Of a DNA stretch of 64,000 bases, positions 1 through 64,000 are shown in pieces (position 1 is the first letter of the stretch; every line of letters starts with the position of its first letter). Where the stretch lies: contig NC_014720.1 in the NCBI RefSeq assembly GCF_000166775.1, positions 2,450,001 through 2,514,000 on the forward strand. The letters run 5' to 3'. A program made the translations under genes and the position numbers. The notes under the pieces were generated by a model. That model had not been told where the DNA came from, made no database searches, and saw only the letters and a program-made list of their open reading frames with translations. This DNA comes from Caldicellulosiruptor kronotskyensis 2002 (GTDB lineage Bacteria > Bacillota > Thermoanaerobacteria > Caldicellulosiruptorales > Caldicellulosiruptoraceae).

Positions 1-970
1 TTAAATAACCATGTTCAGATACAAGATTAAATACAAATGGATTAGATATAATATACAAAAATGGATGCAAATGAGATACAGTTATTATATCCTTCTTATC
101 TATTTTAAACCATTTGACTTTATCGTCAGAAAATGGGTCAAATCTCTCACATCTTTCTTTCAATTCTTCAAAGATTCTCTTCCAAATTTTTTTGTCACCA
201 AATTCTAATATGCAGTAGTTTTTTTCAACATCGAGATGAAAGTTTTCTTCTTTGTTCTCATCCAGGTAAGCCTTTTGAAGTTCATGTGAAGCATTTTCAA
301 CTATCTCAGAAGACTCTTCTTCTTTTTCTGTTTTTTCGGCTGATTTTTTAAGCATCTCACATTCTGTTTCTTGTTCTTTTGCCTGCATGATTTCTTTTTC
401 AACATCCTGGCTGCAATTCTGATCTAAGCTCTTGTCATCATCTTTTGACAATGAACTTCCAATTTTTTCTTCTTTCTCTACTTCCACCTCTTTTTTCTCA
501 TCGTGATTATCCATATCTTTTTTATCTTCATTTTTCTTACTTTCACCCTTTTCAAAACTTCTCAGAATATCTTTCTCCATATCATATAAACTACTATCAT
601 CAAAGCTTCCTATCAAAATGAAATTTGGTTTTCCTTTCTTCTCCTTTGCAACAGCAAATCCGAAGAGGTCTGAAAGTTTTAAGCTGCTTTTGAACAAATT
701 AAACCTACTTGTGGAAAGAAACTGAACAATATTCCCTTTTTGTGGCTTTGAAAGTGCAGTCAAAAACACTGGAGAATATCCATCCGATTTTTTCACAACA
801 CCCCAAAAAGTAATCTTATCCTCCGTCTCTTCCAATCCCTGGATAACAATTTCAAAGTTAACTGTGTCTACAATTGCCTGAATCTTGACATATCCAAACG
901 GGATTTTTCCTTTCTGTTCAATCCCCTTTAAGATTACTACAAATCTTGTAAACGGCAGATTTTCTATCAA
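1..970 (-). CDS. hypothetical protein with acidic linker (3' end beyond window)
   Basis: An open frame of about 323 codons runs off the left edge. The start is taken as TTG at 970, which follows the strong site AAGGAGGT and begins LIENLPFTRFVVILKG. The first 130 or so residues look like a compact globular domain. They are followed by about 120 residues very rich in Lys, Glu and Asp, probably a disordered linker. A second folded segment (around KWFKIDKKDIITVSHLHP) is cut by the edge. There is no signal peptide or membrane segment. I do not recognise the family. The gene lies just downstream of pckG, and its ribosome binding site is inside the hairpin that follows pckG, so its translation may depend on that structure. 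Confidence 0.75.
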   Translation of the reverse strand, partial: MIENLPFTRFVVILKGIEQKGKIPFGYVKIQAIVDTVNFEIVIQGLEETEDKITFWGVVKKSDGYSPVFLTALSKPQKGNIVQFLSTSRFNLFKSSLKLSDLFGFAVAKEKKGKPNFILIGSFDDSSLYDMEKDILRSFEKGESKKNEDKKDMDNHDEKKEVEVEKEEKIGSSLSKDDDKSLDQNCSQDVEKEIMQAKEQETECEMLKKSAEKTEKEEESSEIVENASHELQKAYLDENKEENFHLDVEKNYCILEFGDKKIWKRIFEELKERCERFDPFSDDKVKWFKIDKKDIITVSHLHPFLYIISNPFVFNLVSEHGYL

Positions 971-972
971 AA

Positions 973-1022
973 TAAAAGACCTCCTTCACAACCTTTATAT
1001 CAGTATATGAAGGAGGCCTTCT
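973..1022 (-). terminator. hairpin after pckG that sequesters the next gene's RBS
   Basis: On the minus strand AAGGCCTCCTTCA pairs with TGAAGGAGGTCTT over 13 bp (one G-U). The loop holds a small inner TATA/TATA stem, and the 3' arm runs into TTTTATTTT. It looks like a rho-independent terminator for pckG. The 3' arm also contains the AAGGAGGT ribosome binding site of the downstream gene starting at 970, so the structure could control transcription, translation or both. Confidence 0.65.
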
Positions 1023-1038
1023 GTTAGGTGATTTATTT

Positions 1039-2826
1039 CTATTTTAAAAGCCTCTGTTTTAGCTTTTCATTCTCTCCAATGAGCTCTCTCGGGAGCCTGT
1101 CTCCAAACTGGCTTAAAAACTCTCTTGAATCCTCAGACTCTTTTAACCACAATTCTTTGTCTATCTCAAGAAGTTTTTCTACCGTCTGTTTGTCTATATC
1201 AAGACCATCTAAGTAAAGATCATCAACATATGGCACATAACCAATTGGAGTCTCTTTTGCCGAAACTTTTCCTTCGCACCTTTCAATTATCCATTTCAGA
1301 ACCCTCAAATTTTCACCAAACCCTGGCCAGATGAACTTGCCATTTTCGTCTTGTCTAAACCAGTTTACATGGAAAATCTTTGGCGGGTTTGGAATCTTCT
1401 TGCCCATCTCAAGCCAGTGCGCAAAATAGTCTGCCATGTTATAGCCACAGAACGGAAGCATTGCCATCGGGTCGCGACGAACAACGCCAACCTTGCCCAT
1501 TGCAGCAGCAGTTGTTTCAGATGCCATTGTAGCACCAACATATACACCATGCTGCCAGTCAAATGCTTCATACACAAGTGGAGCAACCTTTGCACGTCTG
1601 CCGCCAAATATTATTGCCGAAATAGGCACGCCCTTTGGATTTTCCCACTCCTTTGAAATTGATGGGCACTGGCTGGCTGGTGCTGTGAATCTTGCGTTCG
1701 GATGTGCACCCTTTTCGCCACTGTCTTTTGTCCATGGTCTTCCAAGCCAGTCAATACCTCGCTCTGGTGGCTCTCCGTCCATGCCTTCCCACCAAACTGT
1801 TCCATCTTCTTTTAAAAGAACATTTGTATATATAGTATTTCTCTTTATGGTCTCCATGGCATTTGGATTTGTCTTATAACTTGTGCCAGGTGCAACTCCA
1901 AAAAACCCTGCTTCAGGATTGATAGCCCACAATCTTCCATCTTCGCCAATTCTCATCCATGCAATGTCGTCACCAACTGTCCACACTTTATACCCAAGCT
2001 TTTTAAGAGGCTCTGGAGGAATAAGCATAGCTAAGTTTGTCTTACCACATGCGCTTGGGAACGCACCTGCAATATATGTTACCTTGCCACTCGGGTCCTC
2101 AATTCCGACAATGAGCATGTGTTCCGCAAGCCAGCCTTCTTTTCTTCCCAGATAGCTTGCAATTCTGAGCGCAAAACACTTCTTTGATAGAATGACATTT
2201 CCACCATACCCTGAGTTTACGCTCATGATAGTGTTATCCTGTGGGAAGTGGCAGATGTATCTTTTCTCTGGGTCAAGTGTTGCTTTTGAGTGAAGCCCTT
2301 TTACAAAGTCAGGAGAATTTCCAAGATGTTTTAGCGCAACGTTGCCAATCCTTGCCATGATTCTGAGATTTAAAACAACATATATGCTGTCTGTAAGCTC
2401 AATGCCCACTTTTGAATATGGTGAGCCAACAGGTCCCATCAAATATGGCACAACATACATTGTTCTTCCTTTCATGGACCCGTCAAAAAGTGAGTAGAGC
2501 ATCTTATATGCTTCGTTTGGATCCATCCAGTTATTAGTTGGACCTGCCTCTTCTTTTGTTGGTGTGCAGATAAAGGTTCTGTCTTCAACCCTTGCAACAT
2601 CGCTCGGATGAGTCCTGTGAAGGTAACATCCAGGAAGCTTTTCTTGGTTGAGCTCCATAAGTTCTCCTGACTCAAGAGCTTCTTTTATAAGCCTTTGTTT
2701 TTCTTCCTCTGAACCATCTATCCAGACAATCTTGTCTGGCTTTGTGATTTTTGCCATCTCATCAATCCATTCATACACTGAGGGATGTAAGTTCACCTTT
2801 ACCACCTTTTCTCCACCACCTTGCAA
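1039..2826 (-). CDS. pckG: phosphoenolpyruvate carboxykinase (GTP)
   Basis: This enzyme interconverts oxaloacetate plus GTP with PEP plus CO2 at the gluconeogenic/anaplerotic node, in the cytoplasm. Its roughly 590 residues match the GTP-dependent class, not the ATP-dependent one of about 530. The P-loop GAFPSACGKTN is at residues 254-264 and contains the reactive Cys typical of GTP enzymes. The metal and nucleotide motif VGDDIAW and the segment NPEAGFFGVAPGT follow, and FGGRRAKVAPLVYEAF lies near the C-terminus. The first possible codon is TTG at 2826. GTG at 2805 (VVKVNLHPS) has the GGTGGAG-like stretch upstream and may be the true start, so the first seven residues are uncertain. A sigma-A promoter lies just upstream, and the gene is probably transcribed alone up to the hairpin at 973-1022. 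Confidence 0.97.
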   Translation of the reverse strand: MQGGGEKVVKVNLHPSVYEWIDEMAKITKPDKIVWIDGSEEEKQRLIKEALESGELMELNQEKLPGCYLHRTHPSDVARVEDRTFICTPTKEEAGPTNNWMDPNEAYKMLYSLFDGSMKGRTMYVVPYLMGPVGSPYSKVGIELTDSIYVVLNLRIMARIGNVALKHLGNSPDFVKGLHSKATLDPEKRYICHFPQDNTIMSVNSGYGGNVILSKKCFALRIASYLGRKEGWLAEHMLIVGIEDPSGKVTYIAGAFPSACGKTNLAMLIPPEPLKKLGYKVWTVGDDIAWMRIGEDGRLWAINPEAGFFGVAPGTSYKTNPNAMETIKRNTIYTNVLLKEDGTVWWEGMDGEPPERGIDWLGRPWTKDSGEKGAHPNARFTAPASQCPSISKEWENPKGVPISAIIFGGRRAKVAPLVYEAFDWQHGVYVGATMASETTAAAMGKVGVVRRDPMAMLPFCGYNMADYFAHWLEMGKKIPNPPKIFHVNWFRQDENGKFIWPGFGENLRVLKWIIERCEGKVSAKETPIGYVPYVDDLYLDGLDIDKQTVEKLLEIDKELWLKESEDSREFLSQFGDRLPRELIGENEKLKQRLLK

Positions 2827-2858
2827 GTTTTGTTTATGATAATTGCAATTTGTATTAT

Positions 2859-2888
2859 ATTATACCTCATTAATGTCGAAATTGTCAA
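2859..2888 (-). promoter_or_regulatory. sigma-A promoter of pckG
   Basis: Minus-strand TTGACA (2883-2888) and TATAAT (2859-2864) are separated by 18 bp. Both hexamers are perfect. They sit 33 bp upstream of the first possible pckG start. Confidence 0.8.
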
Positions 2889-2969
2889 AAATAAAATAGC
2901 ATTTTTAAGAATAAATGAAACTTAACTACGCACTAAGTTGCATTTATTACCAGGTATTAAGAGCACCTT

Positions 2970-3818
2970 TTAACTTTTAAAAAATTCCTCTTTAAAGCAT
3001 TGGTAAAGTCTTATATAATCATCCAATGATAAATCCTCTGCTCTTAAATTTTCATCAAGTCCAGCCATGAGGATAATCTTTTTTAGCTCATCTTTTGCAA
3101 TATCAAGCTGATTTGAAAGAGCATTTAAAATTGTTTTTCGGCGGGTTGAAAAACATGCATGGACTATTTTAAAAAACTTCTTTTCATCAACATTTGGCTC
3201 TTCAACTTTGAACCTTGCTCTCAAGACAGCAGAGTCAACCTCTGGTTTGGGGTAAAAAACATTTTTGCTAACATAAAAGTAATCCTCTATTTCACAATAA
3301 AAGTTCATTGCAACTGTGAGATTTCCATACTCTTTTGTTCCTGGTTTTGCCAAAAGCCTTTGCGCAACCTCTTTTTGAACCATGATTGTAAACTTCTCTA
3401 TACACTCTCTTTCTTCAAAAAGCTTGAAGAGTATCTGTGATGTGACATAATATGGAAGATTGCCAATAACATATACCTTATTACCATTTGTTAAATTTTT
3501 AACATTAAGTTCAAGAAAGTCGCTATTTACTATTTGGACGTTTGAAAGGCTCTGGCAAACATCTTTTAAGACATTCAGTATCTTTTTGTCAATTTCAACT
3601 GCAAATACTTTCTGCGCAGTTTTTGCCAAATACACTGTAAGTGTTCCAGGGCCTGCACCTATCTCAATAACTTCCTTTCCTTCTGCCTGGGAAAATAAAA
3701 TGATTTTTCTTACCACATTTTCATCAACCAAAAAATTTTGGCCAAGCTTTTTATTTGGAGAAAGTCCATACTTTTCAAGAAGATTTAAAAGATCAGTTTT
3801 TGTGATGGCTGGATTCAC
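2970..3818 (-). CDS. rsmA: 16S rRNA (adenine(1518)-N(6)/adenine(1519)-N(6))-dimethyltransferase
   Basis: RsmA (KsgA) dimethylates two adjacent adenines in the 3'-terminal helix of 16S rRNA, using S-adenosylmethionine during late 30S assembly. The 282 residues match the family length. The N-terminal family signature KKLGQNFLVDENVV is at residues 23-36, the SAM-binding motif EIGAGPGTL at 52-60, and the catalytic motif GNLPYY at 119-124. The assigned start is GTG at 3818, but its AAGGAG lies directly against the codon, so the exact start is not secure. No other good start is visible nearby. The gene follows yajC across a terminator, so it probably has its own promoter or relies on readthrough. 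Confidence 0.96.
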   Translation of the reverse strand: MNPAITKTDLLNLLEKYGLSPNKKLGQNFLVDENVVRKIILFSQAEGKEVIEIGAGPGTLTVYLAKTAQKVFAVEIDKKILNVLKDVCQSLSNVQIVNSDFLELNVKNLTNGNKVYVIGNLPYYVTSQILFKLFEERECIEKFTIMVQKEVAQRLLAKPGTKEYGNLTVAMNFYCEIEDYFYVSKNVFYPKPEVDSAVLRARFKVEEPNVDEKKFFKIVHACFSTRRKTILNALSNQLDIAKDELKKIILMAGLDENLRAEDLSLDDYIRLYQCFKEEFFKS

Positions 3819-3847
3819 TCCTTTTTTAAAGTTGTTAATGACATTTA

Positions 3848-3890
3848 AAAATAAATGGCTCTGAGGACCTTAAGCCCTCAGAACCATACC
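3848..3890 (-). terminator. intrinsic terminator after yajC
   Basis: On the minus strand ATGGTTCTGAGG (3887-3876) pairs with CCTCAGAGCCAT (3866-3855) over 12 bp with a 9-nt loop. A TTATTTTTAA tract follows. It lies between yajC and rsmA. Confidence 0.8.
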
Positions 3891-3893
3891 TTT

Positions 3894-4259
3894 TTAATCT
3901 TTTGGTTCAGCCTTTTTCAAAACCTCTTTGACCGCCCACTTGTAAATTTTGAGCTTTACCCTGTCTGCTCCAACTTCAATTGTCAAAATATCATCCTTGA
4001 TATTCACAATCTTGCCGATAATTCCGGCGTTTGTAACTATCTCATCTCCAACAATTAAAGAATTAATCATCTCTCTGAACTGTTTCTCTCTTCTTCTCTG
4101 TGGAACAATTATGAGAAGGTAAAGAACTACAAACATCAATATAAGAGGTATGAACTGCGCAAGCAGAGCAATTGCTGTTGCACCTGGCGGTGCCTGCTGC
4201 TGAGAACTTTGATTGCCTGCTGCATACGCAAAATCAAATAATAGATTCATCAAACTCAT
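3894..4259 (-). CDS. yajC: preprotein translocase subunit YajC
   Basis: YajC is a small inner-membrane accessory of the Sec translocase that associates with SecDF. The protein has 121 residues. A Gln/Pro-rich N-terminus is followed by one membrane segment at about 27-51, then the basic stretch PQRRREKQFREM and the conserved core VGDEIVTNAGIIGKIVNI at about 71-88. The ATG start at 4259 follows a G-rich ribosome binding site. In many bacteria yajC sits next to tgt and secDF; here tgt is about 9 kb away and secDF is not in the window. The gene is closed by a terminator. Confidence 0.95.
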   Translation of the reverse strand: MSLMNLLFDFAYAAGNQSSQQQAPPGATAIALLAQFIPLILMFVVLYLLIIVPQRRREKQFREMINSLIVGDEIVTNAGIIGKIVNIKDDILTIEVGADRVKLKIYKWAVKEVLKKAEPKD

Positions 4260-4317
4260 AAATTTTTTATCCCCCTGCCACCATTTGATTTTTTAAATTA
4301 AAATTATGCATAATAAT

Positions 4318-4345
4318 ATTATAACAGTTATCAAAAAATAGGCAA
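4318..4345 (-). promoter_or_regulatory. probable sigma-A promoter of yajC
   Basis: Minus-strand TTGCCT (4340-4345) and a perfect TATAAT (4318-4323) are separated by 16 bp. The -10 is strong and the -35 is moderate. It lies in the divergent 120-bp gap between yajC and the radical SAM gene. Confidence 0.5.
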
Positions 4346-4380
4346 GAACTTTTAAAAGACTAAAAAGGAGGCTATTAAAA

Positions 4381-5376
4381 TTGGAAAAATTTGTCGAAAA
4401 CCTTAAAATTGAAAGACTTTTTTCAGGTGGTGTCATCACAAACTACTACTGTTCTTCTGCCTGTAAACACTGCCTATACAATAGCTCGCCATCATGGAAA
4501 AAAGAATACATGACAGAGGAGATGGCAGATAAATTATTTAAAACATTAAGAAAGTTTGGAGTTTACTCTGTTCATATAGGCGGTGGTGAGCCTTTTTTGA
4601 ATTTTGAAGGTCTTAAAAAGGTCATCAATAGAGCAAATGAAAATAGGATTTACATTGAGTACATAGAGACAAACGCTTCGTGGGTGGAAAATGAAGATGA
4701 GGTAAAAAGAAGATTAAAAGAATTGAAAAATCTTGGAATTGAAACAATACTTGTCTCAATCAGCCCTTTTCACAATGAATATATTCCATTCAAAAAAGTG
4801 TTAAAGCTAATAAACCTTTTAAAAGAAGTTGGGATTGAAATCTTTCCTTGGGTTGAAGGGTTTTTGCCTGAGATAAAAAGATTTGATATTGAAAAAACAC
4901 ATCCCTTTTCAGAATACATAGATACCTTTGGAGAAAACTATGTAAAATCGCTACCTTTGCGCTATTACCTTACATTAAATGGAAGGGCAATAAAAACTTT
5001 TGAAGAGTTCTTTCCTAAAAAGAGTATTGAGGAAATACTCGAAAACTCATCTCCCTGCCATGAATTAAATAGTAAGACTCATTTTCATATGGACCTTTTT
5101 GGAAATTTTATCCCAAACCCATGTGTGGGATTCAAAATTTCCATTGACGATTTGGGAAAAGATCTTGATTGCAAAAAGTATTTCTTTGTAAATATGCTCT
5201 ACACAAAAGGTATTCATGAGCTTTTCAGGTTTGCTCAAGAAAACTTCGGATATGAAGCGAAAAAAGGTTACCTTCTTAAGTGCAGCCTGTGTTTTGATAT
5301 AAGAAGGTTTTTGGTATTAGAAAAAAACGTAGAGGCATTTGACTTTGGACCAAGAGAGTTTTATGAACAGTATTAA
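4381..5376 (+). CDS. radical SAM protein with extra C-terminal cysteines
   Basis: The protein has 331 residues and starts at TTG after a strong AAGGAGG site; no better start is in frame. The N-terminal motif NYYCSSACKHC supplies Cys24, Cys28 and Cys31 (CxxxCxxC) for the radical SAM [4Fe-4S] cluster. HIGGGEPFLN at 65-74 is the SAM-binding GGE motif. Further cysteines at 226, 248, 264, 301 and 304 (KCSLCF) suggest an auxiliary cluster as in SPASM or Twitch proteins. The substrate is not evident: there is no precursor peptide, dehydrogenase or obvious partner beside it. The gene is the only plus-strand core gene here. Its stop overlaps by 4 bp the stop of the convergent glycosyltransferase gene. 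The class is clear from the cysteine motif; the function is unknown. Confidence 0.85.
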   Translation: MEKFVENLKIERLFSGGVITNYYCSSACKHCLYNSSPSWKKEYMTEEMADKLFKTLRKFGVYSVHIGGGEPFLNFEGLKKVINRANENRIYIEYIETNASWVENEDEVKRRLKELKNLGIETILVSISPFHNEYIPFKKVLKLINLLKEVGIEIFPWVEGFLPEIKRFDIEKTHPFSEYIDTFGENYVKSLPLRYYLTLNGRAIKTFEEFFPKKSIEEILENSSPCHELNSKTHFHMDLFGNFIPNPCVGFKISIDDLGKDLDCKKYFFVNMLYTKGIHELFRFAQENFGYEAKKGYLLKCSLCFDIRRFLVLEKNVEAFDFGPREFYEQY

Positions 5377-6800
5377 AATCTTTTCGATTTCTCTCTCAGC
5401 CACTTTATCCCTTGGCCGCTTAACAAAAAGAGTGTGAAAATTGCAGGGTAGTGATAACGAGGTTGAACTTCTAAAAATATGTGTAATACAACATAGCCAA
5501 GGAATATAAGATTTAAAAAAAGAAAAATTTCTTTATTGGCATTTTTTTTAGATGAGAGAATCCCTAAAATGATGTAAATCAAAACTGCATAGTAGTATAG
5601 CTGAGAGAACATATAGAAAATGGTTGGATGAACTTTTACAAGATTAACAAAATATGTGGTTTTGTAAACTTTAAAAGTACTCCAAAAATACCCAAAGCTA
5701 TCATCGCCCCAGATAATAGCATGTTTGCGAGGGAGAATAGCAATAAAAATTTTTGTCTCTTTTCTGAGTCTCTCTAAACCTATTTTCATAGCCTCACCGT
5801 GCATCTTTTGAAAATCATAAGCATATTTTTTAACAAACAAAGAATGTTTAGGATTGTTCATACCATATGTTGTATAGTCTGTACCAATCATGAGATTAAG
5901 CCCCATTGATGTTTTCCACACAGGAATGCCTGTGAGACAAAAAATTAGATATCCTACTGTATAGAATGTAATAACGTATGAAATTATAGTTAAGATAGCA
6001 CTTTTCAAGATTTTAAAATCTTTACAAAGAATTTTTAGTGCAAACAAGAAAATCATCGCAATTATGATCACAACAGCAACAGGTCTTATATGATTTGAAA
6101 TTGCCACAAGGACTCCTGCAAATATGCCAAAAATGGCTTTTTTCTCTTTTATTGCCCTTAACAAAAAATACAGCCCCAGCACAAAAAACACAATAAATGG
6201 GTGTTCAGACGCCAAAACTGAATTATACATTATCTGCGATGGCCAAAAGGCATACAAAATTGCTGAATATGTGGCTGCTTCTTTGCCAAAAAGATAGTCA
6301 ACAGTAAAATATATGATAAGTCCTAAAATTACTGAAAGAAACACATTGAAAAGTTTTCCTACAATTATGCTGCTTCCAAAAATCTTGAAAACAAGTGCCA
6401 AAATTAATGAATATCCAAATCTGAACCTAAAGAGTGTAAAAGTCATGTCATACCCTTTTAAAAAGCCTTGAGAAGCTTTTTGGGCATAGTAATAAAAACA
6501 CAAATAGTCCGAAACCGGCTTTGTTGGCATCAAAAAAATCCATATAAGTCTTGGAGCTGCTATAACAAGAATTAACAAGAGTATAGCGAGTTTTTTGTTT
6601 GCCAGTTTTCGAAATATAAAAAGCCAAATATTAAAGATTAAAAAAGCTGACAAAAGAAGAATAACCATCACAACAAAACTTATTTTCTTATGTGTAAGAG
6701 CAACTATCCGAAACTGAAATGACAAAACAATGGCTAATCCTAAAAGCACTGCAACAATGCATCTAAAAAATGTGTCAAGTCTTCCTACTGTATTTTGCAT
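5373..6800 (-). CDS. GT39/PMT-type integral membrane glycosyltransferase (intact copy)
   Basis: This is a 475-residue, strongly hydrophobic protein with about ten or more predicted membrane segments. It resembles the ArnT/dolichyl-phosphate-mannose mannosyltransferase class, which moves a sugar from a polyprenyl-phosphate carrier to a surface acceptor. The early acidic loop (PTKPVSDYLCFYYYAQK, about residue 92 on) and the stretch FWPSQIMYNSVLASEHPFI fit that class. Near the C-terminus is HIFLEVQPRYHYPAI, shared with the two broken copies at 8196-9704 and 11390-12953. It follows gtrA by 17 bp and ends the minus-strand set GT39(broken)-GT2-gtrA-GT39. The sugar and acceptor are unknown. This is the only intact member of the three. 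Confidence 0.8.
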   Translation of the reverse strand: MQNTVGRLDTFFRCIVAVLLGLAIVLSFQFRIVALTHKKISFVVMVILLLSAFLIFNIWLFIFRKLANKKLAILLLILVIAAPRLIWIFLMPTKPVSDYLCFYYYAQKASQGFLKGYDMTFTLFRFRFGYSLILALVFKIFGSSIIVGKLFNVFLSVILGLIIYFTVDYLFGKEAATYSAILYAFWPSQIMYNSVLASEHPFIVFFVLGLYFLLRAIKEKKAIFGIFAGVLVAISNHIRPVAVVIIIAMIFLFALKILCKDFKILKSAILTIISYVITFYTVGYLIFCLTGIPVWKTSMGLNLMIGTDYTTYGMNNPKHSLFVKKYAYDFQKMHGEAMKIGLERLRKETKIFIAILPRKHAIIWGDDSFGYFWSTFKVYKTTYFVNLVKVHPTIFYMFSQLYYYAVLIYIILGILSSKKNANKEIFLFLNLIFLGYVVLHIFLEVQPRYHYPAIFTLFLLSGQGIKWLREKSKRF

Positions 6801-6817
6801 TCACATACCCTACCCTT

Positions 6818-7249
6818 TCAAAATTTGTTAAATACCCAATATTTATACGATAAATAGTTTATCATCTGAGCGCAAAGAGTTGCAAGAATTTTGGCGATTA
6901 AAATTGAATTTGATAGGTAGGTTTTTGAAAGTTTTAAGACAACAATTGAAGATCCTAATGAAACAAGGTTTGTAATCACGAATTTTAACAACTTTGTAAT
7001 TATTACTTTGCCGGTGGTTTTGTCTTCGAATGTCCACTTTTTGTTCATTATAAAGCTATTTATCATGCCGCTTGTGTATCCAAAAACCTGACTGAGTGAG
7101 TAACTGATACGAAAGACAGAATAAAAAAGAAAAAATACTGCAAAGTCAACTGCTGTATTTATAACCCCAACTATCGAAAATTTCACAAGCTGGACTATTT
7201 GCTTTTTGTACAAATTTATCTTTTCTACAAAATAGCTAAAATTATTCAT
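6818..7249 (-). CDS. GtrA family membrane protein
   Basis: The protein has 143 residues with four hydrophobic segments, the layout of the GtrA family. These proteins are proposed to flip or assist transfer of polyprenyl-phosphate-linked sugars in cell-surface glycosylation. The first segment begins KFSIVGVINTAVDFAVFF, typical of the family, and the C-terminus YLSYKYWVF is also characteristic. The ATG start overlaps the last codons of the upstream GT2 gene by 8 bp, so the two are probably translationally coupled. GtrA next to a GtrB-like GT2 and a PMT-type transferase is the standard three-part arrangement. Confidence 0.88.
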   Translation of the reverse strand: MNNFSYFVEKINLYKKQIVQLVKFSIVGVINTAVDFAVFFLFYSVFRISYSLSQVFGYTSGMINSFIMNKKWTFEDKTTGKVIITKLLKFVITNLVSLGSSIVVLKLSKTYLSNSILIAKILATLCAQMINYLSYKYWVFNKF

Positions 7250-8189
7250 CCCCTGCTATCTCCTCAATGAAGTATAAAGGCCTTCTTTTGACCTCTTTAT
7301 AAATTTTGCCAATATACTCACCAATGAGCCCTAAGGCAACAAGCTGAAGCCCGCCTATAAACCAAATTGAAATTGTAAGCGAAGTCCAGCCTGTGACAGC
7401 TTGTCCTCTTAATTTCTGTACTATCGCATATATAAGAATTACAAAACTTAGCAAAAACATTAAAAAACCAGCTGTTGTGATATACTTTATGGGCTTTACC
7501 GAAAAAGATGTAATTCCTTCAAAAGCAAAAGAGAGCATTTTCTTGAGCGGATACTTTGTCTTTCCTGCTACTCTTTCTAATCTTTCATAGTAGACAACTG
7601 TTGATTTTAAGCCAATTAATGGAATCATACCTCTTAAGAACAAGTTTCTCTCTTCAAATTGCAAAAGATACTGGACTGCTCTTTTACTCATGAGCCTGTA
7701 ATCAGCATGATTAAAAACAATCTCAACTCCAAATGCCTTCATTAGTTTATAAAAGCCCTCTGCAGTAAACCTTTTGAAAAACGTATCGGTTTTTCTGCTG
7801 CTCCTCACTCCATACACAATCTCATAGCCTTCCTTGTACTTTTGTATAAACTCATCAATGACATTGATATCGTCCTGCAAATCTGCGTCTAATGTAATTA
7901 TACAATCAGCAAATTTTACAGCATAGCTCATTCCTGCCATAAGGGCGTTTTGATGCCCACAGTTTCGCGAAAGTTTGACCCCCAAAAATCTCTTATCCTC
8001 TGCAGCAGCTTTGATCAGATCCCACGTTCTATCACGGCTTCCATCGTCAACAAAGACAACTTTGCTTTTATCAGAAATTAGCTTTTTTTCAATGAGGCTT
8101 TGCAGTTTTTCACCCATCTTTTGAATTGTGAAAGGCAGCATTTCTTCTTCGTTGTAGCATGGGATTACAAAGTATATCTTGGGAAGCAT
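7242..8189 (-). CDS. GtrB/DPM1-like family 2 glycosyltransferase
   Basis: The protein has 315 residues. An N-terminal GT-A domain (about 1-230) begins IYFVIPCYNEEEMLP and carries the metal-binding DxD motif in ITLDADLQDD. Two C-terminal membrane segments follow at about 235-300. This is the layout of enzymes that make undecaprenyl-phosphate-sugar at the inner face of the membrane, which supplies the GtrA and GT39 proteins encoded next to it. The start is ATG at 8189; its AAAGGAG site lies inside the end of the broken GT39 gene upstream. The downstream gtrA overlaps it. The sugar transferred cannot be told from sequence. Confidence 0.9.
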   Translation of the reverse strand: MLPKIYFVIPCYNEEEMLPFTIQKMGEKLQSLIEKKLISDKSKVVFVDDGSRDRTWDLIKAAAEDKRFLGVKLSRNCGHQNALMAGMSYAVKFADCIITLDADLQDDINVIDEFIQKYKEGYEIVYGVRSSRKTDTFFKRFTAEGFYKLMKAFGVEIVFNHADYRLMSKRAVQYLLQFEERNLFLRGMIPLIGLKSTVVYYERLERVAGKTKYPLKKMLSFAFEGITSFSVKPIKYITTAGFLMFLLSFVILIYAIVQKLRGQAVTGWTSLTISIWFIGGLQLVALGLIGEYIGKIYKEVKRRPLYFIEEIAGDE

Positions 8190-8195
8190 TAACCT

Positions 8196-9704
8196 TCAAC
8201 TCCTTTGAATATATTTTAAAAAATTTTTTAAACATTCTAATTTGAAATCTTTCATTCCATATGCTGCAATGGATAGTAAAAAAATAATTGCAGGATAATG
8301 ATACCTTGACTGAACTTCTAACAAAAAGTAACTTAAAAAATGTATTAAAAATACCAAAACAGAAATTATTATACTATCTTTTTTCAAGCTAAATAATAAG
8401 CCAAATATAATAAAGAAAAGTATCACTAAATAAAACACTTGCACATATATAATTAAAAATTCTTTTATTAAAGTATTCCGAGACAATTTTAAATTTGCTC
8501 CCTGAGTAAAACTCCAATTAATTGAGTAAGTCTCATCACCCCAGAGAATTGCAATCTTTTCTTCTATAAGTTTTAGAAATCCCTTAGGATGTAATTTAAT
8601 TCTTTCAATAGCAATTTTAAAGCTTTCCTTATGAACTTTTTTGAAATCGTAATTGTATTTACCTAAAATTAAAGCATCTTTATTATTGTACACGCCATGT
8701 GATTTCAAATTAGTACCAACCATAAAATTATAACCTATTGACCATCTCAATGGTACTCCTGTAAGAAACTTTATAACTGCATTCATAATTAGTATAGTAA
8801 TTATAAAGGATACTAAAATTATAAGATATGTTTTTATCAATAAAACCATTTTTCTTCTTTTTTTAATTATAACAAATCCTGATATAAATAAGACTAATAT
8901 TAACATTTGAGCAACAGGTCTTATTATTTGAGCCAATGCAATAAAAATTCCACAAAGTAAAGAAAAAATAATATTTTTAGAAGGTGTGTTATCAATAGCT
9001 TTCTATAAAAAATAAAACTGCTGTTAGGAAAAATGTTATAAATAAATTCTCTGATGCAATAACAGATGAATACATTATTTGTGCCGGCCATAAAGCATAC
9101 AAAATTGATACCACATTAGCTGTATGTTTATCATACATTTTAAGTGCAAGAATATAAATTAATAATAAATTTATCATAGAAAATAAAATATTTATAAGAG
9201 AACCTTTTGTAAATGATGCACCTATTAAAAAATACACCAATCCTAATAACAGCGAAAATCCAACTCTATGAGGAAAAATCAAACATGTTTTATCAAGAGG
9301 GCTAAAAATTCCATTTGAAATATTTGTGGCATATTGATGGTAAAACAAAAAGTCAGAACAAGGCATTGGTTTTACAATAAAGTAATATAAAATCCTTAAA
9401 ATTAAACCTACACAAAACAACATAAATACAAAAGTATCTTTATGTTTATTAATTATGTAAGCAATATATTTTCTTGATTTTACAATAAAGAGAATAAAAA
9501 GCCCCATTAATATAGTAAAAACATAAGTTGGGTAATTGGTTATTATTATTGTCCGCTGAAATAAGGCTATAAAAAATAAATATAAAAATATAATTATGCT
9601 ACAAATATTAAGCAAAATTGATAATATTTTTTGTCAAAAATCATTATATCAACTGTTTTTTTGTTTAGCCCATTGAACATTTGAATTATGAAATTAAACT
9701 TCAT
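8196..9704 (-). pseudogene. GT39/PMT-type glycosyltransferase, broken by two frameshifts
   Basis: Read together, the pieces form one homologue of the intact 475-residue GT39 protein at 5373-6800. Translation from ATG at 9704 begins MKFNFIIQMFNGLNKK. The frame is lost at an A6 tract (9627-9632); one extra A restores it. A long middle piece then runs to a stop at 8992 (RVGFSLLLGLVYFL, YALWPAQIMYSSVIASENLF). A second 1-nt indel near 8995-9005 is needed to enter the last piece (ALAQIIRPVAQML to LLEVQSRYHYPAI). Each piece matches the corresponding part of the intact gene, so the breaks are indels and not separate genes. Sequencing error at homopolymers cannot be excluded. The gene heads the GT2-gtrA-GT39 set. 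Confidence 0.75.
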
Positions 9705-10178
9705 CTTACCACATCCTACATTTTTAATCTTTTTAGATTTTGATTAAAACTAAACTATATTTGCTAAATCTCTATTTAACCATTAATGCTTAGTAAAGCA
9801 AAAGCATTGACAAAAATAGAGTTAGTCTATTATAAATCTGATTTCATCATTCTATTTTTGTCCTAAAATTATAGTAATTTTAAAACATCCTTGTGTCAAG
9901 AAATAAATTAAAGAATATTGTCTTTTTTACATTTATCGTTTCTATAAATTAATATTTTGAGACGTACTTACGAAAATTTGTTTCAAATAGCCAATACTTT
10001 GATTAAATTTTTGTTAAATCAAAATATTGCTTTTTTTATTTTTTTTACAATTAAATTAGAAAATTTTAGTTGGTTGAGAAAGGAGGAAATAACTATATGA
10101 TATAATTCAAAAAACATTGTTTTTTACTTTATCTTAATACAATAATATACATTTTTGTTAATTTTGGAGGTATTTCCT
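9705..10178. other. AT-rich intergenic region with plus-strand promoter
   Basis: This 474-bp non-coding gap separates the minus-strand glycosylation genes from the plus-strand secreted protein. It holds one good plus-strand promoter (9807-9836) and a 12-bp inverted repeat around its -10. There is also an AAAGGAGG site at 10080-10086 followed only by Met-Ile-stop at 10097-10105. I see no gene. Confidence 0.6.
9807..9862 (+). promoter_or_regulatory. sigma-A promoter bracketed by a 12-bp inverted repeat
   Basis: TTGACA (9807-9812) and TATAAA (9831-9836) are 18 bp apart. GACAAAAATAGA (9809-9820) and TCTATTTTTGTC (9851-9862) are perfect inverted copies, so the repeat overlaps the -35 and flanks the -10. 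This could be an operator. Transcription from here would give the secreted protein gene a leader of about 335 nt. Confidence 0.5.
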
Positions 10179-11240
10179 ATGAAAAAATTCTTTGTTTTCT
10201 TACTAAGTTTACTTACAATAATTACATTTACTGTAAAGGTGTATGCTGTTATACCTTCTGGTTACACTGCTGTTTCATTTTCAAACGGAGGTAATAATTT
10301 TATTTATTCTGATAACCCGGAAAGTTTTGGTGTTACCCCTAATGATCTTTTCTATCTATGGGGTGCTTCTTTAAACACTACGCCCAAAGATGTGGAGATG
10401 TACCATATTTTATACAATGGTTGGAACTCAAACAACAAACTTATGGTTGGAATTGCTATTCGTAATTCCAATAACTCACCTGTTACAATTACATTCAAAG
10501 GTAGTGGAAATGCATGGGACATCCAAAGCAATCAATCAGCTAATGCACTTGTAAAAACACCAGGTATATTGAGAGACTATTTTAATGCTTCATATACTTC
10601 TGTTACAATACCTGCATATTCAACCCAAGTTGTATATGCAATAAACACAAATTTTGTCACTGGTAACTATAAATTTGTTTTTATAAGAGCTCAATTTCAA
10701 TCTTCTTTAAGCTCAAATGTTTGGATGAGATTATTCGTAGCAGGAGAAAATAAAATAAATTCAACAACATTTTTAAATGATTTATTCAACATTTCATCTC
10801 CAAATGCACCTGGTACAACAAACACTTTTACAGGAGAACTTTCGCACACCCAAAATATTACAACTCTTGATGCTAATGTGAAAACCACTTATAGATTTTG
10901 TGAATGGCCACGCCCATTATCAAATATTAACGAATATACAGGTGTTGTAACATATAAGTCCGGTGGATTGGATGTAAACGCAGGAATTTTTGGTGTGGTA
11001 TATAAAATTAATATAAATAATGCAAATGGAAAAAGAATAAAAATTACACCAGATTGGAGTAATAAAGATCGACAATATGCCACTATCCTTTACAGATTAA
11101 ATGGAAGTTCTTGGACAGTTGGATCTACTATTAGTTACGGACAATGCTGGTATATCTCTTTAGGAACAAACAATTCCGCAACCTTCGATTTTGTCCTACC
11201 TGGTGGTAATTATGGAAACTATGATATTTCATTTGATTAA
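10179..11240 (+). CDS. secreted protein of unknown function
   Basis: The ATG at 10179 follows TTTTGGAGGT and gives a 353-residue protein. The N-terminus, MKKFFVFLLSLLTIITF, is a classic signal peptide with a likely cleavage after VYA at about residue 23. The mature part is rich in Asn, Thr, Ser and aromatic residues, has almost no Lys/Glu clusters, and looks like an extracellular beta-rich protein. There is no LPXTG, S-layer-homology or cellulose-binding signature and no C-terminal anchor. I do not recognise the family. It is flanked on both sides by GT39-type genes, so it may be a glycosylated surface or secreted protein, but that is only an inference from position. Confidence 0.8.
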   Translation: MKKFFVFLLSLLTIITFTVKVYAVIPSGYTAVSFSNGGNNFIYSDNPESFGVTPNDLFYLWGASLNTTPKDVEMYHILYNGWNSNNKLMVGIAIRNSNNSPVTITFKGSGNAWDIQSNQSANALVKTPGILRDYFNASYTSVTIPAYSTQVVYAINTNFVTGNYKFVFIRAQFQSSLSSNVWMRLFVAGENKINSTTFLNDLFNISSPNAPGTTNTFTGELSHTQNITTLDANVKTTYRFCEWPRPLSNINEYTGVVTYKSGGLDVNAGIFGVVYKININNANGKRIKITPDWSNKDRQYATILYRLNGSSWTVGSTISYGQCWYISLGTNNSATFDFVLPGGNYGNYDISFD

Positions 11241-11389
11241 AAAAGTACATTCTTTTTGCAGGAGGCTATATTTTGTGGCCTCCTGCAAGTCTAAATCGTT
11301 GAAATCCTAACAAAATTGTGCTAAAATATTTAAAGCGTGGAACTCAAACAAATTTATTTAACATACGGTGAAGGGAGACGTTATAAATA

Positions 11390-12953
11390 ATGAAAAATAA
11401 TAAGCAAACCATGGTTAATTTTAATTTTAGAAGGTTTTTTTTTTATGTTTTTTGTATTCAATAATCACAATTTTTGTGGTTTTTGTTTTTGAAAAAGTTT
11501 TTATTGTTGGTTATCTAGATTATGTTTTACCGACTAGAATCCCAAAAATTTTGTCGCGTGCAATTTTATTTTTATTTGTTATTACTATCAACATATTTAT
11601 CATATTTCTAAACCTAAAGAAAATTATTATCGAAAAGTTCAATGAAAAACACATTATTTTTTTCCTTTTTGTTATTTCGATAACTCTCCCTTTAGTATTA
11701 GCTTTTTCAATTAAAGTCGAACCTAAATCTGATTTCTTAACATATTATCTCATAGCAAGACACTTAGTTTATGGTAAAATATTTATTCCAAATTACATAG
11801 CAACATTTCCTCACACAATCATGTTTCCTATTTTTTTATCATTTATTTTTTATATTTTTGGTCCATCAATTTTAGTAGCTCAATTAACAGGTATACTATT
11901 GTCTGCAATGTCAGTTATTTTGGTTTTTCTTATTGGAAAAGAAGCTGGGAAAAAACGATTGGGATTTATAGCTGCTCTAATGTGGTCTTTAATGCCATCA
12001 AGAATATTTTATTCTTTATTAATATGCACAGAAAACCTATTTAATATTGTAGCACTATTTACGATACTTTTGTTTTTTAGAAATCTAAGAACTTCCAAAA
12101 GTGTAAAAACTAAATATTTCAATCTGGCTCTTATTGGTATTTTGCTGGCCTGGTTAAGTAGTATCAGACCAAATGGAATTATCATTTTAATTGCACTGAC
12201 ATTATTTTATATCGTATTTTCCAAAGAAACTAACAATAATTTCCTTAAAAAGGATACTCATAATATACATTTTTTGAAATTTATTGCTGTTTCTATAATA
12301 TTGACAAATTATCTTCTTGTATCTTTTTCTCTAAACATTATGACTGAATCAATAATTAACCAAAAGATTGCTTCAACCCGAATAGGTTGGAATTTGTATG
12401 TTGGTATGAACATATCTTCTCATGGGCAGTGGAATAAAAACGATTCAAAACTATTCGGAAAACTTATAAAAGAAATTGGCCCTGATCAAGCTCAAAAAGC
12501 ATTTTTTTAACCTTGGTCTTAAACGACTTCAAACTCTTATAAAAGAGAAAAAAATAATAAGTTTTATTTTTGATAAAATAATAACAATGTGGCATGCAGA
12601 CCATGAAGCATATGATTATGTTTCGGGTGCGCTATTACAAAATACAGCTGAAAAGCTAATTTTTACTAAGAACAATAAAATAATTAAACTTTTCTTTGAT
12701 ATATATTATTACATCATTCTATTTACTGCTCTTTTAGGATTAATTTGGGAATTAAAACTGTAGTTTTTCAAATTCAATAATTATTATAGGTTCTTTTATA
12801 ATTTTAGGTACAATTTTATTACATATCCCTTTCGAAGCAGCATTAAGATATAAAAACCATGCTTTGTTATGGTTTTGTTTTATTTCAGCAAATGGAATAA
12901 TTACAATTTCGGAAAAAATCGCAAAATCACATAAGTCTCATGTAAATAATTAG
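11390..12953 (+). pseudogene. third GT39/PMT-type glycosyltransferase, broken by three frameshifts
   Basis: Four reading-frame pieces line up in order with the intact GT39 protein. ATG at 11390 opens MKNNKQTMVNFNF. The frame breaks at a T10 tract (11435-11444), where one more T joins it to the long piece ending at 12510 (KVEPKSDFLTYYLIARH; SLMPSRIFYSLLICTENLF). A T7 tract (12502-12508) with one T too many separates it from the next piece, which ends at 12763. A further 1-nt shift near 12757 leads into HIPFEAALRYKNHALL, which matches HIFLEVQPRYHYPAI of the intact copy, and a stop at 12951-12953. Three independent indels argue for decay, though two are in homopolymers. It is the only GT39 copy on the plus strand. 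Confidence 0.75.
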
Positions 12954-12959
12954 CAAAAC

Positions 12960-14072
<1,113 letters not shown>

Positions 14073-14087
14073 TTATAATGAAAAAAC

Positions 14088-14867
14088 CTATGGGTTTAAA
14101 ATGAGCTTTCCACTCCCGATTTTTGTAGACTTATATATTAGGTTTGAAACATACTCTTTGGTGCTTATCAAGGTATCATACATATTATATCCCTTTGCAA
14201 GGAAAGTGGCAAATGCAGTCGAAAATGCACAGCCAGTCCCGTGAATGTTATCTGTAAAGCCTTGTTTTTTTGCATGTACTCTAAAAATTCCACTTTGTGT
14301 TATCAAAACATCCTCTGCAAGCTTGCCATCAAGATGACCGCCTTTTAGGATGCATGATTTTATTCCCATTTTCTTCATTCTTTCTTGAACGCAGCTTAGA
14401 ACATCTACATCAAAATTTTTAATTTCCACATCAAAAATGACTTCTGCCTCATTTTTGTTGGGTGTGATGACATCACAGGCTTTGAAAAACTCATATTTTA
14501 AAAATTCTATAAACTCACTTTTACAAAACTCAAAACCGCTTGTGGATTTCAAAACCGGGTCACACACTACGTTTTTAAGATTGTACCTTTTTAAGTTTCT
14601 CAGTACAACAACTGCTATCTCAGAACTTCCTAAAAGTCCAATCTTGACACTGTCTGGCTTTATATCTTCAACCACTTTTTGAAGCTGATACTCAAAAAAA
14701 TGAGGGTCTATGGGTTTTAAGTCATAGACCCTTTGAGTATCCTGGACTGTCAAAGATGTTACTACAGATGTTGCATAACCATTCAACGCCCTCACAACTT
14801 TTACGTCAAGCAAAACGCCTGCACCACCTGATGGGTCAAACCCGGCAATTATGAGCACTTTTTTCAT
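14088..14867 (-). CDS. thiD: hydroxymethylpyrimidine/phosphomethylpyrimidine kinase
   Basis: ThiD phosphorylates HMP and HMP-P to HMP-PP, the pyrimidine half of thiamine. It has 259 residues of the ribokinase fold. The N-terminus VLIIAGFDPSGGAGVLLDVK is diagnostic, and the anion-hole/catalytic motif DNIHGTGCAFSTAFA lies near the C-terminus. ATG at 14867 follows AAGGAGATG. It is the last thiamine gene of the operon, directly after thiC, and feeds thiE. Confidence 0.96.
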   Translation of the reverse strand: MKKVLIIAGFDPSGGAGVLLDVKVVRALNGYATSVVTSLTVQDTQRVYDLKPIDPHFFEYQLQKVVEDIKPDSVKIGLLGSSEIAVVVLRNLKRYNLKNVVCDPVLKSTSGFEFCKSEFIEFLKYEFFKACDVITPNKNEAEVIFDVEIKNFDVDVLSCVQERMKKMGIKSCILKGGHLDGKLAEDVLITQSGIFRVHAKKQGFTDNIHGTGCAFSTAFATFLAKGYNMYDTLISTKEYVSNLIYKSTKIGSGKLILNP

Positions 14868-14910
14868 CTTTCTACTTTCATCTCCTTTTTAAAAAAACAT
14901 ACCTCAGCAT

Positions 14911-16173
14911 TTATAAAACAGCTTCATCCCTTGAATTTTTTACAGCGCAGAGTCTTCCACACATTGAACATGTATCAGAAGAGAAACTGTTTCTGTACTC
15001 TCTTGCCTTCTCAGGGTCAACCGAAAGGCTTATCATCTTTTCCCAGTCAAGGTCTCTTCTTGCTACTGACATCTCAATATCCTTTTCAAGTGGCTTTTTA
15101 AAGCCTTTTGCTATATTTGCACTGTGCGCTGCAATTTTGAACGCAACAATCCCTTCTTTGACATCCTCTAAAGATGGAAGTCTCAAATGTTCAGCAGGTG
15201 TAACATAGCACAGAAAATCTGCTCCATTTAAAGCTGCAATGAGCGCACCCATCGCACCTGATATATGGTCGTATCCTGCTGCAATGTCTGTTGTAAGAGG
15301 ACCTAAGACATAAAACGGTGCGCCGTGGCAAAGCCTCTTTTGAATTACCATGTTTGCTGCAATCTCGTTTGCTCTCATGTGCCCTGGCCCTTCTATCATC
15401 ACCTGCACATCCTCTTTCCAGGCCATTTTTGTAAGCTCGCCAAGGTTTATAAGTTCTTCTATCTGCAGCGCGTCTGTTGCATCAGCCACCGCACCTGGTC
15501 TTAGGCTATCGCCAAGGCTGATTGTAACATCATGTTTTTTGCATATCTTCAAAATCTCATCAAAATGCTCATACAAAGGATTTTCTTTTTGGTTTGCCAT
15601 CATCCATTTATAAAGAAGTGCTCCGCCTCTTGAGACAATCTTGAGCAAACGATCATTTTTTTCAAACCTCTCTAAAGTCCTTCTTGTAATCCCTGCATGG
15701 ATTGTGAAAAAGTCAACTCCTTCTTCTGCCTGCCTTTCAATTTCTTCTATAAACTCTTTGCTGTCAACCTTTGTGATGTCATCATACCTTGATGCAACCT
15801 GGTAAACTGGAACTGTTCCTACTATAAAGTCATAGTTTTGAAGAATGTATTTTCTGAAGTTTGAAGCATCAAGCCCGCTCGATAAATCCATTACAGATTC
15901 AACATCAAATTTTTTGGCAAGTTCAAGCTTTTGGCGCTCTATATCAAAGTTTGGACATGCCTCTGACACACCAAGATTAACATTTATCTTGACATATGTC
16001 CCATCGCCAATGGCAAAATATTTGTCTCTTTTTCTATTCTTATTTGCAGGAATTACAATTTTGCCCTCTGCAACCTTTTGCAAAAACTCATCTTTATCTA
16101 TCTCCTCATTTTTTATGGCAAGCTCCATCTCTCTTGTAAATATCCCCTGTTTTGCTAAGCTCATTTGAGTCAT
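14911..16173 (-). CDS. thiC: phosphomethylpyrimidine synthase ThiC
   Basis: ThiC rearranges aminoimidazole ribotide to HMP-P in a radical SAM reaction. This is the short (about 420-residue) form found in many anaerobes and archaea. The core runs through DLSSGLDASNFRKYIL and IEGPGHMRANEIAANM, and GAPFYVLGPLTTDIAAGYD precedes the C-terminal cluster motif CSMCGRLC near residue 405. The start is set at ATG 16173, ten bases after AAAGGAG. A GTG two codons earlier (16179) is too close to that site. It overlaps nothing, lies between thiE and thiD, and needs an iron-sulphur supply and strict anaerobiosis, in line with its neighbours. Confidence 0.96.
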   Translation of the reverse strand: MTQMSLAKQGIFTREMELAIKNEEIDKDEFLQKVAEGKIVIPANKNRKRDKYFAIGDGTYVKINVNLGVSEACPNFDIERQKLELAKKFDVESVMDLSSGLDASNFRKYILQNYDFIVGTVPVYQVASRYDDITKVDSKEFIEEIERQAEEGVDFFTIHAGITRRTLERFEKNDRLLKIVSRGGALLYKWMMANQKENPLYEHFDEILKICKKHDVTISLGDSLRPGAVADATDALQIEELINLGELTKMAWKEDVQVMIEGPGHMRANEIAANMVIQKRLCHGAPFYVLGPLTTDIAAGYDHISGAMGALIAALNGADFLCYVTPAEHLRLPSLEDVKEGIVAFKIAAHSANIAKGFKKPLEKDIEMSVARRDLDWEKMISLSVDPEKAREYRNSFSSDTCSMCGRLCAVKNSRDEAVL

Positions 16174-16179
16174 TTTCAC

Positions 16180-16845
16180 TCAGCTCCTTTCAAAACTTTT
16201 CAAAATCTTAAAAAGGCTTTCTATTTTTTGGTGAATATCATCTGCACCCACAATCTCTGTAACAGCACAGATACACCTCGCACCACTTGCTAAGACCTCT
16301 TTTAAATTGTGCTCTTTAATCCCACCTATTGCAACAAAAGGTAAAGGAGAGTTTTCAGCTGCCCATTTTACCATTTCAAGCCCAATTGGTGGATGTGGAT
16401 TGTCTTTTGTAAAGCTTGTAAAGACCGGTCCCAAACCCACATAGTCAGCACCATCTTCCTTTGCTTTCAAAACTTGATCCTCTGTGTGTGTGGTAACACC
16501 AATTATAAATTTGTCACCCAAGAGTTTTCTCACCTCATCTGCTGGTAAGTCTTCTTGCCCCAAATGAACACCGTCTGCACCTACCATCTGGCAAAGGTCT
16601 GCATGGTCGTTGACAATTAAGAGTGCCTCATAATCTTCTGTGAGCTTTCTTATCTCAAGACATTCTTTGTACTTTTCTTTTAAAGATTTGTATTTTTCCC
16701 TGTACTGAATGATTTTTATGCCGCTGTCAAGCATAGCTTTTACAATTTCAATATTAGACCTTCCATTTGAAAATTTCTCTGCTGTCATCCCATAGATGGT
16801 ATATGTTGAAAACAGTCTTAATTTTTCTTCTTTAGTCAAACTCAA
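16180..16845 (-). CDS. thiE: thiamine phosphate synthase
   Basis: ThiE joins HMP-PP and the thiazole phosphate carboxylate to make thiamine phosphate. The TIM-barrel protein of 221 residues shows IIQYREKYKS, LLIVNDHADLCQMVGADGVH, the phosphate-binding LGQEDLPADEVR, VTTHTEDQVLKA and VGLGPVFTSFTKDN, all characteristic. The C-terminal loop reads VAIGGIKEHN. The start is TTG at 16845, inside the last codons of thiF, so the two genes overlap by 14 bp and are probably coupled. A second TTG two codons on is equally possible. Confidence 0.95.
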   Translation of the reverse strand: MSLTKEEKLRLFSTYTIYGMTAEKFSNGRSNIEIVKAMLDSGIKIIQYREKYKSLKEKYKECLEIRKLTEDYEALLIVNDHADLCQMVGADGVHLGQEDLPADEVRKLLGDKFIIGVTTHTEDQVLKAKEDGADYVGLGPVFTSFTKDNPHPPIGLEMVKWAAENSPLPFVAIGGIKEHNLKEVLASGARCICAVTEIVGADDIHQKIESLFKILKSFERS

Positions 16846-17443
16846 GCTCGCTCACCATCCTCAAAACCTCATCAGCCTGCATTGCAGCAACTGCAACCAC
16901 TTTTGGAGCAAGAGGTTTTTTCTCTTGTATTGATGTTACAAAGTCACCTATAATCGAAAAGTTCTTGCCACGCTTGATTTTAATGTTTTCACAGTCGCCA
17001 AACCCTGCAATTCCTGATGCCAACACTACTTTTTTCCCATGCTGGTGTGCTTTTCTGAAAATCAAAACCTTGGTAAGTTCATTGTCAACAGCTTCAACAA
17101 TGATGTCATGTTCCAAAATCAAGCCATCTATGTTCGACTCATCAACCTTCATGTTCACAGCCTTTACACTTACATAAGGATTTATTTTTGAAAGAATGTC
17201 TTTGAGTGCAGAGGTTTTATCCTCACCTGCTTGATAAAAGAAATAATTTTGCCTGTTGAGGTTTGAAATGTCCACTTTGTCAAAATCGACTATTGTGAGA
17301 TTTTTGACACCGCATCTAACCAGCAACACTGCAATGTTAGAACCAAGGCCGCCACAGCCAATAATAAGGATTTTGACCTTTGAGAGTTTTTCAAGCATTT
17401 TTTCATCAAAATAGTTTCTTAGCATAAGGTCAAATAAGCTCAT
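16832..17443 (-). CDS. thiF: ThiS adenylyltransferase ThiF (short form)
   Basis: This protein activates the C-terminal glycine of ThiS by adenylation so that sulphur can be loaded for thiazole synthesis. At 203 residues it is the short clostridial form of ThiF. The nucleotide site IIGCGGLGSNIAVLLV is at about 27-42, followed by VDFDKVDISNLNRQNYF. I see no CxxC zinc pair, which longer ThiF/MoeB proteins have. ATG at 17443 overlaps the stop of thiH by 4 bp (ATGA), and its end overlaps thiE, so it sits in a tightly coupled run. Confidence 0.92.
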   Translation of the reverse strand: MSLFDLMLRNYFDEKMLEKLSKVKILIIGCGGLGSNIAVLLVRCGVKNLTIVDFDKVDISNLNRQNYFFYQAGEDKTSALKDILSKINPYVSVKAVNMKVDESNIDGLILEHDIIVEAVDNELTKVLIFRKAHQHGKKVVLASGIAGFGDCENIKIKRGKNFSIIGDFVTSIQEKKPLAPKVVAVAAMQADEVLRMVSELEFD

Positions 17444-18552
17444 AAACTGTTTACACCCCTTACCCAGTTAGTAAACTCGGGTCTCAGTCCCTTTTTTATT
17501 ATACTCTCTACAACCTCAGCAACAGTTCTTCTATCTTCAACCTCAAACTGGGCATCTTTTTCTTCTTCCTGTGGTACATATCCGCCGACAGTTGTTTTAG
17601 AACCTGCCGACATCTTTGTTATGCACACATCAATGAGTGCATCACGAAGGCGCGCATCTTCCCGTGTGGATATCACAATCCCAACTCTTGGAAGATAGAT
17701 CCTTGCAACAATCAAAAATTTTATAAATTCCTTGTCAGAAACAGAAAACATTGGAACAAAATCTATGCCTGCGGATCTTACGCGCGGGAATGAAACTGAA
17801 ATTTCTGCTTTGGGAAATCTGTCAAGAAGATACTCAGCATGAAGCAAAGTACAAAGTACATCTTTTTGGGGATGAGACAGCCCCAAAAGCGGTCCCACGC
17901 ACGCTTCATGAAACCCAGCAGATAGGGCTCTTTCAACAGCAGTGAGCCTGAACTCAAAATCCTTCTTTGGTCCAAAAGGATGTAGCTTCTCATAATCTTC
18001 TTTTTGATAAGTCTCCTGATATATGGTTATCCCCACAACACCAGCGTTTGCAAGACTTCTATACTCTTCTTCAAAAAGAGGATAAACCTCAACCGAAACC
18101 TCTGACATATAATTTGCAGCTATTTTGCAGGCCTGTTTAATATAGTCAACCGGAGAGTGTATTCTATCCTCTCCTGTGAGGATTATAACAGAGTCGATAC
18201 CCTCTTCTTTCATGGCTCTGAGTTCATTTTCAATTTCATCAAGCTCAAGTTTTTCTCTTTTATAATTTTTCCTGCAAGAAAATCCACAGTAAACACATCC
18301 GTTTTGACAGTAGTTTGAGATATATAGCGGTGCATACAAGAGAATGACCTTGCCAAAGTTTTCTCTTGTAAGCTTTTTGGCTTTGCTTGCCATGAGAAGT
18401 ATTGAGTTTTTATCTTCTACATTCAAGAGTTTTGCCACATCTTCAATATTTACAACTTCTTTTTCTAAAATTTCACATACCTCATCATAAGTAGGAACAT
18501 AATCTTTAAATTTTTCCCAAACCTTTTGAGCTTTTCTTATAAACTCTGTCAT
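17440..18552 (-). CDS. thiH: 2-iminoacetate synthase ThiH
   Basis: ThiH is a radical SAM enzyme that splits tyrosine into 2-iminoacetate, the glycine imine used by ThiG, and p-cresol. The 370-residue protein has the cluster motif YCQNGCVYCGF with Cys82, Cys86 and Cys89. EGIDSVIILTGED and SVEVYPLFEEEYRSL follow in the barrel. It starts at ATG 18552 after AAGAAGGTG. Its presence instead of ThiO fits an anaerobe. It lies between thiG and thiF, with a 4-bp overlap into thiF. Confidence 0.96.
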   Translation of the reverse strand: MTEFIRKAQKVWEKFKDYVPTYDEVCEILEKEVVNIEDVAKLLNVEDKNSILLMASKAKKLTRENFGKVILLYAPLYISNYCQNGCVYCGFSCRKNYKREKLELDEIENELRAMKEEGIDSVIILTGEDRIHSPVDYIKQACKIAANYMSEVSVEVYPLFEEEYRSLANAGVVGITIYQETYQKEDYEKLHPFGPKKDFEFRLTAVERALSAGFHEACVGPLLGLSHPQKDVLCTLLHAEYLLDRFPKAEISVSFPRVRSAGIDFVPMFSVSDKEFIKFLIVARIYLPRVGIVISTREDARLRDALIDVCITKMSAGSKTTVGGYVPQEEEKDAQFEVEDRRTVAEVVESIIKKGLRPEFTNWVRGVNSL

Positions 18553-18600
18553 TTTTACTTAGCACCTTCTTTTTTGTTTTAAATATTCGAAATATATATT

Positions 18601-19365
18601 TTAGCCTGTTATAAAATCTTCCAAAGGTGACGATGCCTGAGCATACTCATATTCTTTCAAAAGTCCAACCTCAAAAGCAAGCCTTCCTGCCTCAACAGCT
18701 TTAGAAAATGCTATTGCCATTTTCACAGGGTCTGAAGATGTTGCAATTGCTGTGTTGATAAGCACAGCATCTGCTCCCATCTCCATAGCCTTTGCTGCAT
18801 GAGATGGCCTTCCTATCCCTGCATCAATTATCACAGGGATTTTTATCTCGTTTATAATTGGTTTTAAAAGCACTTCACATCCTATACCTTTGTTTGTCCC
18901 AATTGGTGAGCCGAGCGGCATGACAGCTTCAACACCAATTAGCTCAAGCTCCTTTGCAAGGTTGAGGTCTGGGTATATATAAGGGAAGACCTTGAACCCT
19001 TCTTTTACCAGAATCTCGCAGGCTTTCAAAGTCTCAATACTGTCTGGGAAAAGATATTTTGTGTCTTTTTCAATCTCAACCTTTACCCAGTTGGAATTTG
19101 TAAGTTCTCTTCCTATCATTGCAATCTTTACAGCCTCTTTATGGTCCTGCGCACCTGAAGTGTTTACCATAATTACTGCATCTTTGGGGATATATTCTAA
19201 CACGTTTTTGGTATGCTTGGTGTTAGGACCAATCCGTCTGACAGCTACTGCAAAAACTTCTACTCCTGCCTCATAATACATTTTTTCAATAACTGAGTAG
19301 TCAGGAAGCTTTCCTGTTCCAACAAAAAGTCTTGATTTGAGGGTCTTGCCACCTATCTCGAACAT
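18601..19365 (-). CDS. thiG: thiazole synthase ThiG
   Basis: ThiG builds the thiazole phosphate ring from DXP, 2-iminoacetate and ThiS thiocarboxylate. It has 254 residues. The N-terminus IGGKTLKSRLFVGTGKL is typical, followed by VRRIGPNTKHTKN, the lysine region NWVKVEIEKD, and the phosphate loops PLGSPIGTNKGI and VIIDAGIGRPSHAAKAME. ATG at 19365 follows GAAAGGAG. It is the second gene of the operon, after thiS. Confidence 0.97.
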   Translation of the reverse strand: MFEIGGKTLKSRLFVGTGKLPDYSVIEKMYYEAGVEVFAVAVRRIGPNTKHTKNVLEYIPKDAVIMVNTSGAQDHKEAVKIAMIGRELTNSNWVKVEIEKDTKYLFPDSIETLKACEILVKEGFKVFPYIYPDLNLAKELELIGVEAVMPLGSPIGTNKGIGCEVLLKPIINEIKIPVIIDAGIGRPSHAAKAMEMGADAVLINTAIATSSDPVKMAIAFSKAVEAGRLAFEVGLLKEYEYAQASSPLEDFITG

Positions 19366-19418
19366 ATCAATCGTCTCCTTTCTGCGTATAGTTTTTAAAC
19401 TTGCAAAACTTGAAGCAC

Positions 19419-19610
19419 TTAACCACCGCCTACAAAGCTGACAATTTCAACATAATCTCCGTCTTTGAGCAAGAAGTTTTCCCACATCTCCTTTTTCACA
19501 ATTTCGCCATTGACCAAAACTGCACAGACTTGAGGATTTAAATTAAGACTTAACAAAAGCTCAAGTACATTTCCACAAAACTCCATCTCTTTGTCATTTA
19601 TTCTTATCAA
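19419..19610 (-). CDS. thiS: sulphur carrier protein ThiS
   Basis: ThiS is the ubiquitin-like sulphur donor for thiazole synthesis. The protein ends with the required VSFVGGG, whose last Gly is adenylated by ThiF. The start is taken as TTG at 19610, six bases after GGAGGTG. This gives 63 residues beginning with a typical first strand (IRINDKEMEF), close to the usual 62-66. An upstream ATG at 19625 would add five residues but has no ribosome binding site and overlaps the terminator region. The first gene of the operon, it lies right behind the riboswitch expression platform. Confidence 0.92.
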   Translation of the reverse strand: MIRINDKEMEFCGNVLELLLSLNLNPQVCAVLVNGEIVKKEMWENFLLKDGDYVEIVSFVGGG

Positions 19611-19625
19611 GCTATCCACCTCCAT

Positions 19626-19660
19626 TAAAACAAGAAGCTGCCTTTGCCGGCAGCTTCTTG
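19626..19660 (-). terminator. second terminator of the TPP riboswitch leader
   Basis: On the minus strand CAAGAAGCTGCC (19660-19649) pairs perfectly with GGCAGCTTCTTG (19642-19631) over 12 bp with a 6-nt loop, followed by TTTTAA. It ends about 15 bp before the thiS start. Confidence 0.8.
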
Positions 19661-19689
19661 AGCTTTTTGTGTAAATTTTGGTCAGTGTT

Positions 19690-19741
19690 TTCATAAAACA
19701 AAAAGCCTTTAATGCCGGACTATTTTGCATTAAAGGCTTTT
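19690..19741 (-). terminator. first terminator of the TPP riboswitch leader
   Basis: On the minus strand AAAAGCCTTTAATGC (19741-19727) pairs perfectly with GCATTAAAGGCTTTT (19715-19701), 15 bp with an 11-nt loop, running into TGTTTTATG. The 3' half includes CCGGCATTA (19718-19710). That is the exact complement of TAATGCCGG (19775-19767) in the 3' end of the TPP aptamer, a ready-made antiterminator pairing. Confidence 0.85.
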
Positions 19742-19751
19742 ATTTTTTGTA

Positions 19752-19872
19752 CATTTCTTCCCTTCGCCGGCATTACCCGGATCAGGTTCAAAGGGTCAAG
19801 GCACGGGGTTTTTATGTTTTATTGAGTGCCTACTCTCAGCCGAGCTTTGCCCCGCTCAGCTCCCCCTTAAAA
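19752..19872 (-). ncRNA. TPP riboswitch (THI element)
   Basis: The minus strand carries the whole conserved aptamer. The 5' part has GGGGGAGCTGAGCGGGG followed by GGCTGAGAGTAGGCACT. The 3' part has GACCCTTTGAACCTGAT, then CCGGGTAATGCCGGCGAAGG. Thiamine pyrophosphate binding should switch off the operon downstream. Two stacked terminators lie between the aptamer and thiS, and the 3' edge of the aptamer can pair with the first of them. Confidence 0.95.
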
Positions 19873-19898
19873 CCACTTTATTTAATTTTTCATTTTTT

Positions 19899-19927
19899 AG
19901 TATAGCACTTTGGAAAAAGCTTTGCAA
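19899..19927 (-). promoter_or_regulatory. sigma-A promoter of the thiamine operon
   Basis: Minus-strand TTGCAA (19922-19927) and TATACT (19899-19904) are exactly 17 bp apart, about 27 bp upstream of the TPP aptamer. Confidence 0.75.
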
Positions 19928-19978
19928 GAAAATTAAACTCAACAAAAAACTTTAAGTTATAAGAACCATAGTTTGTTC

Positions 19979-20932
19979 TTACTTTAATCTTTTTATTTCT
20001 TCAGGTGTAAGACCCGTATACTTTGAAATAAGCTCTATAGGCTGATTATCTTTTAGCATCTGTTTTGCAATTAATTTCATTGCGCGTTTCATACCTTGCT
20101 TCATACCTTGCTTCATACCTTGCTTCATGCCTTGCTTCATGCCTTGCTTCATTGCCTCTTTAGCAATTTTTTTCTTTTCTCTTTCAATTCCTTGCTTTAT
20201 CTTTTCAGCTGTGCTTGAAAACATCTCATCCACCTCCAATCCTGATTTTTTAAACATCTCTTCAGCTTCTTCTTCACTAACACCATAAGACCTTAAAATA
20301 ACCTCATACAACCAATCAGCTAATTCTTCTCTCTGTTCCCAGTTAAGATGTATTTTCCCTCTTAAATTCAATATCCTATTTAGTACCCTTTCAGAATTAT
20401 TAGATACTTGGTCAATGTACATTGCTATTGCTAATACGTTTGACGCACTAATTAACTTCTCCTCAGGTATACTTTTGATATCTAAGAATATTATCTTGAA
20501 ATTTTGTGCGTACTCTGGAAAATCTTCTGCAAATAGGATAATTTCGCTATACTGTTCATTAGGTTTCCAATGACTTATACCATTATACAGCACAATTGGC
20601 ACAACTACTGGTATTTCACCATTTACTTTGTTCTTGAGCTGAATGAGATGCATATATTCATATAATCTGTGTAAAATTTTCTTGTCCTCTCTACTTTGAA
20701 ATTCAATGGTCAAACAAAAGAAAGAATCTTTATATTTTATCTTATACACTATGTCTGAGCTTTTCTTTTGCCACTTTTTATTTATCGACTCAGTTGCAAT
20801 AATCTCTACATCACTTTTTTCTAATCTCTTAAATCTTTCTTCATTTAAAACATTCTGTAAAAACCAAATTAGATTCTCTTTATTAGAAAACAATTTTTTG
20901 TATCCTTCATCATACTTTTTATAAGTCTTCAT
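19979..20932 (-). CDS. Rpn family recombination-promoting nuclease/putative transposase
   Basis: The protein has 317 residues. The N-terminal domain begins YDEGYKKLFSNKENL and carries SSDIVYKIKY, then LTIEFQSREDK, the conserved PD-(D/E)XK-like strand set of the Rpn/DUF4351 group. The middle has PIVLYNG and ADWLYEVILRSYGVS. Near the C-terminus five copies of Met-Lys-Gln-Gly are encoded by a 12-bp DNA repeat and form a charged helical spacer before a short end domain (YTGLTPEEIKRLK). Members of this family are multi-copy in related genomes; a second, broken copy is 250 bp upstream. Role in recombination is known only for the family. Confidence 0.85.
   Translation of the reverse strand: MKTYKKYDEGYKKLFSNKENLIWFLQNVLNEERFKRLEKSDVEIIATESINKKWQKKSSDIVYKIKYKDSFFCLTIEFQSREDKKILHRLYEYMHLIQLKNKVNGEIPVVVPIVLYNGISHWKPNEQYSEIILFAEDFPEYAQNFKIIFLDIKSIPEEKLISASNVLAIAMYIDQVSNNSERVLNRILNLRGKIHLNWEQREELADWLYEVILRSYGVSEEEAEEMFKKSGLEVDEMFSSTAEKIKQGIEREKKKIAKEAMKQGMKQGMKQGMKQGMKQGMKRAMKLIAKQMLKDNQPIELISKYTGLTPEEIKRLK
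20088..20152 (-). repeat. 12-bp tandem repeat inside the Rpn gene
   Basis: Five head-to-tail units of the 12-mer seen on the plus strand as ATACCTTGCTTC, with A/G variation in the last two, encode GMKQ repeats. Repeats of this kind can gain or lose units by slippage without breaking the frame. Confidence 0.85.
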
Positions 20933-21176
20933 ACTTTTCTCCTTTTTGCAAAATCATATTTATTGCAAAAATCAGGCTAATTTTTATTATACCTCATTTC
21001 AATTATCGATAACAATAAGCTTTTTCAAATTCCAAATCTATCTAAATTGTAATATTAAATACAACATTTTTTAAAAGAAACTGAAAATTATCAATTGATT
21101 AAGGCTTCAATACTTTCTTTTATCGTTGCATTTAATTTTACAACAAACAATAAAGTTTTTTAAGTTGTTCTGGACC

Positions 21177-22125
21177 TTAGTTAATCTTTTCCCGCGCTAT
21201 TTTTTCAATCTCTTCAGTACTTAGGTTGGTCGCCTTGGTCATGACATCGTATGAAATTCCTAACTGAATCATTCTTTTTGCTGTCTCTATCCACTCTTGC
21301 TGGATACCTTGTTGAATACCTTGTTGGACGCCTGCCAAAAATTCTTTTGTTTTTGTCTCATTCAAAAGCCTTGCCACATTTGACACAAACTCATCCATCA
21401 GCTCCACCCCCTTTTGCTTTACTCTCTCAACAATCTTGTCATATTCTTTCTTTTGTTTCTCACCTAATCTTGGTCTTATAACATGCTGAAACCATAGCAA
21501 AAACCTCTCAATATTGTTAAAACTTAGCTTCTTTAAGCTTTGATCAATTTCTTGTAATCTGCGAAATAATTCATTACTGTCTTTCCTCAGCCGTTCCAAG
21601 TAGAAAATTATTGGTGTTAAAACATCTTCCTCTTCCAAATAACTCTTAATGTCAACTTGAGCGATATCTACAACCTTGTACTTGAAAATATCAAATGCTC
21701 CAATTATATCGGTAGACACTTCCCACCTTCTATCAAGCCCATTATAAACAACAATAGGAATAATAGCCGGCAGTTTTTCAACACCATTTCGTATTTCCTC
21801 TGCCCATATAGAAATCATATATCGTAATAATCTTTCAGGCATATCTTTTGATACTGTTGATTGGTTTTCTATCAATATATAAAAATATACATCTTGGTCT
21901 TTCAACTTTGCTTTTGCAACAACATCTGCTTCTACTTGCGAAAATTCCTTTGTAATGTAATTTGTCTTTTTTATTTCAATTGAGCTTTCACGTATTTCGT
22001 TCGCCCAACTATAAGTTTATGATTTTGCTCAACAAAAGATAAATATCCTTAGGATTTTCAAAAAGAAGTTTAAAAGTAGAATCATACTCTTTTGCAGGAA
22101 GTTTTTCCTTGTTTTCATTGTCCAT
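21177..22125 (-). pseudogene. second Rpn family gene, frameshifted
   Basis: ATG at 22125 follows AAGGAGAAT and opens MDNENKEKLPAKEYDSTFKL, the usual Rpn N-terminus. The frame hits a stop at 22009-22011. One nucleotide less just upstream would carry it into YSWANEIRESSIEIKK and FSQVEADVVAKAKLKDQ and on through the rest to IAREKIN. The downstream part (from about 21905) is a clean frame of 242 codons with PIVVYNG and a short GVQQGIQQGIQQ repeat. So a full gene of about 315 codons is broken by one indel. A sequencing error cannot be ruled out. Confidence 0.75.
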
Positions 22126-22228
22126 TTAACTAATTCTCCTTAGAAATCAAATTTTAAAGAAGAGTTAGAATAATCTCTATAGTATTATTATTATACCACA
22201 TCTTAACGTAAGCGTGGATCAGACAAAA

Positions 22229-22354
22229 TCAAATCAAAACCAAAGTTACGACTACCGCTGCAACCAAAATACCAATTATTAAAAACCCTATGAACTTGCC
22301 AAGCGGCTTTGCGTAGTTTAAATCCCAGCCAAATACCCAACCCACCTTATTCAT
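22229..22354 (-). CDS. 41-residue membrane protein overlapping the GntR gene
   Basis: ATG at 22354 overlaps the GntR stop as ATGA. The protein begins MNKVGWVFGWDLNYAKPLGK and continues with one strong hydrophobic helix (FIGFLIIGILVAAVVV) up to TGA at 22229. A short aromatic, amphipathic head before a single membrane helix suggests a small membrane protein. The start-stop overlap argues that it is translated, coupled to the regulator. The third gene of the YhfC-GntR operon. I do not recognise it. Confidence 0.6.
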   Translation of the reverse strand: MNKVGWVFGWDLNYAKPLGKFIGFLIIGILVAAVVVTLVLI

Positions 22355-22737
22355 CCATCTTCCCTTCCCCCAAAACTATCAAAAATAGTTTCAATCAACC
22401 TTATTAATTCATTCTTATTCATACCCTTGCAAATGGCTTTTGCAACAATTGGAGTAACTTCTTCTATTATCTCATTTAAAAACTCCTTATTATAACCTTT
22501 TCTCACAGCAATATAAGCTCCATGCTTTTTGTTAATAGCAATAAGTCCCATATCCTTTAACTCATTATATGCCTTTGCCACTGTGTGCATGTTGACGCCA
22601 ATTTCGCTTGCAAGGTCTCTGATAGAAGGAAGGCTATCGCCATTTTGAAGTTCTCCTCTTGCTACTGACTCTATTATTTGGTTCTTTATTTGCTCATAAA
22701 TTGGTATGTCAGAGGTAAAGTCAATTTTTATAAACAT
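22351..22737 (-). CDS. GntR family transcriptional regulator (YtrA type)
   Basis: The protein has 128 residues. An N-terminal winged helix-turn-helix runs PIYEQIKNQIIESVARGELQ then LPSIRDLASEIGVNMHTVAKAY and KHGAYIAVR. It has only a short C-terminal tail of about 50 residues, as in the YtrA subfamily, which usually regulates membrane transport operons. It lies 17 bp after a YhfC-type membrane protein and overlaps a 41-residue membrane protein, so it probably controls its own operon. I found no clear operator. Confidence 0.92.
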   Translation of the reverse strand: MFIKIDFTSDIPIYEQIKNQIIESVARGELQNGDSLPSIRDLASEIGVNMHTVAKAYNELKDMGLIAINKKHGAYIAVRKGYNKEFLNEIIEEVTPIVAKAICKGMNKNELIRLIETIFDSFGGREDG

Positions 22738-22753
22738 CTCGCTTTCAGCCCTT

Positions 22754-23539
22754 TTAGCTTTCTTGTATTCTATGAATATCTTTCCACTTTATGATATAAA
22801 TTAGGCTCAACACAGCCCAAAGCAAAACTACAAACTCAATAGCAAATATATTAACTTTCAATAATGACATGTATGCAACCGGCGTATCAATGATTGTATG
22901 AAGCAATATCGCCAGCACGAGATAATAAAGCTTTCCTTTCTTAACAGCCACCAGAACCAAAAGTGAAAGAGCAATCTGAACTGCCATTGTGAAAACTCTT
23001 TCAAAACCAGCAAGAAGAAATGCTGAAGCTGGCGTATTTATCAGTGCATTTTTTATAGCACCGATTACCTCAGGCGCAACTTTGCTTTTTAAAAGTGTAT
23101 CTAAACTGCCAGAGTTGATTAAGAATGAAAACACAATGTTATTTATATAGCTCATACCAACCAGCAATATTGATTCAATCCCACCATGTCCAATCCCATA
23201 AGCAAGACCGTTTTGATAGTTTAGCCTATCTTTTAAAAACCCTCTAAAACCAATGTATCTTCCAACCTCTTCAAAAATCCCAGCTGTCAGACCCAAAAAG
23301 AGAGAGTATACAATGTAATGCTTGGAAAATTGTACAAAGTAACTTTGTTTTGACAAGATCTGAAGTATCGGAATTCTCAGAACAATCTGAGAAATGAAAA
23401 ATATTAATGCTCCTATTAAAATTGATTTCAAAACTCTTGAGTACTTCTTTAAAACAACCACAGCCAGCACAACCGGAAAGCCTACTGAAAGAAGAAGTGT
23501 GATGCACATAAAGATAATTTTGAGATTAGATACCAACAC
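22754..23539 (-). CDS. YhfC family intramembrane protein
   Basis: This is a 261-residue protein with about seven to eight membrane segments. The motif GIFEEVGRYIGF at about 85-96, then GLAYGIGHGGIESILL and HTIIDTPVAYM, give the Glu-Glu, His-Gly-Gly-Glu and C-terminal His pattern of YhfC/CPBP-like putative membrane metalloproteases. GTG at 23539 follows AGAGGTG. It is the first gene of a three-gene run with a GntR regulator and a small membrane protein. Substrate unknown. Confidence 0.85.
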   Translation of the reverse strand: MLVSNLKIIFMCITLLLSVGFPVVLAVVVLKKYSRVLKSILIGALIFFISQIVLRIPILQILSKQSYFVQFSKHYIVYSLFLGLTAGIFEEVGRYIGFRGFLKDRLNYQNGLAYGIGHGGIESILLVGMSYINNIVFSFLINSGSLDTLLKSKVAPEVIGAIKNALINTPASAFLLAGFERVFTMAVQIALSLLVLVAVKKGKLYYLVLAILLHTIIDTPVAYMSLLKVNIFAIEFVVLLWAVLSLIYIIKWKDIHRIQES

Positions 23540-23751
23540 AAAGCACCTCTTTCTAAGTTATATGCATTATATAGATTATATAACACATAGGTTTTAATTG
23601 TCAAACAAAATAAAAAAGAGGACATTTGCCTTAGTCTACCTGACTGTGCAAAAGCCCTAAAAGTTATTCCCAGAAGTTTTTCTTTTCATTGGTCTTTAGA
23701 TTTACTATTTTTACCTCTTTTAAAATCTGTTTTTCTCTTTATTAGCTTTTT

Positions 23752-24687
23752 TCATTCAGCTCCGTTTCCTCTACTCATCTGTTTTTGAAGTCTTTCTGTG
23801 AGGGCTTTTGCGGCGTTATAGCCCATCTTCTTTTGTCTATTGTTCATTGCTGCAACCTCAACAATGATGGCAAGATTTCTGCCGGGTCGTACAGGAATCA
23901 CAAGCGTCGGTACTTTTATCCCCAAAATCTCTATGTACTGGTCATGAAGACCAAGTCGTTCATATTCCTTGCCCTGTTTCCATGTTTCAAGCTGGATCAC
24001 AAGATCAATTCTTTCGGACTCCTTGACGCAGCCAACACCAAACAGGTTTTTGACATCCAGTATCCCAATCCCTCGAATTTCGATAAGATGCCTTATAATC
24101 TCGGGTGCTTCACCGACAAGTGTCTTTTCAGAAACCTTTCGAATTTCAACTGCATCGTCGGCAACAAGAATGTGCCCTCTTTTTACAAGTTCAAGGGCTG
24201 TCTCACTTTTCCCAACCCCACTTTCGCCAAGCATTAAAACACCTTCACCATACACATTTACAAGCGTGCCATGGCGGGTTATCCTTGGTGCAAGTTCGTG
24301 TGTCAAAAAAGTGCTCAAGTTTGTCATGAACCTTGTTGTAACTTCTTGAGTGCGAAGAAGAGGAACACCATACTTTTTTGAAAATTCCAAAAACTCCTCA
24401 AAAGGTTCCTGGTTTGAGGTAATTATCACACATGGGATATTTCGCTGGAAAAGTTTCTCAATTGCGTCTCTTCGCTGCGATGGTGCCATAGTCTTCAAAT
24501 ACGCCATCTCAGAGATTCCTATTATCTGAATCCTTTGCTCATCAAAATACTCAAAAAACCCCATAAGCTGCAGAGCGGGTCTATTCAAGTTCATATCCTT
24601 TATTTTTCTCTCTTCAATGCCACTGATTTCTGTCAAACACTCTAAATTGAGCTCTTTTATTATTTTGCCAACTGTCGTGTAGAACAA
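23752..24687 (-). CDS. hprK: HPr kinase/phosphorylase
   Basis: HprK phosphorylates, and reverses phosphorylation of, Ser46 of HPr and Crh in response to glycolytic intermediates, controlling catabolite repression. It has 311 residues. An N-terminal domain of about 130 is followed by the P-loop [15 protein letters not shown], then VADDAVEI and the HprK signature [19 protein letters not shown]. The C-terminal segment is [22 protein letters not shown] at 24687 follows AAAGGTG. It lies downstream of uvrC. The likely substrate Crh is encoded at 59193-59531. Confidence 0.96.
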
Positions 24688-24725
24688 TGTATACCCACAC
24701 CTTTCTTACTACGTCAATTTATTTT

Positions 24726-26507
24726 TTATACTCCAATCTTTTCTTTTATCTTCAAAGCAACCTCATATGGAATGTCAGCTGCTTTTACAATCTCTTCAAT
24801 GCTTGCCTTTCGCAAATTGTCAATTGATCCAAAAGTCCTAAAGAGCTTAAGTTTCCTTTTTTCTCCTATTCCCTCTATTTCATCTAAAATTGACTCATAT
24901 AGATGCTTCTTTCTAACTTCTCTGTGGAACTTCACTGCAAACCTGTGCGTTTCTTCTTGAATAGCATAAATAAGTTTATACACAAGCGGATACTCTTGAA
25001 TACCTACTTCTTTACCATTGTAAATCAAGTCCCTTGTTTTGTGCTTATCATCCTTCACCATGCCAGCAACAGGAATAGAAAATCCCAAAGTGTTCAAAAC
25101 CTCTAATGCAGCATTGACCTGATTTTGTCCACCATCAATCAATATCAAATCAGGAATTCTGCCATGCTTTTCTAAGTTTGTGAATCTTCTTGTCAAAACC
25201 TCTTTGACGCTTCTTATATCATCCTGCCCTTCAAATCCTTTTATTTTGAACTTCCTGTAAAATTCTTTGTTGAATCTTCCATCCTCAAACACAACAAGGG
25301 TTCCTACATTGTCTGCACCTGCTATGTTTGAAATATCGTAGCTTTCTATCTTTTCGATTTCGTTTTCAAGTCCAAGGATATTTTTAAGAGTTAAAAGCGC
25401 CTCAGCATAAACATCATCTACTCTTTGCCTGTTAGCAAGTGAAATCTCTGCATTCTTTTTTGCCATGTCAAGAAGCTGCTTTTTTTCACCCTGTTTTGGA
25501 ATGGTTACTTTCACTTTGAAGCCATAAAGTTTTTCTATCATCTTTTCAATATTGTAAACATTTTCTATCTCATGAGGAATTATAATCTCTTTTGGCAGTG
25601 ATACAACGTCAGCGTAGTACTGCTCTAAAAACCTCTCAAACGTATCCTCCTCAGCTTTCAAAACAAACTCTTCCTTGTTTATAAGCTTACCATTTCTGAT
25701 AATCAGAACAACAATTGCAATGTGTGTGTGGTCTTTTGCAAAGTTTATAACATCTTCGCTTCTGTCATCTGCATAAATGACTTTCTGTTTTGTGATTATT
25801 TGCTCAAGACTTGAAAGCTTATTTTTTATCTCCTGCGCCTTTTCAAACATTAGATTTTCGGCATATTCAAACATCTTTGCTTTGAGCTCTTCAACAATCT
25901 CATCACCCTTGCCACTTAAAACTTTTACAGCTCTCTCAACCAGCTTTTGGTATTCTTCTTCTGATACATCTCCTTTGCACACACCAAGACACTTTTCTAT
26001 ATGAAAGTTAAGGCAGGGCCTACCCTTGCCAAGCTGGTCTGGGAACTTTTTCTTGCAAGTCCTGAGCATAAAAAGACTTTTTAGTAGCTCAACCGTCTGC
26101 TTTACAGAATACCCACTGACATACGGACCAAAATATCTGCTGCCGTCTTTTTCAACCTTTCTTGTTGTCACAAGCCGTGGAAACATCTCGTTTGTTATCT
26201 TTATATACTGGTAGTTTTTGTCATCTCTCAAAAGAACATTGTACTTAGGCCTATATTCTTTTATTAGGTTGCACTCTAAAATCAAAGCTTCTACCTCGTT
26301 GTCTGTCACAATATAGTCAAGGTCTTTTATTTTCTTTACCATAAGTCTTGTCTTTGGAAGCATATCTTGAGAGTTTTGAAAATACTGTCTGACCCTATTT
26401 CGCAGGTTTACAGCCTTGCCAACATATATAACATTTCCATTTTCATCTTTCATTATATAAACCCCTGGCGATGTTGGAAGGATTGAAAGTTTCTCTTCAA
26501 GCAGCAT
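24726..26507 (-). CDS. uvrC: excinuclease ABC subunit UvrC
   Basis: UvrC makes both incisions around a lesion in nucleotide excision repair. The start is ATG at 26507, which follows AAGAGGAGATG; a longer frame exists but lacks a site. The 593 residues are normal. The GIY-YIG domain (SPGVYIMKDENGNVIYVGKA) opens the protein, a zinc-less Cys region with CLNFHIEKCLGVC follows, then the UVR domain. The RNase H-like 5' nuclease domain has DISNIAGADNVGTLVVFEDG and DLILIDGGQNQVNAAL, and the C-terminus holds the helix-hairpin-helix pair (LDEIEGIGEKRKLKLF). It is transcribed with hprK. Confidence 0.97.
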   Translation of the reverse strand: MLLEEKLSILPTSPGVYIMKDENGNVIYVGKAVNLRNRVRQYFQNSQDMLPKTRLMVKKIKDLDYIVTDNEVEALILECNLIKEYRPKYNVLLRDDKNYQYIKITNEMFPRLVTTRKVEKDGSRYFGPYVSGYSVKQTVELLKSLFMLRTCKKKFPDQLGKGRPCLNFHIEKCLGVCKGDVSEEEYQKLVERAVKVLSGKGDEIVEELKAKMFEYAENLMFEKAQEIKNKLSSLEQIITKQKVIYADDRSEDVINFAKDHTHIAIVVLIIRNGKLINKEEFVLKAEEDTFERFLEQYYADVVSLPKEIIIPHEIENVYNIEKMIEKLYGFKVKVTIPKQGEKKQLLDMAKKNAEISLANRQRVDDVYAEALLTLKNILGLENEIEKIESYDISNIAGADNVGTLVVFEDGRFNKEFYRKFKIKGFEGQDDIRSVKEVLTRRFTNLEKHGRIPDLILIDGGQNQVNAALEVLNTLGFSIPVAGMVKDDKHKTRDLIYNGKEVGIQEYPLVYKLIYAIQEETHRFAVKFHREVRKKHLYESILDEIEGIGEKRKLKLFRTFGSIDNLRKASIEEIVKAADIPYEVALKIKEKIGV

Positions 26508-26544
26508 CAGGTCATCTCCTCTTTTTTGCACACACAATGTTATT

Positions 26545-27777
26545 TTACTGAGATTGAGTCTGACTACTTTCTGAAATTTCTACTCTTATGTAAGTGGGGG
26601 AAACATCAAAATCTTCTATGTTTGCAGTCTTTTCGACCAACACCTGAAGGTCGTAACTTCCTTTGGTCAGATTCGAAACGTCCACATACGCCTTCAAAGA
26701 ATTAAAATCTATAGAATCTTGCATACTTTGGTAGTATTTGAGTGCTACTTTTACCTTGTCAGGGCTGAGTTTTGCAACAAGCCCAGGTTTCAGTCCTCTC
26801 ACTTCAATAGGGATACTAATAGATTTTTCAACAACTGAATCTGTGTATATGGTGATTGTAACTTGTTTTACATTATCTAAGGATTTTATATTCTTTGGAA
26901 GACTAAAGTCAAATTGGAATGTTGATTTATTTTCAAGCATTTTTGTATCAATAGTCCCCACAACAATCTCATTTATTGAATTTATATCTTCTTCTTTTCC
27001 TGCTATATTGATTGTAGAAGGTTTTAAAATTACCTTTGAGATAACTTTACTTGGTGGAAGACTACCTTTAAACTTGACACTCAAGGGCACTTGCTTTGTT
27101 TTGAGTATCTCTACATACACATCTATGCTCTTCTGCGAAAGGTCAAAAAGCGATGTTATGTCTTTCCCCCTTGAATCTATTACCTTTACAGGGACAGACG
27201 CTTTGAACGATCTGTCGTTAAGACTCAAGTTCAGCTGAGCTATGCATTTTGAAATCTCTTTTATATCACTTTCAGCACCTCTTATGCTTATCACATTTGG
27301 CTCTTCCTGATAATTATTTATAATATAACCCTTCTTGGGATTTCCATTTATCTCAACCGAAACATCTTTCTGGATTGTCACAAGATTGTCAATTACCACT
27401 GTAACGTTTTTAGGATACACACTCTCTATGTTAATCCTGTGATAAGGGTTTTGTATAGAGATTGGAAGTTTTATACTGCCTGTCTGTCTTATATCAGAAA
27501 AATCTACCATTGCATGGATATTTTTTTCATCTACTTTGCTTAGTTCATCCTGTGTACCGCTTATAACTATTCTCACTTCTTTGGCATCAGTCTCTTTCAT
27601 TACAAGACCTTTTGACAAAGTTGTCATGCTATATTTAATAGGAACAATTACTTCTCTTTTCTTAATTGGATTTATAATGCTATTTACATAAAACCACAGA
27701 ACAATTGCAATCAAAATTGAAACTATCTTAAGCCAGAAATTGTCGTCTTTTGGTTTTTTTATTGCAATCTTTTTCAA
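26545..27777 (-). CDS. cdaR: CdaA regulatory protein CdaR (YbbR domains)
   Basis: CdaR is a membrane-anchored, mostly extracytoplasmic protein that binds and regulates the diadenylate cyclase CdaA. It has 410 residues. One membrane segment at about 17-35 (IVSILIAIVLWFYV) is followed by four YbbR-type beta repeats, each with a Val-rich strand set (for example GYIINNYQEEPNVISIRGAE). The TTG start at 27777 lies 4 bp after the cdaA stop, and its ribosome binding site is inside the end of cdaA, so the two are coupled. No glmM gene follows, unlike in many Firmicutes. Confidence 0.92.
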   Translation of the reverse strand: MKKIAIKKPKDDNFWLKIVSILIAIVLWFYVNSIINPIKKREVIVPIKYSMTTLSKGLVMKETDAKEVRIVISGTQDELSKVDEKNIHAMVDFSDIRQTGSIKLPISIQNPYHRINIESVYPKNVTVVIDNLVTIQKDVSVEINGNPKKGYIINNYQEEPNVISIRGAESDIKEISKCIAQLNLSLNDRSFKASVPVKVIDSRGKDITSLFDLSQKSIDVYVEILKTKQVPLSVKFKGSLPPSKVISKVILKPSTINIAGKEEDINSINEIVVGTIDTKMLENKSTFQFDFSLPKNIKSLDNVKQVTITIYTDSVVEKSISIPIEVRGLKPGLVAKLSPDKVKVALKYYQSMQDSIDFNSLKAYVDVSNLTKGSYDLQVLVEKTANIEDFDVSPTYIRVEISESSQTQSQ

Positions 27778-27780
27778 ACC

Positions 27781-28638
27781 CTAACGCCTCCACTTGAATA
27801 TGTTAAGCCCATTTTTTTCTTTTTCTTGCTTCAAAGGCCTGAGAAGTATTTTCCTCAAAGCCTCAGGGCCTAAGTTTCTTGTAAGACCACCATTGTACGC
27901 AACAGAAATAATCCCTGTCTCTTCTGACACAACAATTGCTGTTGCATCAGAGTTTTCGGATATCCCAAGTGCCGCTCTGTGTCGTGTCCCAAGTTCTTTG
28001 CTTATGTATCTATTCTCAGATAGAGGCAAAAAACACGCAGCCGCTTTTATCTTCCCATCTCTTATAATCACTGCGCCATCATGAAGTGGGGTGTTTGGAA
28101 TAAATATATTTATCAGAAGCTGGGATGAAATCTCTGAATCAATTATAATCCCTGTATTGATAATATCCCCTATCTTGGTCTGACCTTCAACAACAATCAA
28201 TGCACCAATCTTGTTTTTGGAAAGATACATCACAGCCTTTATGATCTCTTCAACGCTATTTTGCCATTTTATTGCCATTTCTTCATCAGGTCCAAGCCAC
28301 AAAAACTTGCCCCAGATTTTGCTTCTTCCAATCTCCTCTAAAGCGCGTCTTAGCTCTGGCTGGAAAACTATCAAAAGTGCCAGAACACCGTAAGATAGTG
28401 TATTTGTCAAAAGCCAGTTTATGACATTAAGACTCAACCACTTGCTCACCTGTGTAATAACAATCAGCACCGCTATCCCTTTTATGAGCTGATATGCTCT
28501 TGTGTCTTTTATCCACACAATTATTTTGTATATCACAAATGACACAATTGCAATGTCAATAATATCAAACGGTGTTATTTTAATTAACGTTACATTTCTC
28601 AAAAACTCCTGAAGATAAAAAGAAAAATCTTTTAGCAA
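27781..28638 (-). CDS. cdaA: diadenylate cyclase CdaA
   Basis: CdaA condenses two ATP into c-di-AMP, which governs potassium and osmotic balance. The protein has three N-terminal membrane segments within about the first 100 residues and then a DisA_N cyclase domain. Catalytic motifs are visible: LHDGAVIIRDGKI (DGA) and LGTRHRAALGISE (RHR). The start is set at TTG 28638, six bases after GGGGAG. A GTG at 28653 adds five residues but has no site. It sits 7-21 bp behind amrS and just ahead of cdaR. Confidence 0.94.
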   Translation of the reverse strand: MLKDFSFYLQEFLRNVTLIKITPFDIIDIAIVSFVIYKIIVWIKDTRAYQLIKGIAVLIVITQVSKWLSLNVINWLLTNTLSYGVLALLIVFQPELRRALEEIGRSKIWGKFLWLGPDEEMAIKWQNSVEEIIKAVMYLSKNKIGALIVVEGQTKIGDIINTGIIIDSEISSQLLINIFIPNTPLHDGAVIIRDGKIKAAACFLPLSENRYISKELGTRHRAALGISENSDATAIVVSEETGIISVAYNGGLTRNLGPEALRKILLRPLKQEKEKNGLNIFKWRR

Positions 28639-28659
28639 ACCTTTCTCCCCCACTATTTT

Positions 28660-29508
28660 TTAAATATTACCAAGATATACATTAACAAGATAATTTTTGG
28701 CAACTTCCCTCAGTCTCATTAATGTCTCCTTTGGTGTTGGTGGAAGAGTCATCTTGTATCTTGGAAAATATCTTGTAAGGTGCAGCGGAATTCTGTCATC
28801 AATTGAGGCAATCCACTTTGCAAGATTTTCTATTTCTTCATCCCTATCATTTAACGTTGGAATAATGAGTGTTGTTATTTCAATATGAATCTTTTTAGCG
28901 CAAATCTCAACAAACCTTTTCACCGTCTCTAAATCCCCACTGCAAACCTTTTTATAAAACTCATCATTAAAAGCTTTCACATCAATGTTTGCTGCGTCAA
29001 TCACTTCAAGAAGGTCATTGAGCGGTTCTTCGTTTAAATACCCATTTGTAACAAGCACAGTCTTTAACCCTTCCTGTTTAAAAGCTTTTGCCACATCCAT
29101 TACATATTCAAACCAGATGGTAGGTTCATTGTAAGTAAAAGCAATACCGATGCACTTGGGGTCTTTCTTGGCAAGAGCAATTAGCTTCTCTGTCTCAACC
29201 TCGAACACATTTGGAGTTAGCTGGGAAATCTCAAAGTTCTGGCAGTGAAGGCATCTAAACGAACACCCAAATGTCCCTATAGAGAGTATGCTCGACCCCG
29301 GATAAAAATGATAAAGAGGTTTTTTCTCAATAGGGTCAAATGCAATTGAAGAAATACAGCCATAGTTTAGCGAAAAAAGAACTCCATCAACATTTTTCCT
29401 TGCTCTACAAAAACCAGTGCTGCCCTGTGGTAGAATACAGCCATGTGGACAGAGCTTGCATCTGACTTTTTTGCCTTCAAGCTTTTCATAATATTTCGCC
29501 TCAACCAT
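28660..29508 (-). CDS. amrS: AmmeMemoRadiSam system radical SAM enzyme
   Basis: The protein has 282 residues. CKLCPHGCILPQGSTGFC near the N-terminus is followed by the radical SAM motif FGCSFRCLHCQNFE (CxxxCxxC). FTYNEPTIWFEYVMDVAKA and VTNGYLNEEPL are typical of the AmrS/PflA-like group. It always travels with Memo and AMMECR1 homologues; both are fused in the gene immediately upstream (18 bp). The biochemical role of the set is not settled. ATG at 29508 follows GAGGGT. Confidence 0.93.
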   Translation of the reverse strand: MVEAKYYEKLEGKKVRCKLCPHGCILPQGSTGFCRARKNVDGVLFSLNYGCISSIAFDPIEKKPLYHFYPGSSILSIGTFGCSFRCLHCQNFEISQLTPNVFEVETEKLIALAKKDPKCIGIAFTYNEPTIWFEYVMDVAKAFKQEGLKTVLVTNGYLNEEPLNDLLEVIDAANIDVKAFNDEFYKKVCSGDLETVKRFVEICAKKIHIEITTLIIPTLNDRDEEIENLAKWIASIDDRIPLHLTRYFPRYKMTLPPTPKETLMRLREVAKNYLVNVYLGNI

Positions 29509-29525
29509 TCTACCCTCTTCCCTTA

Positions 29526-30926
29526 CTACTTGTGTCTTTCAACTGTAAATCTTTCTATCTCAAAATCTCCACTTTCATAGTCAATTCCTGCTTTTCTGCA
29601 GGCTATCTTAAGCTGCTCTTCAACCGTGTCAACACCTTCTAAATCAGGAAGTAAAAGACCTTGTCTTGCACCTTTTCGTACAATCACACCATACTTTTTG
29701 GGATCAAGTTCTGAAATTGAGTTTACCTTCTCAGGTGGGCTTAGAATATCAACATCATACACAAGACTGTCAAGCTCATCTTCGGTAACCTCTTCAAACC
29801 TCGGGTCGTGAAACCCTGCTGCAACAGCGTTTCTGATTATCTCTTTTGCAATGTTCTCCTGTGTGGGGAAAATTGTCCCTATGCATCCTCTTAAATTCCC
29901 ATCCTTTTTGATTGACACAAAAACTCCTGCTCTTTCTTTTAGCATCCGTTCTGTGACATAATCTGGTATATAATCTAAGTACCTGCGGTGTCTTACATAG
30001 TATTCTAAGCTTTCTCTTGCAAGTCTTATATACTCATCTTCATTTTCTCTTATTCTTTTTAATCTCTCTTCTCTTTTCTTCACTATCTCCTCAAACAAAG
30101 AAGAGCTTGTCTGTTCTTTCTGGTAAAAGGCAGCAACACAGTATCCAACACCAAATGGTCCTTCATATGAATAAACCTTTGATTCTATACTATAGCCCTC
30201 AAATGCTCCAAGCAAAACCTTTATGGACCTAAAACCGCATTCTGCCGCCTTCTCTGAAAGCACAGGATCTATGTCATAAAGTGCGCGTGTGTTGCTACTT
30301 TGTAAAAGCTCAACCAAAAGTCTGTCAAACTCTGGTCCTTCCTTTGCAAACCCGTAAGGTCCATCGTAAGAGAGCTTGTGCGAAAGGTCACCTGAAGCTA
30401 TAATTAAACCTTTTTTGGCATGCTTTTCAATTGCCCTTCTGAGTATCATTCCATATTTATAAAGCTTAATATCATCAAGCATACAGTAAGAAGTGTGTAT
30501 AAGCTCAAAGTCTTTATACTTTTTGGTGATAAAATAAAGCGGAACTAACGCGCCATGGTCAAGCTCTCGCGAAACGCCATATCTTTTTTGAATTTTGTCT
30601 GACACAAACCCAACTGTCAAACCTTCCTGGCTACACATTTTTGCTATGTCTTGAACTATCTCAAGGTTATTTTTGAACCTAAATTCAATTCCATATACAC
30701 CCCATCTTGCAAGGCTTCCACCAATTTCTGGCTTGTCGTTCAAGAAAAAAGCATCAGAAAATACGGGTGCATGGGGTGATATTATGACTATGACCTCAGG
30801 TTTATATTCAGCTATCTCATCTGCTATTTTTTCCAAAGCATCCAAAGTTGCCTGGCACTTTTTCTCCTCGCCTCTCCCAATCTCGGGAATCAAGACGGGT
30901 GGATGTGGTAACAAATACCCTACCAT
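29526..30926 (-). CDS. AmmeMemoRadiSam fusion: Memo domain plus AMMECR1 domain
   Basis: This 466-residue protein fuses two members of the AmmeMemoRadiSam set. Residues about 1-265 are Memo-like, a class related to extradiol dioxygenases and LigB. The likely metal residues lie in LLPHPPVLIPEIG, VIISPHAP, LDHGALVPLYF and IASGDLSHKL. From about 285 to the end is AMMECR1 (GVFVSIKKDGNLRGCIGTI; GFHDPRFEEVTEDEL). ATG at 30926 follows AAGGAG. The radical SAM partner amrS follows directly. Function of the system is unsettled. Confidence 0.93.
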   Translation of the reverse strand: MVGYLLPHPPVLIPEIGRGEEKKCQATLDALEKIADEIAEYKPEVIVIISPHAPVFSDAFFLNDKPEIGGSLARWGVYGIEFRFKNNLEIVQDIAKMCSQEGLTVGFVSDKIQKRYGVSRELDHGALVPLYFITKKYKDFELIHTSYCMLDDIKLYKYGMILRRAIEKHAKKGLIIASGDLSHKLSYDGPYGFAKEGPEFDRLLVELLQSSNTRALYDIDPVLSEKAAECGFRSIKVLLGAFEGYSIESKVYSYEGPFGVGYCVAAFYQKEQTSSSLFEEIVKKREERLKRIRENEDEYIRLARESLEYYVRHRRYLDYIPDYVTERMLKERAGVFVSIKKDGNLRGCIGTIFPTQENIAKEIIRNAVAAGFHDPRFEEVTEDELDSLVYDVDILSPPEKVNSISELDPKKYGVIVRKGARQGLLLPDLEGVDTVEEQLKIACRKAGIDYESGDFEIERFTVERHK

Positions 30927-31029
30927 TTTTGCCTGCTCCTTACTTTGATTTTTTGCAGGTTTTCATATATAATATTTTACCCTTTTTTTGTGCCTGCTTC
31001 TACTACTCAAATGTTAAAAAGTTGTTACA

Positions 31030-31067
31030 AAATAAAAACGGTCGGTAAAATTTTACTTCCGACCGCT
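31030..31067 (-). terminator. intrinsic terminator after the sugar isomerase gene
   Basis: On the minus strand CGGTCGG (31065-31059) pairs with CCGACCG (31045-31039), with an inner GTAAAATTTTAC palindrome, followed by TTTTTATTTT. It closes the Gfo/Idh-isomerase operon and separates it from the Memo-AMMECR1 gene. Confidence 0.85.
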
Positions 31068-31085
31068 TAAAGAAAATGGTTTTTG

Positions 31086-32024
31086 CTAAATTTCGTTCAA
31101 GATGCCCTTTAAATATTCAAACCCAAGCTTTAGTCCCTCTTTTACTTTTTCTTCAGTCTCTTCATACTCTGGGTCTTCATGTTCTATACTCACAACATAG
31201 TCATAGCCGTTTTGTTTTAGCTCTTTCAAAAATGCTTTCCAATCAATCTCGCCACGACCTGGCATTCTGTATACCCAATATCCCATGTCCCATTCATTTT
31301 TCCTTTGAATTTGGCTACCAAAAATGGAATATTTATTGAGCTTGTCTTTCAAAATCTGAGTATCCTTTGCATGGACATGGAATATTTTGTCTTTGAACTC
31401 TTTTATGACCGAAACAGGGTCAATACCAAGCCAAAGAAGGTGTGACGGGTCAAGGTTCAAACCAAAGTTGTCGTAAGGTAGCCTTGAAAACATCTCTTCC
31501 CAAAGTTCAGGTGAATATGATATTGTCCCCATCCATCCACCATTTGGGTTCCAGCCTGGCATAGGACAGTTTTCTATTATTATAGAAACTCCTTTTTCCT
31601 TTGCATACTCCAAGATCTCTTTAAAGACAATCTCAAACTCATCAAAGTTTTCCTTGATTGTCTTGTTATAGTTTCTCCCAACAAAAGTCCCCACATACTT
31701 GACGCCAAGAAGATTTGCTGCATCAATCACCTTTTTTAAATGGTCATGGTAAGATTTTCTTATCACAAGGTCAGGGTGCAGGTTGTTGTCATAGTATGCA
31801 AGAGAAGAAATTTGCATATTGTTCTGCTCAAAAAGTTTTTTTATTCTTTCTGCTTGGTCTTCTGTAAGATTTGCAACATCCAATGTTGTACCAGAGTAGT
31901 CTCTTGTATTTTTTACAGGCCAGCACGCAACCTCAAGCATTTCAAAACCAATGCTTTTTGCCCACACAACAAGATTTTCAAGGCTTTGTTTTGGCAGGCA
32001 GGCTGTTAAAAACCCAAGTTTCAT
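31086..32024 (-). CDS. sugar phosphate isomerase/epimerase (xylose isomerase-like TIM barrel)
   Basis: The protein has about 312 residues starting at ATG 32024 (MKLGFLTACLPKQSLENLV). The longer frame upstream lacks a start with a binding site; AAGGGGAG lies eleven bases before this one. TIM-barrel motifs for the AP-endonuclease-2 group are GFEMLEVACWP, YVGTFVGRN, SIIIENCPMPGW, FGLNLDPSHLLWLG, IFHVHAKDTQ and VVSIEHEDPEYEE; His and Glu/Asp residues in these bind the metal. It follows the Gfo/Idh oxidoreductase closely, so the pair probably acts in catabolism of an inositol- or glycoside-derived sugar. The substrate is not known. Confidence 0.9.
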   Translation of the reverse strand: MKLGFLTACLPKQSLENLVVWAKSIGFEMLEVACWPVKNTRDYSGTTLDVANLTEDQAERIKKLFEQNNMQISSLAYYDNNLHPDLVIRKSYHDHLKKVIDAANLLGVKYVGTFVGRNYNKTIKENFDEFEIVFKEILEYAKEKGVSIIIENCPMPGWNPNGGWMGTISYSPELWEEMFSRLPYDNFGLNLDPSHLLWLGIDPVSVIKEFKDKIFHVHAKDTQILKDKLNKYSIFGSQIQRKNEWDMGYWVYRMPGRGEIDWKAFLKELKQNGYDYVVSIEHEDPEYEETEEKVKEGLKLGFEYLKGILNEI

Positions 32025-32069
32025 TCTATCGTCAGCTCCCCTTTCCATCTTTAGAATTTGGGCCAATGT

Positions 32070-33113
32070 TTAATAATCAATCTTCACAATTCTGCCAGTC
32101 TTTGCTGACTCAAAACATGCAAACACAACTTTCATGGTCTTCAAACCTTCTTCTCCAGAAATTTTGGGTGGTGTGTTCGTCAAGATACAATCAATAAATT
32201 CGTCTACCACACCTGATTTTGTTTGTCTTTCGTTTGTCTGCATTGTGTCAAGCTCAAAATATGCTTTTTGACCGTTTGCATATCTTATTATCATCGAAAA
32301 TTTTGGATCTGCGTAAAGTGTAATTGAACCCCTCTCACAGTAGATTACAGTTGAGTTATCCTCACTCCCCGGGTATGTCCATGAAGCTGTGAGCGTTCCA
32401 ATCGCGCCGCTCTGTGTCTTTAAAATGCAGACTGCATTGTCGTCAACGTCAATTGGCTGGCCATTTGGATACTTCTTTGAAAGAGTTGTAACAAACGCAG
32501 CTGCCTCAACAAACTCCTCACCAAGCAAAAATCTCATAAGGTCAATCTTGTGAACGCCAAGGTCGCCCATAGCTCCAAAACTTGCTGCTTCTTTGTGGAA
32601 AAACCATGTATCGGGCTTGTCTGAGCTCCAGCTCTCAGGTCCGCCATGACCAAAGGTAGTTTTGAAGCTCAGCACTTTCCCAAGCTCACCGCTTTGTATT
32701 ACCTCTTTTGCCTTTTTGTGGGCTATATTTAACCTTTGGTTGTGAGCAATCATCAAAAACTTGCCCATCTCTTTTGCAGTCTCTACCATCATTCTACACT
32801 CATCTTCTGTTGTTGCCATTGGCTTTTCACAAAGAACATGAGCACCCTCTTTTAAAGCTTTTATAGTAGCATCAGCATGAAGATAATTTGGCGTTGCAAC
32901 CACTACTGCATCAGGTTTTATTTCTTTTAGCATCTTTTCATAATCATCATAGACATTTTCAACTTTAAATTTTTCAGCGACCGCTTTTGCATGTTCTAAC
33001 TTTCTGTCACATACAGCAACAAGCTCAACATTGGGATTTTGCTTTGCCTCCGGCGCATGCCTGTGCTTTGTGATTGAACCGCATCCAATTATAGCAAGTC
33101 TTAGCTTTTTCAA
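32070..33113 (-). CDS. Gfo/Idh/MocA family oxidoreductase
   Basis: The protein has 347 residues. The N-terminal Rossmann fold opens LRLAIIGCGSITKHRH; CEKPMATTEDECRMM holds the conserved Glu-Lys-Pro, and the catalytic region GDLGVHKIDLMRFLLG includes the conserved Asp/His pair. TTG at 33113 follows AGGAGG. It is the first gene of a two-gene operon, under a promoter overlapped by two LacI-type operators. The substrate (sugar or inositol) cannot be told. Confidence 0.92.
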   Translation of the reverse strand: MKKLRLAIIGCGSITKHRHAPEAKQNPNVELVAVCDRKLEHAKAVAEKFKVENVYDDYEKMLKEIKPDAVVVATPNYLHADATIKALKEGAHVLCEKPMATTEDECRMMVETAKEMGKFLMIAHNQRLNIAHKKAKEVIQSGELGKVLSFKTTFGHGGPESWSSDKPDTWFFHKEAASFGAMGDLGVHKIDLMRFLLGEEFVEAAAFVTTLSKKYPNGQPIDVDDNAVCILKTQSGAIGTLTASWTYPGSEDNSTVIYCERGSITLYADPKFSMIIRYANGQKAYFELDTMQTNERQTKSGVVDEFIDCILTNTPPKISGEEGLKTMKVVFACFESAKTGRIVKIDY

Positions 33114-33134
33114 TTTTCCCTGCCTCCTTAATTG

Positions 33135-33183
33135 TGTAATTGATTACATATGATATTATAACTCATAGTGTAATCAATTACAA
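33135..33183 (-). promoter_or_regulatory. promoter with two LacI-type operators
   Basis: Two 14-bp dyads, TGTAATTGATTACA (33135-33148) and TGTAATCAATTACA (33169-33182), are exact reverse complements of each other, centres 34 bp apart. A minus-strand promoter, TTGTAA (33178-33183) and TATAAT (33155-33160) with 17 bp between, lies so that one dyad covers the -35 and the other lies just beyond the -10. The LacI-family gene ends 25 bp away and is the likely regulator. Confidence 0.8.
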
Positions 33184-33207
33184 TGGTTTTAAAATAAAAA
33201 ATAACCC

Positions 33208-34191
33208 TTAGGCAGACTCTCTTGTCTTGAGCTCATGAGGAAGTATTATTTTTTGTTTTTCAAAAGCACCTGGACTTTCAAGTGTATCAATTAAAATCTG
33301 GGCTGCCTTCTCGCCTATTGAATACATAGGCTGTGCAACTGTTGTGATTGAAGGCTCATACAGCCTTGACATCATAATATTGTCAAAACCTGTCACAGAA
33401 AACTCATCAGGGATTTTGAGCCCCAGAGCTTTTGCAGCCTTTATTGCCCCAACTGCCATCAAATCTGAAGAACAAGCAATTGCATCATATTTTTTAAGAC
33501 AGCAAAGATTTTTTAATTTCTCATACAACTCTGTCCAACCATAGCTGCATCTTATGACATTCTCTTCTCTAAACTGAAGTCCATTTTCCTCAAGAGCTTT
33601 TTTGTATCCTTCCTTCCTCTCAAATTCAGAAGGGATGTCTTCGTTTCCAATTGCGCATAGAATATTTTTTTTACCTTTTTTTATAAGGTAGTCTACAACG
33701 TCATAAAACGCTCTTTTGTGGTCTATTGTCACAAATGAAGTATCCAAAAAAGGATAAAACTCGCATGCCTGAACAATCCTTCTTGTATCAAGTCCTTTGC
33801 AAAAATTAATTTCAATCTTTGCAGATGCAATTATAGCTCCATCAACCTGTTTTCTTTCTATAAGCTTTAAATACTCAGCTGCAATCTCAGGACTGTTTTG
33901 TGTTGTGCAAAGAAGTATACCATAACCATTCTTTCGTGCGGTATCTTCAATACCTTTTACAACACGTGCAAAATAGTGATTTGCAATTGTAGGAAGCAAT
34001 ACTAATATTAAGTTTGACTTGTCTTTTCTAAAATTTCTTGCAAGAAGGTTAGGCTTAAATCCCAGTTCTTCTATTGCCTTTAAAACCTTCTGTCGCGTTT
34101 GTTCAGAGACCTTTTCTGAATTATTCAGCACCCTTGAAACTGTTGCAACAGAAACACCAGCTCTTTGGGCAACATCTTTGACTGTTGGCAT
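33208..34191 (-). CDS. LacI family transcriptional regulator
   Basis: The start is ATG at 34191 (MPTVKDVAQRAGVSVATVSR), 7 bp after GGGGGTG; a longer frame has no site. The 327-residue protein has the full LacI helix-turn-helix and hinge (VLNNSEKVSEQTRQ) and a periplasmic-binding-protein-like effector domain (VDGAIIASA; AIACSSDLMAVGAI; SVTGFDN). It lies between the MFS gene and the Gfo/Idh operon, whose promoter carries twin dyads that fit a LacI dimer. The inducer is unknown. Confidence 0.93.
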   Translation of the reverse strand: MPTVKDVAQRAGVSVATVSRVLNNSEKVSEQTRQKVLKAIEELGFKPNLLARNFRKDKSNLILVLLPTIANHYFARVVKGIEDTARKNGYGILLCTTQNSPEIAAEYLKLIERKQVDGAIIASAKIEINFCKGLDTRRIVQACEFYPFLDTSFVTIDHKRAFYDVVDYLIKKGKKNILCAIGNEDIPSEFERKEGYKKALEENGLQFREENVIRCSYGWTELYEKLKNLCCLKKYDAIACSSDLMAVGAIKAAKALGLKIPDEFSVTGFDNIMMSRLYEPSITTVAQPMYSIGEKAAQILIDTLESPGAFEKQKIILPHELKTRESA

Positions 34192-34297
34192 TTTACACCC
34201 CCAGATACTTTTACTTCTGTTTTTTATTTTATATCTTTGGCAATACTCTTGCAACATTTGTAATTATTTTGAATTATATTTAAGCAATGCTTCAGAT

Positions 34298-35563
34298 CTA
34301 CTTTTCTTCTTGGGCTCTTCTTATTCTTACCTTGAAGAAAATCAAAATTGTGCACAAGAGAGTAAAGATTGTAGCAAGCACAAAAGGCAAACTCTTTGAA
34401 AAGGTATAACACTGTCCGGCTATTGCACCAACTGGCATTGAAAAAAGAGAAATCAAAAACATTGTAATTGACAGGACATGTGCTCTTCTTTCATCATCAA
34501 CAGAATTTGCCAAGATAGCATCAACAAATGAATAATATACTGCAGCTCCTATGCTGCCAAGAACTGTTACAATTATCATCAAAATAAAGCCAAATGTCCC
34601 AGGAGGTGCAACTAAAATCAATGCATTCGAAACTGTAATTGAAAGCATTCCCCAAAAAAGGACAGTATCATGTTTTTGTTCTTTTAAATTTGGAATTAAA
34701 AATATTACAAATATAAGAGCTACCGCACTCCACAGTGTTGGAAATACCGAAATTATACTATCTGGATAATGCAAAGCTTCGCTTAAATATATATTTTTAT
34801 ATGTGTCTCTGAATATCAGGGCAATGTTGCCAAATATTGTAACAAGCACAATCAAAAGAAGCTGTCCGTTTCTAAACATATATTTTAAACTGTCCAACCA
34901 CTCAGAAAAACCATTATTATTTTTGTCAGAATTTTCCTGTGCAAGTTTTTGCCCCACAGAACTCTCAGATGTAACAAGATGTCTTACAACAATTAGTATA
35001 TTTACTAAAATCCCAAACACAAGGACTGTCCATTTAGTTGCAGGTATTAAGCCAAACCTTGCAACAAGGACACCCATCATAGGCGCAAAAAGGTTACCCA
35101 CATTCCATACAAATACAGTTACAGAATAGATTGCCACTCTTTCGTTTTCGGTTGCATCTTCCATTAAAAGAAGTCGCCATGCAAGTTCTGGAATTCGCAT
35201 AAGTCCGTTAAAGATAGTAGCTATTAAAAACCATGTAAAGTCCTTTGCAAAGAAAAATATATATGCATACAAGCACCACGACAGAAAATCTCCAATGAGC
35301 AAAACCTTTTTGCGTCCAAATTTATTTACAAGTAGTCCTGCAAAGGGTGATGTGATAAGCATCACCAAATTCAGCACCGTTGACAGCAGTCCTATCTGGT
35401 AATCCTTTACCCCCACTCTTGTCATGTAAAGTGAGGAGTAGATGATAAACATTGCATATGGAATAGTGAAAATGGGCTCAAAAAATAAAATCTTTTTAGC
35501 GTTTGGATTTATCTCTTTGAATGCTAAAACTATCTGCTCAAGCTGTGCTTTGATTTTTGTCAT
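34298..35563 (-). CDS. MFS family transporter
   Basis: This is a membrane protein of about 421 residues with 12 hydrophobic segments. The loop 2-3 signature, NKFGRKKVLLIGD, marks it as a major facilitator. ATG at 35563 follows GAGGTG; three extra codons upstream begin inside that site. It is just upstream of the LacI gene, so it may carry the sugar handled by the Gfo/Idh-isomerase pair. Substrate unknown. Confidence 0.88.
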   Translation of the reverse strand: MTKIKAQLEQIVLAFKEINPNAKKILFFEPIFTIPYAMFIIYSSLYMTRVGVKDYQIGLLSTVLNLVMLITSPFAGLLVNKFGRKKVLLIGDFLSWCLYAYIFFFAKDFTWFLIATIFNGLMRIPELAWRLLLMEDATENERVAIYSVTVFVWNVGNLFAPMMGVLVARFGLIPATKWTVLVFGILVNILIVVRHLVTSESSVGQKLAQENSDKNNNGFSEWLDSLKYMFRNGQLLLIVLVTIFGNIALIFRDTYKNIYLSEALHYPDSIISVFPTLWSAVALIFVIFLIPNLKEQKHDTVLFWGMLSITVSNALILVAPPGTFGFILMIIVTVLGSIGAAVYYSFVDAILANSVDDERRAHVLSITMFLISLFSMPVGAIAGQCYTFSKSLPFVLATIFTLLCTILIFFKVRIRRAQEEK

Positions 35564-35607
35564 AATAATCACCTCGTATGTTTAAAAAACCGCTTTTAAT
35601 AAAAAAA

Positions 35608-36303
35608 TCATATTGTACCACCAATTTTGATATTATCTATGCCTTCCTGTTTTGCACGATTATAAATCTCCTGCAAGTACTCTATTTCCAAATCTTTGTT
35701 ACCGCTTACTTTTTCATCTAAAACTTCAGGTGTGTATTTATATGGTTTTATAATATAAAGCCTGCTATCTTTTAAAAGCCTTGCAATATTTAATATATCC
35801 TCAACTGTATGAAGGTTTTTGTTTACTGTTGTTCTGAATTCATAATCAATATTTGAATTTTTCAATATCTCTATTGATCTTATGATTTTGTCAACGTCAG
35901 AAAAACCTGTGATCTGGGGGTACTTTTCAAGCGGGGCTTTTACGTCCATTGCAACATAGTCAAGAAGCCCAGCATCTAAAAGCCTTTGCAGTACCTCGGG
36001 TTTAGAGCCATTTGTGTCAAGCTTGACAAGAAGATTCTTTTGCTTTATTTTTTTTATAAACTCAGTTAAGTACTCTTCATTTAAGGTTGGTTCCCCACCT
36101 GTAATGCAAACAGCGTCAACTATACCTTTTCTTTTGTCCAAATACTCAAAAAAGATGCTGTCATCCATAAACTTTCCTTTGAAGTTTACAAGCTCTGAGT
36201 TGTAGCAAAAAGGGCACGAAAAATTGCAGCCACCGAAAAAACAAGTAGCTGCAATCTTTTTTGGATAGTCAACGGTTGATATTTTCATAAAATCAACAAG
36301 CAT
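35608..36303 (-). CDS. anaerobic ribonucleotide reductase activase-like radical SAM protein
   Basis: The protein has 231 residues. The motif CFFGGCNFSCPFCYNSEL gives the CxxxCxxC cluster (CNFSCPFC). CITGGEPTLNEE and VAMDVKAPLEKY are typical of the NrdG2/PflA-like activating group. It may activate a glycyl radical enzyme; no nrdD or other partner is in the window, so the target is not known. ATG at 36303 follows AAGGAG. Confidence 0.85.
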   Translation of the reverse strand: MLVDFMKISTVDYPKKIAATCFFGGCNFSCPFCYNSELVNFKGKFMDDSIFFEYLDKRKGIVDAVCITGGEPTLNEEYLTEFIKKIKQKNLLVKLDTNGSKPEVLQRLLDAGLLDYVAMDVKAPLEKYPQITGFSDVDKIIRSIEILKNSNIDYEFRTTVNKNLHTVEDILNIARLLKDSRLYIIKPYKYTPEVLDEKVSGNKDLEIEYLQEIYNRAKQEGIDNIKIGGTI

Positions 36304-36427
36304 ATTCTATATCTCCTTTTAAATGTTTTTTGATAGAGTTCAAGCAAAGTGTGCATATTTTATTTTAACTTCTTTTCACCTTTCTTTGCAAACCTCTAAT
36401 TTTTTAAAAACAAGGAAAAAAGAAAAT

Positions 36428-39292
36428 CTATTCAAGCTTTTTCCTTACCAATTTAATATTTTGCTCATCCTTGCAGTAAAATTCATATTCACATCCGCTA
36501 CAATCTCTTTTTGTATACTCTTCAATTAACATAAGAACATCTTTTTTATTTTTGATATTTCTTATCCTGTCGATTGTCTCTTTTACTTCTTCAATATGTT
36601 CAGCTTTTAGAATATATTCAAAACTTTTGCCTTCTCTTAGCCAAAAGATTGAAGATATGATATCTTTTTGTGGTTCTCTTTGTTTTATTGCCTGTGTATA
36701 AATGCAAAGTTGCGGAATATAGCTTTCAAATTTTTTGAGGTCAAAGTTAAGATTTGTTTTAAAGTCAATGAGATAAATCTTATTTTCAAGATAATACACC
36801 TTATCAATTATTCCATATATAATTTGATTCCCAAGCTTATAATAAAAGCGATGTTCGCTTTCTTCTCTTATTATTTTGTCTTTTATTTCTCTGATAAAAC
36901 TGCTTTTGAAATAGTTAAAAACAAGTTTTCTTACAAGTTCTTTATCTTCAAAATCATTCTCAATCACAGCTAAAGAAATGTTACTTTCAAGATTATCGAT
37001 ATCATCAATATCTTTTATTTTTGTTAGTTCCAAAACTCTGTGAACGGTTGTGCCAAGTACTTTTGCATTTTGTTGCAACTCTTCTTTTGAGCTTTGTTCA
37101 TCAAAAACTGGAAGTCCCATTATATACTTTAATGAAAACATAACAGGACATTTTTTAAAATCCATTATATGTGAAGGCGATAAAATTTTAAATCTATTTT
37201 CAAATTCATCTGGCAAAATTATGGATGGCAAAGTATAAGATATGCTGTTATTTCCTGAACTTAAGTCAAAACCTTGCGATGTTTTTTCTTCCTCTTTCAT
37301 TATTACAACTTCTTTTTCAATTCCAATCTCCTCTGCTTTTTCAAGAATGTAATTAAAACCCACCTCTTCACCAAATGACTTTGATCCTCCTCTTTTTTTT
37401 ACAGTTTCTTTTATTGTTGAATTTATCATAAAAATCCCAGCCATTGGTCTTGTTATGGCAACATAAAAAAGTCTTTTAAGCTCCTCTTTCTCTTGCTGTT
37501 TTGATATATTCTTTATTCTTGTGTATTCTTTTTCTATCCAAAAAGGAGCAATAATATATTCTTTCGTAGAGGTATCATAAGAACCTCTCAGCTTTGGACT
37601 TCTGCCTGGAAAATACCCTGTGCTTTCGCAAAGTCCAACCAAAAACACTATTGGAAAACTGAGCCCTTTCGCTGAATGGATACTTATTAGCACAACACTG
37701 TCATCAAGTGCAGAATAACCTGACATCTTTTCACCCTGATTGTTAATAAAATTTAAAAGGTCTTCTAATGAAAAGCTATTGCTCTCTTCTGCTAAGTCGT
37801 AAAAAAGCCTGACGTTTTCATATGCTGCCTTCCCAAAATATTTATAGACTTTGTAGCTGTACTCAAACATATCTTCAAACTCATATAAAATCTCTGAAAT
37901 TTTCTTTACAAACAGATTATCACGCTGTTTTGCAATGAACTTTAAAACATCTTCTGGAACATAACTTTCAATTTTGCTCATCTCGCAAAAAAGAAGCGTG
38001 AACCTATCCACTTTAAATATGTCATTTGCAAGAAGTCTCAAGTATCCTGATTTTTTGTCCGGATATTGTAAAATCTCAAGAAAACCTAAAAGCGGTACTA
38101 TTTCTTTTTGTTCTGAAAGTCCTCTTCTAAAGTTTATATCAAGAGGAATTTCATACTCCTCAAACACCTTCTTATATACATGAGCAATGCTTTGAATCTT
38201 TCGCGATAGCACAGCAAAATCAGAATATTTAACCCTTCTTTCTGGTTTTCCACCTACACTAATCGTAACACCATCTGCAACCATCTCTTTTATTTTTTTA
38301 GCAACATATATAGCTTCATTTTGAATAATATTCTCTTTTGTTTCATTTACAATTTCAACTATTTTTAAAAACCCGTCAGCCTGATGTTTATAAGAAAGTG
38401 GCTTGTAACTGGGAAAAAGTATAGATGCAATTTTGTCAATCTTTTTGCCAAGCTCTGAGTTTGTTCTAAAATTTTCACAAAGTTCTAAAACCTGATTGCT
38501 ATTTTCTATAGCTTCATCAAAAACCTCTGGCTCGGCACCCTGAAAACGGTAAATGGACTGCTTTTTGTCTCCGATGTAATAAATGTTTTCAGCTATGTTC
38601 TCAAAAATTGATTTTTGTAAAAAGTTTGAGTCTTGAAACTCGTCAACAATTAAGTATTTAAATCTGGTTTTTATATCTCTATTTACTTCTGGAATGTTTA
38701 AAAGTTCAAAGGTTCTTTGCAAGACCAAATCGTATGTAAGTTCTTTTAAAAACATGCTATTTAAACTTTCAGATAGATGATCAAATATATAAAAAGTTTC
38801 GCTTTCAAGGTGATAAGCTTTGTTGACATATTTTGACGAATTGTTAAATTCCTGCGCGATATTTTCAATATAGTGAAGATATTCTTCTATAAAAAATTTC
38901 TCCTGAGGCAATCTCCCTAATGTTGCTGGAAATACTGAAAGATAATTGTCTATGAGTTTTAGCATGAGTCTATTCTGGTCAGGAACAATTTTAAAGTTTG
39001 CATCAACCCTTGCCCATGCCCAATAAAATCGTAAAAGATACATACAAAATGAGTGTATAGTTTTAATATGGGAATTTTGAATCTTTGAAATTGTAAGCAA
39101 ATCAAGCCCTTTTTGCTTTGCTTTTGAGATGATTCTACTCTTGAGCTCTTTAGCTGCCTTTTCCGTATACGTTATGCATACAATTTCGTTTGGGGTAGCT
39201 TTCTCAGAATTTATAATGTCTATATAAAGATTTGCAATACTTTCTGTTTTTCCACAACCAGCTGAAGCGCTATAAACAATTATATTGCCCAT
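36428..39292 (-). CDS. AddA-like UvrD helicase with C-terminal PD-(D/E)XK nuclease
   Basis: The protein has 954 residues, shorter than typical AddA (about 1,200). The helicase opens VYSASAGCGKTES (Walker A), LIVDEFQDSN (DEXX) and YYIGDKKQSIYRFQGAE follow, with SIHSAKGLSFPIVFLVG (motif V) and FYVAITRPM (motif VI). The C-terminal nuclease has YGIIDKV and YLIDFKT, an intact D...DxK site, and cysteines in FKKCPVMF and CSGCEYEFYC suggest a [4Fe-4S]-capped fold. It follows an AddB-like gene (28 bp), the usual order for double-strand break resection. Annotation as generic UvrD-like exonuclease is safer than naming it AddA. Confidence 0.88.
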   Translation of the reverse strand: MGNIIVYSASAGCGKTESIANLYIDIINSEKATPNEIVCITYTEKAAKELKSRIISKAKQKGLDLLTISKIQNSHIKTIHSFCMYLLRFYWAWARVDANFKIVPDQNRLMLKLIDNYLSVFPATLGRLPQEKFFIEEYLHYIENIAQEFNNSSKYVNKAYHLESETFYIFDHLSESLNSMFLKELTYDLVLQRTFELLNIPEVNRDIKTRFKYLIVDEFQDSNFLQKSIFENIAENIYYIGDKKQSIYRFQGAEPEVFDEAIENSNQVLELCENFRTNSELGKKIDKIASILFPSYKPLSYKHQADGFLKIVEIVNETKENIIQNEAIYVAKKIKEMVADGVTISVGGKPERRVKYSDFAVLSRKIQSIAHVYKKVFEEYEIPLDINFRRGLSEQKEIVPLLGFLEILQYPDKKSGYLRLLANDIFKVDRFTLLFCEMSKIESYVPEDVLKFIAKQRDNLFVKKISEILYEFEDMFEYSYKVYKYFGKAAYENVRLFYDLAEESNSFSLEDLLNFINNQGEKMSGYSALDDSVVLISIHSAKGLSFPIVFLVGLCESTGYFPGRSPKLRGSYDTSTKEYIIAPFWIEKEYTRIKNISKQQEKEELKRLFYVAITRPMAGIFMINSTIKETVKKRGGSKSFGEEVGFNYILEKAEEIGIEKEVVIMKEEEKTSQGFDLSSGNNSISYTLPSIILPDEFENRFKILSPSHIMDFKKCPVMFSLKYIMGLPVFDEQSSKEELQQNAKVLGTTVHRVLELTKIKDIDDIDNLESNISLAVIENDFEDKELVRKLVFNYFKSSFIREIKDKIIREESEHRFYYKLGNQIIYGIIDKVYYLENKIYLIDFKTNLNFDLKKFESYIPQLCIYTQAIKQREPQKDIISSIFWLREGKSFEYILKAEHIEEVKETIDRIRNIKNKKDVLMLIEEYTKRDCSGCEYEFYCKDEQNIKLVRKKLE

Positions 39293-39320
39293 TTTTTCAA
39301 CCTTCCCTTAATATTTTTGT

Positions 39321-41948
39321 TTAAAATAATATACAAACATGGTTATACTCGCAAGAAAAACAGTTTTTAACTGTCTGTGCCTTTTTATAAGTTTCAATTT
39401 TATCAAGCTTATAAATTCCTTCTCTTATACCTTTTAAAATTTCCTGAGTTAGCTTATTCAAAGATTCATTTGTCCTTTCATGAATTACAAATCGCGGTTT
39501 TTCAAATAGATATATAGCAGCAACTCTGTCAAGTTCAAAGACATAATTTGCAATCCATATTTTGTCAATTTCTTTTTCGGATGAAACTTTTGTTTTTACA
39601 AAACCGCATATTTCTTGGTTATCAATCTTCACAACAAAATTGGGAAAGAGTTGAAGTTCAACTCCTTCAAACATCTTTTTAATTACATATATTTTTTCGC
39701 TAACATTTTGAGGAATAAACTCTACAGCCCCATAATTGTTCATTCTCTCAACAATTTCAAGAGACATCTGTAAAATATCTAATGCTATAAATTTTTTTAC
39801 TGATTCATTGTGTGTATACCGAATATTTGAAAGCAAAAAGTCAAGTGTTTCCTGTGGTGCTTTTGACGAAAGTATTTTTTGAATACACGAAAACAAAAGC
39901 TGCAGGTTCGAAATAAAATGTTTTTCTTCTTTCTCCTTCTCATCAACACCAAATTTTTTGAAGGCAAATTTTAAAGGACACTTCTGATATTCAATTAGCT
40001 CTCTGTCCTTTATTCTAATAATTTGCGGAATATTATTGCACGTGCAAGTTTTCTCTAAACTTTTTTCATCTGAATTCTTTAAAAATTTATATTCTCTATA
40101 TGTCAGTTGATTATCACTCGGTATGTATCCCCTATAAATTGAAACTTCTTCAATATCTTCTAACTCCAAAAATGGGCTTTTGTCAATTTGTGTTTGATAA
40201 TAACGTGGATATGACATGTATATGTTATAAGAGTTTACAATACTTCTAAAATATATAAGATCTTTTTGGAATATGTAATCAAAATCTTTTACTTCATCAA
40301 GCATGAGATTTTCTTTTAATCTCATGTTCATCAAAAATCCCTCAGACCTTGAACGCGGTAAAATATCGTCAGAAAGGCCAATTAGATAGACCTTTTGAAA
40401 ACATCCACCTAAAGTATCCTGAAGACTTATAACGTCAATTCCATTTAAGATATTAATCGATGTATCAACCATCTTTTGAGAAAGAATGGTCTTAAAAATA
40501 TCTAAAAATTCTTCAAAAGTAAATTCAGAGTCAAACTCTTTAAAATCTTCCCTGCTTTTTTCGAAAATTTCATTTAAATAATAAAAAGCTTTTATAAACT
40601 CAATGTCATTTATAAACTCTGCATGTTTTGTAATTCCTAACTTTTCAAAAACCTTCCTTGTATTTTCAAGCCAGCTATTAAATGATTTTGGTAACTTATC
40701 ATATTCATTTTTTATTCTCTTGAGTCTATTAAAAACCCTCCAAATTTTAGTGAGATTTTCAATCACATCATCAAAGCTATACAGATTAGCAAAAAATTCT
40801 AACTCTTCAAGAACTATTTCTATTTGCTCAAGTTCTAAAATGCTAATATTTTTTATCTTAGAAAATAAAATCTCAAAGTCTGCCTTTTCTGTGTTCAAAA
40901 ACCTATGCGATATTATCCGTTCAAATTTCTTTTTATCAAATTCTCCACCTATAAACTCTAAAAGGTCTAAAACAAATTTTATAAATCCAAACTCTATAAG
41001 ACTTTTCTGACAACTCAAATTTACAGGCAATATCTCCTCAGAGAAAATCTGTATAAGAGTATCTTTATATCTTTCCACACTTGGCACAACAATTGCTATC
41101 TTGTCAAAATCTATTTTCTTTTCAGCTATATCTTTTTTAATTTCTTTTACAAGAGCGTTTATTTCAAGGATTATATTCGGATAAGAAAATACTTTTTGCT
41201 CAGGATATTCTAAGTTTAAACCCCATCCTGAATTATTCTCTTTCATATCAAACACCATGTCAAATCCGAGCGATTCTAAAAACTTGGCAGTCTCTTTGCA
41301 AATCTCAATATCATCAAAAAATGGTATGAAAACTTCTATATCAGTTATTTTCTCTGCAACAAGCTTTAGTATCCTTTTTTGGTCGCATCTAAAATCTGGA
41401 AAAAATGCTATCTTAGCAGTATTATAGTTTTTAAGTTCAAGTTTGTGTTCTTCAAGAAATTTTATAGCTAAATCCTGAAGGTAGGAAAAGTTCACAAGGT
41501 TGTTTTGGTCAAGGTATTCCTTGTATTTTCCAAAAAGTTCTTTTAAAAAACTATAATTATCATCTACTTCAAAAGTTTTTTGCGAATATTCTTTCGACTC
41601 CAAAAACATTAAATTCAAAAGGTATATGACCTGATTTGTAAACTCGTATGTCAAAACATCTTCAAAACTTGTCTTTCCTTTGAAAATGCTTTTGAGAAGT
41701 TGAAATATAATTAAAACTTCTTGATCTCTTGTGATTACCTTCCGTGTCTTTAGCACCTCATTTTTGGCAGGGGTTATTAAATCATCAAATGTAAATATAT
41801 CAATATCAAAAAGAACACCGTTTTTTTCAACAAGCCTTTCTTTGAGCTTATTTATAACAAAGCGTCGAGGAAGAATTATAAGTTCATAAGGCTTGGCATC
41901 ATCAAGAAGACTTAAATTAAGTTTTTGCAAAAGGTATGCTCTTTTCAT
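39321..41948 (-). CDS. AddB-like inactivated helicase/nuclease subunit
   Basis: The protein has 875 residues. It lacks a Walker A motif but has the layout of AddB: a helicase-like body (IIVP-type strands, IAIVVPSVERYKDTLIQIF) and a C-terminal Fe-S nuclease fold, with QKCPLKFAFKKFGV and CFSCEYNHVC giving four cysteines. The nuclease strand that should read D-Y-K reads GFVKTK, so the catalytic Asp appears lost. The gene lies directly upstream of the AddA-like gene. This is probably the recognition/structural partner of the pair. Confidence 0.75.
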   Translation of the reverse strand: MKRAYLLQKLNLSLLDDAKPYELIILPRRFVINKLKERLVEKNGVLFDIDIFTFDDLITPAKNEVLKTRKVITRDQEVLIIFQLLKSIFKGKTSFEDVLTYEFTNQVIYLLNLMFLESKEYSQKTFEVDDNYSFLKELFGKYKEYLDQNNLVNFSYLQDLAIKFLEEHKLELKNYNTAKIAFFPDFRCDQKRILKLVAEKITDIEVFIPFFDDIEICKETAKFLESLGFDMVFDMKENNSGWGLNLEYPEQKVFSYPNIILEINALVKEIKKDIAEKKIDFDKIAIVVPSVERYKDTLIQIFSEEILPVNLSCQKSLIEFGFIKFVLDLLEFIGGEFDKKKFERIISHRFLNTEKADFEILFSKIKNISILELEQIEIVLEELEFFANLYSFDDVIENLTKIWRVFNRLKRIKNEYDKLPKSFNSWLENTRKVFEKLGITKHAEFINDIEFIKAFYYLNEIFEKSREDFKEFDSEFTFEEFLDIFKTILSQKMVDTSINILNGIDVISLQDTLGGCFQKVYLIGLSDDILPRSRSEGFLMNMRLKENLMLDEVKDFDYIFQKDLIYFRSIVNSYNIYMSYPRYYQTQIDKSPFLELEDIEEVSIYRGYIPSDNQLTYREYKFLKNSDEKSLEKTCTCNNIPQIIRIKDRELIEYQKCPLKFAFKKFGVDEKEKEEKHFISNLQLLFSCIQKILSSKAPQETLDFLLSNIRYTHNESVKKFIALDILQMSLEIVERMNNYGAVEFIPQNVSEKIYVIKKMFEGVELQLFPNFVVKIDNQEICGFVKTKVSSEKEIDKIWIANYVFELDRVAAIYLFEKPRFVIHERTNESLNKLTQEILKGIREGIYKLDKIETYKKAQTVKNCFSCEYNHVCILF

Positions 41949-42343
41949 TTTTGAGATTCTCCTCTCTATGACTTACATTATTTTAATTTGTATAATCTTT
42001 TTTCTTATGGTAAGTTTTCTTTCTGTATTATTTTTGAAAGTTTGTTCTGCAAATTTTGATCTTTTGTAGTTTTTAATTATTCAACTTTACAGTTTGCTTT
42101 CTGTAGTTTGTTGCCTTTTGTAATTTTATTAGTTTGTATTAGCTAATACAATATTTTCTATAAAAATTATTCTTTTAATAATAGATTAATTAAACAGTAA
42201 ATTTGGGCAATTTAATATGGCTATAACTATGAAACTTAAAAATGCTACCTTAAATTTTAGCACACCTCAGAAAATATAAAAAGCCACAGATAGTTTTTCA
42301 TACAAACTACCTGTGGTCAACTGCTATTTAAGTTTAACAAAAA
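41949..42343. other. intergenic AT-rich stretch
   Basis: No gene is visible. The only structured element is the terminator at 42270-42320, which belongs to the small gene at 42344-42526. The rest is low-complexity AT-rich sequence that must hold the promoter of the AddB-like gene. Confidence 0.5.
42270..42318 (-). terminator. terminator, near-copy of the one at 43090
   Basis: On the minus strand CCACAGGTAGTTT (42316-42304) pairs with AAACTATCTGTGG (42296-42284), one G-T pair, followed by CTTTTTATATTTT. Almost the same stem and loop recur at 43092-43138. Confidence 0.75.
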
Positions 42344-42526
42344 TTATTGAGTTATTTCTTCTTTATTTCTCTTTTTCAGTTCTTCTAATTCCCTTGCAAC
42401 TTTTTCTGCTCTCCTTCTAAAATATTCAATCAATTCCTCCGTAGTCATGTCTTTTGTCTCTTCAAAAATCTTTTCCTTTATTTGATGCAACTCTCTCATA
42501 GCAGTAGTTTCAAATATATCAATCAC
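42344..42526 (-). CDS. small helical protein, possible PIN-partner antitoxin
   Basis: This is a 60-residue protein, starting at GTG 42526; ATG nine codons in (MRELHQIKEKIFEETKDM) is also possible and may be the real start. It is almost wholly alpha-helical and highly charged (TTEELIEYFRRRAEKVARE). Short proteins of this type sit next to PIN-domain genes in related bacteria and are treated as likely antitoxins. Here the PIN gene just upstream carries a stop codon, so the pair may be dead. Confidence 0.55.
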   Translation of the reverse strand: MIDIFETTAMRELHQIKEKIFEETKDMTTEELIEYFRRRAEKVARELEELKKRNKEEITQ

Positions 42527-42561
42527 TTATTTTTATCTAACATCATAAGAGGCGATACCAG

Positions 42562-42999
42562 CTAAATCTCTCTATAGCCCATTAACTTGTTTATCCTATT
42601 TACGCCTTGAATTGTCTTTACTTTTACGATATGTTTAAAGTTCCATGATACCAGAATATCACACTGATATATAGTTGCAGCTGCAATATGAAGCGCATCC
42701 TCAAAAAATTTACCGGAAATTACACCTTCTTTGACATATTTTTTTGCAAGTTCTATAACTTGTTCATTCAAATTAACCTGATTAAATTTTATCTGATTAA
42801 GGTATGCAAGCAGCTTGCTTCTCTTAGGTTCTGGGCACTCATCTAACTCAGTCGTTACCACACTAGAGATACATATTTCGTATTTTCCCTGCTTTATCTC
42901 TTCCCAAAACTCAAGTGTTACCTGCATATACTCAGGATTATCTTGCTAGTCCAAATGACTGATAACTGATGTATCCAAATATACTTGCAATTTTCTCAA
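42562..42999 (-). pseudogene. PIN-domain toxin with in-frame stop codon
   Basis: TTG at 42999, twelve bases after AAAGGAG, opens LRKLQVYLDTSVISHLD, the PIN N-terminus with the catalytic Asp. Codon 18 is TAG (42946-42948), and the same frame continues QDNPEYMQVTLEFWEEIKQG with TTELDECP and FFEDALHIAAATIYQCDIL to the normal end. So one point mutation splits a roughly 145-codon PIN ribonuclease gene. An ATG at 42927 could restart translation but would omit the first catalytic Asp. Confidence 0.8.
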
Positions 43000-43089
43000 T
43001 GTTGTAGTTTACTCCTTTCTTACACTTACACCTTTTTGCTATCCCTGATTTAATTATACCACAAGCCAGCGTGTTTATATTACAAAAAA

Positions 43090-43140
43090 AGAGCCAAAAT
43101 AAAAGCTACAGGTAGTTTTTCATATAAACTACCTGTGGTC
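43090..43140 (-). terminator. terminator, near-copy of the one at 42270
   Basis: On the minus strand CCACAGGTAGTTT (43138-43126) pairs with AAACTACCTGTAG (43118-43106), followed by CTTTTATTTTGG and a further T tract. It follows the broken HicA gene. Confidence 0.75.
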
Positions 43141-43184
43141 AACTTCCTTTCTGGTTATGAAAATTGCATCTTATGTGCCATGTC

Positions 43185-43418
43185 TTAACTCCCTACAAGA
43201 GTTTTAAAAACTCTTCCAGACTTATCCCAGCCTGTTCCAGAATACTTTTTAGTAGCCCCCCTTGCAACTTCTTCATGCATAGGGATAATCACAATCCTTA
43301 CTGGTTCTTCCTTCTTTAACTTGAGATGACTGCCTCTTTGGGATACTTTCCTAAACCCTACTTTTTTGAGTGCTCTTATTATTTCCTGTGGATTCAGTAC
43401 AGGATATTTTGGTGACAT
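43185..43418 (-). pseudogene. hicA: HicA toxin, frameshifted
   Basis: HicA is a small RNA-cleaving toxin with the catalytic His in GSHLKLKK. The N-terminus PVLNPQEIIRALKKVGF and the core VRIVIIPMHEEVARG are normal. A G6 tract (43256-43261) then shifts the frame, giving ATKKYSGTGWDK. With one G fewer the frame reads GLLKSILEQAGISLEEFLKL, the normal HicA end, with a stop at once. So one homopolymer insertion has changed the last 25 or so residues. The catalytic His is retained, so residual function or a base-call error cannot be excluded. Confidence 0.8.
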
Positions 43419-43615
43419 TTATACAGCCACCTCTGTAGTGGTTATTATCGGTGATAACTCTGGTTTTTGCACTTCTTCTCCTTCATAGTAAAGCTCAATA
43501 GCCTCTTTTAGGTTAGCTATTGCTTCTTCGATAGTTTTTCCCTGTGAAGCTACACTATTTTCTATACATTTAGCTATATACTAATTGTTTTAATTACTAC
43601 TACTGTAAACAACAT
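43419..43615 (-). pseudogene. hicB: HicB antitoxin remnant
   Basis: Directly upstream of hicA the frame IAKCIENSVASQGKTIEEAI then LKEAIELYYEGEEVQKPELS runs to TAA at 43419-43421 and is a typical HicB core. The start ATG at 43615 gives MLFTVVVIKTISI in a different frame, then a stop. So the N-terminal strand is joined out of frame to the core by an indel near 43575. No intact antitoxin is left, which fits the damage to hicA. Confidence 0.7.
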
Positions 43616-43766
43616 TACAAAATCAGCTTTTATATATAAAAGTCTCTTGAGTTTTATTATACCACACAAAAAATAAAAACCATAGTTTTTGCACTGGTAG
43701 GGATAGTATCAAAAGGTTGTAGGGAAATTTTTTATTAAAATACATCTGAATTTAAGAAATTTCCTG

Positions 43767-44108
43767 TACTTATGTTTTTTAAAATTCTAAACATCAAATC
43801 AGCTTTTCCACTTGCTAAAATTGGCACATTATCCCTTGTCTTCTCAATTTGCTTTTTTATCTTCCTCACATTCTCTCTCACAATTTCTTTTAATATTTTG
43901 TCTTATTTCTCATCCTTGTTACAAATCTCTTTTAAATATGTTTCTTTCAAATTTCAAATTTACACCGTTATATTTTAAGCTCAATAGCTTTACCATCACT
44001 TCAGCTTCCTGTTCGCTCCATCCTCTTGGTCTTAAACTCATCCTATCTGTTAATACTTGGCTTACATGTTCTTTATCACTACATTCTTTTATAATCCTTG
44101 TAGGAGTA
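43767..44108 (-). mobile_element. ISLre2-family transposase fragment (C-terminal part)
   Basis: On the minus strand the frame RIIKECSDKEHVSQVLTDRM then SLRPRGWSEQEAEVMVKL is the conserved HVSHVLS-RMSSRPMGW block of ISLre2/UPF0236 transposases. After a stop at 43919-43921 another frame continues IVRENVRKIKKQIEK and TRDNVPILASGKADLM, the usual C-terminus. Only this last third of the transposase is present. Confidence 0.7.
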
Positions 44109-44345
44109 AAATAAAATTATGTCCCCTGTATAAACTCATCAAAGGGTTATGAAAATAAATAAAAATAAAATTTAAAAAAATAATGAAAAGTAGCTTATAA
44201 AATAAGTATTGAATACGTATTGCTAAAAAGTCAATTCATACCACCCAGTTTTGAAACAACTTTTAGGAAACTTGCTCAGTTGCTTTATGTTATCGGAAAG
44301 GTTAATCTATCTTGCTAAGAATCACAATGACGAGGGTACCTCATT
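44108..44345 (+). mobile_element. left-end fragment of an IS256-family element
   Basis: About 235 bp align with the start of the longer IS256-like element at 47511, in the same orientation. Shared stretches include TAAAATAAAATT, TTGCTTTATGTTATCGGAAA and CTTGCTAA. No frame is open. Similarity is lost after about 44340. Confidence 0.65.
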
Positions 44346-44432
44346 CTTACAAATCTCAATTTCACTTCATTTTCAATTATTTTCGTTCATTGCAAGAATG
44401 CTCATATAAAATTATAGCAAGTTGTCCTACAA

Positions 44433-45893
44433 TTAATCATTTACTTTATCAATGTAGAGAAAACCAGCTATAAAAATACTAATTATTGTAACTATAGTAA
44501 CCATTGCTATCACAATAAACTCCAATGGAACATTACTTATCTTATATCCATTGTTTGCCCATCGAGTTAATGCTATAGGCAAAACAATTCCTACAACCCA
44601 ATAAAAAATTTCCCCTAACACAGAAACTCCTCTCTTTTGAAGGTATATATTTCCATTTTTCTTTTGTAGAAATAGAACTGAGATACCCATTGCTAACATA
44701 ACAAAAATAAAACTCAATAATAATATCAACAACATATTTTGGATATAAAATCTTTCTTTATAGAAAAGAATTGATAATAAAATATAGGATATCAACGTCG
44801 GTATCAAGACGAAAATATAAGACAGTACAGTTCGCATTAAATAATAATTTTTTAATGTACCTCTCAGCATCTTAATTAAGCTTAAAGCTACCCCATCTCT
44901 GCCAATCAAATGTAATGTAATGATACCGGAAAAACTGTATGGAAGACACAACAATATAAGGAAAATGCTATATTTGTCAAACCAAGAGAACTTTGATAAT
45001 GAAATAATTATAATAATAAAGATAATTAACATTTGAAGTAATTGATCTATTTCTCTTAAGTAGTAAAGACAATCTTTTTTAGCAGTTGCAGTCATAAAAC
45101 TGCCCCATTTATTTTTACCATAATTTATAGTTTCTGTGCGACTATTAGAAATATTTAAAATTTCAAAAAATGTAGAAAAGTAAGTACATGTCGCCTTTAT
45201 CGATAATGCTACCACCATTAAAAGAAGAAAAGTAGTTGCTATCCAATACCACGCATTATTGTATAGCTTAAAAATAAAACTCATATCAATGTGTAAAGCT
45301 GCTATTATCGACATCACAATGAAAAATAATACTAATCCATAAGTTACTACTTTTCGCAGTAGTTCATTGGTTATTTTTTTAGCTATTAATGCAGAAACTA
45401 ACATGCCCCACATTAGACTAGCTATCGTAAGAAGAAAAAGAACAAACCATTGGGCACAAAAAATTTCCCACTTTATATCCTCACTGCCCCATGGAACAAC
45501 AAATAGCAGCAGTATTAGCATAATTATACAAAATTCTAGTATCTGAGTTGTTGTTTTCCAATTAACAATGAACTGACGTGATATAGGTAACGATAGCATA
45601 AACATGATTTCTTCTCGTTCTCCATACTCAAATTTTAAAGGACCAATTAAGTTACCAACTCCAATAGTAAAAAATACAATAGCAAGCCATTTTTCAATTA
45701 ATAAAGAAGGAAGATAAATTTTAAAAGACTCTGGCACGTAATGTAAACTCAAAATAAAAAATAGTATCCCTACAGCCAAAGTAAAAATACTTAGTAAGAT
45801 TCTTTTTTTAGAACACTCACAATTTAATGGTATACCTATTGTTCGAGCAGCGCGTATAAAAGCAGAAGAGAAAAAAGCTTTATATAGCTTCAT
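44433..45893 (-). CDS. ABC-2 type transporter permease in bacteriocin cluster
   Basis: This is a 486-residue integral membrane protein with about twelve hydrophobic segments in two clusters. It has the low complexity and spacing of ABC exporter permeases (for example FTIGVGNLIGPLKFEYGEREE with a cytoplasmic loop). GTG/ATG overlap of 4 bp with the ATPase gene upstream (45890) shows that the two form a transporter. Near a bacteriocin precursor such pairs often give self-immunity or export; this is inferred from context. The exact family is not recognised. Confidence 0.75.
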   Translation of the reverse strand: MKLYKAFFSSAFIRAARTIGIPLNCECSKKRILLSIFTLAVGILFFILSLHYVPESFKIYLPSLLIEKWLAIVFFTIGVGNLIGPLKFEYGEREEIMFMLSLPISRQFIVNWKTTTQILEFCIIMLILLLFVVPWGSEDIKWEIFCAQWFVLFLLTIASLMWGMLVSALIAKKITNELLRKVVTYGLVLFFIVMSIIAALHIDMSFIFKLYNNAWYWIATTFLLLMVVALSIKATCTYFSTFFEILNISNSRTETINYGKNKWGSFMTATAKKDCLYYLREIDQLLQMLIIFIIIIISLSKFSWFDKYSIFLILLCLPYSFSGIITLHLIGRDGVALSLIKMLRGTLKNYYLMRTVLSYIFVLIPTLISYILLSILFYKERFYIQNMLLILLLSFIFVMLAMGISVLFLQKKNGNIYLQKRGVSVLGEIFYWVVGIVLPIALTRWANNGYKISNVPLEFIVIAMVTIVTIISIFIAGFLYIDKVND

Positions 45894-46630
45894 TCTATAC
45901 TTTTCACCTCGTGAATAATTTTTTTGTATAACGCTTCTACTGAGCCATCGTTTTTTACTTTACATTTTATATGCCCATGATGAAATATTGCAATTTCATC
46001 TGCAATCTCTTGGGCCAAAGATAAATGATGTGTAGAAAGCAAAATAGCTCTTTTCTGAGCTCTACATTCGCGCAAGATATCTTTTAATGTCAAATAACTA
46101 TCAGGATCTAAACCGTTTGAAGGTTCATCAAGAATAATAATTTTTTTGCCAAAAGTTATTGCAAAACAAAGAACAAGCTTGCGTAACATGCCTTGCGAAT
46201 AAGAAGCTATTAATTTATTTAAGTGAGAAGTTAAATTAAAAGCGTCTGCGATACTATGAAAACTCAAATTACCACCTTCTTCTAAAGGATAATTATATAT
46301 ACTCTCCATAAATCTTGCAAATTCCCAACCTGTTAATTTGGCGTAGAAAAACGGCGTTTCTGGTAAATATCCAATTTGTTGTCGAATGAATATTTGAGAT
46401 TCTTTAATTATTTTGTGAAGTGGATTTCCATAAATAAATACCTCACCACTGTCAGGTAATATTTGAGAAGTAATTATTTTAATGAAAGTAGTTTTTCCTG
46501 CACCATTAGGTCCTAACAATGATAGTATCTGTCCCTCTGAAAGCTTAAGGTTTATCTTTTCTATTCCTTCAATCCCTTGAGAACTTCTTCGATATATCTT
46601 TGTAAGCTCTATAGTTTCTATGGGATACAT
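45890..46630 (-). CDS. ABC transporter ATPase in bacteriocin cluster
   Basis: The protein has 246 residues. Walker A is LLGPNGAGKTTF, the signature is the divergent YSQGMLRK in place of LSGGQ, Walker B reads KIIILDEPSNGLDPDS and the H-loop is LSTHHLSL. The pattern is that of BcrA/CcmA-like drug and peptide exporters. It overlaps the stand-alone C39 peptidase gene by 13 bp upstream and the permease by 4 bp downstream, so the three form one unit. Confidence 0.93.
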   Translation of the reverse strand: MYPIETIELTKIYRRSSQGIEGIEKINLKLSEGQILSLLGPNGAGKTTFIKIITSQILPDSGEVFIYGNPLHKIIKESQIFIRQQIGYLPETPFFYAKLTGWEFARFMESIYNYPLEEGGNLSFHSIADAFNLTSHLNKLIASYSQGMLRKLVLCFAITFGKKIIILDEPSNGLDPDSYLTLKDILRECRAQKRAILLSTHHLSLAQEIADEIAIFHHGHIKCKVKNDGSVEALYKKIIHEVKSIE

Positions 46631-47289
46631 ATGTTATCCTCCCATCTTTTTGCAATAGTTTCGCTATTAGTAATTGGATTATAAATAAATATAACTTTTT
46701 TTGTCCAACAATCTTCAAAAGAGGATTTTGACAATTTTATTTTACCGAAATAAGGATCAATAATGCAAATATATTTCTCGTGTATTTTCTCTACCATAAC
46801 CCAATGATACAAATCTTCTTTCCCAATTAGAACTTTTAACATTAATTTAGCAGGTTTTACCCACCATCCCTCAAATGGGTAATAAATTTTTAAAAGTGTC
46901 ATCACCTTGCCATTCCTTTTAATACTCTCTTCAATTAGCGTGAGTGTTGCTTCACTATAACCGTAAGCTAAACAACCATGCTTTGAGGCAACCTCAACAA
47001 TATCTTTCATTGAACTAGGTTCTGGCAATGATAAATCAGAATGAAAAAGCTCAAAATCCATTAAAATTTGGCTTAAAACTGTCTTTCCACAATCAAAATG
47101 CTTCATTTGCCTCTGGATTCCATCATCATTTTCATTTCCGAGTCCTAATCCAATTTTCATAATACGTCTAATTATAAAGTCGTTTTTCTTGAAAAAATAC
47201 GCTAACATAGAAATCAACAACATAAACAATAGAGGCAATACAGCCCATAGAGACAATATAATAATCCCATAATATAAATATTCTATCAT
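46618..47289 (-). CDS. membrane-anchored C39-like cysteine peptidase
   Basis: The protein has 223 residues. The first 33 form one hydrophobic anchor (ILSLWAVLPLLFMLLISML). After a linker, HFDCGKTVLSQILMDF holds the C39 catalytic Cys67, YHWVMVEKI the His162 and IDPYFGKIKLS the Asp178, the order and spacing of a C39 double-glycine peptidase. No ABC domain is attached, unlike the exporter at 53130-55334, so it is a stand-alone peptidase. It may mature a second peptide substrate or the same precursor. It overlaps the ATPase gene. Family match is by motif only. Confidence 0.75.
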   Translation of the reverse strand: MIEYLYYGIIILSLWAVLPLLFMLLISMLAYFFKKNDFIIRRIMKIGLGLGNENDDGIQRQMKHFDCGKTVLSQILMDFELFHSDLSLPEPSSMKDIVEVASKHGCLAYGYSEATLTLIEESIKRNGKVMTLLKIYYPFEGWWVKPAKLMLKVLIGKEDLYHWVMVEKIHEKYICIIDPYFGKIKLSKSSFEDCWTKKVIFIYNPITNSETIAKRWEDNICIP

Positions 47290-47315
47290 GTTTTCCTTTT
47301 CTCCTAAAAAAAGAT

Positions 47316-47561
47316 TTAAATAGGTATTTTTATCATTTCATAAATAAAATCTACAGGACAAAGAATCCCAAATTGTGATATCTCATCGGTTACTATCCAA
47401 ACAAATTTTTTATCGTTTTTTACAATAATATCTTTAAATACGCCTGCAAATGCTAAATTGTTTTGACATCTTAAAACAACACGAAAGCCAATAAGAGACT
47501 CATATCGGGAGTTAAAATAAAATTGTGTCCACTGTATAATTAGTATTGAAATAATCATCAA
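47316..47561 (-). pseudogene. 5'-truncated gene of the bacteriocin cluster fused to IS256 end
   Basis: The frame covers 81 codons, but the first 17 (MMIISILIIQWTQFYFN) are read out of the left end of the IS256-like element. The remainder, RYESLIGFRVVLRCQNNLA then GVFKDIIVKNDKKFVWIVTD to the stop, has no upstream start of its own. The 3' end is therefore native and its 5' end was lost when the element inserted. It lies 27 bp upstream of the C39 peptidase gene. I do not recognise the family. Confidence 0.6.
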
Positions 47562-48830
47562 AGGGGGTCATTGAGAATGAATAAAAACGAAATTTATTGA
47601 GCCTGCTAAAAACATGGCTCAAGAAGCAAGTATTAAATATGTATTGCTCCAAAGATGATCCTAACCGCCCAGCTTTAAAGCAACTCTTAGAAAACTTGCT
47701 CGATTGCTTTATGTTATCGGAAAGAGCAGTCTACCTTGCTAAAAATGACAATGACAAAGGCAATGGTTTTTATTGAAGTAAAACTTGCAACACCTGCCTA
47801 ACGTCTTGAAATCTCAGTCCCTCGCACACGTACTGGTAATTTCCGACCTTCTATCCTCTTCTTTCCGCTACAAAAGAGTTGATAGTTCAACTACTTCCCT
47901 TCTTATGTCGCAACTACGTCAATGGTTATTCTTGAGCGTTCCCTTCTCCAGACTTTGAAAGCTTTGAATCTTCCATATTCCGAAAATGAAATACTAAAAA
48001 TCAAAGAAGACCTTAAAAATGAGTTTTAGTTTCTAAAAAAGAGAACTACCAACAAGTGCTTTTGCTCTCATCATCGACGGTTATTCAAAAGTGAAGTTAA
48101 GGATAATTCTAAAAGCAAACATGCTACTTGCAATGCCAGCCTCGGTATCGACTCAAGAAAGGCAAAAAAGATATCTTTGATATTCTGCCCTTTCTTCGGC
48201 AAAGAAAATAAGGCTGATTGGATGAAAGTTTTTGACGATTTACAAGAGGTCTTAAAGAAGTTTTAATTGTCATAAGTGATGATTTCCCTGGTATTATAGA
48301 TGCTGTCAAACTTGCTTATCCTCTTGCTGACCTTTAGCTTGCTTTTGTCCACCTTGAGCGTAATGTCAGAAAACATATGACAAAAGATGATGCTTCAGCT
48401 TTTAACAAGAGTTTGGACAAAATCAAAATCTCTTCTTCTGATTTTGACGAAGCTGTACTGAAATTTAAAGAACTTTGCGATGGATACCTTTCAAAATATC
48501 CTCGATTTTATTGCTGCAATATCAGAAAAAGCAGAGTTTTATCTTGCCCATATGAAATACCCTGAGGAATTAAGGAAGCATATTTATACCACAAACGCCG
48601 TTGAAAGTGTAAACAGCATGATTGAAAAGACTAGAAGTAAATTCAGGTGGATACTTTCATGGCTTTCATAGTCTTAGAAATTAATATTTACTTAACAAGA
48701 AGAGAAGTTACGCCGTACAAAATGGAAAAATGGAGCTTTTCAGTGTTAGAAAATGCATCAATAACATAGCCCAACTTTACAACTTACGTTATAAATTGGA
48801 AACACAAAATTCTTGAAAAGTTTCCAAGAA
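47511..48830 (+). mobile_element. degenerate IS256-family insertion element
   Basis: The left end TAAAATAAAATTGTGTCC begins near 47511 and is shared with the fragment at 44108. The decayed transposase lies within, and the right end is not clear. Element and transposase lie on the plus strand, opposite to the bacteriocin genes. Confidence 0.7.
47577..48816 (+). pseudogene. IS256-family (mutator type) transposase, multiply frameshifted
   Basis: ATG at 47577 starts MNKNEIY and then stops at once. Scattered pieces in all three frames are recognisable in order: QLLENLLDCFMLSERAVYLA, VPRTRTGNFRPSIL, IIDGYSKVKLRIILKA, ISDDFPGIIDAVKLAYPLAD, FVHLERNVRKHMTKDDASAF, HIYTTNAVESVNSMIEKTRS and INNIAQLYNLRYKLETQNS ending at 48816. 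The TTNAVES block is the hallmark of this family. At least five indels or stops; not functional. Confidence 0.85.
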
Positions 48831-48880
48831 GAATTTTTTCATTTATTACTACATCTACTCTATACGTTTATTTCTTTTAT

Positions 48881-49792
48881 TCAACAACCTATATTGTCAA
48901 TAAAAATTTCTCTATAAACTTCCTCTAAATCTTTCTTCTTTCTTTTGATTTCTTCTACTCTAATATTCTTTGACATTAAATAGCTATTTATCTCGGTTAT
49001 ATCTGCCCCATCTAACTCAATTTCCACTTCGTTTCCCCCTATGCTGTAATACTTTATATGCAACTCATCAAGAACATTTAAAACTTCTTCTTTTTTACTT
49101 TTAAAAATAATTGTGTATTTTTGCGATTGCATAATATCACTTTTTTCTAATTCTTTTATAATTTTTCCGTTATTAATAAAAACAAACTTATCGCATAAAT
49201 CCTCTAATTCGTCCAATAAATGGGATGAAATAAGAAAAGTTGTGCCTTTTTCTTTCTTTACTTTCTTTATTATTTCCTTGAACTCTATCTTCCCTGTCGG
49301 ATCTAATCCATTAGTGGGTTCATCTAAGATTACAAATTTTGGATTACCCAATAAGACCTTCGTTAGAGCAAGCCGTTGCTTCAACCCAGTTGAATACTTC
49401 TTTACTTTTTTTTTCAACTGCTCTGAAGTAAGTCCACACATCATTGCATTTTCAATTATTTGTTCTCTCGTTACTTTCTTAAAATCTTTCCATAACTTTA
49501 AATTGTCAAATCCACTAATATTCTCGTAAAAAGCTGGATTTTCGATTAAAGCATCTACTCCTGCCAACGCTTTTTCCTTTTCCCTGTAAACATCATAACC
49601 ATTTATTAAAACCTTCCCCCTTTCAGGAAATATGAAACCTACAATTGTCTTCATTGTGGTACTTTTTCCAGCTCCATTTGGTCCAACAAGCCCTACTATT
49701 TTCCCCTCTTCTATATCAAAGCTAACAGTTTTCAATATAGTTTGTTTCCCTAATTTTACTTCAATATTGTATACTTCTAAAACTTTTTTCAA
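48881..49792 (-). CDS. ABC transporter ATPase (bacitracin-type exporter)
   Basis: The protein has 303 residues. Walker A is LVGPNGAGKSTTMKT, the signature is KKYSTGLKQRLALTK, Walker B is KFVILDEPTNGLDPTG and the switch His is in LISSHLLDELEDL. A C-terminal domain of about 80 residues follows, as in BcrA-like ATPases of peptide resistance exporters. TTG at 49792 follows GGGAGGATT. It lies about 330 bp behind the permease at 50121-51314, in the same direction, and probably forms the exporter with it. Near a bacteriocin precursor, immunity is the likely role. Confidence 0.92.
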   Translation of the reverse strand: MKKVLEVYNIEVKLGKQTILKTVSFDIEEGKIVGLVGPNGAGKSTTMKTIVGFIFPERGKVLINGYDVYREKEKALAGVDALIENPAFYENISGFDNLKLWKDFKKVTREQIIENAMMCGLTSEQLKKKVKKYSTGLKQRLALTKVLLGNPKFVILDEPTNGLDPTGKIEFKEIIKKVKKEKGTTFLISSHLLDELEDLCDKFVFINNGKIIKELEKSDIMQSQKYTIIFKSKKEEVLNVLDELHIKYYSIGGNEVEIELDGADITEINSYLMSKNIRVEEIKRKKKDLEEVYREIFIDNIGC

Positions 49793-50120
49793 TTTTGTAA
49801 TCCTCCCTTTTTTACAAGGTTATTTTTGCAAATGCTTCATTCAACCATTTCATACAACAATGAAAGTTAGGTTAGCTTTATTTTTAGTAAATTAGAGCAT
49901 AGGAAACAAATAATATGTTTTGATAACAAATTTTCAATGTCCAAAAACAAAACCAAAAAACTCTCCTCTGCAGAATTATAATTTCCATAATATTCCTTTA
50001 TTTTTAATTGAGTGAAAATTGTTTGAGTTTGTTAATAACAATTTTTAGGGTTTATTTAATTTCATTTTATATTGCAATAAAATACTTATTTAAATTGTAT
50101 ATTAGAAAGTATCTAATTCC
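49793..50120. other. intergenic gap between permease and ATPase genes
   Basis: No gene or clear terminator is visible. A 34-codon minus-strand frame at 49884-49988 is weak and is not supported. Confidence 0.4.
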
Positions 50121-51314
50121 TCAATATACTTTTCTTCGCTCAAAAATTAATCCACCTACAAGCAGAAATAAAGTTGTCCACAACACAATAAGACCCAAAT
50201 AAATCATGCTACTGTTAATTGGTATATTATAAACTCCCGAAATTTCTAGGTTTGCAATCTCTGTACTTACGTAAAGAGAATAAGGATTTAAAAGAAAATA
50301 GCTCTTGTTTGTTATATTTGTCCATATAATCTTAGGAATAAATAAAAGAGCACTTATAAATATGAAAGACAAATTTTCATTCCAAAATAGTACATTTACA
50401 AACATATTAATTGAAACAAGCATACATAATGTAACAACGGTAATTATTAAAGTACTTATATATTGTTGAATTATCGGCATAAATTCAATTTTTGAAGGAT
50501 CAATTATTACATCTTTTGCTATAATTTGCCATTTATATATCCTTACAGGAATATCTATTCTTTTGTTTTCTAAACTAAAAAACAAGATGGCAGTGACAAG
50601 AATGTTTACAATAACATAAGTCGAAACTATAACAAATGAATTTGATAAAAACTGTGCCATCCATAATTTCATTCTGCTGCAAGGAAGAAGCATCATATTT
50701 CTTATTGTCTTATTTTTTACTTCGTTTATTTGAGTACTTTTCAAAAGTGCAAACACAATAAAAACTGGAAGTAAAAATCTAATAAAAACTTCATTTGCCA
50801 TAGATGCCGTAAATAAGCCATTTTTTGAGTACAACATTTGTTTGTCCCATACATAAATTTTTTTCTCATATAGTTTTCTTAAATAGTGTATTTCTGCTTC
50901 CATTTTAAACCTTTCTCTGGTAATTTTCGCCTGTTTAAGTGCATTTTCCATCATTTTTATTCTTTCTTCCATTTGAGTTTTCAAATCATTATTACTTGAC
51001 AACAATCTTAATTGATTAATTTCTCTTTCTATTTCTTTAATCTTTTCTACCTGATATAAAACTTCTTTTTGTGACCTTTTCTTATTTTTTAACCATTGTA
51101 AATACTTCTTTTCACTTTTTAAAGTTTCTTCTTTTGCTTTTATTGTTTCTCTTAAATTAGCTCCCCCAGTAAGTTTTAATCCCCAAAGAGTAAATATAAT
51201 TGCCAAAATATAACATATAGCCATTGCTACTATTAAATATAAAAACGTTTTGTTATCTAACATCTTTTTAATCTCTAACTTCAACAACTTTGATAATAAT
51301 TTAAGTTTATTCAC
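50121..51314 (-). CDS. ABC-2 type permease with long coiled-coil insert
   Basis: The GTG at 51314 lies nine bases after AAAGGA and gives 397 residues. An earlier TTG is inside that site. The first membrane helix (FLYLIVAMAICYILAIIF) is followed by about 110 residues of charged heptad-like sequence (RSQKEVLYQVEKIKEIEREI; KMMENALKQAKITRERF), predicted coiled coil, and then five or so further membrane segments. This layout is common in BcrB-like permeases of peptide exporters. It lies about 110 bp after the bacteriocin precursor gene, past a strong hairpin. Confidence 0.8.
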   Translation of the reverse strand: MNKLKLLSKLLKLEIKKMLDNKTFLYLIVAMAICYILAIIFTLWGLKLTGGANLRETIKAKEETLKSEKKYLQWLKNKKRSQKEVLYQVEKIKEIEREINQLRLLSSNNDLKTQMEERIKMMENALKQAKITRERFKMEAEIHYLRKLYEKKIYVWDKQMLYSKNGLFTASMANEVFIRFLLPVFIVFALLKSTQINEVKNKTIRNMMLLPCSRMKLWMAQFLSNSFVIVSTYVIVNILVTAILFFSLENKRIDIPVRIYKWQIIAKDVIIDPSKIEFMPIIQQYISTLIITVVTLCMLVSINMFVNVLFWNENLSFIFISALLFIPKIIWTNITNKSYFLLNPYSLYVSTEIANLEISGVYNIPINSSMIYLGLIVLWTTLFLLVGGLIFERRKVY

Positions 51315-51380
51315 TGGTACACATCCTTTCAAGATATTTTAAGTTCTTTAAAAATTGGATGCAAAATACTTTATATAAGA

Positions 51381-51414
51381 TTCAAGTACAACAGCAAATG
51401 CTGTTGTACTTGAA
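51381..51414 (-). terminator. perfect 15-bp hairpin right after the precursor gene
   Basis: TTCAAGTACAACAGC (51381-51395) and GCTGTTGTACTTGAA (51400-51414) are exact inverted copies with a 4-nt loop. The following minus-strand sequence (TCTTATATAAAG) has only a weak T tract. The structure lies 12 bp after the precursor stop codon. It could be a partial terminator or a 3' stabiliser that lets precursor transcript exceed that of the downstream genes. Confidence 0.75.
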
Positions 51415-51425
51415 TTGTAAACAGT

Positions 51426-51644
51426 TTAATCAAGCAGGCTACGAACAAAGTCTCTCGCATGTGTCTTTATATCTTTGCCTGTTGCTCCTTCTATTGCACC
51501 GTCTATTGCACGAATGATTGCACCTCCCACAATTGACGCACCAACTCGTATTGCAAACATTGCAACTGGACCTACTCCACCTTCCACCTTACACATCTCT
51601 TTTTCATTTAGTACTAAAAAGCCTTTCAAAGCAACCTCATTCAT
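51426..51644 (-). CDS. double-glycine-leader bacteriocin precursor peptide
   Basis: The 72-residue peptide has a 23-residue leader, MNEVALKGFLVLNEKEMCKV then EGG, with the double-glycine site after Gly22-Gly23 (MCKVEGG|VGPVAM). The predicted core of 49 residues (24-72) is glycine- and alanine-rich and amphipathic, with a GxxxG motif in GAIEG at 49-53 and a charged C-terminal helix (DIKTHARDFVRSLLD). The core has no Cys, so a lanthipeptide or disulphide bacteriocin is unlikely; the only Cys is in the leader. ATG at 51644 follows GAGGAGG. It is encoded between the HlyD adaptor and an ABC pair and fits class II unmodified bacteriocins. The core shows no recognised pediocin box. Confidence 0.8.
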   Translation of the reverse strand: MNEVALKGFLVLNEKEMCKVEGGVGPVAMFAIRVGASIVGGAIIRAIDGAIEGATGKDIKTHARDFVRSLLD

Positions 51645-51732
51645 AACACCTCAAACCTCCTCTTTATATGATTTTATTTTTACTATACTCCAACCCCTCA
51701 CAGCCGGCTGATAGAAGGGTTGTTGCCTCACC

Positions 51733-53133
51733 TCATAACCTCAATCCCATCTTTTCTAAAACCCATTCAATCACTCGCTTTTGCTCAACCACTATGCTCA
51801 TCTCACAGGCTTGCCCTGCTTTCAAATTAATACCCGTTGGAACATTCTTCACTTCTACTTCAACCTCATAAAACCCTTGCCCATTTTGAGTTACTACCTT
51901 TATATCCCGCGATACCTTAACAACTTGTCCTTCTACTACATTCAAGCCATCTGTTCCTGCCAATTTCACTTTTACACTTTGCCCTCTTTCTATACCACTG
52001 CCTTTTGTGTTTGGTATGTATCCAATAACCTTAAATCCTTTCGCTTGGCTGCCAACTATTCTGCCAATCTCAGCTCCACCATTTATCACCGCTCCACTGA
52101 CCAATTCAGCACTGTATTCAACATAACCATCTTTTTCCGCTCTTATATTACAGCTTTCTATCAACTTCTCTGTTTCATCTAAACTGATTTTTAAATTCTT
52201 TATTTCATTACTTAGATTATTAATCTCATTATCAATCTGCTGTAGCACATCCAGCTTATACTTCTCAATATCTCCTTTTGTATCATCACCTGAAATGTTT
52301 AGCAGCTTCAGCTGCCCTTCTACTTTCTGTTTTTGTAAAATCAACTCATTTTTTGTCTGCTTTAGCTCATCAAGCTTTGAATCTATTTTCGATACTAAAA
52401 TCTTCTTCTGTATATCACTACCATCCAATTTTGCCTTCACCTGCTGATTGTAAACTTCTATTTCATTTAACATAAATCCCAAATACCCTATATCATATTT
52501 GGCAAGCTTAATTTGTTCACCTTTGTCGACAATCTCTTTTATTTCTTTCAACGTGCTTTCAAATTTATCAATATTTTTGATTTTCTCATCCAAACTCTCC
52601 GTCTGCTTTTTAAAATCCATTATACTGTATTCTCTTTGTACTCTTGCTTCTTCTGCAGCTTTTCTTAATTCGTTTACCTCATAACTATAGCTCAAGTACC
52701 TCAAATAGTATGCATTATTTTTATTCCTGAGACTTTCTCCTTTTTCTATGCTATTTCTCAATTCTTTCAAATCATCAATCTTTTTCTCATATTCGCCCAA
52801 TTGCTGTCTTAACAAATCCCTCTTCTTTACATACTCCTCATCATCAATTTTAAATAGAACCTCACCTTTCTTTACATATTCACCTTCTTTTACAAAAACC
52901 TCTTTTACCTTCCCTCCAACATAACTTATCACCTTTGCTTCATCTTCCCAAGGTCTTATTATTCCTTGAACCTTCACATTTATATCAATTTTCCCTGCAA
53001 TACTCCACAAAACAAGTCCTATTATTAAGGCAAGCAAAATGTATGTAATAAAAAGTCCATACCTTGGAATCTCTGACTCGTACAAAAGCTTACTTTCCCT
53101 AAGCTCTCCAAAATCATATATTACCTCTCTCAT
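51733..53133 (-). CDS. HlyD family secretion adaptor of bacteriocin exporter
   Basis: The protein has 466 residues. One membrane helix at about 25-45 (YILLALIIGLVLWSIAG) is followed by a lipoyl-like strand set (VIRPWEDEAKVISYVGGKV; FVKEGEYVKKGEVLFKIDD), a long coiled coil from about 105 to 315, and a C-terminal beta domain (VIGYIPNTKGSGIERGQSVK). This is the membrane-fusion partner that works with C39 ABC exporters. Its ATG overlaps the exporter stop by 4 bp, so the two are coupled, and it is followed by the precursor gene. Confidence 0.92.
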   Translation of the reverse strand: MREVIYDFGELRESKLLYESEIPRYGLFITYILLALIIGLVLWSIAGKIDINVKVQGIIRPWEDEAKVISYVGGKVKEVFVKEGEYVKKGEVLFKIDDEEYVKKRDLLRQQLGEYEKKIDDLKELRNSIEKGESLRNKNNAYYLRYLSYSYEVNELRKAAEEARVQREYSIMDFKKQTESLDEKIKNIDKFESTLKEIKEIVDKGEQIKLAKYDIGYLGFMLNEIEVYNQQVKAKLDGSDIQKKILVSKIDSKLDELKQTKNELILQKQKVEGQLKLLNISGDDTKGDIEKYKLDVLQQIDNEINNLSNEIKNLKISLDETEKLIESCNIRAEKDGYVEYSAELVSGAVINGGAEIGRIVGSQAKGFKVIGYIPNTKGSGIERGQSVKVKLAGTDGLNVVEGQVVKVSRDIKVVTQNGQGFYEVEVEVKNVPTGINLKAGQACEMSIVVEQKRVIEWVLEKMGLRL

Positions 53134-55334
53134 CTTCCAGCTGCACTCCCAACAAAATCCAATAGCCCTTTTTGCTCAAGTCCTTCAAGCTGCTCTCTCC
53201 ACAGGTTATAATAATATCCTTTCTTTCTCATCAGCTCCTCATGCGTTCCTACCTCTACTATCCTACCTTCATGCATTACCACAACCTTATCGCACTTTAA
53301 TATGGTCGATAGCCTGTGCGCTATTATTATGGTTGTTATCCCCTCACATACCTTCTCTATAACCTTCCCTATCGCCTGCTCGGTTACAGAGTCAAGGTTG
53401 CTGGTCGCTTCATCCATTATTACTATCTCAGGATTTTTTAAAAGTGCCCTGGTTATTGCTATTAGCTGTTTCTGCCCGCCCGACAAATTAGCTCCATTCT
53501 CTTCTATCATGGTATTGTATCTCAAGGGAAGTTTTGCTACAAATTCGTCCAGCGTTGTTAATTTGCTCACTTCAATTACTTCTTCCATTTTTAAATCCCT
53601 GTTTCCAAGCACCAGATTCTCAAATATCGTACCACTGAACAAGAAGATGTCTTGAGATATATATGCTATCTTTTCCCTCAAATGCCTCTTGTTTATATCT
53701 TTTAAATTGTATCCATTTATCCTTATCTCACCGCTTTCATAATCATAAAATCCTAAAAGCAGTTTTGCCAATGTAGTCTTCCCTGAACCACTCTCCCCTA
53801 CTATCGCTATTCTCTCTCCACTTCTTATCTTAAGATTTATATCTCTTAGCACAAGCTGTCTTGTACCGTATCTGAAGTTCAAACCTTCTATCTCTATATC
53901 ACCTTTCAAACTTGGAGCTAACTTCTTGTCTTCGTCCTCTTTAAACTCACTCTCAAGTTCCAAAATTTCACTAAGCCTCTCGGCTGCAACTATTGCTGTC
54001 TGCAACATCGGCTGCAATCCTATCAAGTTCTTTATCGGGTCTACAAAGTATGCAAGCAGTGCATTGAACGTAAACAACTCTCCTATGCTCATCTGCCCAT
54101 TTATTACCTTGTGTGCTCCTACCCATAGTATTACCATAACACCTACCGCTGCTATACCAGTACTTATATTACTCTGCAAATTGTTTAGATTCGCTACCTT
54201 GAACACATCTTTTAAAAGCTTTACAAACTTACTTTCTGTCTTAAAATTTACATCTTCTTCTATATTGAATGCTTTTACTACTTCTATTCCACTTAGTGAC
54301 TCTACCAAATATGATGTCAAAATTGCATTGTCTTCCATCTCCTGTCTGTTCGCTTCCCTCAATGCCCTGTTAAATCCAAACACCACCGCTGCATATAGCA
54401 AAACCATCACAAGGGCTATAAAAAACAGCGTTGAATTTTGCAGATACAAAACACTTGCGCCTACCACTGCCATTATGCTGTCTATCATTAGCGTCAGCGT
54501 TGCACCTGATACTGCATCCCTTATCTTTGACGCATCCATAAACCTCGAAATTATCTCTCCTATCTTTCTGCTACCAAAAAAACTCATCGGAAGCTCAATC
54601 ACATGTTCATAATACCCCAGCATCAGTTTAATGTCCAATCTCTGACTCAAATGTATCAAAAGTCTTACCCTGAATGCTCCTAATATCACCTTAAATATCG
54701 TAATCAATATCGCACCTGCTGCTATAACATGAAGAGTATTGTTCAAAAGATTCGGTATTACATCATCCATCAAAAACTTGTAATAAAACGCTGCCCCTAT
54801 CCCAAGCAACGTATATACAATTGACACTGCAAAAATATTCAATATCAAGCCCTTCTGCGGACTTAATAGCTCAAAAAACTTTTTCAAAACTCCCTCTTGT
54901 TTTCCTTTCTTGAATCTCTCATTTGGTACAAGAAGTATCAAAATGCCTGTCCATATTTTAAAAAACTCTTCTGGATTTAGCTTAACTATTCCTTTGGCCG
55001 GGTCCGCTATCACTATCCTTTCTTTTCTTATCTCATGTATTACAACATAATGAAACAGCTTGCCATCTATTAACACATGCGCTATACACGGAAGAGGTAT
55101 TTTTTCAAATATTGCCTCCTTAGTTTCTGCTCTGACTGCTTTTGCATCAAATCCAAGCTCTTTTGCCGCTTTTACAACTCCATATGCTGTGGTGCCAAAC
55201 CTGTCTGTTCCTGCCATCTGCCTTATTCTGGCTATCGATACTTCTTTTCCATATTGCAAGCAAACTGTTGCTAAGCTCGCTGCTGCACAATCGGTTATAT
55301 CATGCTGCTTTACACAATAGTATCTCCTTCTCAT
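53130..55334 (-). CDS. peptidase-containing ABC exporter (C39, bacteriocin type)
   Basis: The protein has 734 residues with three domains. The N-terminal C39 peptidase (about 1-150) has CVKQHDITDCAAASLATV with catalytic Cys16, FHYVVIHEI with His95 and IADPAKG with Asp111. Six membrane segments occupy about 160-440. The ATPase domain (about 490-720) has GESGSGKTTLAKLL, LSGGQKQLIAITRAL and IVIMDEATSNLDSVTE. Such exporters cut leaders after Gly-Gly and move the core out. It is the first gene of the minus-strand run exporter-HlyD-precursor, with a strong promoter and A tract upstream. Confidence 0.97.
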   Translation of the reverse strand: MRRRYYCVKQHDITDCAAASLATVCLQYGKEVSIARIRQMAGTDRFGTTAYGVVKAAKELGFDAKAVRAETKEAIFEKIPLPCIAHVLIDGKLFHYVVIHEIRKERIVIADPAKGIVKLNPEEFFKIWTGILILLVPNERFKKGKQEGVLKKFFELLSPQKGLILNIFAVSIVYTLLGIGAAFYYKFLMDDVIPNLLNNTLHVIAAGAILITIFKVILGAFRVRLLIHLSQRLDIKLMLGYYEHVIELPMSFFGSRKIGEIISRFMDASKIRDAVSGATLTLMIDSIMAVVGASVLYLQNSTLFFIALVMVLLYAAVVFGFNRALREANRQEMEDNAILTSYLVESLSGIEVVKAFNIEEDVNFKTESKFVKLLKDVFKVANLNNLQSNISTGIAAVGVMVILWVGAHKVINGQMSIGELFTFNALLAYFVDPIKNLIGLQPMLQTAIVAAERLSEILELESEFKEDEDKKLAPSLKGDIEIEGLNFRYGTRQLVLRDINLKIRSGERIAIVGESGSGKTTLAKLLLGFYDYESGEIRINGYNLKDINKRHLREKIAYISQDIFLFSGTIFENLVLGNRDLKMEEVIEVSKLTTLDEFVAKLPLRYNTMIEENGANLSGGQKQLIAITRALLKNPEIVIMDEATSNLDSVTEQAIGKVIEKVCEGITTIIIAHRLSTILKCDKVVVMHEGRIVEVGTHEELMRKKGYYYNLWREQLEGLEQKGLLDFVGSAAGR

Positions 55335-55444
55335 CTCTCCATCCCACTTGATTTTTGGTATGTTTGCTTCTCTATTCTCTTATTTAGGCTATTTTGTACT
55401 CAAGCTATTTTTCCTGTAAACTTCTTCTTGGAATTTCTATGCAA

Positions 55445-55496
55445 ATTTTATCTTATACATTTTCACTCTGTCAATCTCGTTTTTTTTTTTTTTTTT
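55445..55496 (-). promoter_or_regulatory. sigma-A promoter of bacteriocin exporter with A17 tract upstream
   Basis: Minus-strand TTGACA (55469-55474) and TAAAAT (55445-55450) are 18 bp apart. Five bases upstream of the -35 is a run of 17 adenines (55480-55496 as T on the plus strand), placed where an UP element contacts the alpha subunit C-terminal domain. Confidence 0.75.
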
Positions 55497-55964
55497 AGCC
55501 CATTTTCAACTAAATTTTGAGCTCAGAATATACTTTTCTTTAAATAGCTTAAATTTTCTTAAATTTTCTTGAGTTTTTAAAATAATAAGTTTGAAAATTG
55601 TTTATCTTACTATGACTTTATAAATAAAACAAGACATATATGGCTAAATTTAAACTTCTTTAGTCCTCTTCTTTTATTACTTTTTATCTTTAATCTTAGA
55701 GTTTTATTACCTTCTCAATTGTCATAAAAACTTTTGAAAATTTTTTATTTTGAGTTTCAATAAGATTAGTCAATGACATACTCTTTTGTGATGCGTTTTT
55801 GTTTTCTCTTGCTTTAATTTTACCTCACAGAGGATAGCTTTTGTATATCCATCTATTTTCTTTTCTGTTAATCAGTTATATTCAATAAACTGTTAATTTT
55901 TATTTAAATTGCTTTTAATTCTTAAAAATTACTATCTAAATTTTTGTTAAAAATTTAATCCTTA

Positions 55965-56030
55965 AAAAAATTGAAAAGGCTGCTTGTATGCAAATTCATT
56001 TAAATATGCTTACAAAACAGCCTTACAGAA
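55965..56030 (-). terminator. probable terminator after the methyltransferase-MTHFR gene
   Basis: On the minus strand AAGGCTGTTTTGTAAGC pairs imperfectly with GCATACAAGCAGCCTT, followed by TTCAATTTTTTT. It closes the pair of methyltransferase genes. Confidence 0.65.
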
Positions 56031-56043
56031 AAACCTAAAATAG

Positions 56044-57861
56044 CTAAATTTTAAAATTCCTAATTATCTCAACAGCCATCTCATATTTTTCGAAAGGTGG
56101 CATTATGTAAATGCCGCTTACCATGTGTTTTATTTTCTCAACTATCTCACAGGCAATCTCTACGCCCTCTTTTGCAGGTTCCTTGGAACTGCGCATTCTC
56201 TCACGGATTTTGTCAGGTATTGTGATTCCTGGCACCTCATTGTGCAAAAACTCGGCGTGGCGTGGTGACCTTAGCGGCAAAATTCCGCCTAAAATTGGTG
56301 GGAGTTTAAAATCAACCTTTTCAAAAAATTTCTCTAAGGTTTCCGGTTCGTAAATTGGCTGTGTTTCTATAAAGTGCGCCCCATTTTCAATCTTGTGCTT
56401 GAGCTTTTCTATCTCTTTCCCCAAATCATCTGCATTAAGATTTAGCGCAACGCCTATTGTAAAGTTTGTCGCCTTACCAATTGGATTGCCCATGTAATCT
56501 GTACCGTTATTTAGCCTGCTTAAAATCAAAACAAGACCTTCAGAGTTAACATCAAAAACAGGTTTTGCCTGTGGATGGTCACCAATTGATGGCGGGTCAC
56601 CTGTGAGCGCCAACACATTTTTAACCCCAAGCGCTGCTGCACCCAGAAGCTCTGACTGAAGAGAAATAAGGTTTCTATCCCTGCATGTAAAGTGCAGTAT
56701 TGACTCCATACCCAGTTCTTCTTTGAGTATATGAGCAAGAGCAATTGGAGAGATTCTGACCCTTGCCATTGGAGAATCTGCAATGTTTACTGTATCTGCC
56801 CCAGCCTCTTTTAAAAGCTTCACACCCTCTTTTGTCTTTTCAAGCTCAATTCCTTTCGGAGGACTTATCTCAACAGTAAAGATAAATTTCTTACCAAGTT
56901 TTTGAGAAAGTTCAGATGGGGTGTCTTTTAAAACTGCTTTCTGTTCTTCTTTTCTTTCAACCACTTCAATCTCTAAGGAAGGTGAAACCTCTTTTATCTT
57001 TTCTTTGACAGCCTTTATATGTTCAGGACCTGTTCCACAGCATCCTCCAACAATCTTTGCGCCAAGTTTGAGATATTCAGGAACAAACGATGCAAAATAA
57101 TTCGCCGATGTTGAAAAAACAGGTCGTCCTTGAATAAGCTGAGGGTATCCCGCATTCGGCTGGACAGAAAATGGACCTTTCAAATGCTGTGAGAATATTT
57201 TCAATGCCTCTAAAGTTTTTTGCGGTCCATTGCCACAGTTAAGTCCTACAACATCTGCATCTGTGTATTTCAAAAATTCTATAACCCTGTAAATATCTTC
57301 CCCATATACTGTGCTCAGCTCTTTGGTAAAAGAAAACTGAATTATATATGGAATTTCATCATTTAGTTCCTTCAAAGCTTCAATTGCGATTTGAACCTCA
57401 TGTGTTGATGCAGCTGTCTCAAATATTATCGCATCAACCCCTTCGTCCAAAAGAAAATAAAGCTGTCTTTTATATACATCTTTTGCTTTTTTATCATCTA
57501 TCTCAAAGCCATTGCCAACTGGTTTTCCAAGGGGTCCAACACTGCCTATGACATAAACTTTATTCTCTGCTACTTCTTTTGCAATCCTGACAGCACTTCT
57601 GTTTATCCTCTCAACCTCGTTTTCAAACCCAAAAACCTTGAGCTTGCACTCATTTGCCCCAAAGGTGTTAGTTTCAACACAAGTTGCACCTGCTAAAATA
57701 TAGTCTGTATGAATTTGCTTTACAAGCTCAGGATTTGCTACATTTGCCCACTCAAGTGGAAAATCAACCGAAAATCCTCTCAAAAGAAGCTGTGTACCCA
57801 TTGCACCGTCAAAAATTACAATAGCCTGCTCTTTTAAAAATTCTCTAAAGTTTTTTTTCAA
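56044..57861 (-). CDS. bifunctional homocysteine S-methyltransferase/methylenetetrahydrofolate reductase
   Basis: The protein has 605 residues. The first 290 form a homocysteine methyltransferase barrel (VIFDGAMGTQLLLRGF; VVGLNCGNGPQ) with the zinc motif IVGGCCGTGPEHI. The C-terminal 290 form a MTHFR barrel (FTVEISPPKG; HFTCRDRN; ALTGDPPS; GAHFIETQPIYEPE). This fusion, like YitJ, makes 5-methyl-THF and may transfer its methyl group to homocysteine for methionine. The start is TTG at 57861 after GAGGAGGG. It follows a second methyltransferase gene by 23 bp and is closed by a terminator. No cobalamin-binding domain is present in the window. Confidence 0.93.
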   Translation of the reverse strand: MKKNFREFLKEQAIVIFDGAMGTQLLLRGFSVDFPLEWANVANPELVKQIHTDYILAGATCVETNTFGANECKLKVFGFENEVERINRSAVRIAKEVAENKVYVIGSVGPLGKPVGNGFEIDDKKAKDVYKRQLYFLLDEGVDAIIFETAASTHEVQIAIEALKELNDEIPYIIQFSFTKELSTVYGEDIYRVIEFLKYTDADVVGLNCGNGPQKTLEALKIFSQHLKGPFSVQPNAGYPQLIQGRPVFSTSANYFASFVPEYLKLGAKIVGGCCGTGPEHIKAVKEKIKEVSPSLEIEVVERKEEQKAVLKDTPSELSQKLGKKFIFTVEISPPKGIELEKTKEGVKLLKEAGADTVNIADSPMARVRISPIALAHILKEELGMESILHFTCRDRNLISLQSELLGAAALGVKNVLALTGDPPSIGDHPQAKPVFDVNSEGLVLILSRLNNGTDYMGNPIGKATNFTIGVALNLNADDLGKEIEKLKHKIENGAHFIETQPIYEPETLEKFFEKVDFKLPPILGGILPLRSPRHAEFLHNEVPGITIPDKIRERMRSSKEPAKEGVEIACEIVEKIKHMVSGIYIMPPFEKYEMAVEIIRNFKI

Positions 57862-57884
57862 TTTGCGCCCTCCTCATCATATAC

Positions 57885-59126
57885 TTATATCTGCACATTG
57901 ACCGCGCTTTTGCCGTGTATGCTTGATACTGCCCCATATACACCAAAGTAATACCTTTCAATAACATCTACATGAGACTTTGTCTCTATATTAAAAATAT
58001 AAGGTTTTTTAGAAAAGTCCTGAGATTCTATTAAAAATTCTTTTAAAAGCTCAGGCTCTATATTCTCATCAATATCAACAAATATCACATCCTCTTCAAG
58101 CCCTGCAAGTTCAAAGACAGCTTCGCTTAAGAAATCATTTGTGAGTTTGAATTCATAAACACTAAATTTTTGAGAAATATCAAGCAAGGAATAAATTGAT
58201 GTTATAAACTTCTTCTGTGTGCTACTCTCAAATGAAACCTCTTTTCCTTTTAAAACCTTAGATATTGACCTGATATACTCAGGGTTTGTGCCACAGCACC
58301 CACCATAGAGTCTGACTCCATTTTCAACAAACTCATCTGCCAAATTTACAAACTCAGGTATGCAGCTTTCATATACAGTCTTGCCATCAATTACCTTGGG
58401 CAACCCTGCGTTTGGCTTTACTGAAAGCGGAACAAATGAAAAAACCTGCATCTGCTTTATAATTTCTAAAAGCTGTATCGCACCACCAGAACAGTTAGCA
58501 CCAACAATGTCACAGCCAATTGAACTAAAATAGTAAGCTGCAACCTCAGGAGGAGTTCCCATCAAAAGCCTTTTGTTTTGCTCAAACGTAAGAGATACCA
58601 AACAGGGTATATCTATGTTAAGATCTTCTTTTGCCTTTTTAAAAGCATAAAATGCAGCCTTTGCTTCTTTTATATCAGACATGGTTTCGATTGAAACAAA
58701 GTCAGCTCCTGCCTCAATTCCGCTTAGAATCTGTTCGTAAAATATACTTTCTGCCTCATCAAAGCTAAGATCACCTGAGGGAATAAAAAGCCTGCCTGTT
58801 GGTCCAACAGAGAGCCCAACATACCCGTTATACTCTTTTGCAACCTCTTTTGCAAGTTTGACCGCACATTTGTTTATATTCTCAACCTCATTTTCAAGTC
58901 CATATTTCTTGAGCTTTTCTCTGTTTGCACCAAAGGTGTTTGTCTCAACACAGTCAGACCCAGCTTCAAAGTACTGCCTGTGAATAGACGAAACTACATC
59001 CTGCCGTGTTACCGACCACAAATCAGGACATTCATCTTCTGTCAAGCCATTTTGAATAAGCTGAGTGCCCATCGCCCCATCAAAAATCAATACCCTTCTG
59101 TAAAGCTCATCTTTTAGCAATGCCAA
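57885..59126 (-). CDS. homocysteine S-methyltransferase family protein with extra C-terminal domain
   Basis: The methyltransferase barrel (about 1-300) has LIFDGAMGTQLIQNG, IVGANCSGGAIQLL and the zinc motif YGGCCGTNPEYI, which binds Zn and homocysteine. About 110 further C-terminal residues (QKFSVYEFKLTNDFLSEAVF; YYFGVYGAVSSIHGKSAVN) resemble nothing I recognise. The start is set at TTG 59126, six bases after AGAGAGG; ATG at 59132 abuts that site. It lies directly before the fused methyltransferase-MTHFR. Its methyl donor is not clear. Confidence 0.85.
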   Translation of the reverse strand: MALLKDELYRRVLIFDGAMGTQLIQNGLTEDECPDLWSVTRQDVVSSIHRQYFEAGSDCVETNTFGANREKLKKYGLENEVENINKCAVKLAKEVAKEYNGYVGLSVGPTGRLFIPSGDLSFDEAESIFYEQILSGIEAGADFVSIETMSDIKEAKAAFYAFKKAKEDLNIDIPCLVSLTFEQNKRLLMGTPPEVAAYYFSSIGCDIVGANCSGGAIQLLEIIKQMQVFSFVPLSVKPNAGLPKVIDGKTVYESCIPEFVNLADEFVENGVRLYGGCCGTNPEYIRSISKVLKGKEVSFESSTQKKFITSIYSLLDISQKFSVYEFKLTNDFLSEAVFELAGLEEDVIFVDIDENIEPELLKEFLIESQDFSKKPYIFNIETKSHVDVIERYYFGVYGAVSSIHGKSAVNVQI

Positions 59127-59148
59127 TACCATCCTCTCTTTTAGATTT

Positions 59149-59179
59149 TAAAAAAAGCTGCTTAAAAAGATTAAGCAGC
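59149..59179 (-). terminator. terminator after crh, ahead of methyltransferase gene
   Basis: On the minus strand GCTGCTTAA (59179-59171) pairs perfectly with TTAAGCAGC (59165-59157), followed by a run of seven or so T. It lies only about 23 bp before the methyltransferase start, too close for a promoter in between. Confidence 0.85.
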
Positions 59180-59192
59180 CCCTCCAAAATAC

Positions 59193-59531
59193 TTATTCAT
59201 TGTTATCTTCATCATTTTCTTTTTGGTTTTCCTTTTTTGTTTCTTGTTGTGTGATTTCATCAGCAACCTGCTCACTGAAATCTGACTGAATAAGCTTCAA
59301 AACAGCTTCCAGTGCTTCTTTCTCATCCTCGCCATCTGTAATAATTGTTACTTCATCGCCATAGTCCACCATAAGCGACATCAAACCCATTATACTCTTT
59401 GCGTTGGCTCTTTTTTCATCTTTTTCTATTAAAATTAGGGATTTGAACTTACTTGCAACCTGAACAAGCAGGGCTGCAGCGCGTGATGTGATCCCCTGAG
59501 AATTTTCAATCTTCATGTGAAGGCTTTGCAT
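59193..59531 (-). CDS. crh: HPr family protein lacking the active-site His (Crh-like)
   Basis: The 112-residue HPr fold opens QSLHMKIENSQGITSRAAALL. The catalytic His of HPr (GIHARPA) is replaced by Thr, so PTS phosphotransfer is not possible. The regulatory Ser is present in AKSIMGLMSL, so HprK could phosphorylate it and the product could act with CcpA. A C-terminal tail of about 25 residues rich in Glu, Gln, Lys and Asn follows; ordinary Crh has about 85 residues and no tail. ATG at 59531 lies eight bases after AAGGAGG, inside the end of whiA (overlap 26 bp). Confidence 0.9.
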   Translation of the reverse strand: MQSLHMKIENSQGITSRAAALLVQVASKFKSLILIEKDEKRANAKSIMGLMSLMVDYGDEVTIITDGEDEKEALEAVLKLIQSDFSEQVADEITQQETKKENQKENDEDNNE

Positions 59532-60483
59532 ATACTACTCCTCCTTTTCTAAGTTCCTCGGCAATTTTATCTATTTTCCTCAGCCTATGATTGACACCAG
59601 ATTTGCCAAGTGGTTTTTCAAGCATATTACCTAATTCTTTCAAAGAGGCATCTTTATATTTAATCCTAAGGCGTGCTATCTCTTGCAGATTCTGTGGAAG
59701 GTTTTCAATACCAATTGTTCTTTCAATAAATTCAATATTTTCTATATGCCTCATAGAAGCATTTATAGTCTTTTCTAAATTAGCTGTTTCACAATTGACA
59801 AGACGGTTGACATTGTTTCTGAGCTCTTTTACTATGCGAATATTCTCAAGTTCTAAAAGTGAAGAATGTGCTCCAATTATGTTTAAAAAGTCAACTATTC
59901 TATCACCTTCTTTTAAGTATACTACATAATGAGACTTTCTTTCAACAATTTTTGCCTCAAACTCAAAACTCTTTAAAACCTTCTGCAAAAACTCGGCATC
60001 ATCCTTTGTTTTTACATCAAACTCCAAATGATACATTTTCTCAGGGTTTGTTATGGAACCGCACGACAAAAATGTTGCCTGTAAAAAAGCCTTTCTGCAG
60101 CATTTTTTCCTCACAAGCTCCTCTTTTAGCGAAAAACTGAGATGATACTCTTTTGCACCTTTTCTGACAAAATGAAGGTTTTTCAATATGGCAATGTTGT
60201 CATTGCTTGGAGGCAGAAAGATGGTATATACATAGTTTTTCTGCAGCTTACTATTTTTCTTGATACTTACCTCACAGTGTTTTGAAAACCCGTTTTTCAT
60301 GAGAAGGAAAAAAGACCTTGCAGTCTGAGCATTCTCAAATGAAGTTTTAAATGAAAAAGTACCATCAAGTTCATATATGACCCCTGTGAATTTCAAAAAT
60401 GCTGCAGCTGCAGCCTTCACACAGCAGGAATTTTGAGAAAGTTTTTTGCTCACTTCTGCTTTTGCAGTTGATGAAAAAGACAT
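59506..60483 (-). CDS. whiA: DNA-binding protein WhiA
   Basis: WhiA is a conserved Gram-positive DNA-binding protein with a LAGLIDADG-like N-terminal domain and a C-terminal helix-turn-helix; it affects division and chromosome segregation. It starts at ATG 60483 (MSFSSTAKAEVSKKL), eight bases after GGAGG; a TTG five codons earlier is inside the site. The 325-residue protein has CCVKAAAAAFLKFTGV and RKCCRKAFLQATFLSCGSIT in the N-terminal domain, and the C-terminal LKELGNMLEKPLGKSGVNHR, the usual WhiA end. It sits between yvcK and crh. Confidence 0.95.
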   Translation of the reverse strand: MSFSSTAKAEVSKKLSQNSCCVKAAAAAFLKFTGVIYELDGTFSFKTSFENAQTARSFFLLMKNGFSKHCEVSIKKNSKLQKNYVYTIFLPPSNDNIAILKNLHFVRKGAKEYHLSFSLKEELVRKKCCRKAFLQATFLSCGSITNPEKMYHLEFDVKTKDDAEFLQKVLKSFEFEAKIVERKSHYVVYLKEGDRIVDFLNIIGAHSSLLELENIRIVKELRNNVNRLVNCETANLEKTINASMRHIENIEFIERTIGIENLPQNLQEIARLRIKYKDASLKELGNMLEKPLGKSGVNHRLRKIDKIAEELRKGGVVYAKPSHED

Positions 60484-60522
60484 TTTAGTTACCTCCAAAA
60501 CAGAAGCATGCTTTCAAACCCT

Positions 60523-61845
60523 TTAGTTCCTAAACGGTTTACTAAAATTTTTCAATCTCAGATATCCTAACCTATACTCATGAATAACATCCTTACCAAA
60601 AACTATGTTGCTAAGAAGCCTCGCAAGCTTTGCTGAGTTGTGACGAATAAGGCCGTTAGAAATACTCAAAAGTCCTTCTTCTATAACCTTATATCCCTTT
60701 TCCACAGTTTTCTTGTCAGCAAAAACAGGCTGTGCACCATCTTCTCTGTATCTTTCAAGCACATCTGAAGGAATGGGCTGATTGTTAACAATAACAATGT
60801 CAAAAATCCTTCCACCACAATGTCTCTCTATTGCTTCTATATGGTCACACAAGAGGTATCCGTCAGTTTCACCAGGCTGTGTCATAATATTTGCAACGTA
60901 AATCTTTTTGGCTCTGCTTTTCTTTATACTCTCAACAACCTCCTTGAACACAAGATTTGGCATAATGCTTGTATAAAGGCTCCCCGGTCCGATTATTATC
61001 ACATCCGCCTTTTCAATCTCATCCAGAACTTCAGGATATGGCTTTGCATCAGATGGAGTTATAAAAACTCTTTTTATTGGGGTCTTAGAATTTTTCACCT
61101 CTTCAGGAATTTTTGACTCGCCAACAACCACTCTGCCATCTTCAAGCTCAGCACAAAGATTAATATTGTCAAGAGTCACAGGCAAAACTTTACCACGAAC
61201 AGCTAAAACCTCGCTCATAAGCTTTACCGCTTTTTCAAAACTGCCTGCAATTCCTGTCATCGCAGCTAAAAACAGATTGCCAAAACTCTGACCTTTAAGG
61301 CTTCCCTCCTTGAACCTGTAATTCAAAAGCTTTTGCATAATCTCTTCTGTGTTTGCCAAAGCTAAGATGCAGTTTCTGATATCCCCTGGTGGAAGCATAC
61401 CAAGGTCTTCTCTGAGCTTTCCTGACCCTCCTCCATCATCTGCAACAGTTACGACTGCTGTGATGTTTGCAGTAAGGTTTTTTAACCCCCTGAGCATTGT
61501 AGAAAGTCCTGTACCACCACCGATTGCAACAATCCTTGGCCCTTTTTCCAAAAACCCTTTTGAATATATAGCATCAAATATGGTTTTCTGACTTATTCTG
61601 TATGGCAAACTTTTGTTCAAAAGCCCTATAAACCCCTTTGTTAAACCCATTAGCGAAATTAAAAAAACTCCAATTCCTAAAACAAATAATCCTATGCGAA
61701 AAGAAAAGCGAAGTTCCACCGAAACATTAAAAATATCAATGCTTTTTGCTAACGAAGCTGAGATTAAAATAATACTGAATAACATTAAAAAAATCCATCT
61801 TTTTATATACATACCTGGTTTTAGGAAATCAAATATCATTGGCAT
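60523..61845 (-). CDS. yvcK: gluconeogenesis factor YvcK/CofD-like
   Basis: The protein has 440 residues. It begins with two hydrophobic segments (about 17-70), an N-terminal extension on this family. The CofD-like fold follows with VAIGGGTGLSTMLRGL, AVVTVADDGGGSGKLRED and LPPGDIRNCILALAN, then IIGPGSLYTSIMPNL. YvcK is needed for growth on gluconeogenic substrates and for cell wall shape and binds UDP-GlcNAc in Bacillus. The ATG at 61845 lies one base after the rapZ stop. It is the second gene of rapZ-yvcK-whiA-crh. Confidence 0.95.
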   Translation of the reverse strand: MPMIFDFLKPGMYIKRWIFLMLFSIILISASLAKSIDIFNVSVELRFSFRIGLFVLGIGVFLISLMGLTKGFIGLLNKSLPYRISQKTIFDAIYSKGFLEKGPRIVAIGGGTGLSTMLRGLKNLTANITAVVTVADDGGGSGKLREDLGMLPPGDIRNCILALANTEEIMQKLLNYRFKEGSLKGQSFGNLFLAAMTGIAGSFEKAVKLMSEVLAVRGKVLPVTLDNINLCAELEDGRVVVGESKIPEEVKNSKTPIKRVFITPSDAKPYPEVLDEIEKADVIIIGPGSLYTSIMPNLVFKEVVESIKKSRAKKIYVANIMTQPGETDGYLLCDHIEAIERHCGGRIFDIVIVNNQPIPSDVLERYREDGAQPVFADKKTVEKGYKVIEEGLLSISNGLIRHNSAKLARLLSNIVFGKDVIHEYRLGYLRLKNFSKPFRN

Positions 61846-61846
61846 G

Positions 61847-62719
61847 TCACCCTTTTTTATCTTTCTCTATATCTCTATGAAATATTGAAACTTTATATCC
61901 CTGGTTTTCAATAGTCTTTTTAAGCTCTTCAGCCACTGTGACAGAACGGTGCTTGCCACCAGTACAGCCAATTGCAATTACAAGCTGCCCCTTCCCTTCT
62001 TCTGCATAATTTGGTATTAAAAATAAAATCAGGTCAAAAAGTTTTTGCAAGAATTCTTTTGTGACGTCCCAACTTAAAACATATTCTTTTACTTCAGGGT
62101 CTTTGCCTGTTTTGTACTTGAGAGTATCCACATAAAACGGGTTAGGGATGAATCTGACGTCAAAAACAAGGTCAGCATCAAGCGGAAGCCCGTATTTGAA
62201 CCCAAACGACATAATAGTGATTAGCATTGCCTCTTTTGACTTTTGCTGGACAAAAATCTCAAAGAGTTTCTCTTTTAAATCCTTGGGCAAAAGCGTTGAT
62301 GTATCAATCACAAAGTCAGCATACCTTTTTATATCCTCAAGCTTTTCTCTCTCCTTTTGAATGGCTTCTAAAATGCTGCCATCACCTTCATGACTCAGAG
62401 GATGTTTTCGCCTTGTCTCTTTATATCTTTTTATAAGAACCTCATCATGGGCATCTAAAAAGAGAAGTTTGAAGTTACGGTCATCCTTTTTCAGCTCCTG
62501 AAGAACATCTTTGAAGTCGTCAAAAAGTTCACCACCACGAATGTCTACAACCGCAGCAATCCTCGAAATCTTCTCTTTTGTTGCACTTGCAAGTTCAGCA
62601 ATCTTGGGTAAAAACTGTGGTGGTAGGTTATCTATACAAAAAAATCCCATGTCTTCAAACGCCCTTATTGCCAAGCTCTTACCAGCTCCTGACATGCCAG
62701 TTATTATTACTATCTCCAA
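61847..62719 (-). CDS. rapZ: RNase adapter/nucleotide-binding protein RapZ
   Basis: The TTG at 62719, six bases after AGGGTGG, opens LEIVIITGMSGAGKSLAIRA. The 290-residue protein has the P-loop GMSGAGKS at about 9-16, the conserved FCIDNLPPQFL, the DAHDEVLIKRYKETRRKHPL motif and the C-terminal AIGCTGGKHRSVTVAE. In E. coli RapZ guides RNase E to GlmZ, and in Bacillus YvcJ hydrolyses nucleotides; the role here is unknown. It lies between murB and yvcK. Confidence 0.94.
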   Translation of the reverse strand: MEIVIITGMSGAGKSLAIRAFEDMGFFCIDNLPPQFLPKIAELASATKEKISRIAAVVDIRGGELFDDFKDVLQELKKDDRNFKLLFLDAHDEVLIKRYKETRRKHPLSHEGDGSILEAIQKEREKLEDIKRYADFVIDTSTLLPKDLKEKLFEIFVQQKSKEAMLITIMSFGFKYGLPLDADLVFDVRFIPNPFYVDTLKYKTGKDPEVKEYVLSWDVTKEFLQKLFDLILFLIPNYAEEGKGQLVIAIGCTGGKHRSVTVAEELKKTIENQGYKVSIFHRDIEKDKKG

Positions 62720-62733
62720 CAAAACCACCCTTT

Positions 62734-63678
62734 TTATCTTCTATTTTGTCCATCCACTGGTACAAAAAGTGGTGTCTCAAACTCGCCTATGAACTGAATC
62801 TCGGGTTCAAGCAAAATTCCAAATTTTTCGTACACAGTTTTCTGAGCAAGATAGATGAGCTTTCTTACATCCTCAGCTTTAGCATCTCCTAAGTTTATGA
62901 TAAACCCTGCATGTTTTTCTGATATACACGCACCGCCTATTCTGTATCCTTTCAATCCTGCATCCTCGATGAGCTTTCCTGCAAAGTTGTTTGGCGGTCT
63001 TTTAAACACAGAACCGGCACTTGGATAAGAAAGAGGCTGTTTTTCTCTTCGTCTTTTTGAAAATTCATTTGCTTTTTGCAAAGGAGATATATCTTCTCTG
63101 TCGGCAAACTTGAGGCAAAATGCTGCTCTGAGAAGTACCATTTTTTCTTCTTTTAACCGGCTGTGCCTGTAAGAAAATCTCATATCTGTCCTACCAAGTT
63201 CTACTGGGTTCAAGTTCTCATCTAAAACCTCTGCCCATTCAAAGACCTCTTTTATCTCACCATCGTATGCACCAGCGTTCATGTACACAGCACCACCAAC
63301 AGTGCCAGGAATTCCTACTGCAAACTCCAAACCTTTTAGACCTACTTCGCACGCTTTTCTTGCAACCTGAGAGAGCATTGCTCCACATTCTGCTTCAATC
63401 AAATTTCCATCTATTTTAAAAAAGTCTATTTTGACTGTAGTAATTATCGCACCATCAAAGCCTTTATCAGAAACAAGAATATTTGAGCAGTTCCCAACAA
63501 CAATGTAGTTTATCGCTTTATCCTTTGCCACAGTTAACACTTCGATAAGTTGTTTAGTATTTTTAGGAAATACTATATATTTCGCTTCTCCACCTATTTT
63601 GAATGTTGTGAACTCTTTTAGTGGATGGTCTTTTAGAAACTCAATACCTGAATTTTTTAAATACATTTCAAATTCCAT
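62734..63678 (-). CDS. murB: UDP-N-acetylenolpyruvoylglucosamine reductase MurB
   Basis: MurB reduces UDP-GlcNAc-enolpyruvate to UDP-MurNAc, the second committed step of peptidoglycan synthesis, using FAD and NADPH. The 314 residues fit the short, Gram-positive type IIb form. FAD-binding motifs are TTFKIGGEAKYIVFPK and VVGNCSNILVSDKGF, with GLEFAVGIPGTVGGAVYMNA. The active site includes SYPSAGSVFKRPPNN (Ser) and the C-terminal FGILLEPEIQFIG (Glu). ATG at 63678 follows AAGGTGAT. It is the first gene of the murB-rapZ-yvcK-whiA-crh run. Confidence 0.97.
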   Translation of the reverse strand: MEFEMYLKNSGIEFLKDHPLKEFTTFKIGGEAKYIVFPKNTKQLIEVLTVAKDKAINYIVVGNCSNILVSDKGFDGAIITTVKIDFFKIDGNLIEAECGAMLSQVARKACEVGLKGLEFAVGIPGTVGGAVYMNAGAYDGEIKEVFEWAEVLDENLNPVELGRTDMRFSYRHSRLKEEKMVLLRAAFCLKFADREDISPLQKANEFSKRRREKQPLSYPSAGSVFKRPPNNFAGKLIEDAGLKGYRIGGACISEKHAGFIINLGDAKAEDVRKLIYLAQKTVYEKFGILLEPEIQFIGEFETPLFVPVDGQNRR

Positions 63679-63739
63679 TTTTCTATCACCTTAAAAACAT
63701 CCATTTCAAGTTTTATTATATTATATTTAAACAAAAAAT

Positions 63740-64000
63740 TTAATTATTTTTTATCTCAACTGCCTCAATGCCATCTTCCCATGGTTTGAGCAGTATAGAA
63801 AATAAACTCTTTAGAGCTTTAGCACTACCTTTTTCAAAAAGCCATAAATCTTCATGTTCTTTTTTAAGTATGACCGGCATACGGTTGTGAATATGTTTTA
63901 TTTCATCAGCTGGCTCTGTTGTAAGAATAACAAAACTGTCAACGGTCATCCCACCTTCAAGCTCAATTCTTTTGTAAAGCCCTGCCATGTAAAAGATATT
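63740..64000 (-). CDS. SRAP-family (YedK/HMCES-like) peptidase, C-terminal part (cut by window edge)
   Basis: The frame is open from the right edge (NIFYMAGLYKRIELEGGMTV) to TAA at 63740. The motif VILTTEPADEIKHIHNRMPV is diagnostic of SRAP proteins, which form a thiazolidine cross-link with abasic sites in single-stranded DNA; the His in HNRMP is the conserved one. The catalytic N-terminal Cys would be beyond the edge. About 60 bp separate it from murB in the same direction. Confidence 0.88.
   Translation of the reverse strand, partial: NIFYMAGLYKRIELEGGMTVDSFVILTTEPADEIKHIHNRMPVILKKEHEDLWLFEKGSAKALKSLFSILLKPWEDGIEAVEIKNN

Follow-up and report, generated by a model that had tools for sequence, protein, structure and literature searches.

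A variable glycosylation island in the tgt-rsmA interval

The interval between tgt and rsmA is a syntenic but variable island in all 12 Caldicellulosiruptor species compared. The example described here comes from the complete genome of C. kronotskyensis 2002 and lies in a 64,000-nucleotide stretch of DNA that was analysed as a whole and is called the window; positions are those of the window. The island carries a glycosylation cassette in which gtrA is joined by a gtrB of PgfS/GtrB-like type and by as many as three GT-C transferase genes. Three PMT_2-type proteins (GTC1, GTC2 and GTC3) were found in the region, and a colinear reference is provided by a C. bescii-like copy (G007/L042) that is 96.3% identical over 11.2 kb.

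5373..6800, minus strand: GTC1, intact GT-C transferase in a single open frame, 475 aa (Pfam PMT_2, 52.8 bits)
6818..7249, minus strand: gtrA, intact GtrA/DPMS transmembrane protein (PF04138, 96.6 bits; dN/dS 0.06 against G007)
7242..8189, minus strand: gtrB, intact, family 2 polyprenyl-phosphate sugar synthase-like (PF00535, 85.7 bits; dN/dS 0.09 against G007)
8196..~9706, minus strand: GTC2, broken GT-C transferase, main pieces 8992-9615 and 8196-8936
10155..11240, plus strand: sec361, intact secreted-looking protein between the broken GTC2 and GTC3
~11391..12950, plus strand: GTC3, broken GT-C transferase (Pfam PMT_2, 45.5 bits on 11452-12510)

Judged from the families of its products, gtrB would make a lipid-linked sugar, gtrA would move it across the membrane, and the GT-C transferases would attach it outside. 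Three-component glycosylation modules of this kind consist of GtrA, GtrB and a GT-C enzyme, and in the island gtrA, the family 2 synthase gene and GT-C genes are likewise adjacent on one strand. The island differs in having two or three GT-C genes, some of them broken. GtrA and PMT_2 occur together in the same 10 of the 12 genomes; G002 and G009 lack the cassette, and G006 keeps gtrA and gtrB at the locus without any GT-C open reading frame. There is also a resemblance to the Pgf protein glycosylation operon of Streptococcus mutans (pgfS-pgfM1-pgfE-pgfM2), in which a PgfS-type family 2 synthase is encoded together with the membrane proteins PgfM1, described as belonging to the PMT-2 subfamily, and PgfM2, which is related to it (PMC5856776). 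Against the PgfS model of NCBIfam the gtrB product reaches 241 bits, under the model cut-off of 500. Unlike the Pgf operon, the island includes gtrA, has no epimerase reading frame in the cassette, and has two of its three GT-C genes broken.

The Pfam PMT_2 model, whose cut-off GTC1 and GTC3 both exceed, is not specific for GT39, the family to which the earlier note had assigned all three transferases. The AlphaFold model of GTC1 (pLDDT 80.4) has a GT-C fold, and its best match is ArnT (Z 22.4, rmsd 3.5 over 313), ahead of Pmt4 (Z 17.3, rmsd 4.0 over 336). A structure search with VIA gave Z above 20 to ArnT and OST, and the best Foldseek E-value was 0.0016. The PMT_2/GT-C membership stands, but the label GT39 is not established and seems too specific, the fold of the GTC1 model being nearest to ArnT. 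Moreover, a published CAZy screen of C. bescii counts a single GT39, and it is a different gene from those of the island (PMC6151902).

Frame breaks in GTC2 and GTC3

Alignment to G007 and inspection of open frames bear out the earlier claims that two of the three transferase genes are broken and that their neighbours, gtrA, gtrB and the 361-residue secreted protein, are unbroken. Five breaks had been proposed, at the following sites.

9627..9632, minus strand: 5'-end homopolymer of GTC2 (A6 on its coding strand); a short upstream open reading frame and the body are out of frame here
8997, minus strand: interior frame break of GTC2, specific to the window genome and not in the G007 copy
11435..11444, plus strand: T10 tract in the 5' region of GTC3; a 3-nucleotide, frame-neutral difference from G007
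12502..12508, plus strand: T7 tract, frame break of GTC3 in the window genome only, absent in G007 and G003
12749..12757 (~12751), plus strand: frame break of GTC3 in the window genome only, absent in G007 and G003

The G007 copy of GTC2 is open over 470 codons and matches Pfam PMT_2 above the cut-off. Against it, the window copy shows frame-changing differences at 8997, which is where the indel previously put near 9000 belongs, at 9592/9601 (5 nt) and at 9626; the frame effects of a further pair at 8836/8860 cancel. The A6 break was accepted because a related GT-C gene of another genus (G031/L101) has the equivalent of the short upstream frame, an N-terminal segment, in frame, although translation from a TTG further downstream could avoid it. 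A search of the genome contigs with a GTC2 piece returned one distant relative, from Lachnospiraceae (24%).

GTC3 is left as pieces at 11452-12510 and 12476-12763, both on the plus strand, followed by a tail out of frame. Both of its downstream breaks hold as described, with the one placed near 12757 now at 12751. The T10 tract and its offset are also real, but the break is neither independent nor specific to this genome: the corresponding tract is T7 in both G007 and G003, where it puts the upstream ATG out of register with the body by the same amount. None of the three tract-bearing genomes has the tract in an in-frame state. The tract was also considered as an unusual one and rejected as such, since the genome has 20 A/T runs of at least 10, that in GTC3 included. 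Most of the others lie where there is no long open frame, and the window contains 9 T10 words, in line with shuffled sequences (mean 11.06). A separate observation is a promoter that recurs as a repeat and contains an A-tract of hypervariable length; the comparison of these promoter elements covered 29 of 36 sites.

The breaks are not common to all relatives. Three of the five are specific to the window genome, and the relatives carry other lesions, so that the GT-C genes of the island differ by lineage and type of damage across sister species. GTC1, intact here, has a frameshift plus a TAA in G007 and survives as two fragments in G003. GTC3 of G011 has a single TAG. The secreted protein, for which Pfam and NCBIfam profile searches gave no match, is intact in G007, has a 317-nt deletion in G003 and is a remnant in G006.

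Indel rate and selection

In the comparison with G007, the ratio of indels to substitutions is 9:72 in the three GT-C genes, 18:163 in intergenic DNA and 10:1122 in control genes. The GT-C ratio is thus like that of intergenic DNA (p=0.83) and far from that of control coding sequence (p=9e-7), and all nine GT-C indels fall within 4.5 kb. The 10 control indels, in 26,363 bases, comprise three that are multiples of three, four that belong to compensating pairs and three near a called gene end; no interior uncompensated frameshift was found in these 26.4 kb, which include 72 runs of at least six. In a larger control of 31,882 bases, all 22 indels that are not multiples of three are paired, in clusters with a net multiple of three, or near gene ends. 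Gene 19979-20932, with no aligned copy in the G007 stretches, was dropped from the control counts, and genes 36428-41948 (81-82% identity, many compensating gaps) were excluded from the second control.

Of the homopolymers of at least six, 5 of 35 in the GT-C genes differed in length, compared with 1 of 72 in the control genes (p=0.014, Fisher). The GT-C indels at 8836, 8997, 9592 and 12751, four of the nine, lie outside such runs.

Constraint on the protein sequences follows a similar division. The dN/dS values against G007 are 0.63 for GTC1, 0.30 for GTC2 and 0.48 for GTC3, compared with the low values of gtrA and gtrB, and the ratio of nonsynonymous to synonymous changes is 42:24 in the GT-C genes as against 6:19 in gtrA/gtrB (p=0.0009, on small counts). 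The deficit of nonsynonymous changes relative to neutrality reaches significance for GTC2 (p=0.022) but not for GTC1 (p=0.24) or GTC3 (p=0.086). Such a partial departure from neutrality is as expected under recent decay, but also under lingering weak selection.

Decay and its alternatives

GTC2 and GTC3 show two features of pseudogenes, frames disrupted relative to open homologues and selection relaxed relative to neighbouring genes. Very probably, on this comparative sequence evidence, they became pseudogenes recently, within a glycosylation island of fast turnover. The earlier note had leaned toward decay rather than phase variation, and the sister species point the same way. GT-C genes have probably been freed from purifying selection in several lineages; with that selection lost, indels would build up roughly at the non-coding rate in a sequence that is A/T-rich and dense in homopolymers. 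Many breaks would then sit in homopolymers because indels there usually arise by slippage, and not because the tracts act as a switch. Among the titles listed for Caldicellulosiruptor on pseudogenes, frameshifts and phase variation, none concerns this locus.

The alternative that survives best concerns the sister copies. Transcriptional slippage or a downstream TTG start might bypass the 5' offset of GTC3 (and of GTC2), so that the C. bescii and G003 copies work and the window copy alone is dead; this is compatible with decay in the window genome, and for the sister copies it is unlikely. In its favor, the GTC3 body runs open over 498 codons in both G007 and G003 despite the T7 offset and is constrained (dN/dS 0.23, p=5e-14), much like the intact pair G004-G008 (0.25). 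However, G007 and G003 mismatch at only 3 of 297 positions within 11351-11650 and at 7-17% beyond, so recombination seems to have swapped the 5' end with its T7 not long ago, with a likely breakpoint near 11650. The constraint on the bodies may therefore predate the offset, and the conserved offset loses force as proof of programmed slippage. As to the TTG, the sole purine-rich AGAAGG upstream of it lies 15-18 bases off, as judged by eye, a longer distance than a good ribosome site would have. A more elaborate proposal is that the T tract is a slippage-dependent expression site, the C. bescii/G003 gene working through RNA polymerase slippage at growth temperature and its 5' end having passed from species to species by recombination, as a unit of regulation; we regard this as decidedly improbable.

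Phase variation, in which slipped-strand mispairing at the 5' homopolymers would toggle GTC2 and GTC3, is very improbable. Surface glycosylation is well known for phase variation, and a 5'-proximal tract in a glycosylation gene is what the island shares with homopolymer contingency genes. T10 and A6 lie shortly downstream of likely start codons, the T tract differs in length between relatives, and changes of length are enriched in GT-C homopolymers. For contingency loci, however, A/T tracts of 6-7 are on the short side, and no ON state was seen at the GTC3 tract in the three genomes that bear it. GTC3 of the window genome carries two additional breaks (12502 and 12751), the rest of the frame being intact only in G007 and G003; nearly half of the GT-C indels are outside the longer runs, and their rate is that of intergenic DNA.

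Sequencing or assembly error in the window genome is likewise very improbable. Several break sites are in homopolymers, and close to the GT39 gene an isolated one-base frame difference splits a cellulase-type gene with several modules (L100 13135), so errors or mutations in this genome do occur at a rate above zero. But error does not explain the clustering given the clean control, nor the sites at 8997 and 12751 outside runs of six or more, the independent nonsense and large-deletion lesions of sister genomes, or a relaxed dN/dS, which indels do not produce.

With decay as the preferred reading, the locus offers a worked example of how decay and phase variation may be told apart where breaks fall in homopolymers, by comparing the indel-to-substitution ratio with that of non-coding DNA and searching for an in-frame state. 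It also sets the decaying island transferases apart from the conserved GT39 gene near celA, which is intact in the window genome and open in all eight genomes that carry it among the 12 searched. In C. bescii that GT39, Cbes_1864, is reported to be needed both for glycosylating proteins and for growing on crystalline cellulose; it is a Pfam PMT_2 membrane transferase like the island GT-Cs but a separate gene, and the island genes do not enter the CAZy tally (PMC6151902). The continued constraint on gtrA and gtrB could reflect service to another GT-C enzyme, for example this one. G006 keeps the pair with no transferase at the locus, which suggests that gtrA and gtrB may supply the sugar donor for CelA glycosylation.

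Transferase genes of the tgt-rsmA interval

The variable cassette between rsmA and tgt was mapped in the window, G000:C1:2450001-2514000, of the complete genome of C. kronotskyensis 2002 (G000; 2,843,785 bases):

2970-5376: rsmA-yajC-radical SAM, one flank of the cassette
5373-6800, minus strand: GTC1, PMT_2-type GT-C transferase
minus strand, between GTC1 and GTC2: gtrA and gtrB
8196-~9706, minus strand: GTC2, PMT_2-type GT-C transferase
10155-11240, plus strand: sec361, 361-aa secreted-looking protein
~11391-12950, plus strand: GTC3, PMT_2-type GT-C transferase
12960-14033: tgt, other flank

Islands were compared, and ORFs mapped, in G000 and 11 other species of the genus (G001-G011). G007 is taken as C. 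bescii, since its CelA-like protein, in the GH48 part, aligns with PDB 4L0G (C. bescii CelA) over 638 residues and shows no visible difference; the cassette region of G007 is colinear with that of G000 at 96.3% identity. The sec361 product has no match in Pfam or NCBIfam and has distant relatives (27-32%) elsewhere in G007, G003 and G004; its gene carries a 317-base deletion in G003 and is a remnant in G006.

Pfam PMT_2 matches GTC1 and GTC3, and the first piece of GTC2 only below cut-off. An AlphaFold model of GTC1 (14 sequences, mean pLDDT 80.4, pTM 0.84) predicts a GT-C fold, with VIA-align Z scores of 22.4 for ArnT, 20.5 for OST-A and 17.3 for Pmt4; the best Foldseek E-value was only 0.0016. 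A P-x-S-D motif (P95, S97 and D98 of GTC1), which comparison with known GT-C enzymes would place in the first outer loop, is invariant in all 14 aligned GT-Cs. The GT39 label of the earlier note is thus a possible, unproven assignment.

According to PMC6151902, a CAZy screen of C. bescii counts one GT39, Cbes_1864, and its deletion eliminates protein glycosylation. Genes of this type are open in 8 of the 12 genomes and absent from four; the G000 and G007 copies are 99% identical. Near the G000 copy, a multi-module cellulase-type gene (10830-14952 of L100, the surrounding stretch; G000:C1 about 1015329-1019451) is split at L100 13135, where the frame shifts by one base inside a repeated module; the break may be genuine, or similar repeats may have misled the assembly. 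In G007 the gene is a single frame of 1369 aa.

Frame breaks and the case for decay

Alignment of G000 with G007 across 2901-14100 contains 15 gaps, nine of them inside the GT-C genes, and bears out the claim that two of these genes, GTC2 and GTC3, are broken. The single gap in GTC1, in an A tract at 5515, breaks the G007 copy, not that of G000, and the G007 gene has a TAA besides its frameshift. In GTC2 a pair of gaps (8836/8860) cancels in frame, the frame breaks at 8997, and, owing to two differences at the 5' end (9592-9601 and 9626), the short ORF upstream does not share the frame of the body in either genome, the offset arising differently in each. At T10, the GTC3 copies differ by 3 bases, which leaves the frame unchanged; in G000 the gene also has frame breaks at 12502 and 12751 that are absent from G003 as well.

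The three GT-C genes (4499 bases) have accumulated 72 substitutions and 9 indels. A control set of 27 genes (26,363 aligned bases) has 1122 substitutions and 10 indel events: three have lengths divisible by three, four form two compensating pairs, and the remaining three sit close to called gene ends. Intergenic DNA (3713 bases) has 163 substitutions and 18 indels. The ratio of indels to substitutions in the GT-C genes differs from that of the controls (p = 9e-7) and is no different from the intergenic one (p = 0.83). Homopolymer runs of six or more are denser in the GT-C genes (35, or 7.8/kb, versus 72, or 2.7/kb, in the controls), and a larger share of them has changed length (5/35 versus 1/72, p = 0.014).

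Between G000 and G007, dN/dS is 0.63 for GTC1, 0.30 for GTC2, 0.48 for GTC3 and 0.31 for sec361; it is 0.06 for gtrA, 0.09 for gtrB and 0.03-0.21 for nine other genes tested. The GT-C genes have a dS of only 0.025-0.028, versus 0.06-0.33 in those nine, which suggests that the two genomes' copies of the GT-C part of the cassette share ancestry more recently, perhaps through recombination.

Across the 12 genomes the island pattern is one of turnover, with different lesions in different lineages. GTC1 is open in seven (G000, G001, G004, G005, G008, G010, G011), broken in G007 and in fragments in G003; it was not found in the islands of G002, G006 and G009. GTC2 occurs in two: the G000 copy is broken, whereas the G007 copy, read from an alternative start, stays open over 470 codons. 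Of the GTC3 copies, those of G004 and G008 are open, that of G011 has a single TAG and that of G000 is broken; those of G007 and G003 are open but for an offset at the 5' tract. Ten of the 12 have both gtrA and gtrB open. The earlier note had weighed decay against phase variation and leaned to decay; with an intergenic-like indel ratio, raised dN/dS and lineage-specific lesions, decay is very probably what broke GTC2 and GTC3. The finding is real and ordinary, and its worth lies in telling decay apart from phase variation.

The upstream ATG of GTC3 is out of frame with the body at T10 in G000 and at T7 in G007 and G003; in G004, G008 and G011 there is no T tract and the N-terminus is in frame. 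Despite the offset, the G007 and G003 bodies (138 differing sites) have a dN/dS of 0.23, at first sight that of a working gene, and on a minority reading the offset is bypassed by slippage or an alternative start. Over 11351-11800, however, identity between these two genomes shifts sharply inside GTC3 near 11650, a likely recombination breakpoint: mismatches number 3/297 in 11351-11650, then 11-26 per 150 bases. The tract-bearing 5' end was thus probably transferred recently between the two lineages, and we count the offset as a single lesion spread by recombination.

Islands of six species (L036, L037, L039, L040, L043, L045) hold a block of additional ORFs, many of ~290-620 aa and on the minus strand, for which blastp shows no kinship to window genes. 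Beside the island of G004, the radical SAM gene is split by a 580-aa ORF, possibly a mobile element (reverse complement of L039, 1997-5198). The open frame that contains rsmA in G006 (L041) runs to 1965 aa, far beyond the 280-305 aa of the other genomes, owing either to a fusion or to a missing stop.

GtrA and PMT_2 co-occurrence

GtrA (PF04138) and PMT_2 occur in the same 10 of 12 related genomes, which are not 12 independent trials, and both are missing from G002 and G009. Only gtrA and gtrB remain in the island of G006, whose one PMT_2 match is the GT39-type gene. This pattern fits a common lipid-linked donor produced by gtrA/gtrB; the link falls short of proof because GtrA is matched a second time elsewhere in five genomes (G000, G003, G007, G008, G011). 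The additional match is incomplete in G000 and G007, and in G011 it contains stops.

A repeated, promoter-like A-tract element

A T17 tract on the plus strand (A17 on the minus) at 55480-55496, upstream of 53130-55334 (minus strand), stands just a few bases ahead of a promoter-like TTGACA...TAAAAT sequence that precedes a C39-peptidase ABC exporter gene and an HlyD gene. The element has 36 sites in 10 of the 12 genomes (up to three mismatches; reversed control, 0). In 29 of the 30 copies taken, the A run could be measured, its longest stretch ranging from 7 to 29; the matching copy in G007 has 8, versus 17 in G000. The element resembles a promoter present in many copies whose tract could be tuned, on the lines of the Helicobacter sabA T-tract (PMC4081817), and is a better candidate for phase variation than the GT-C genes.
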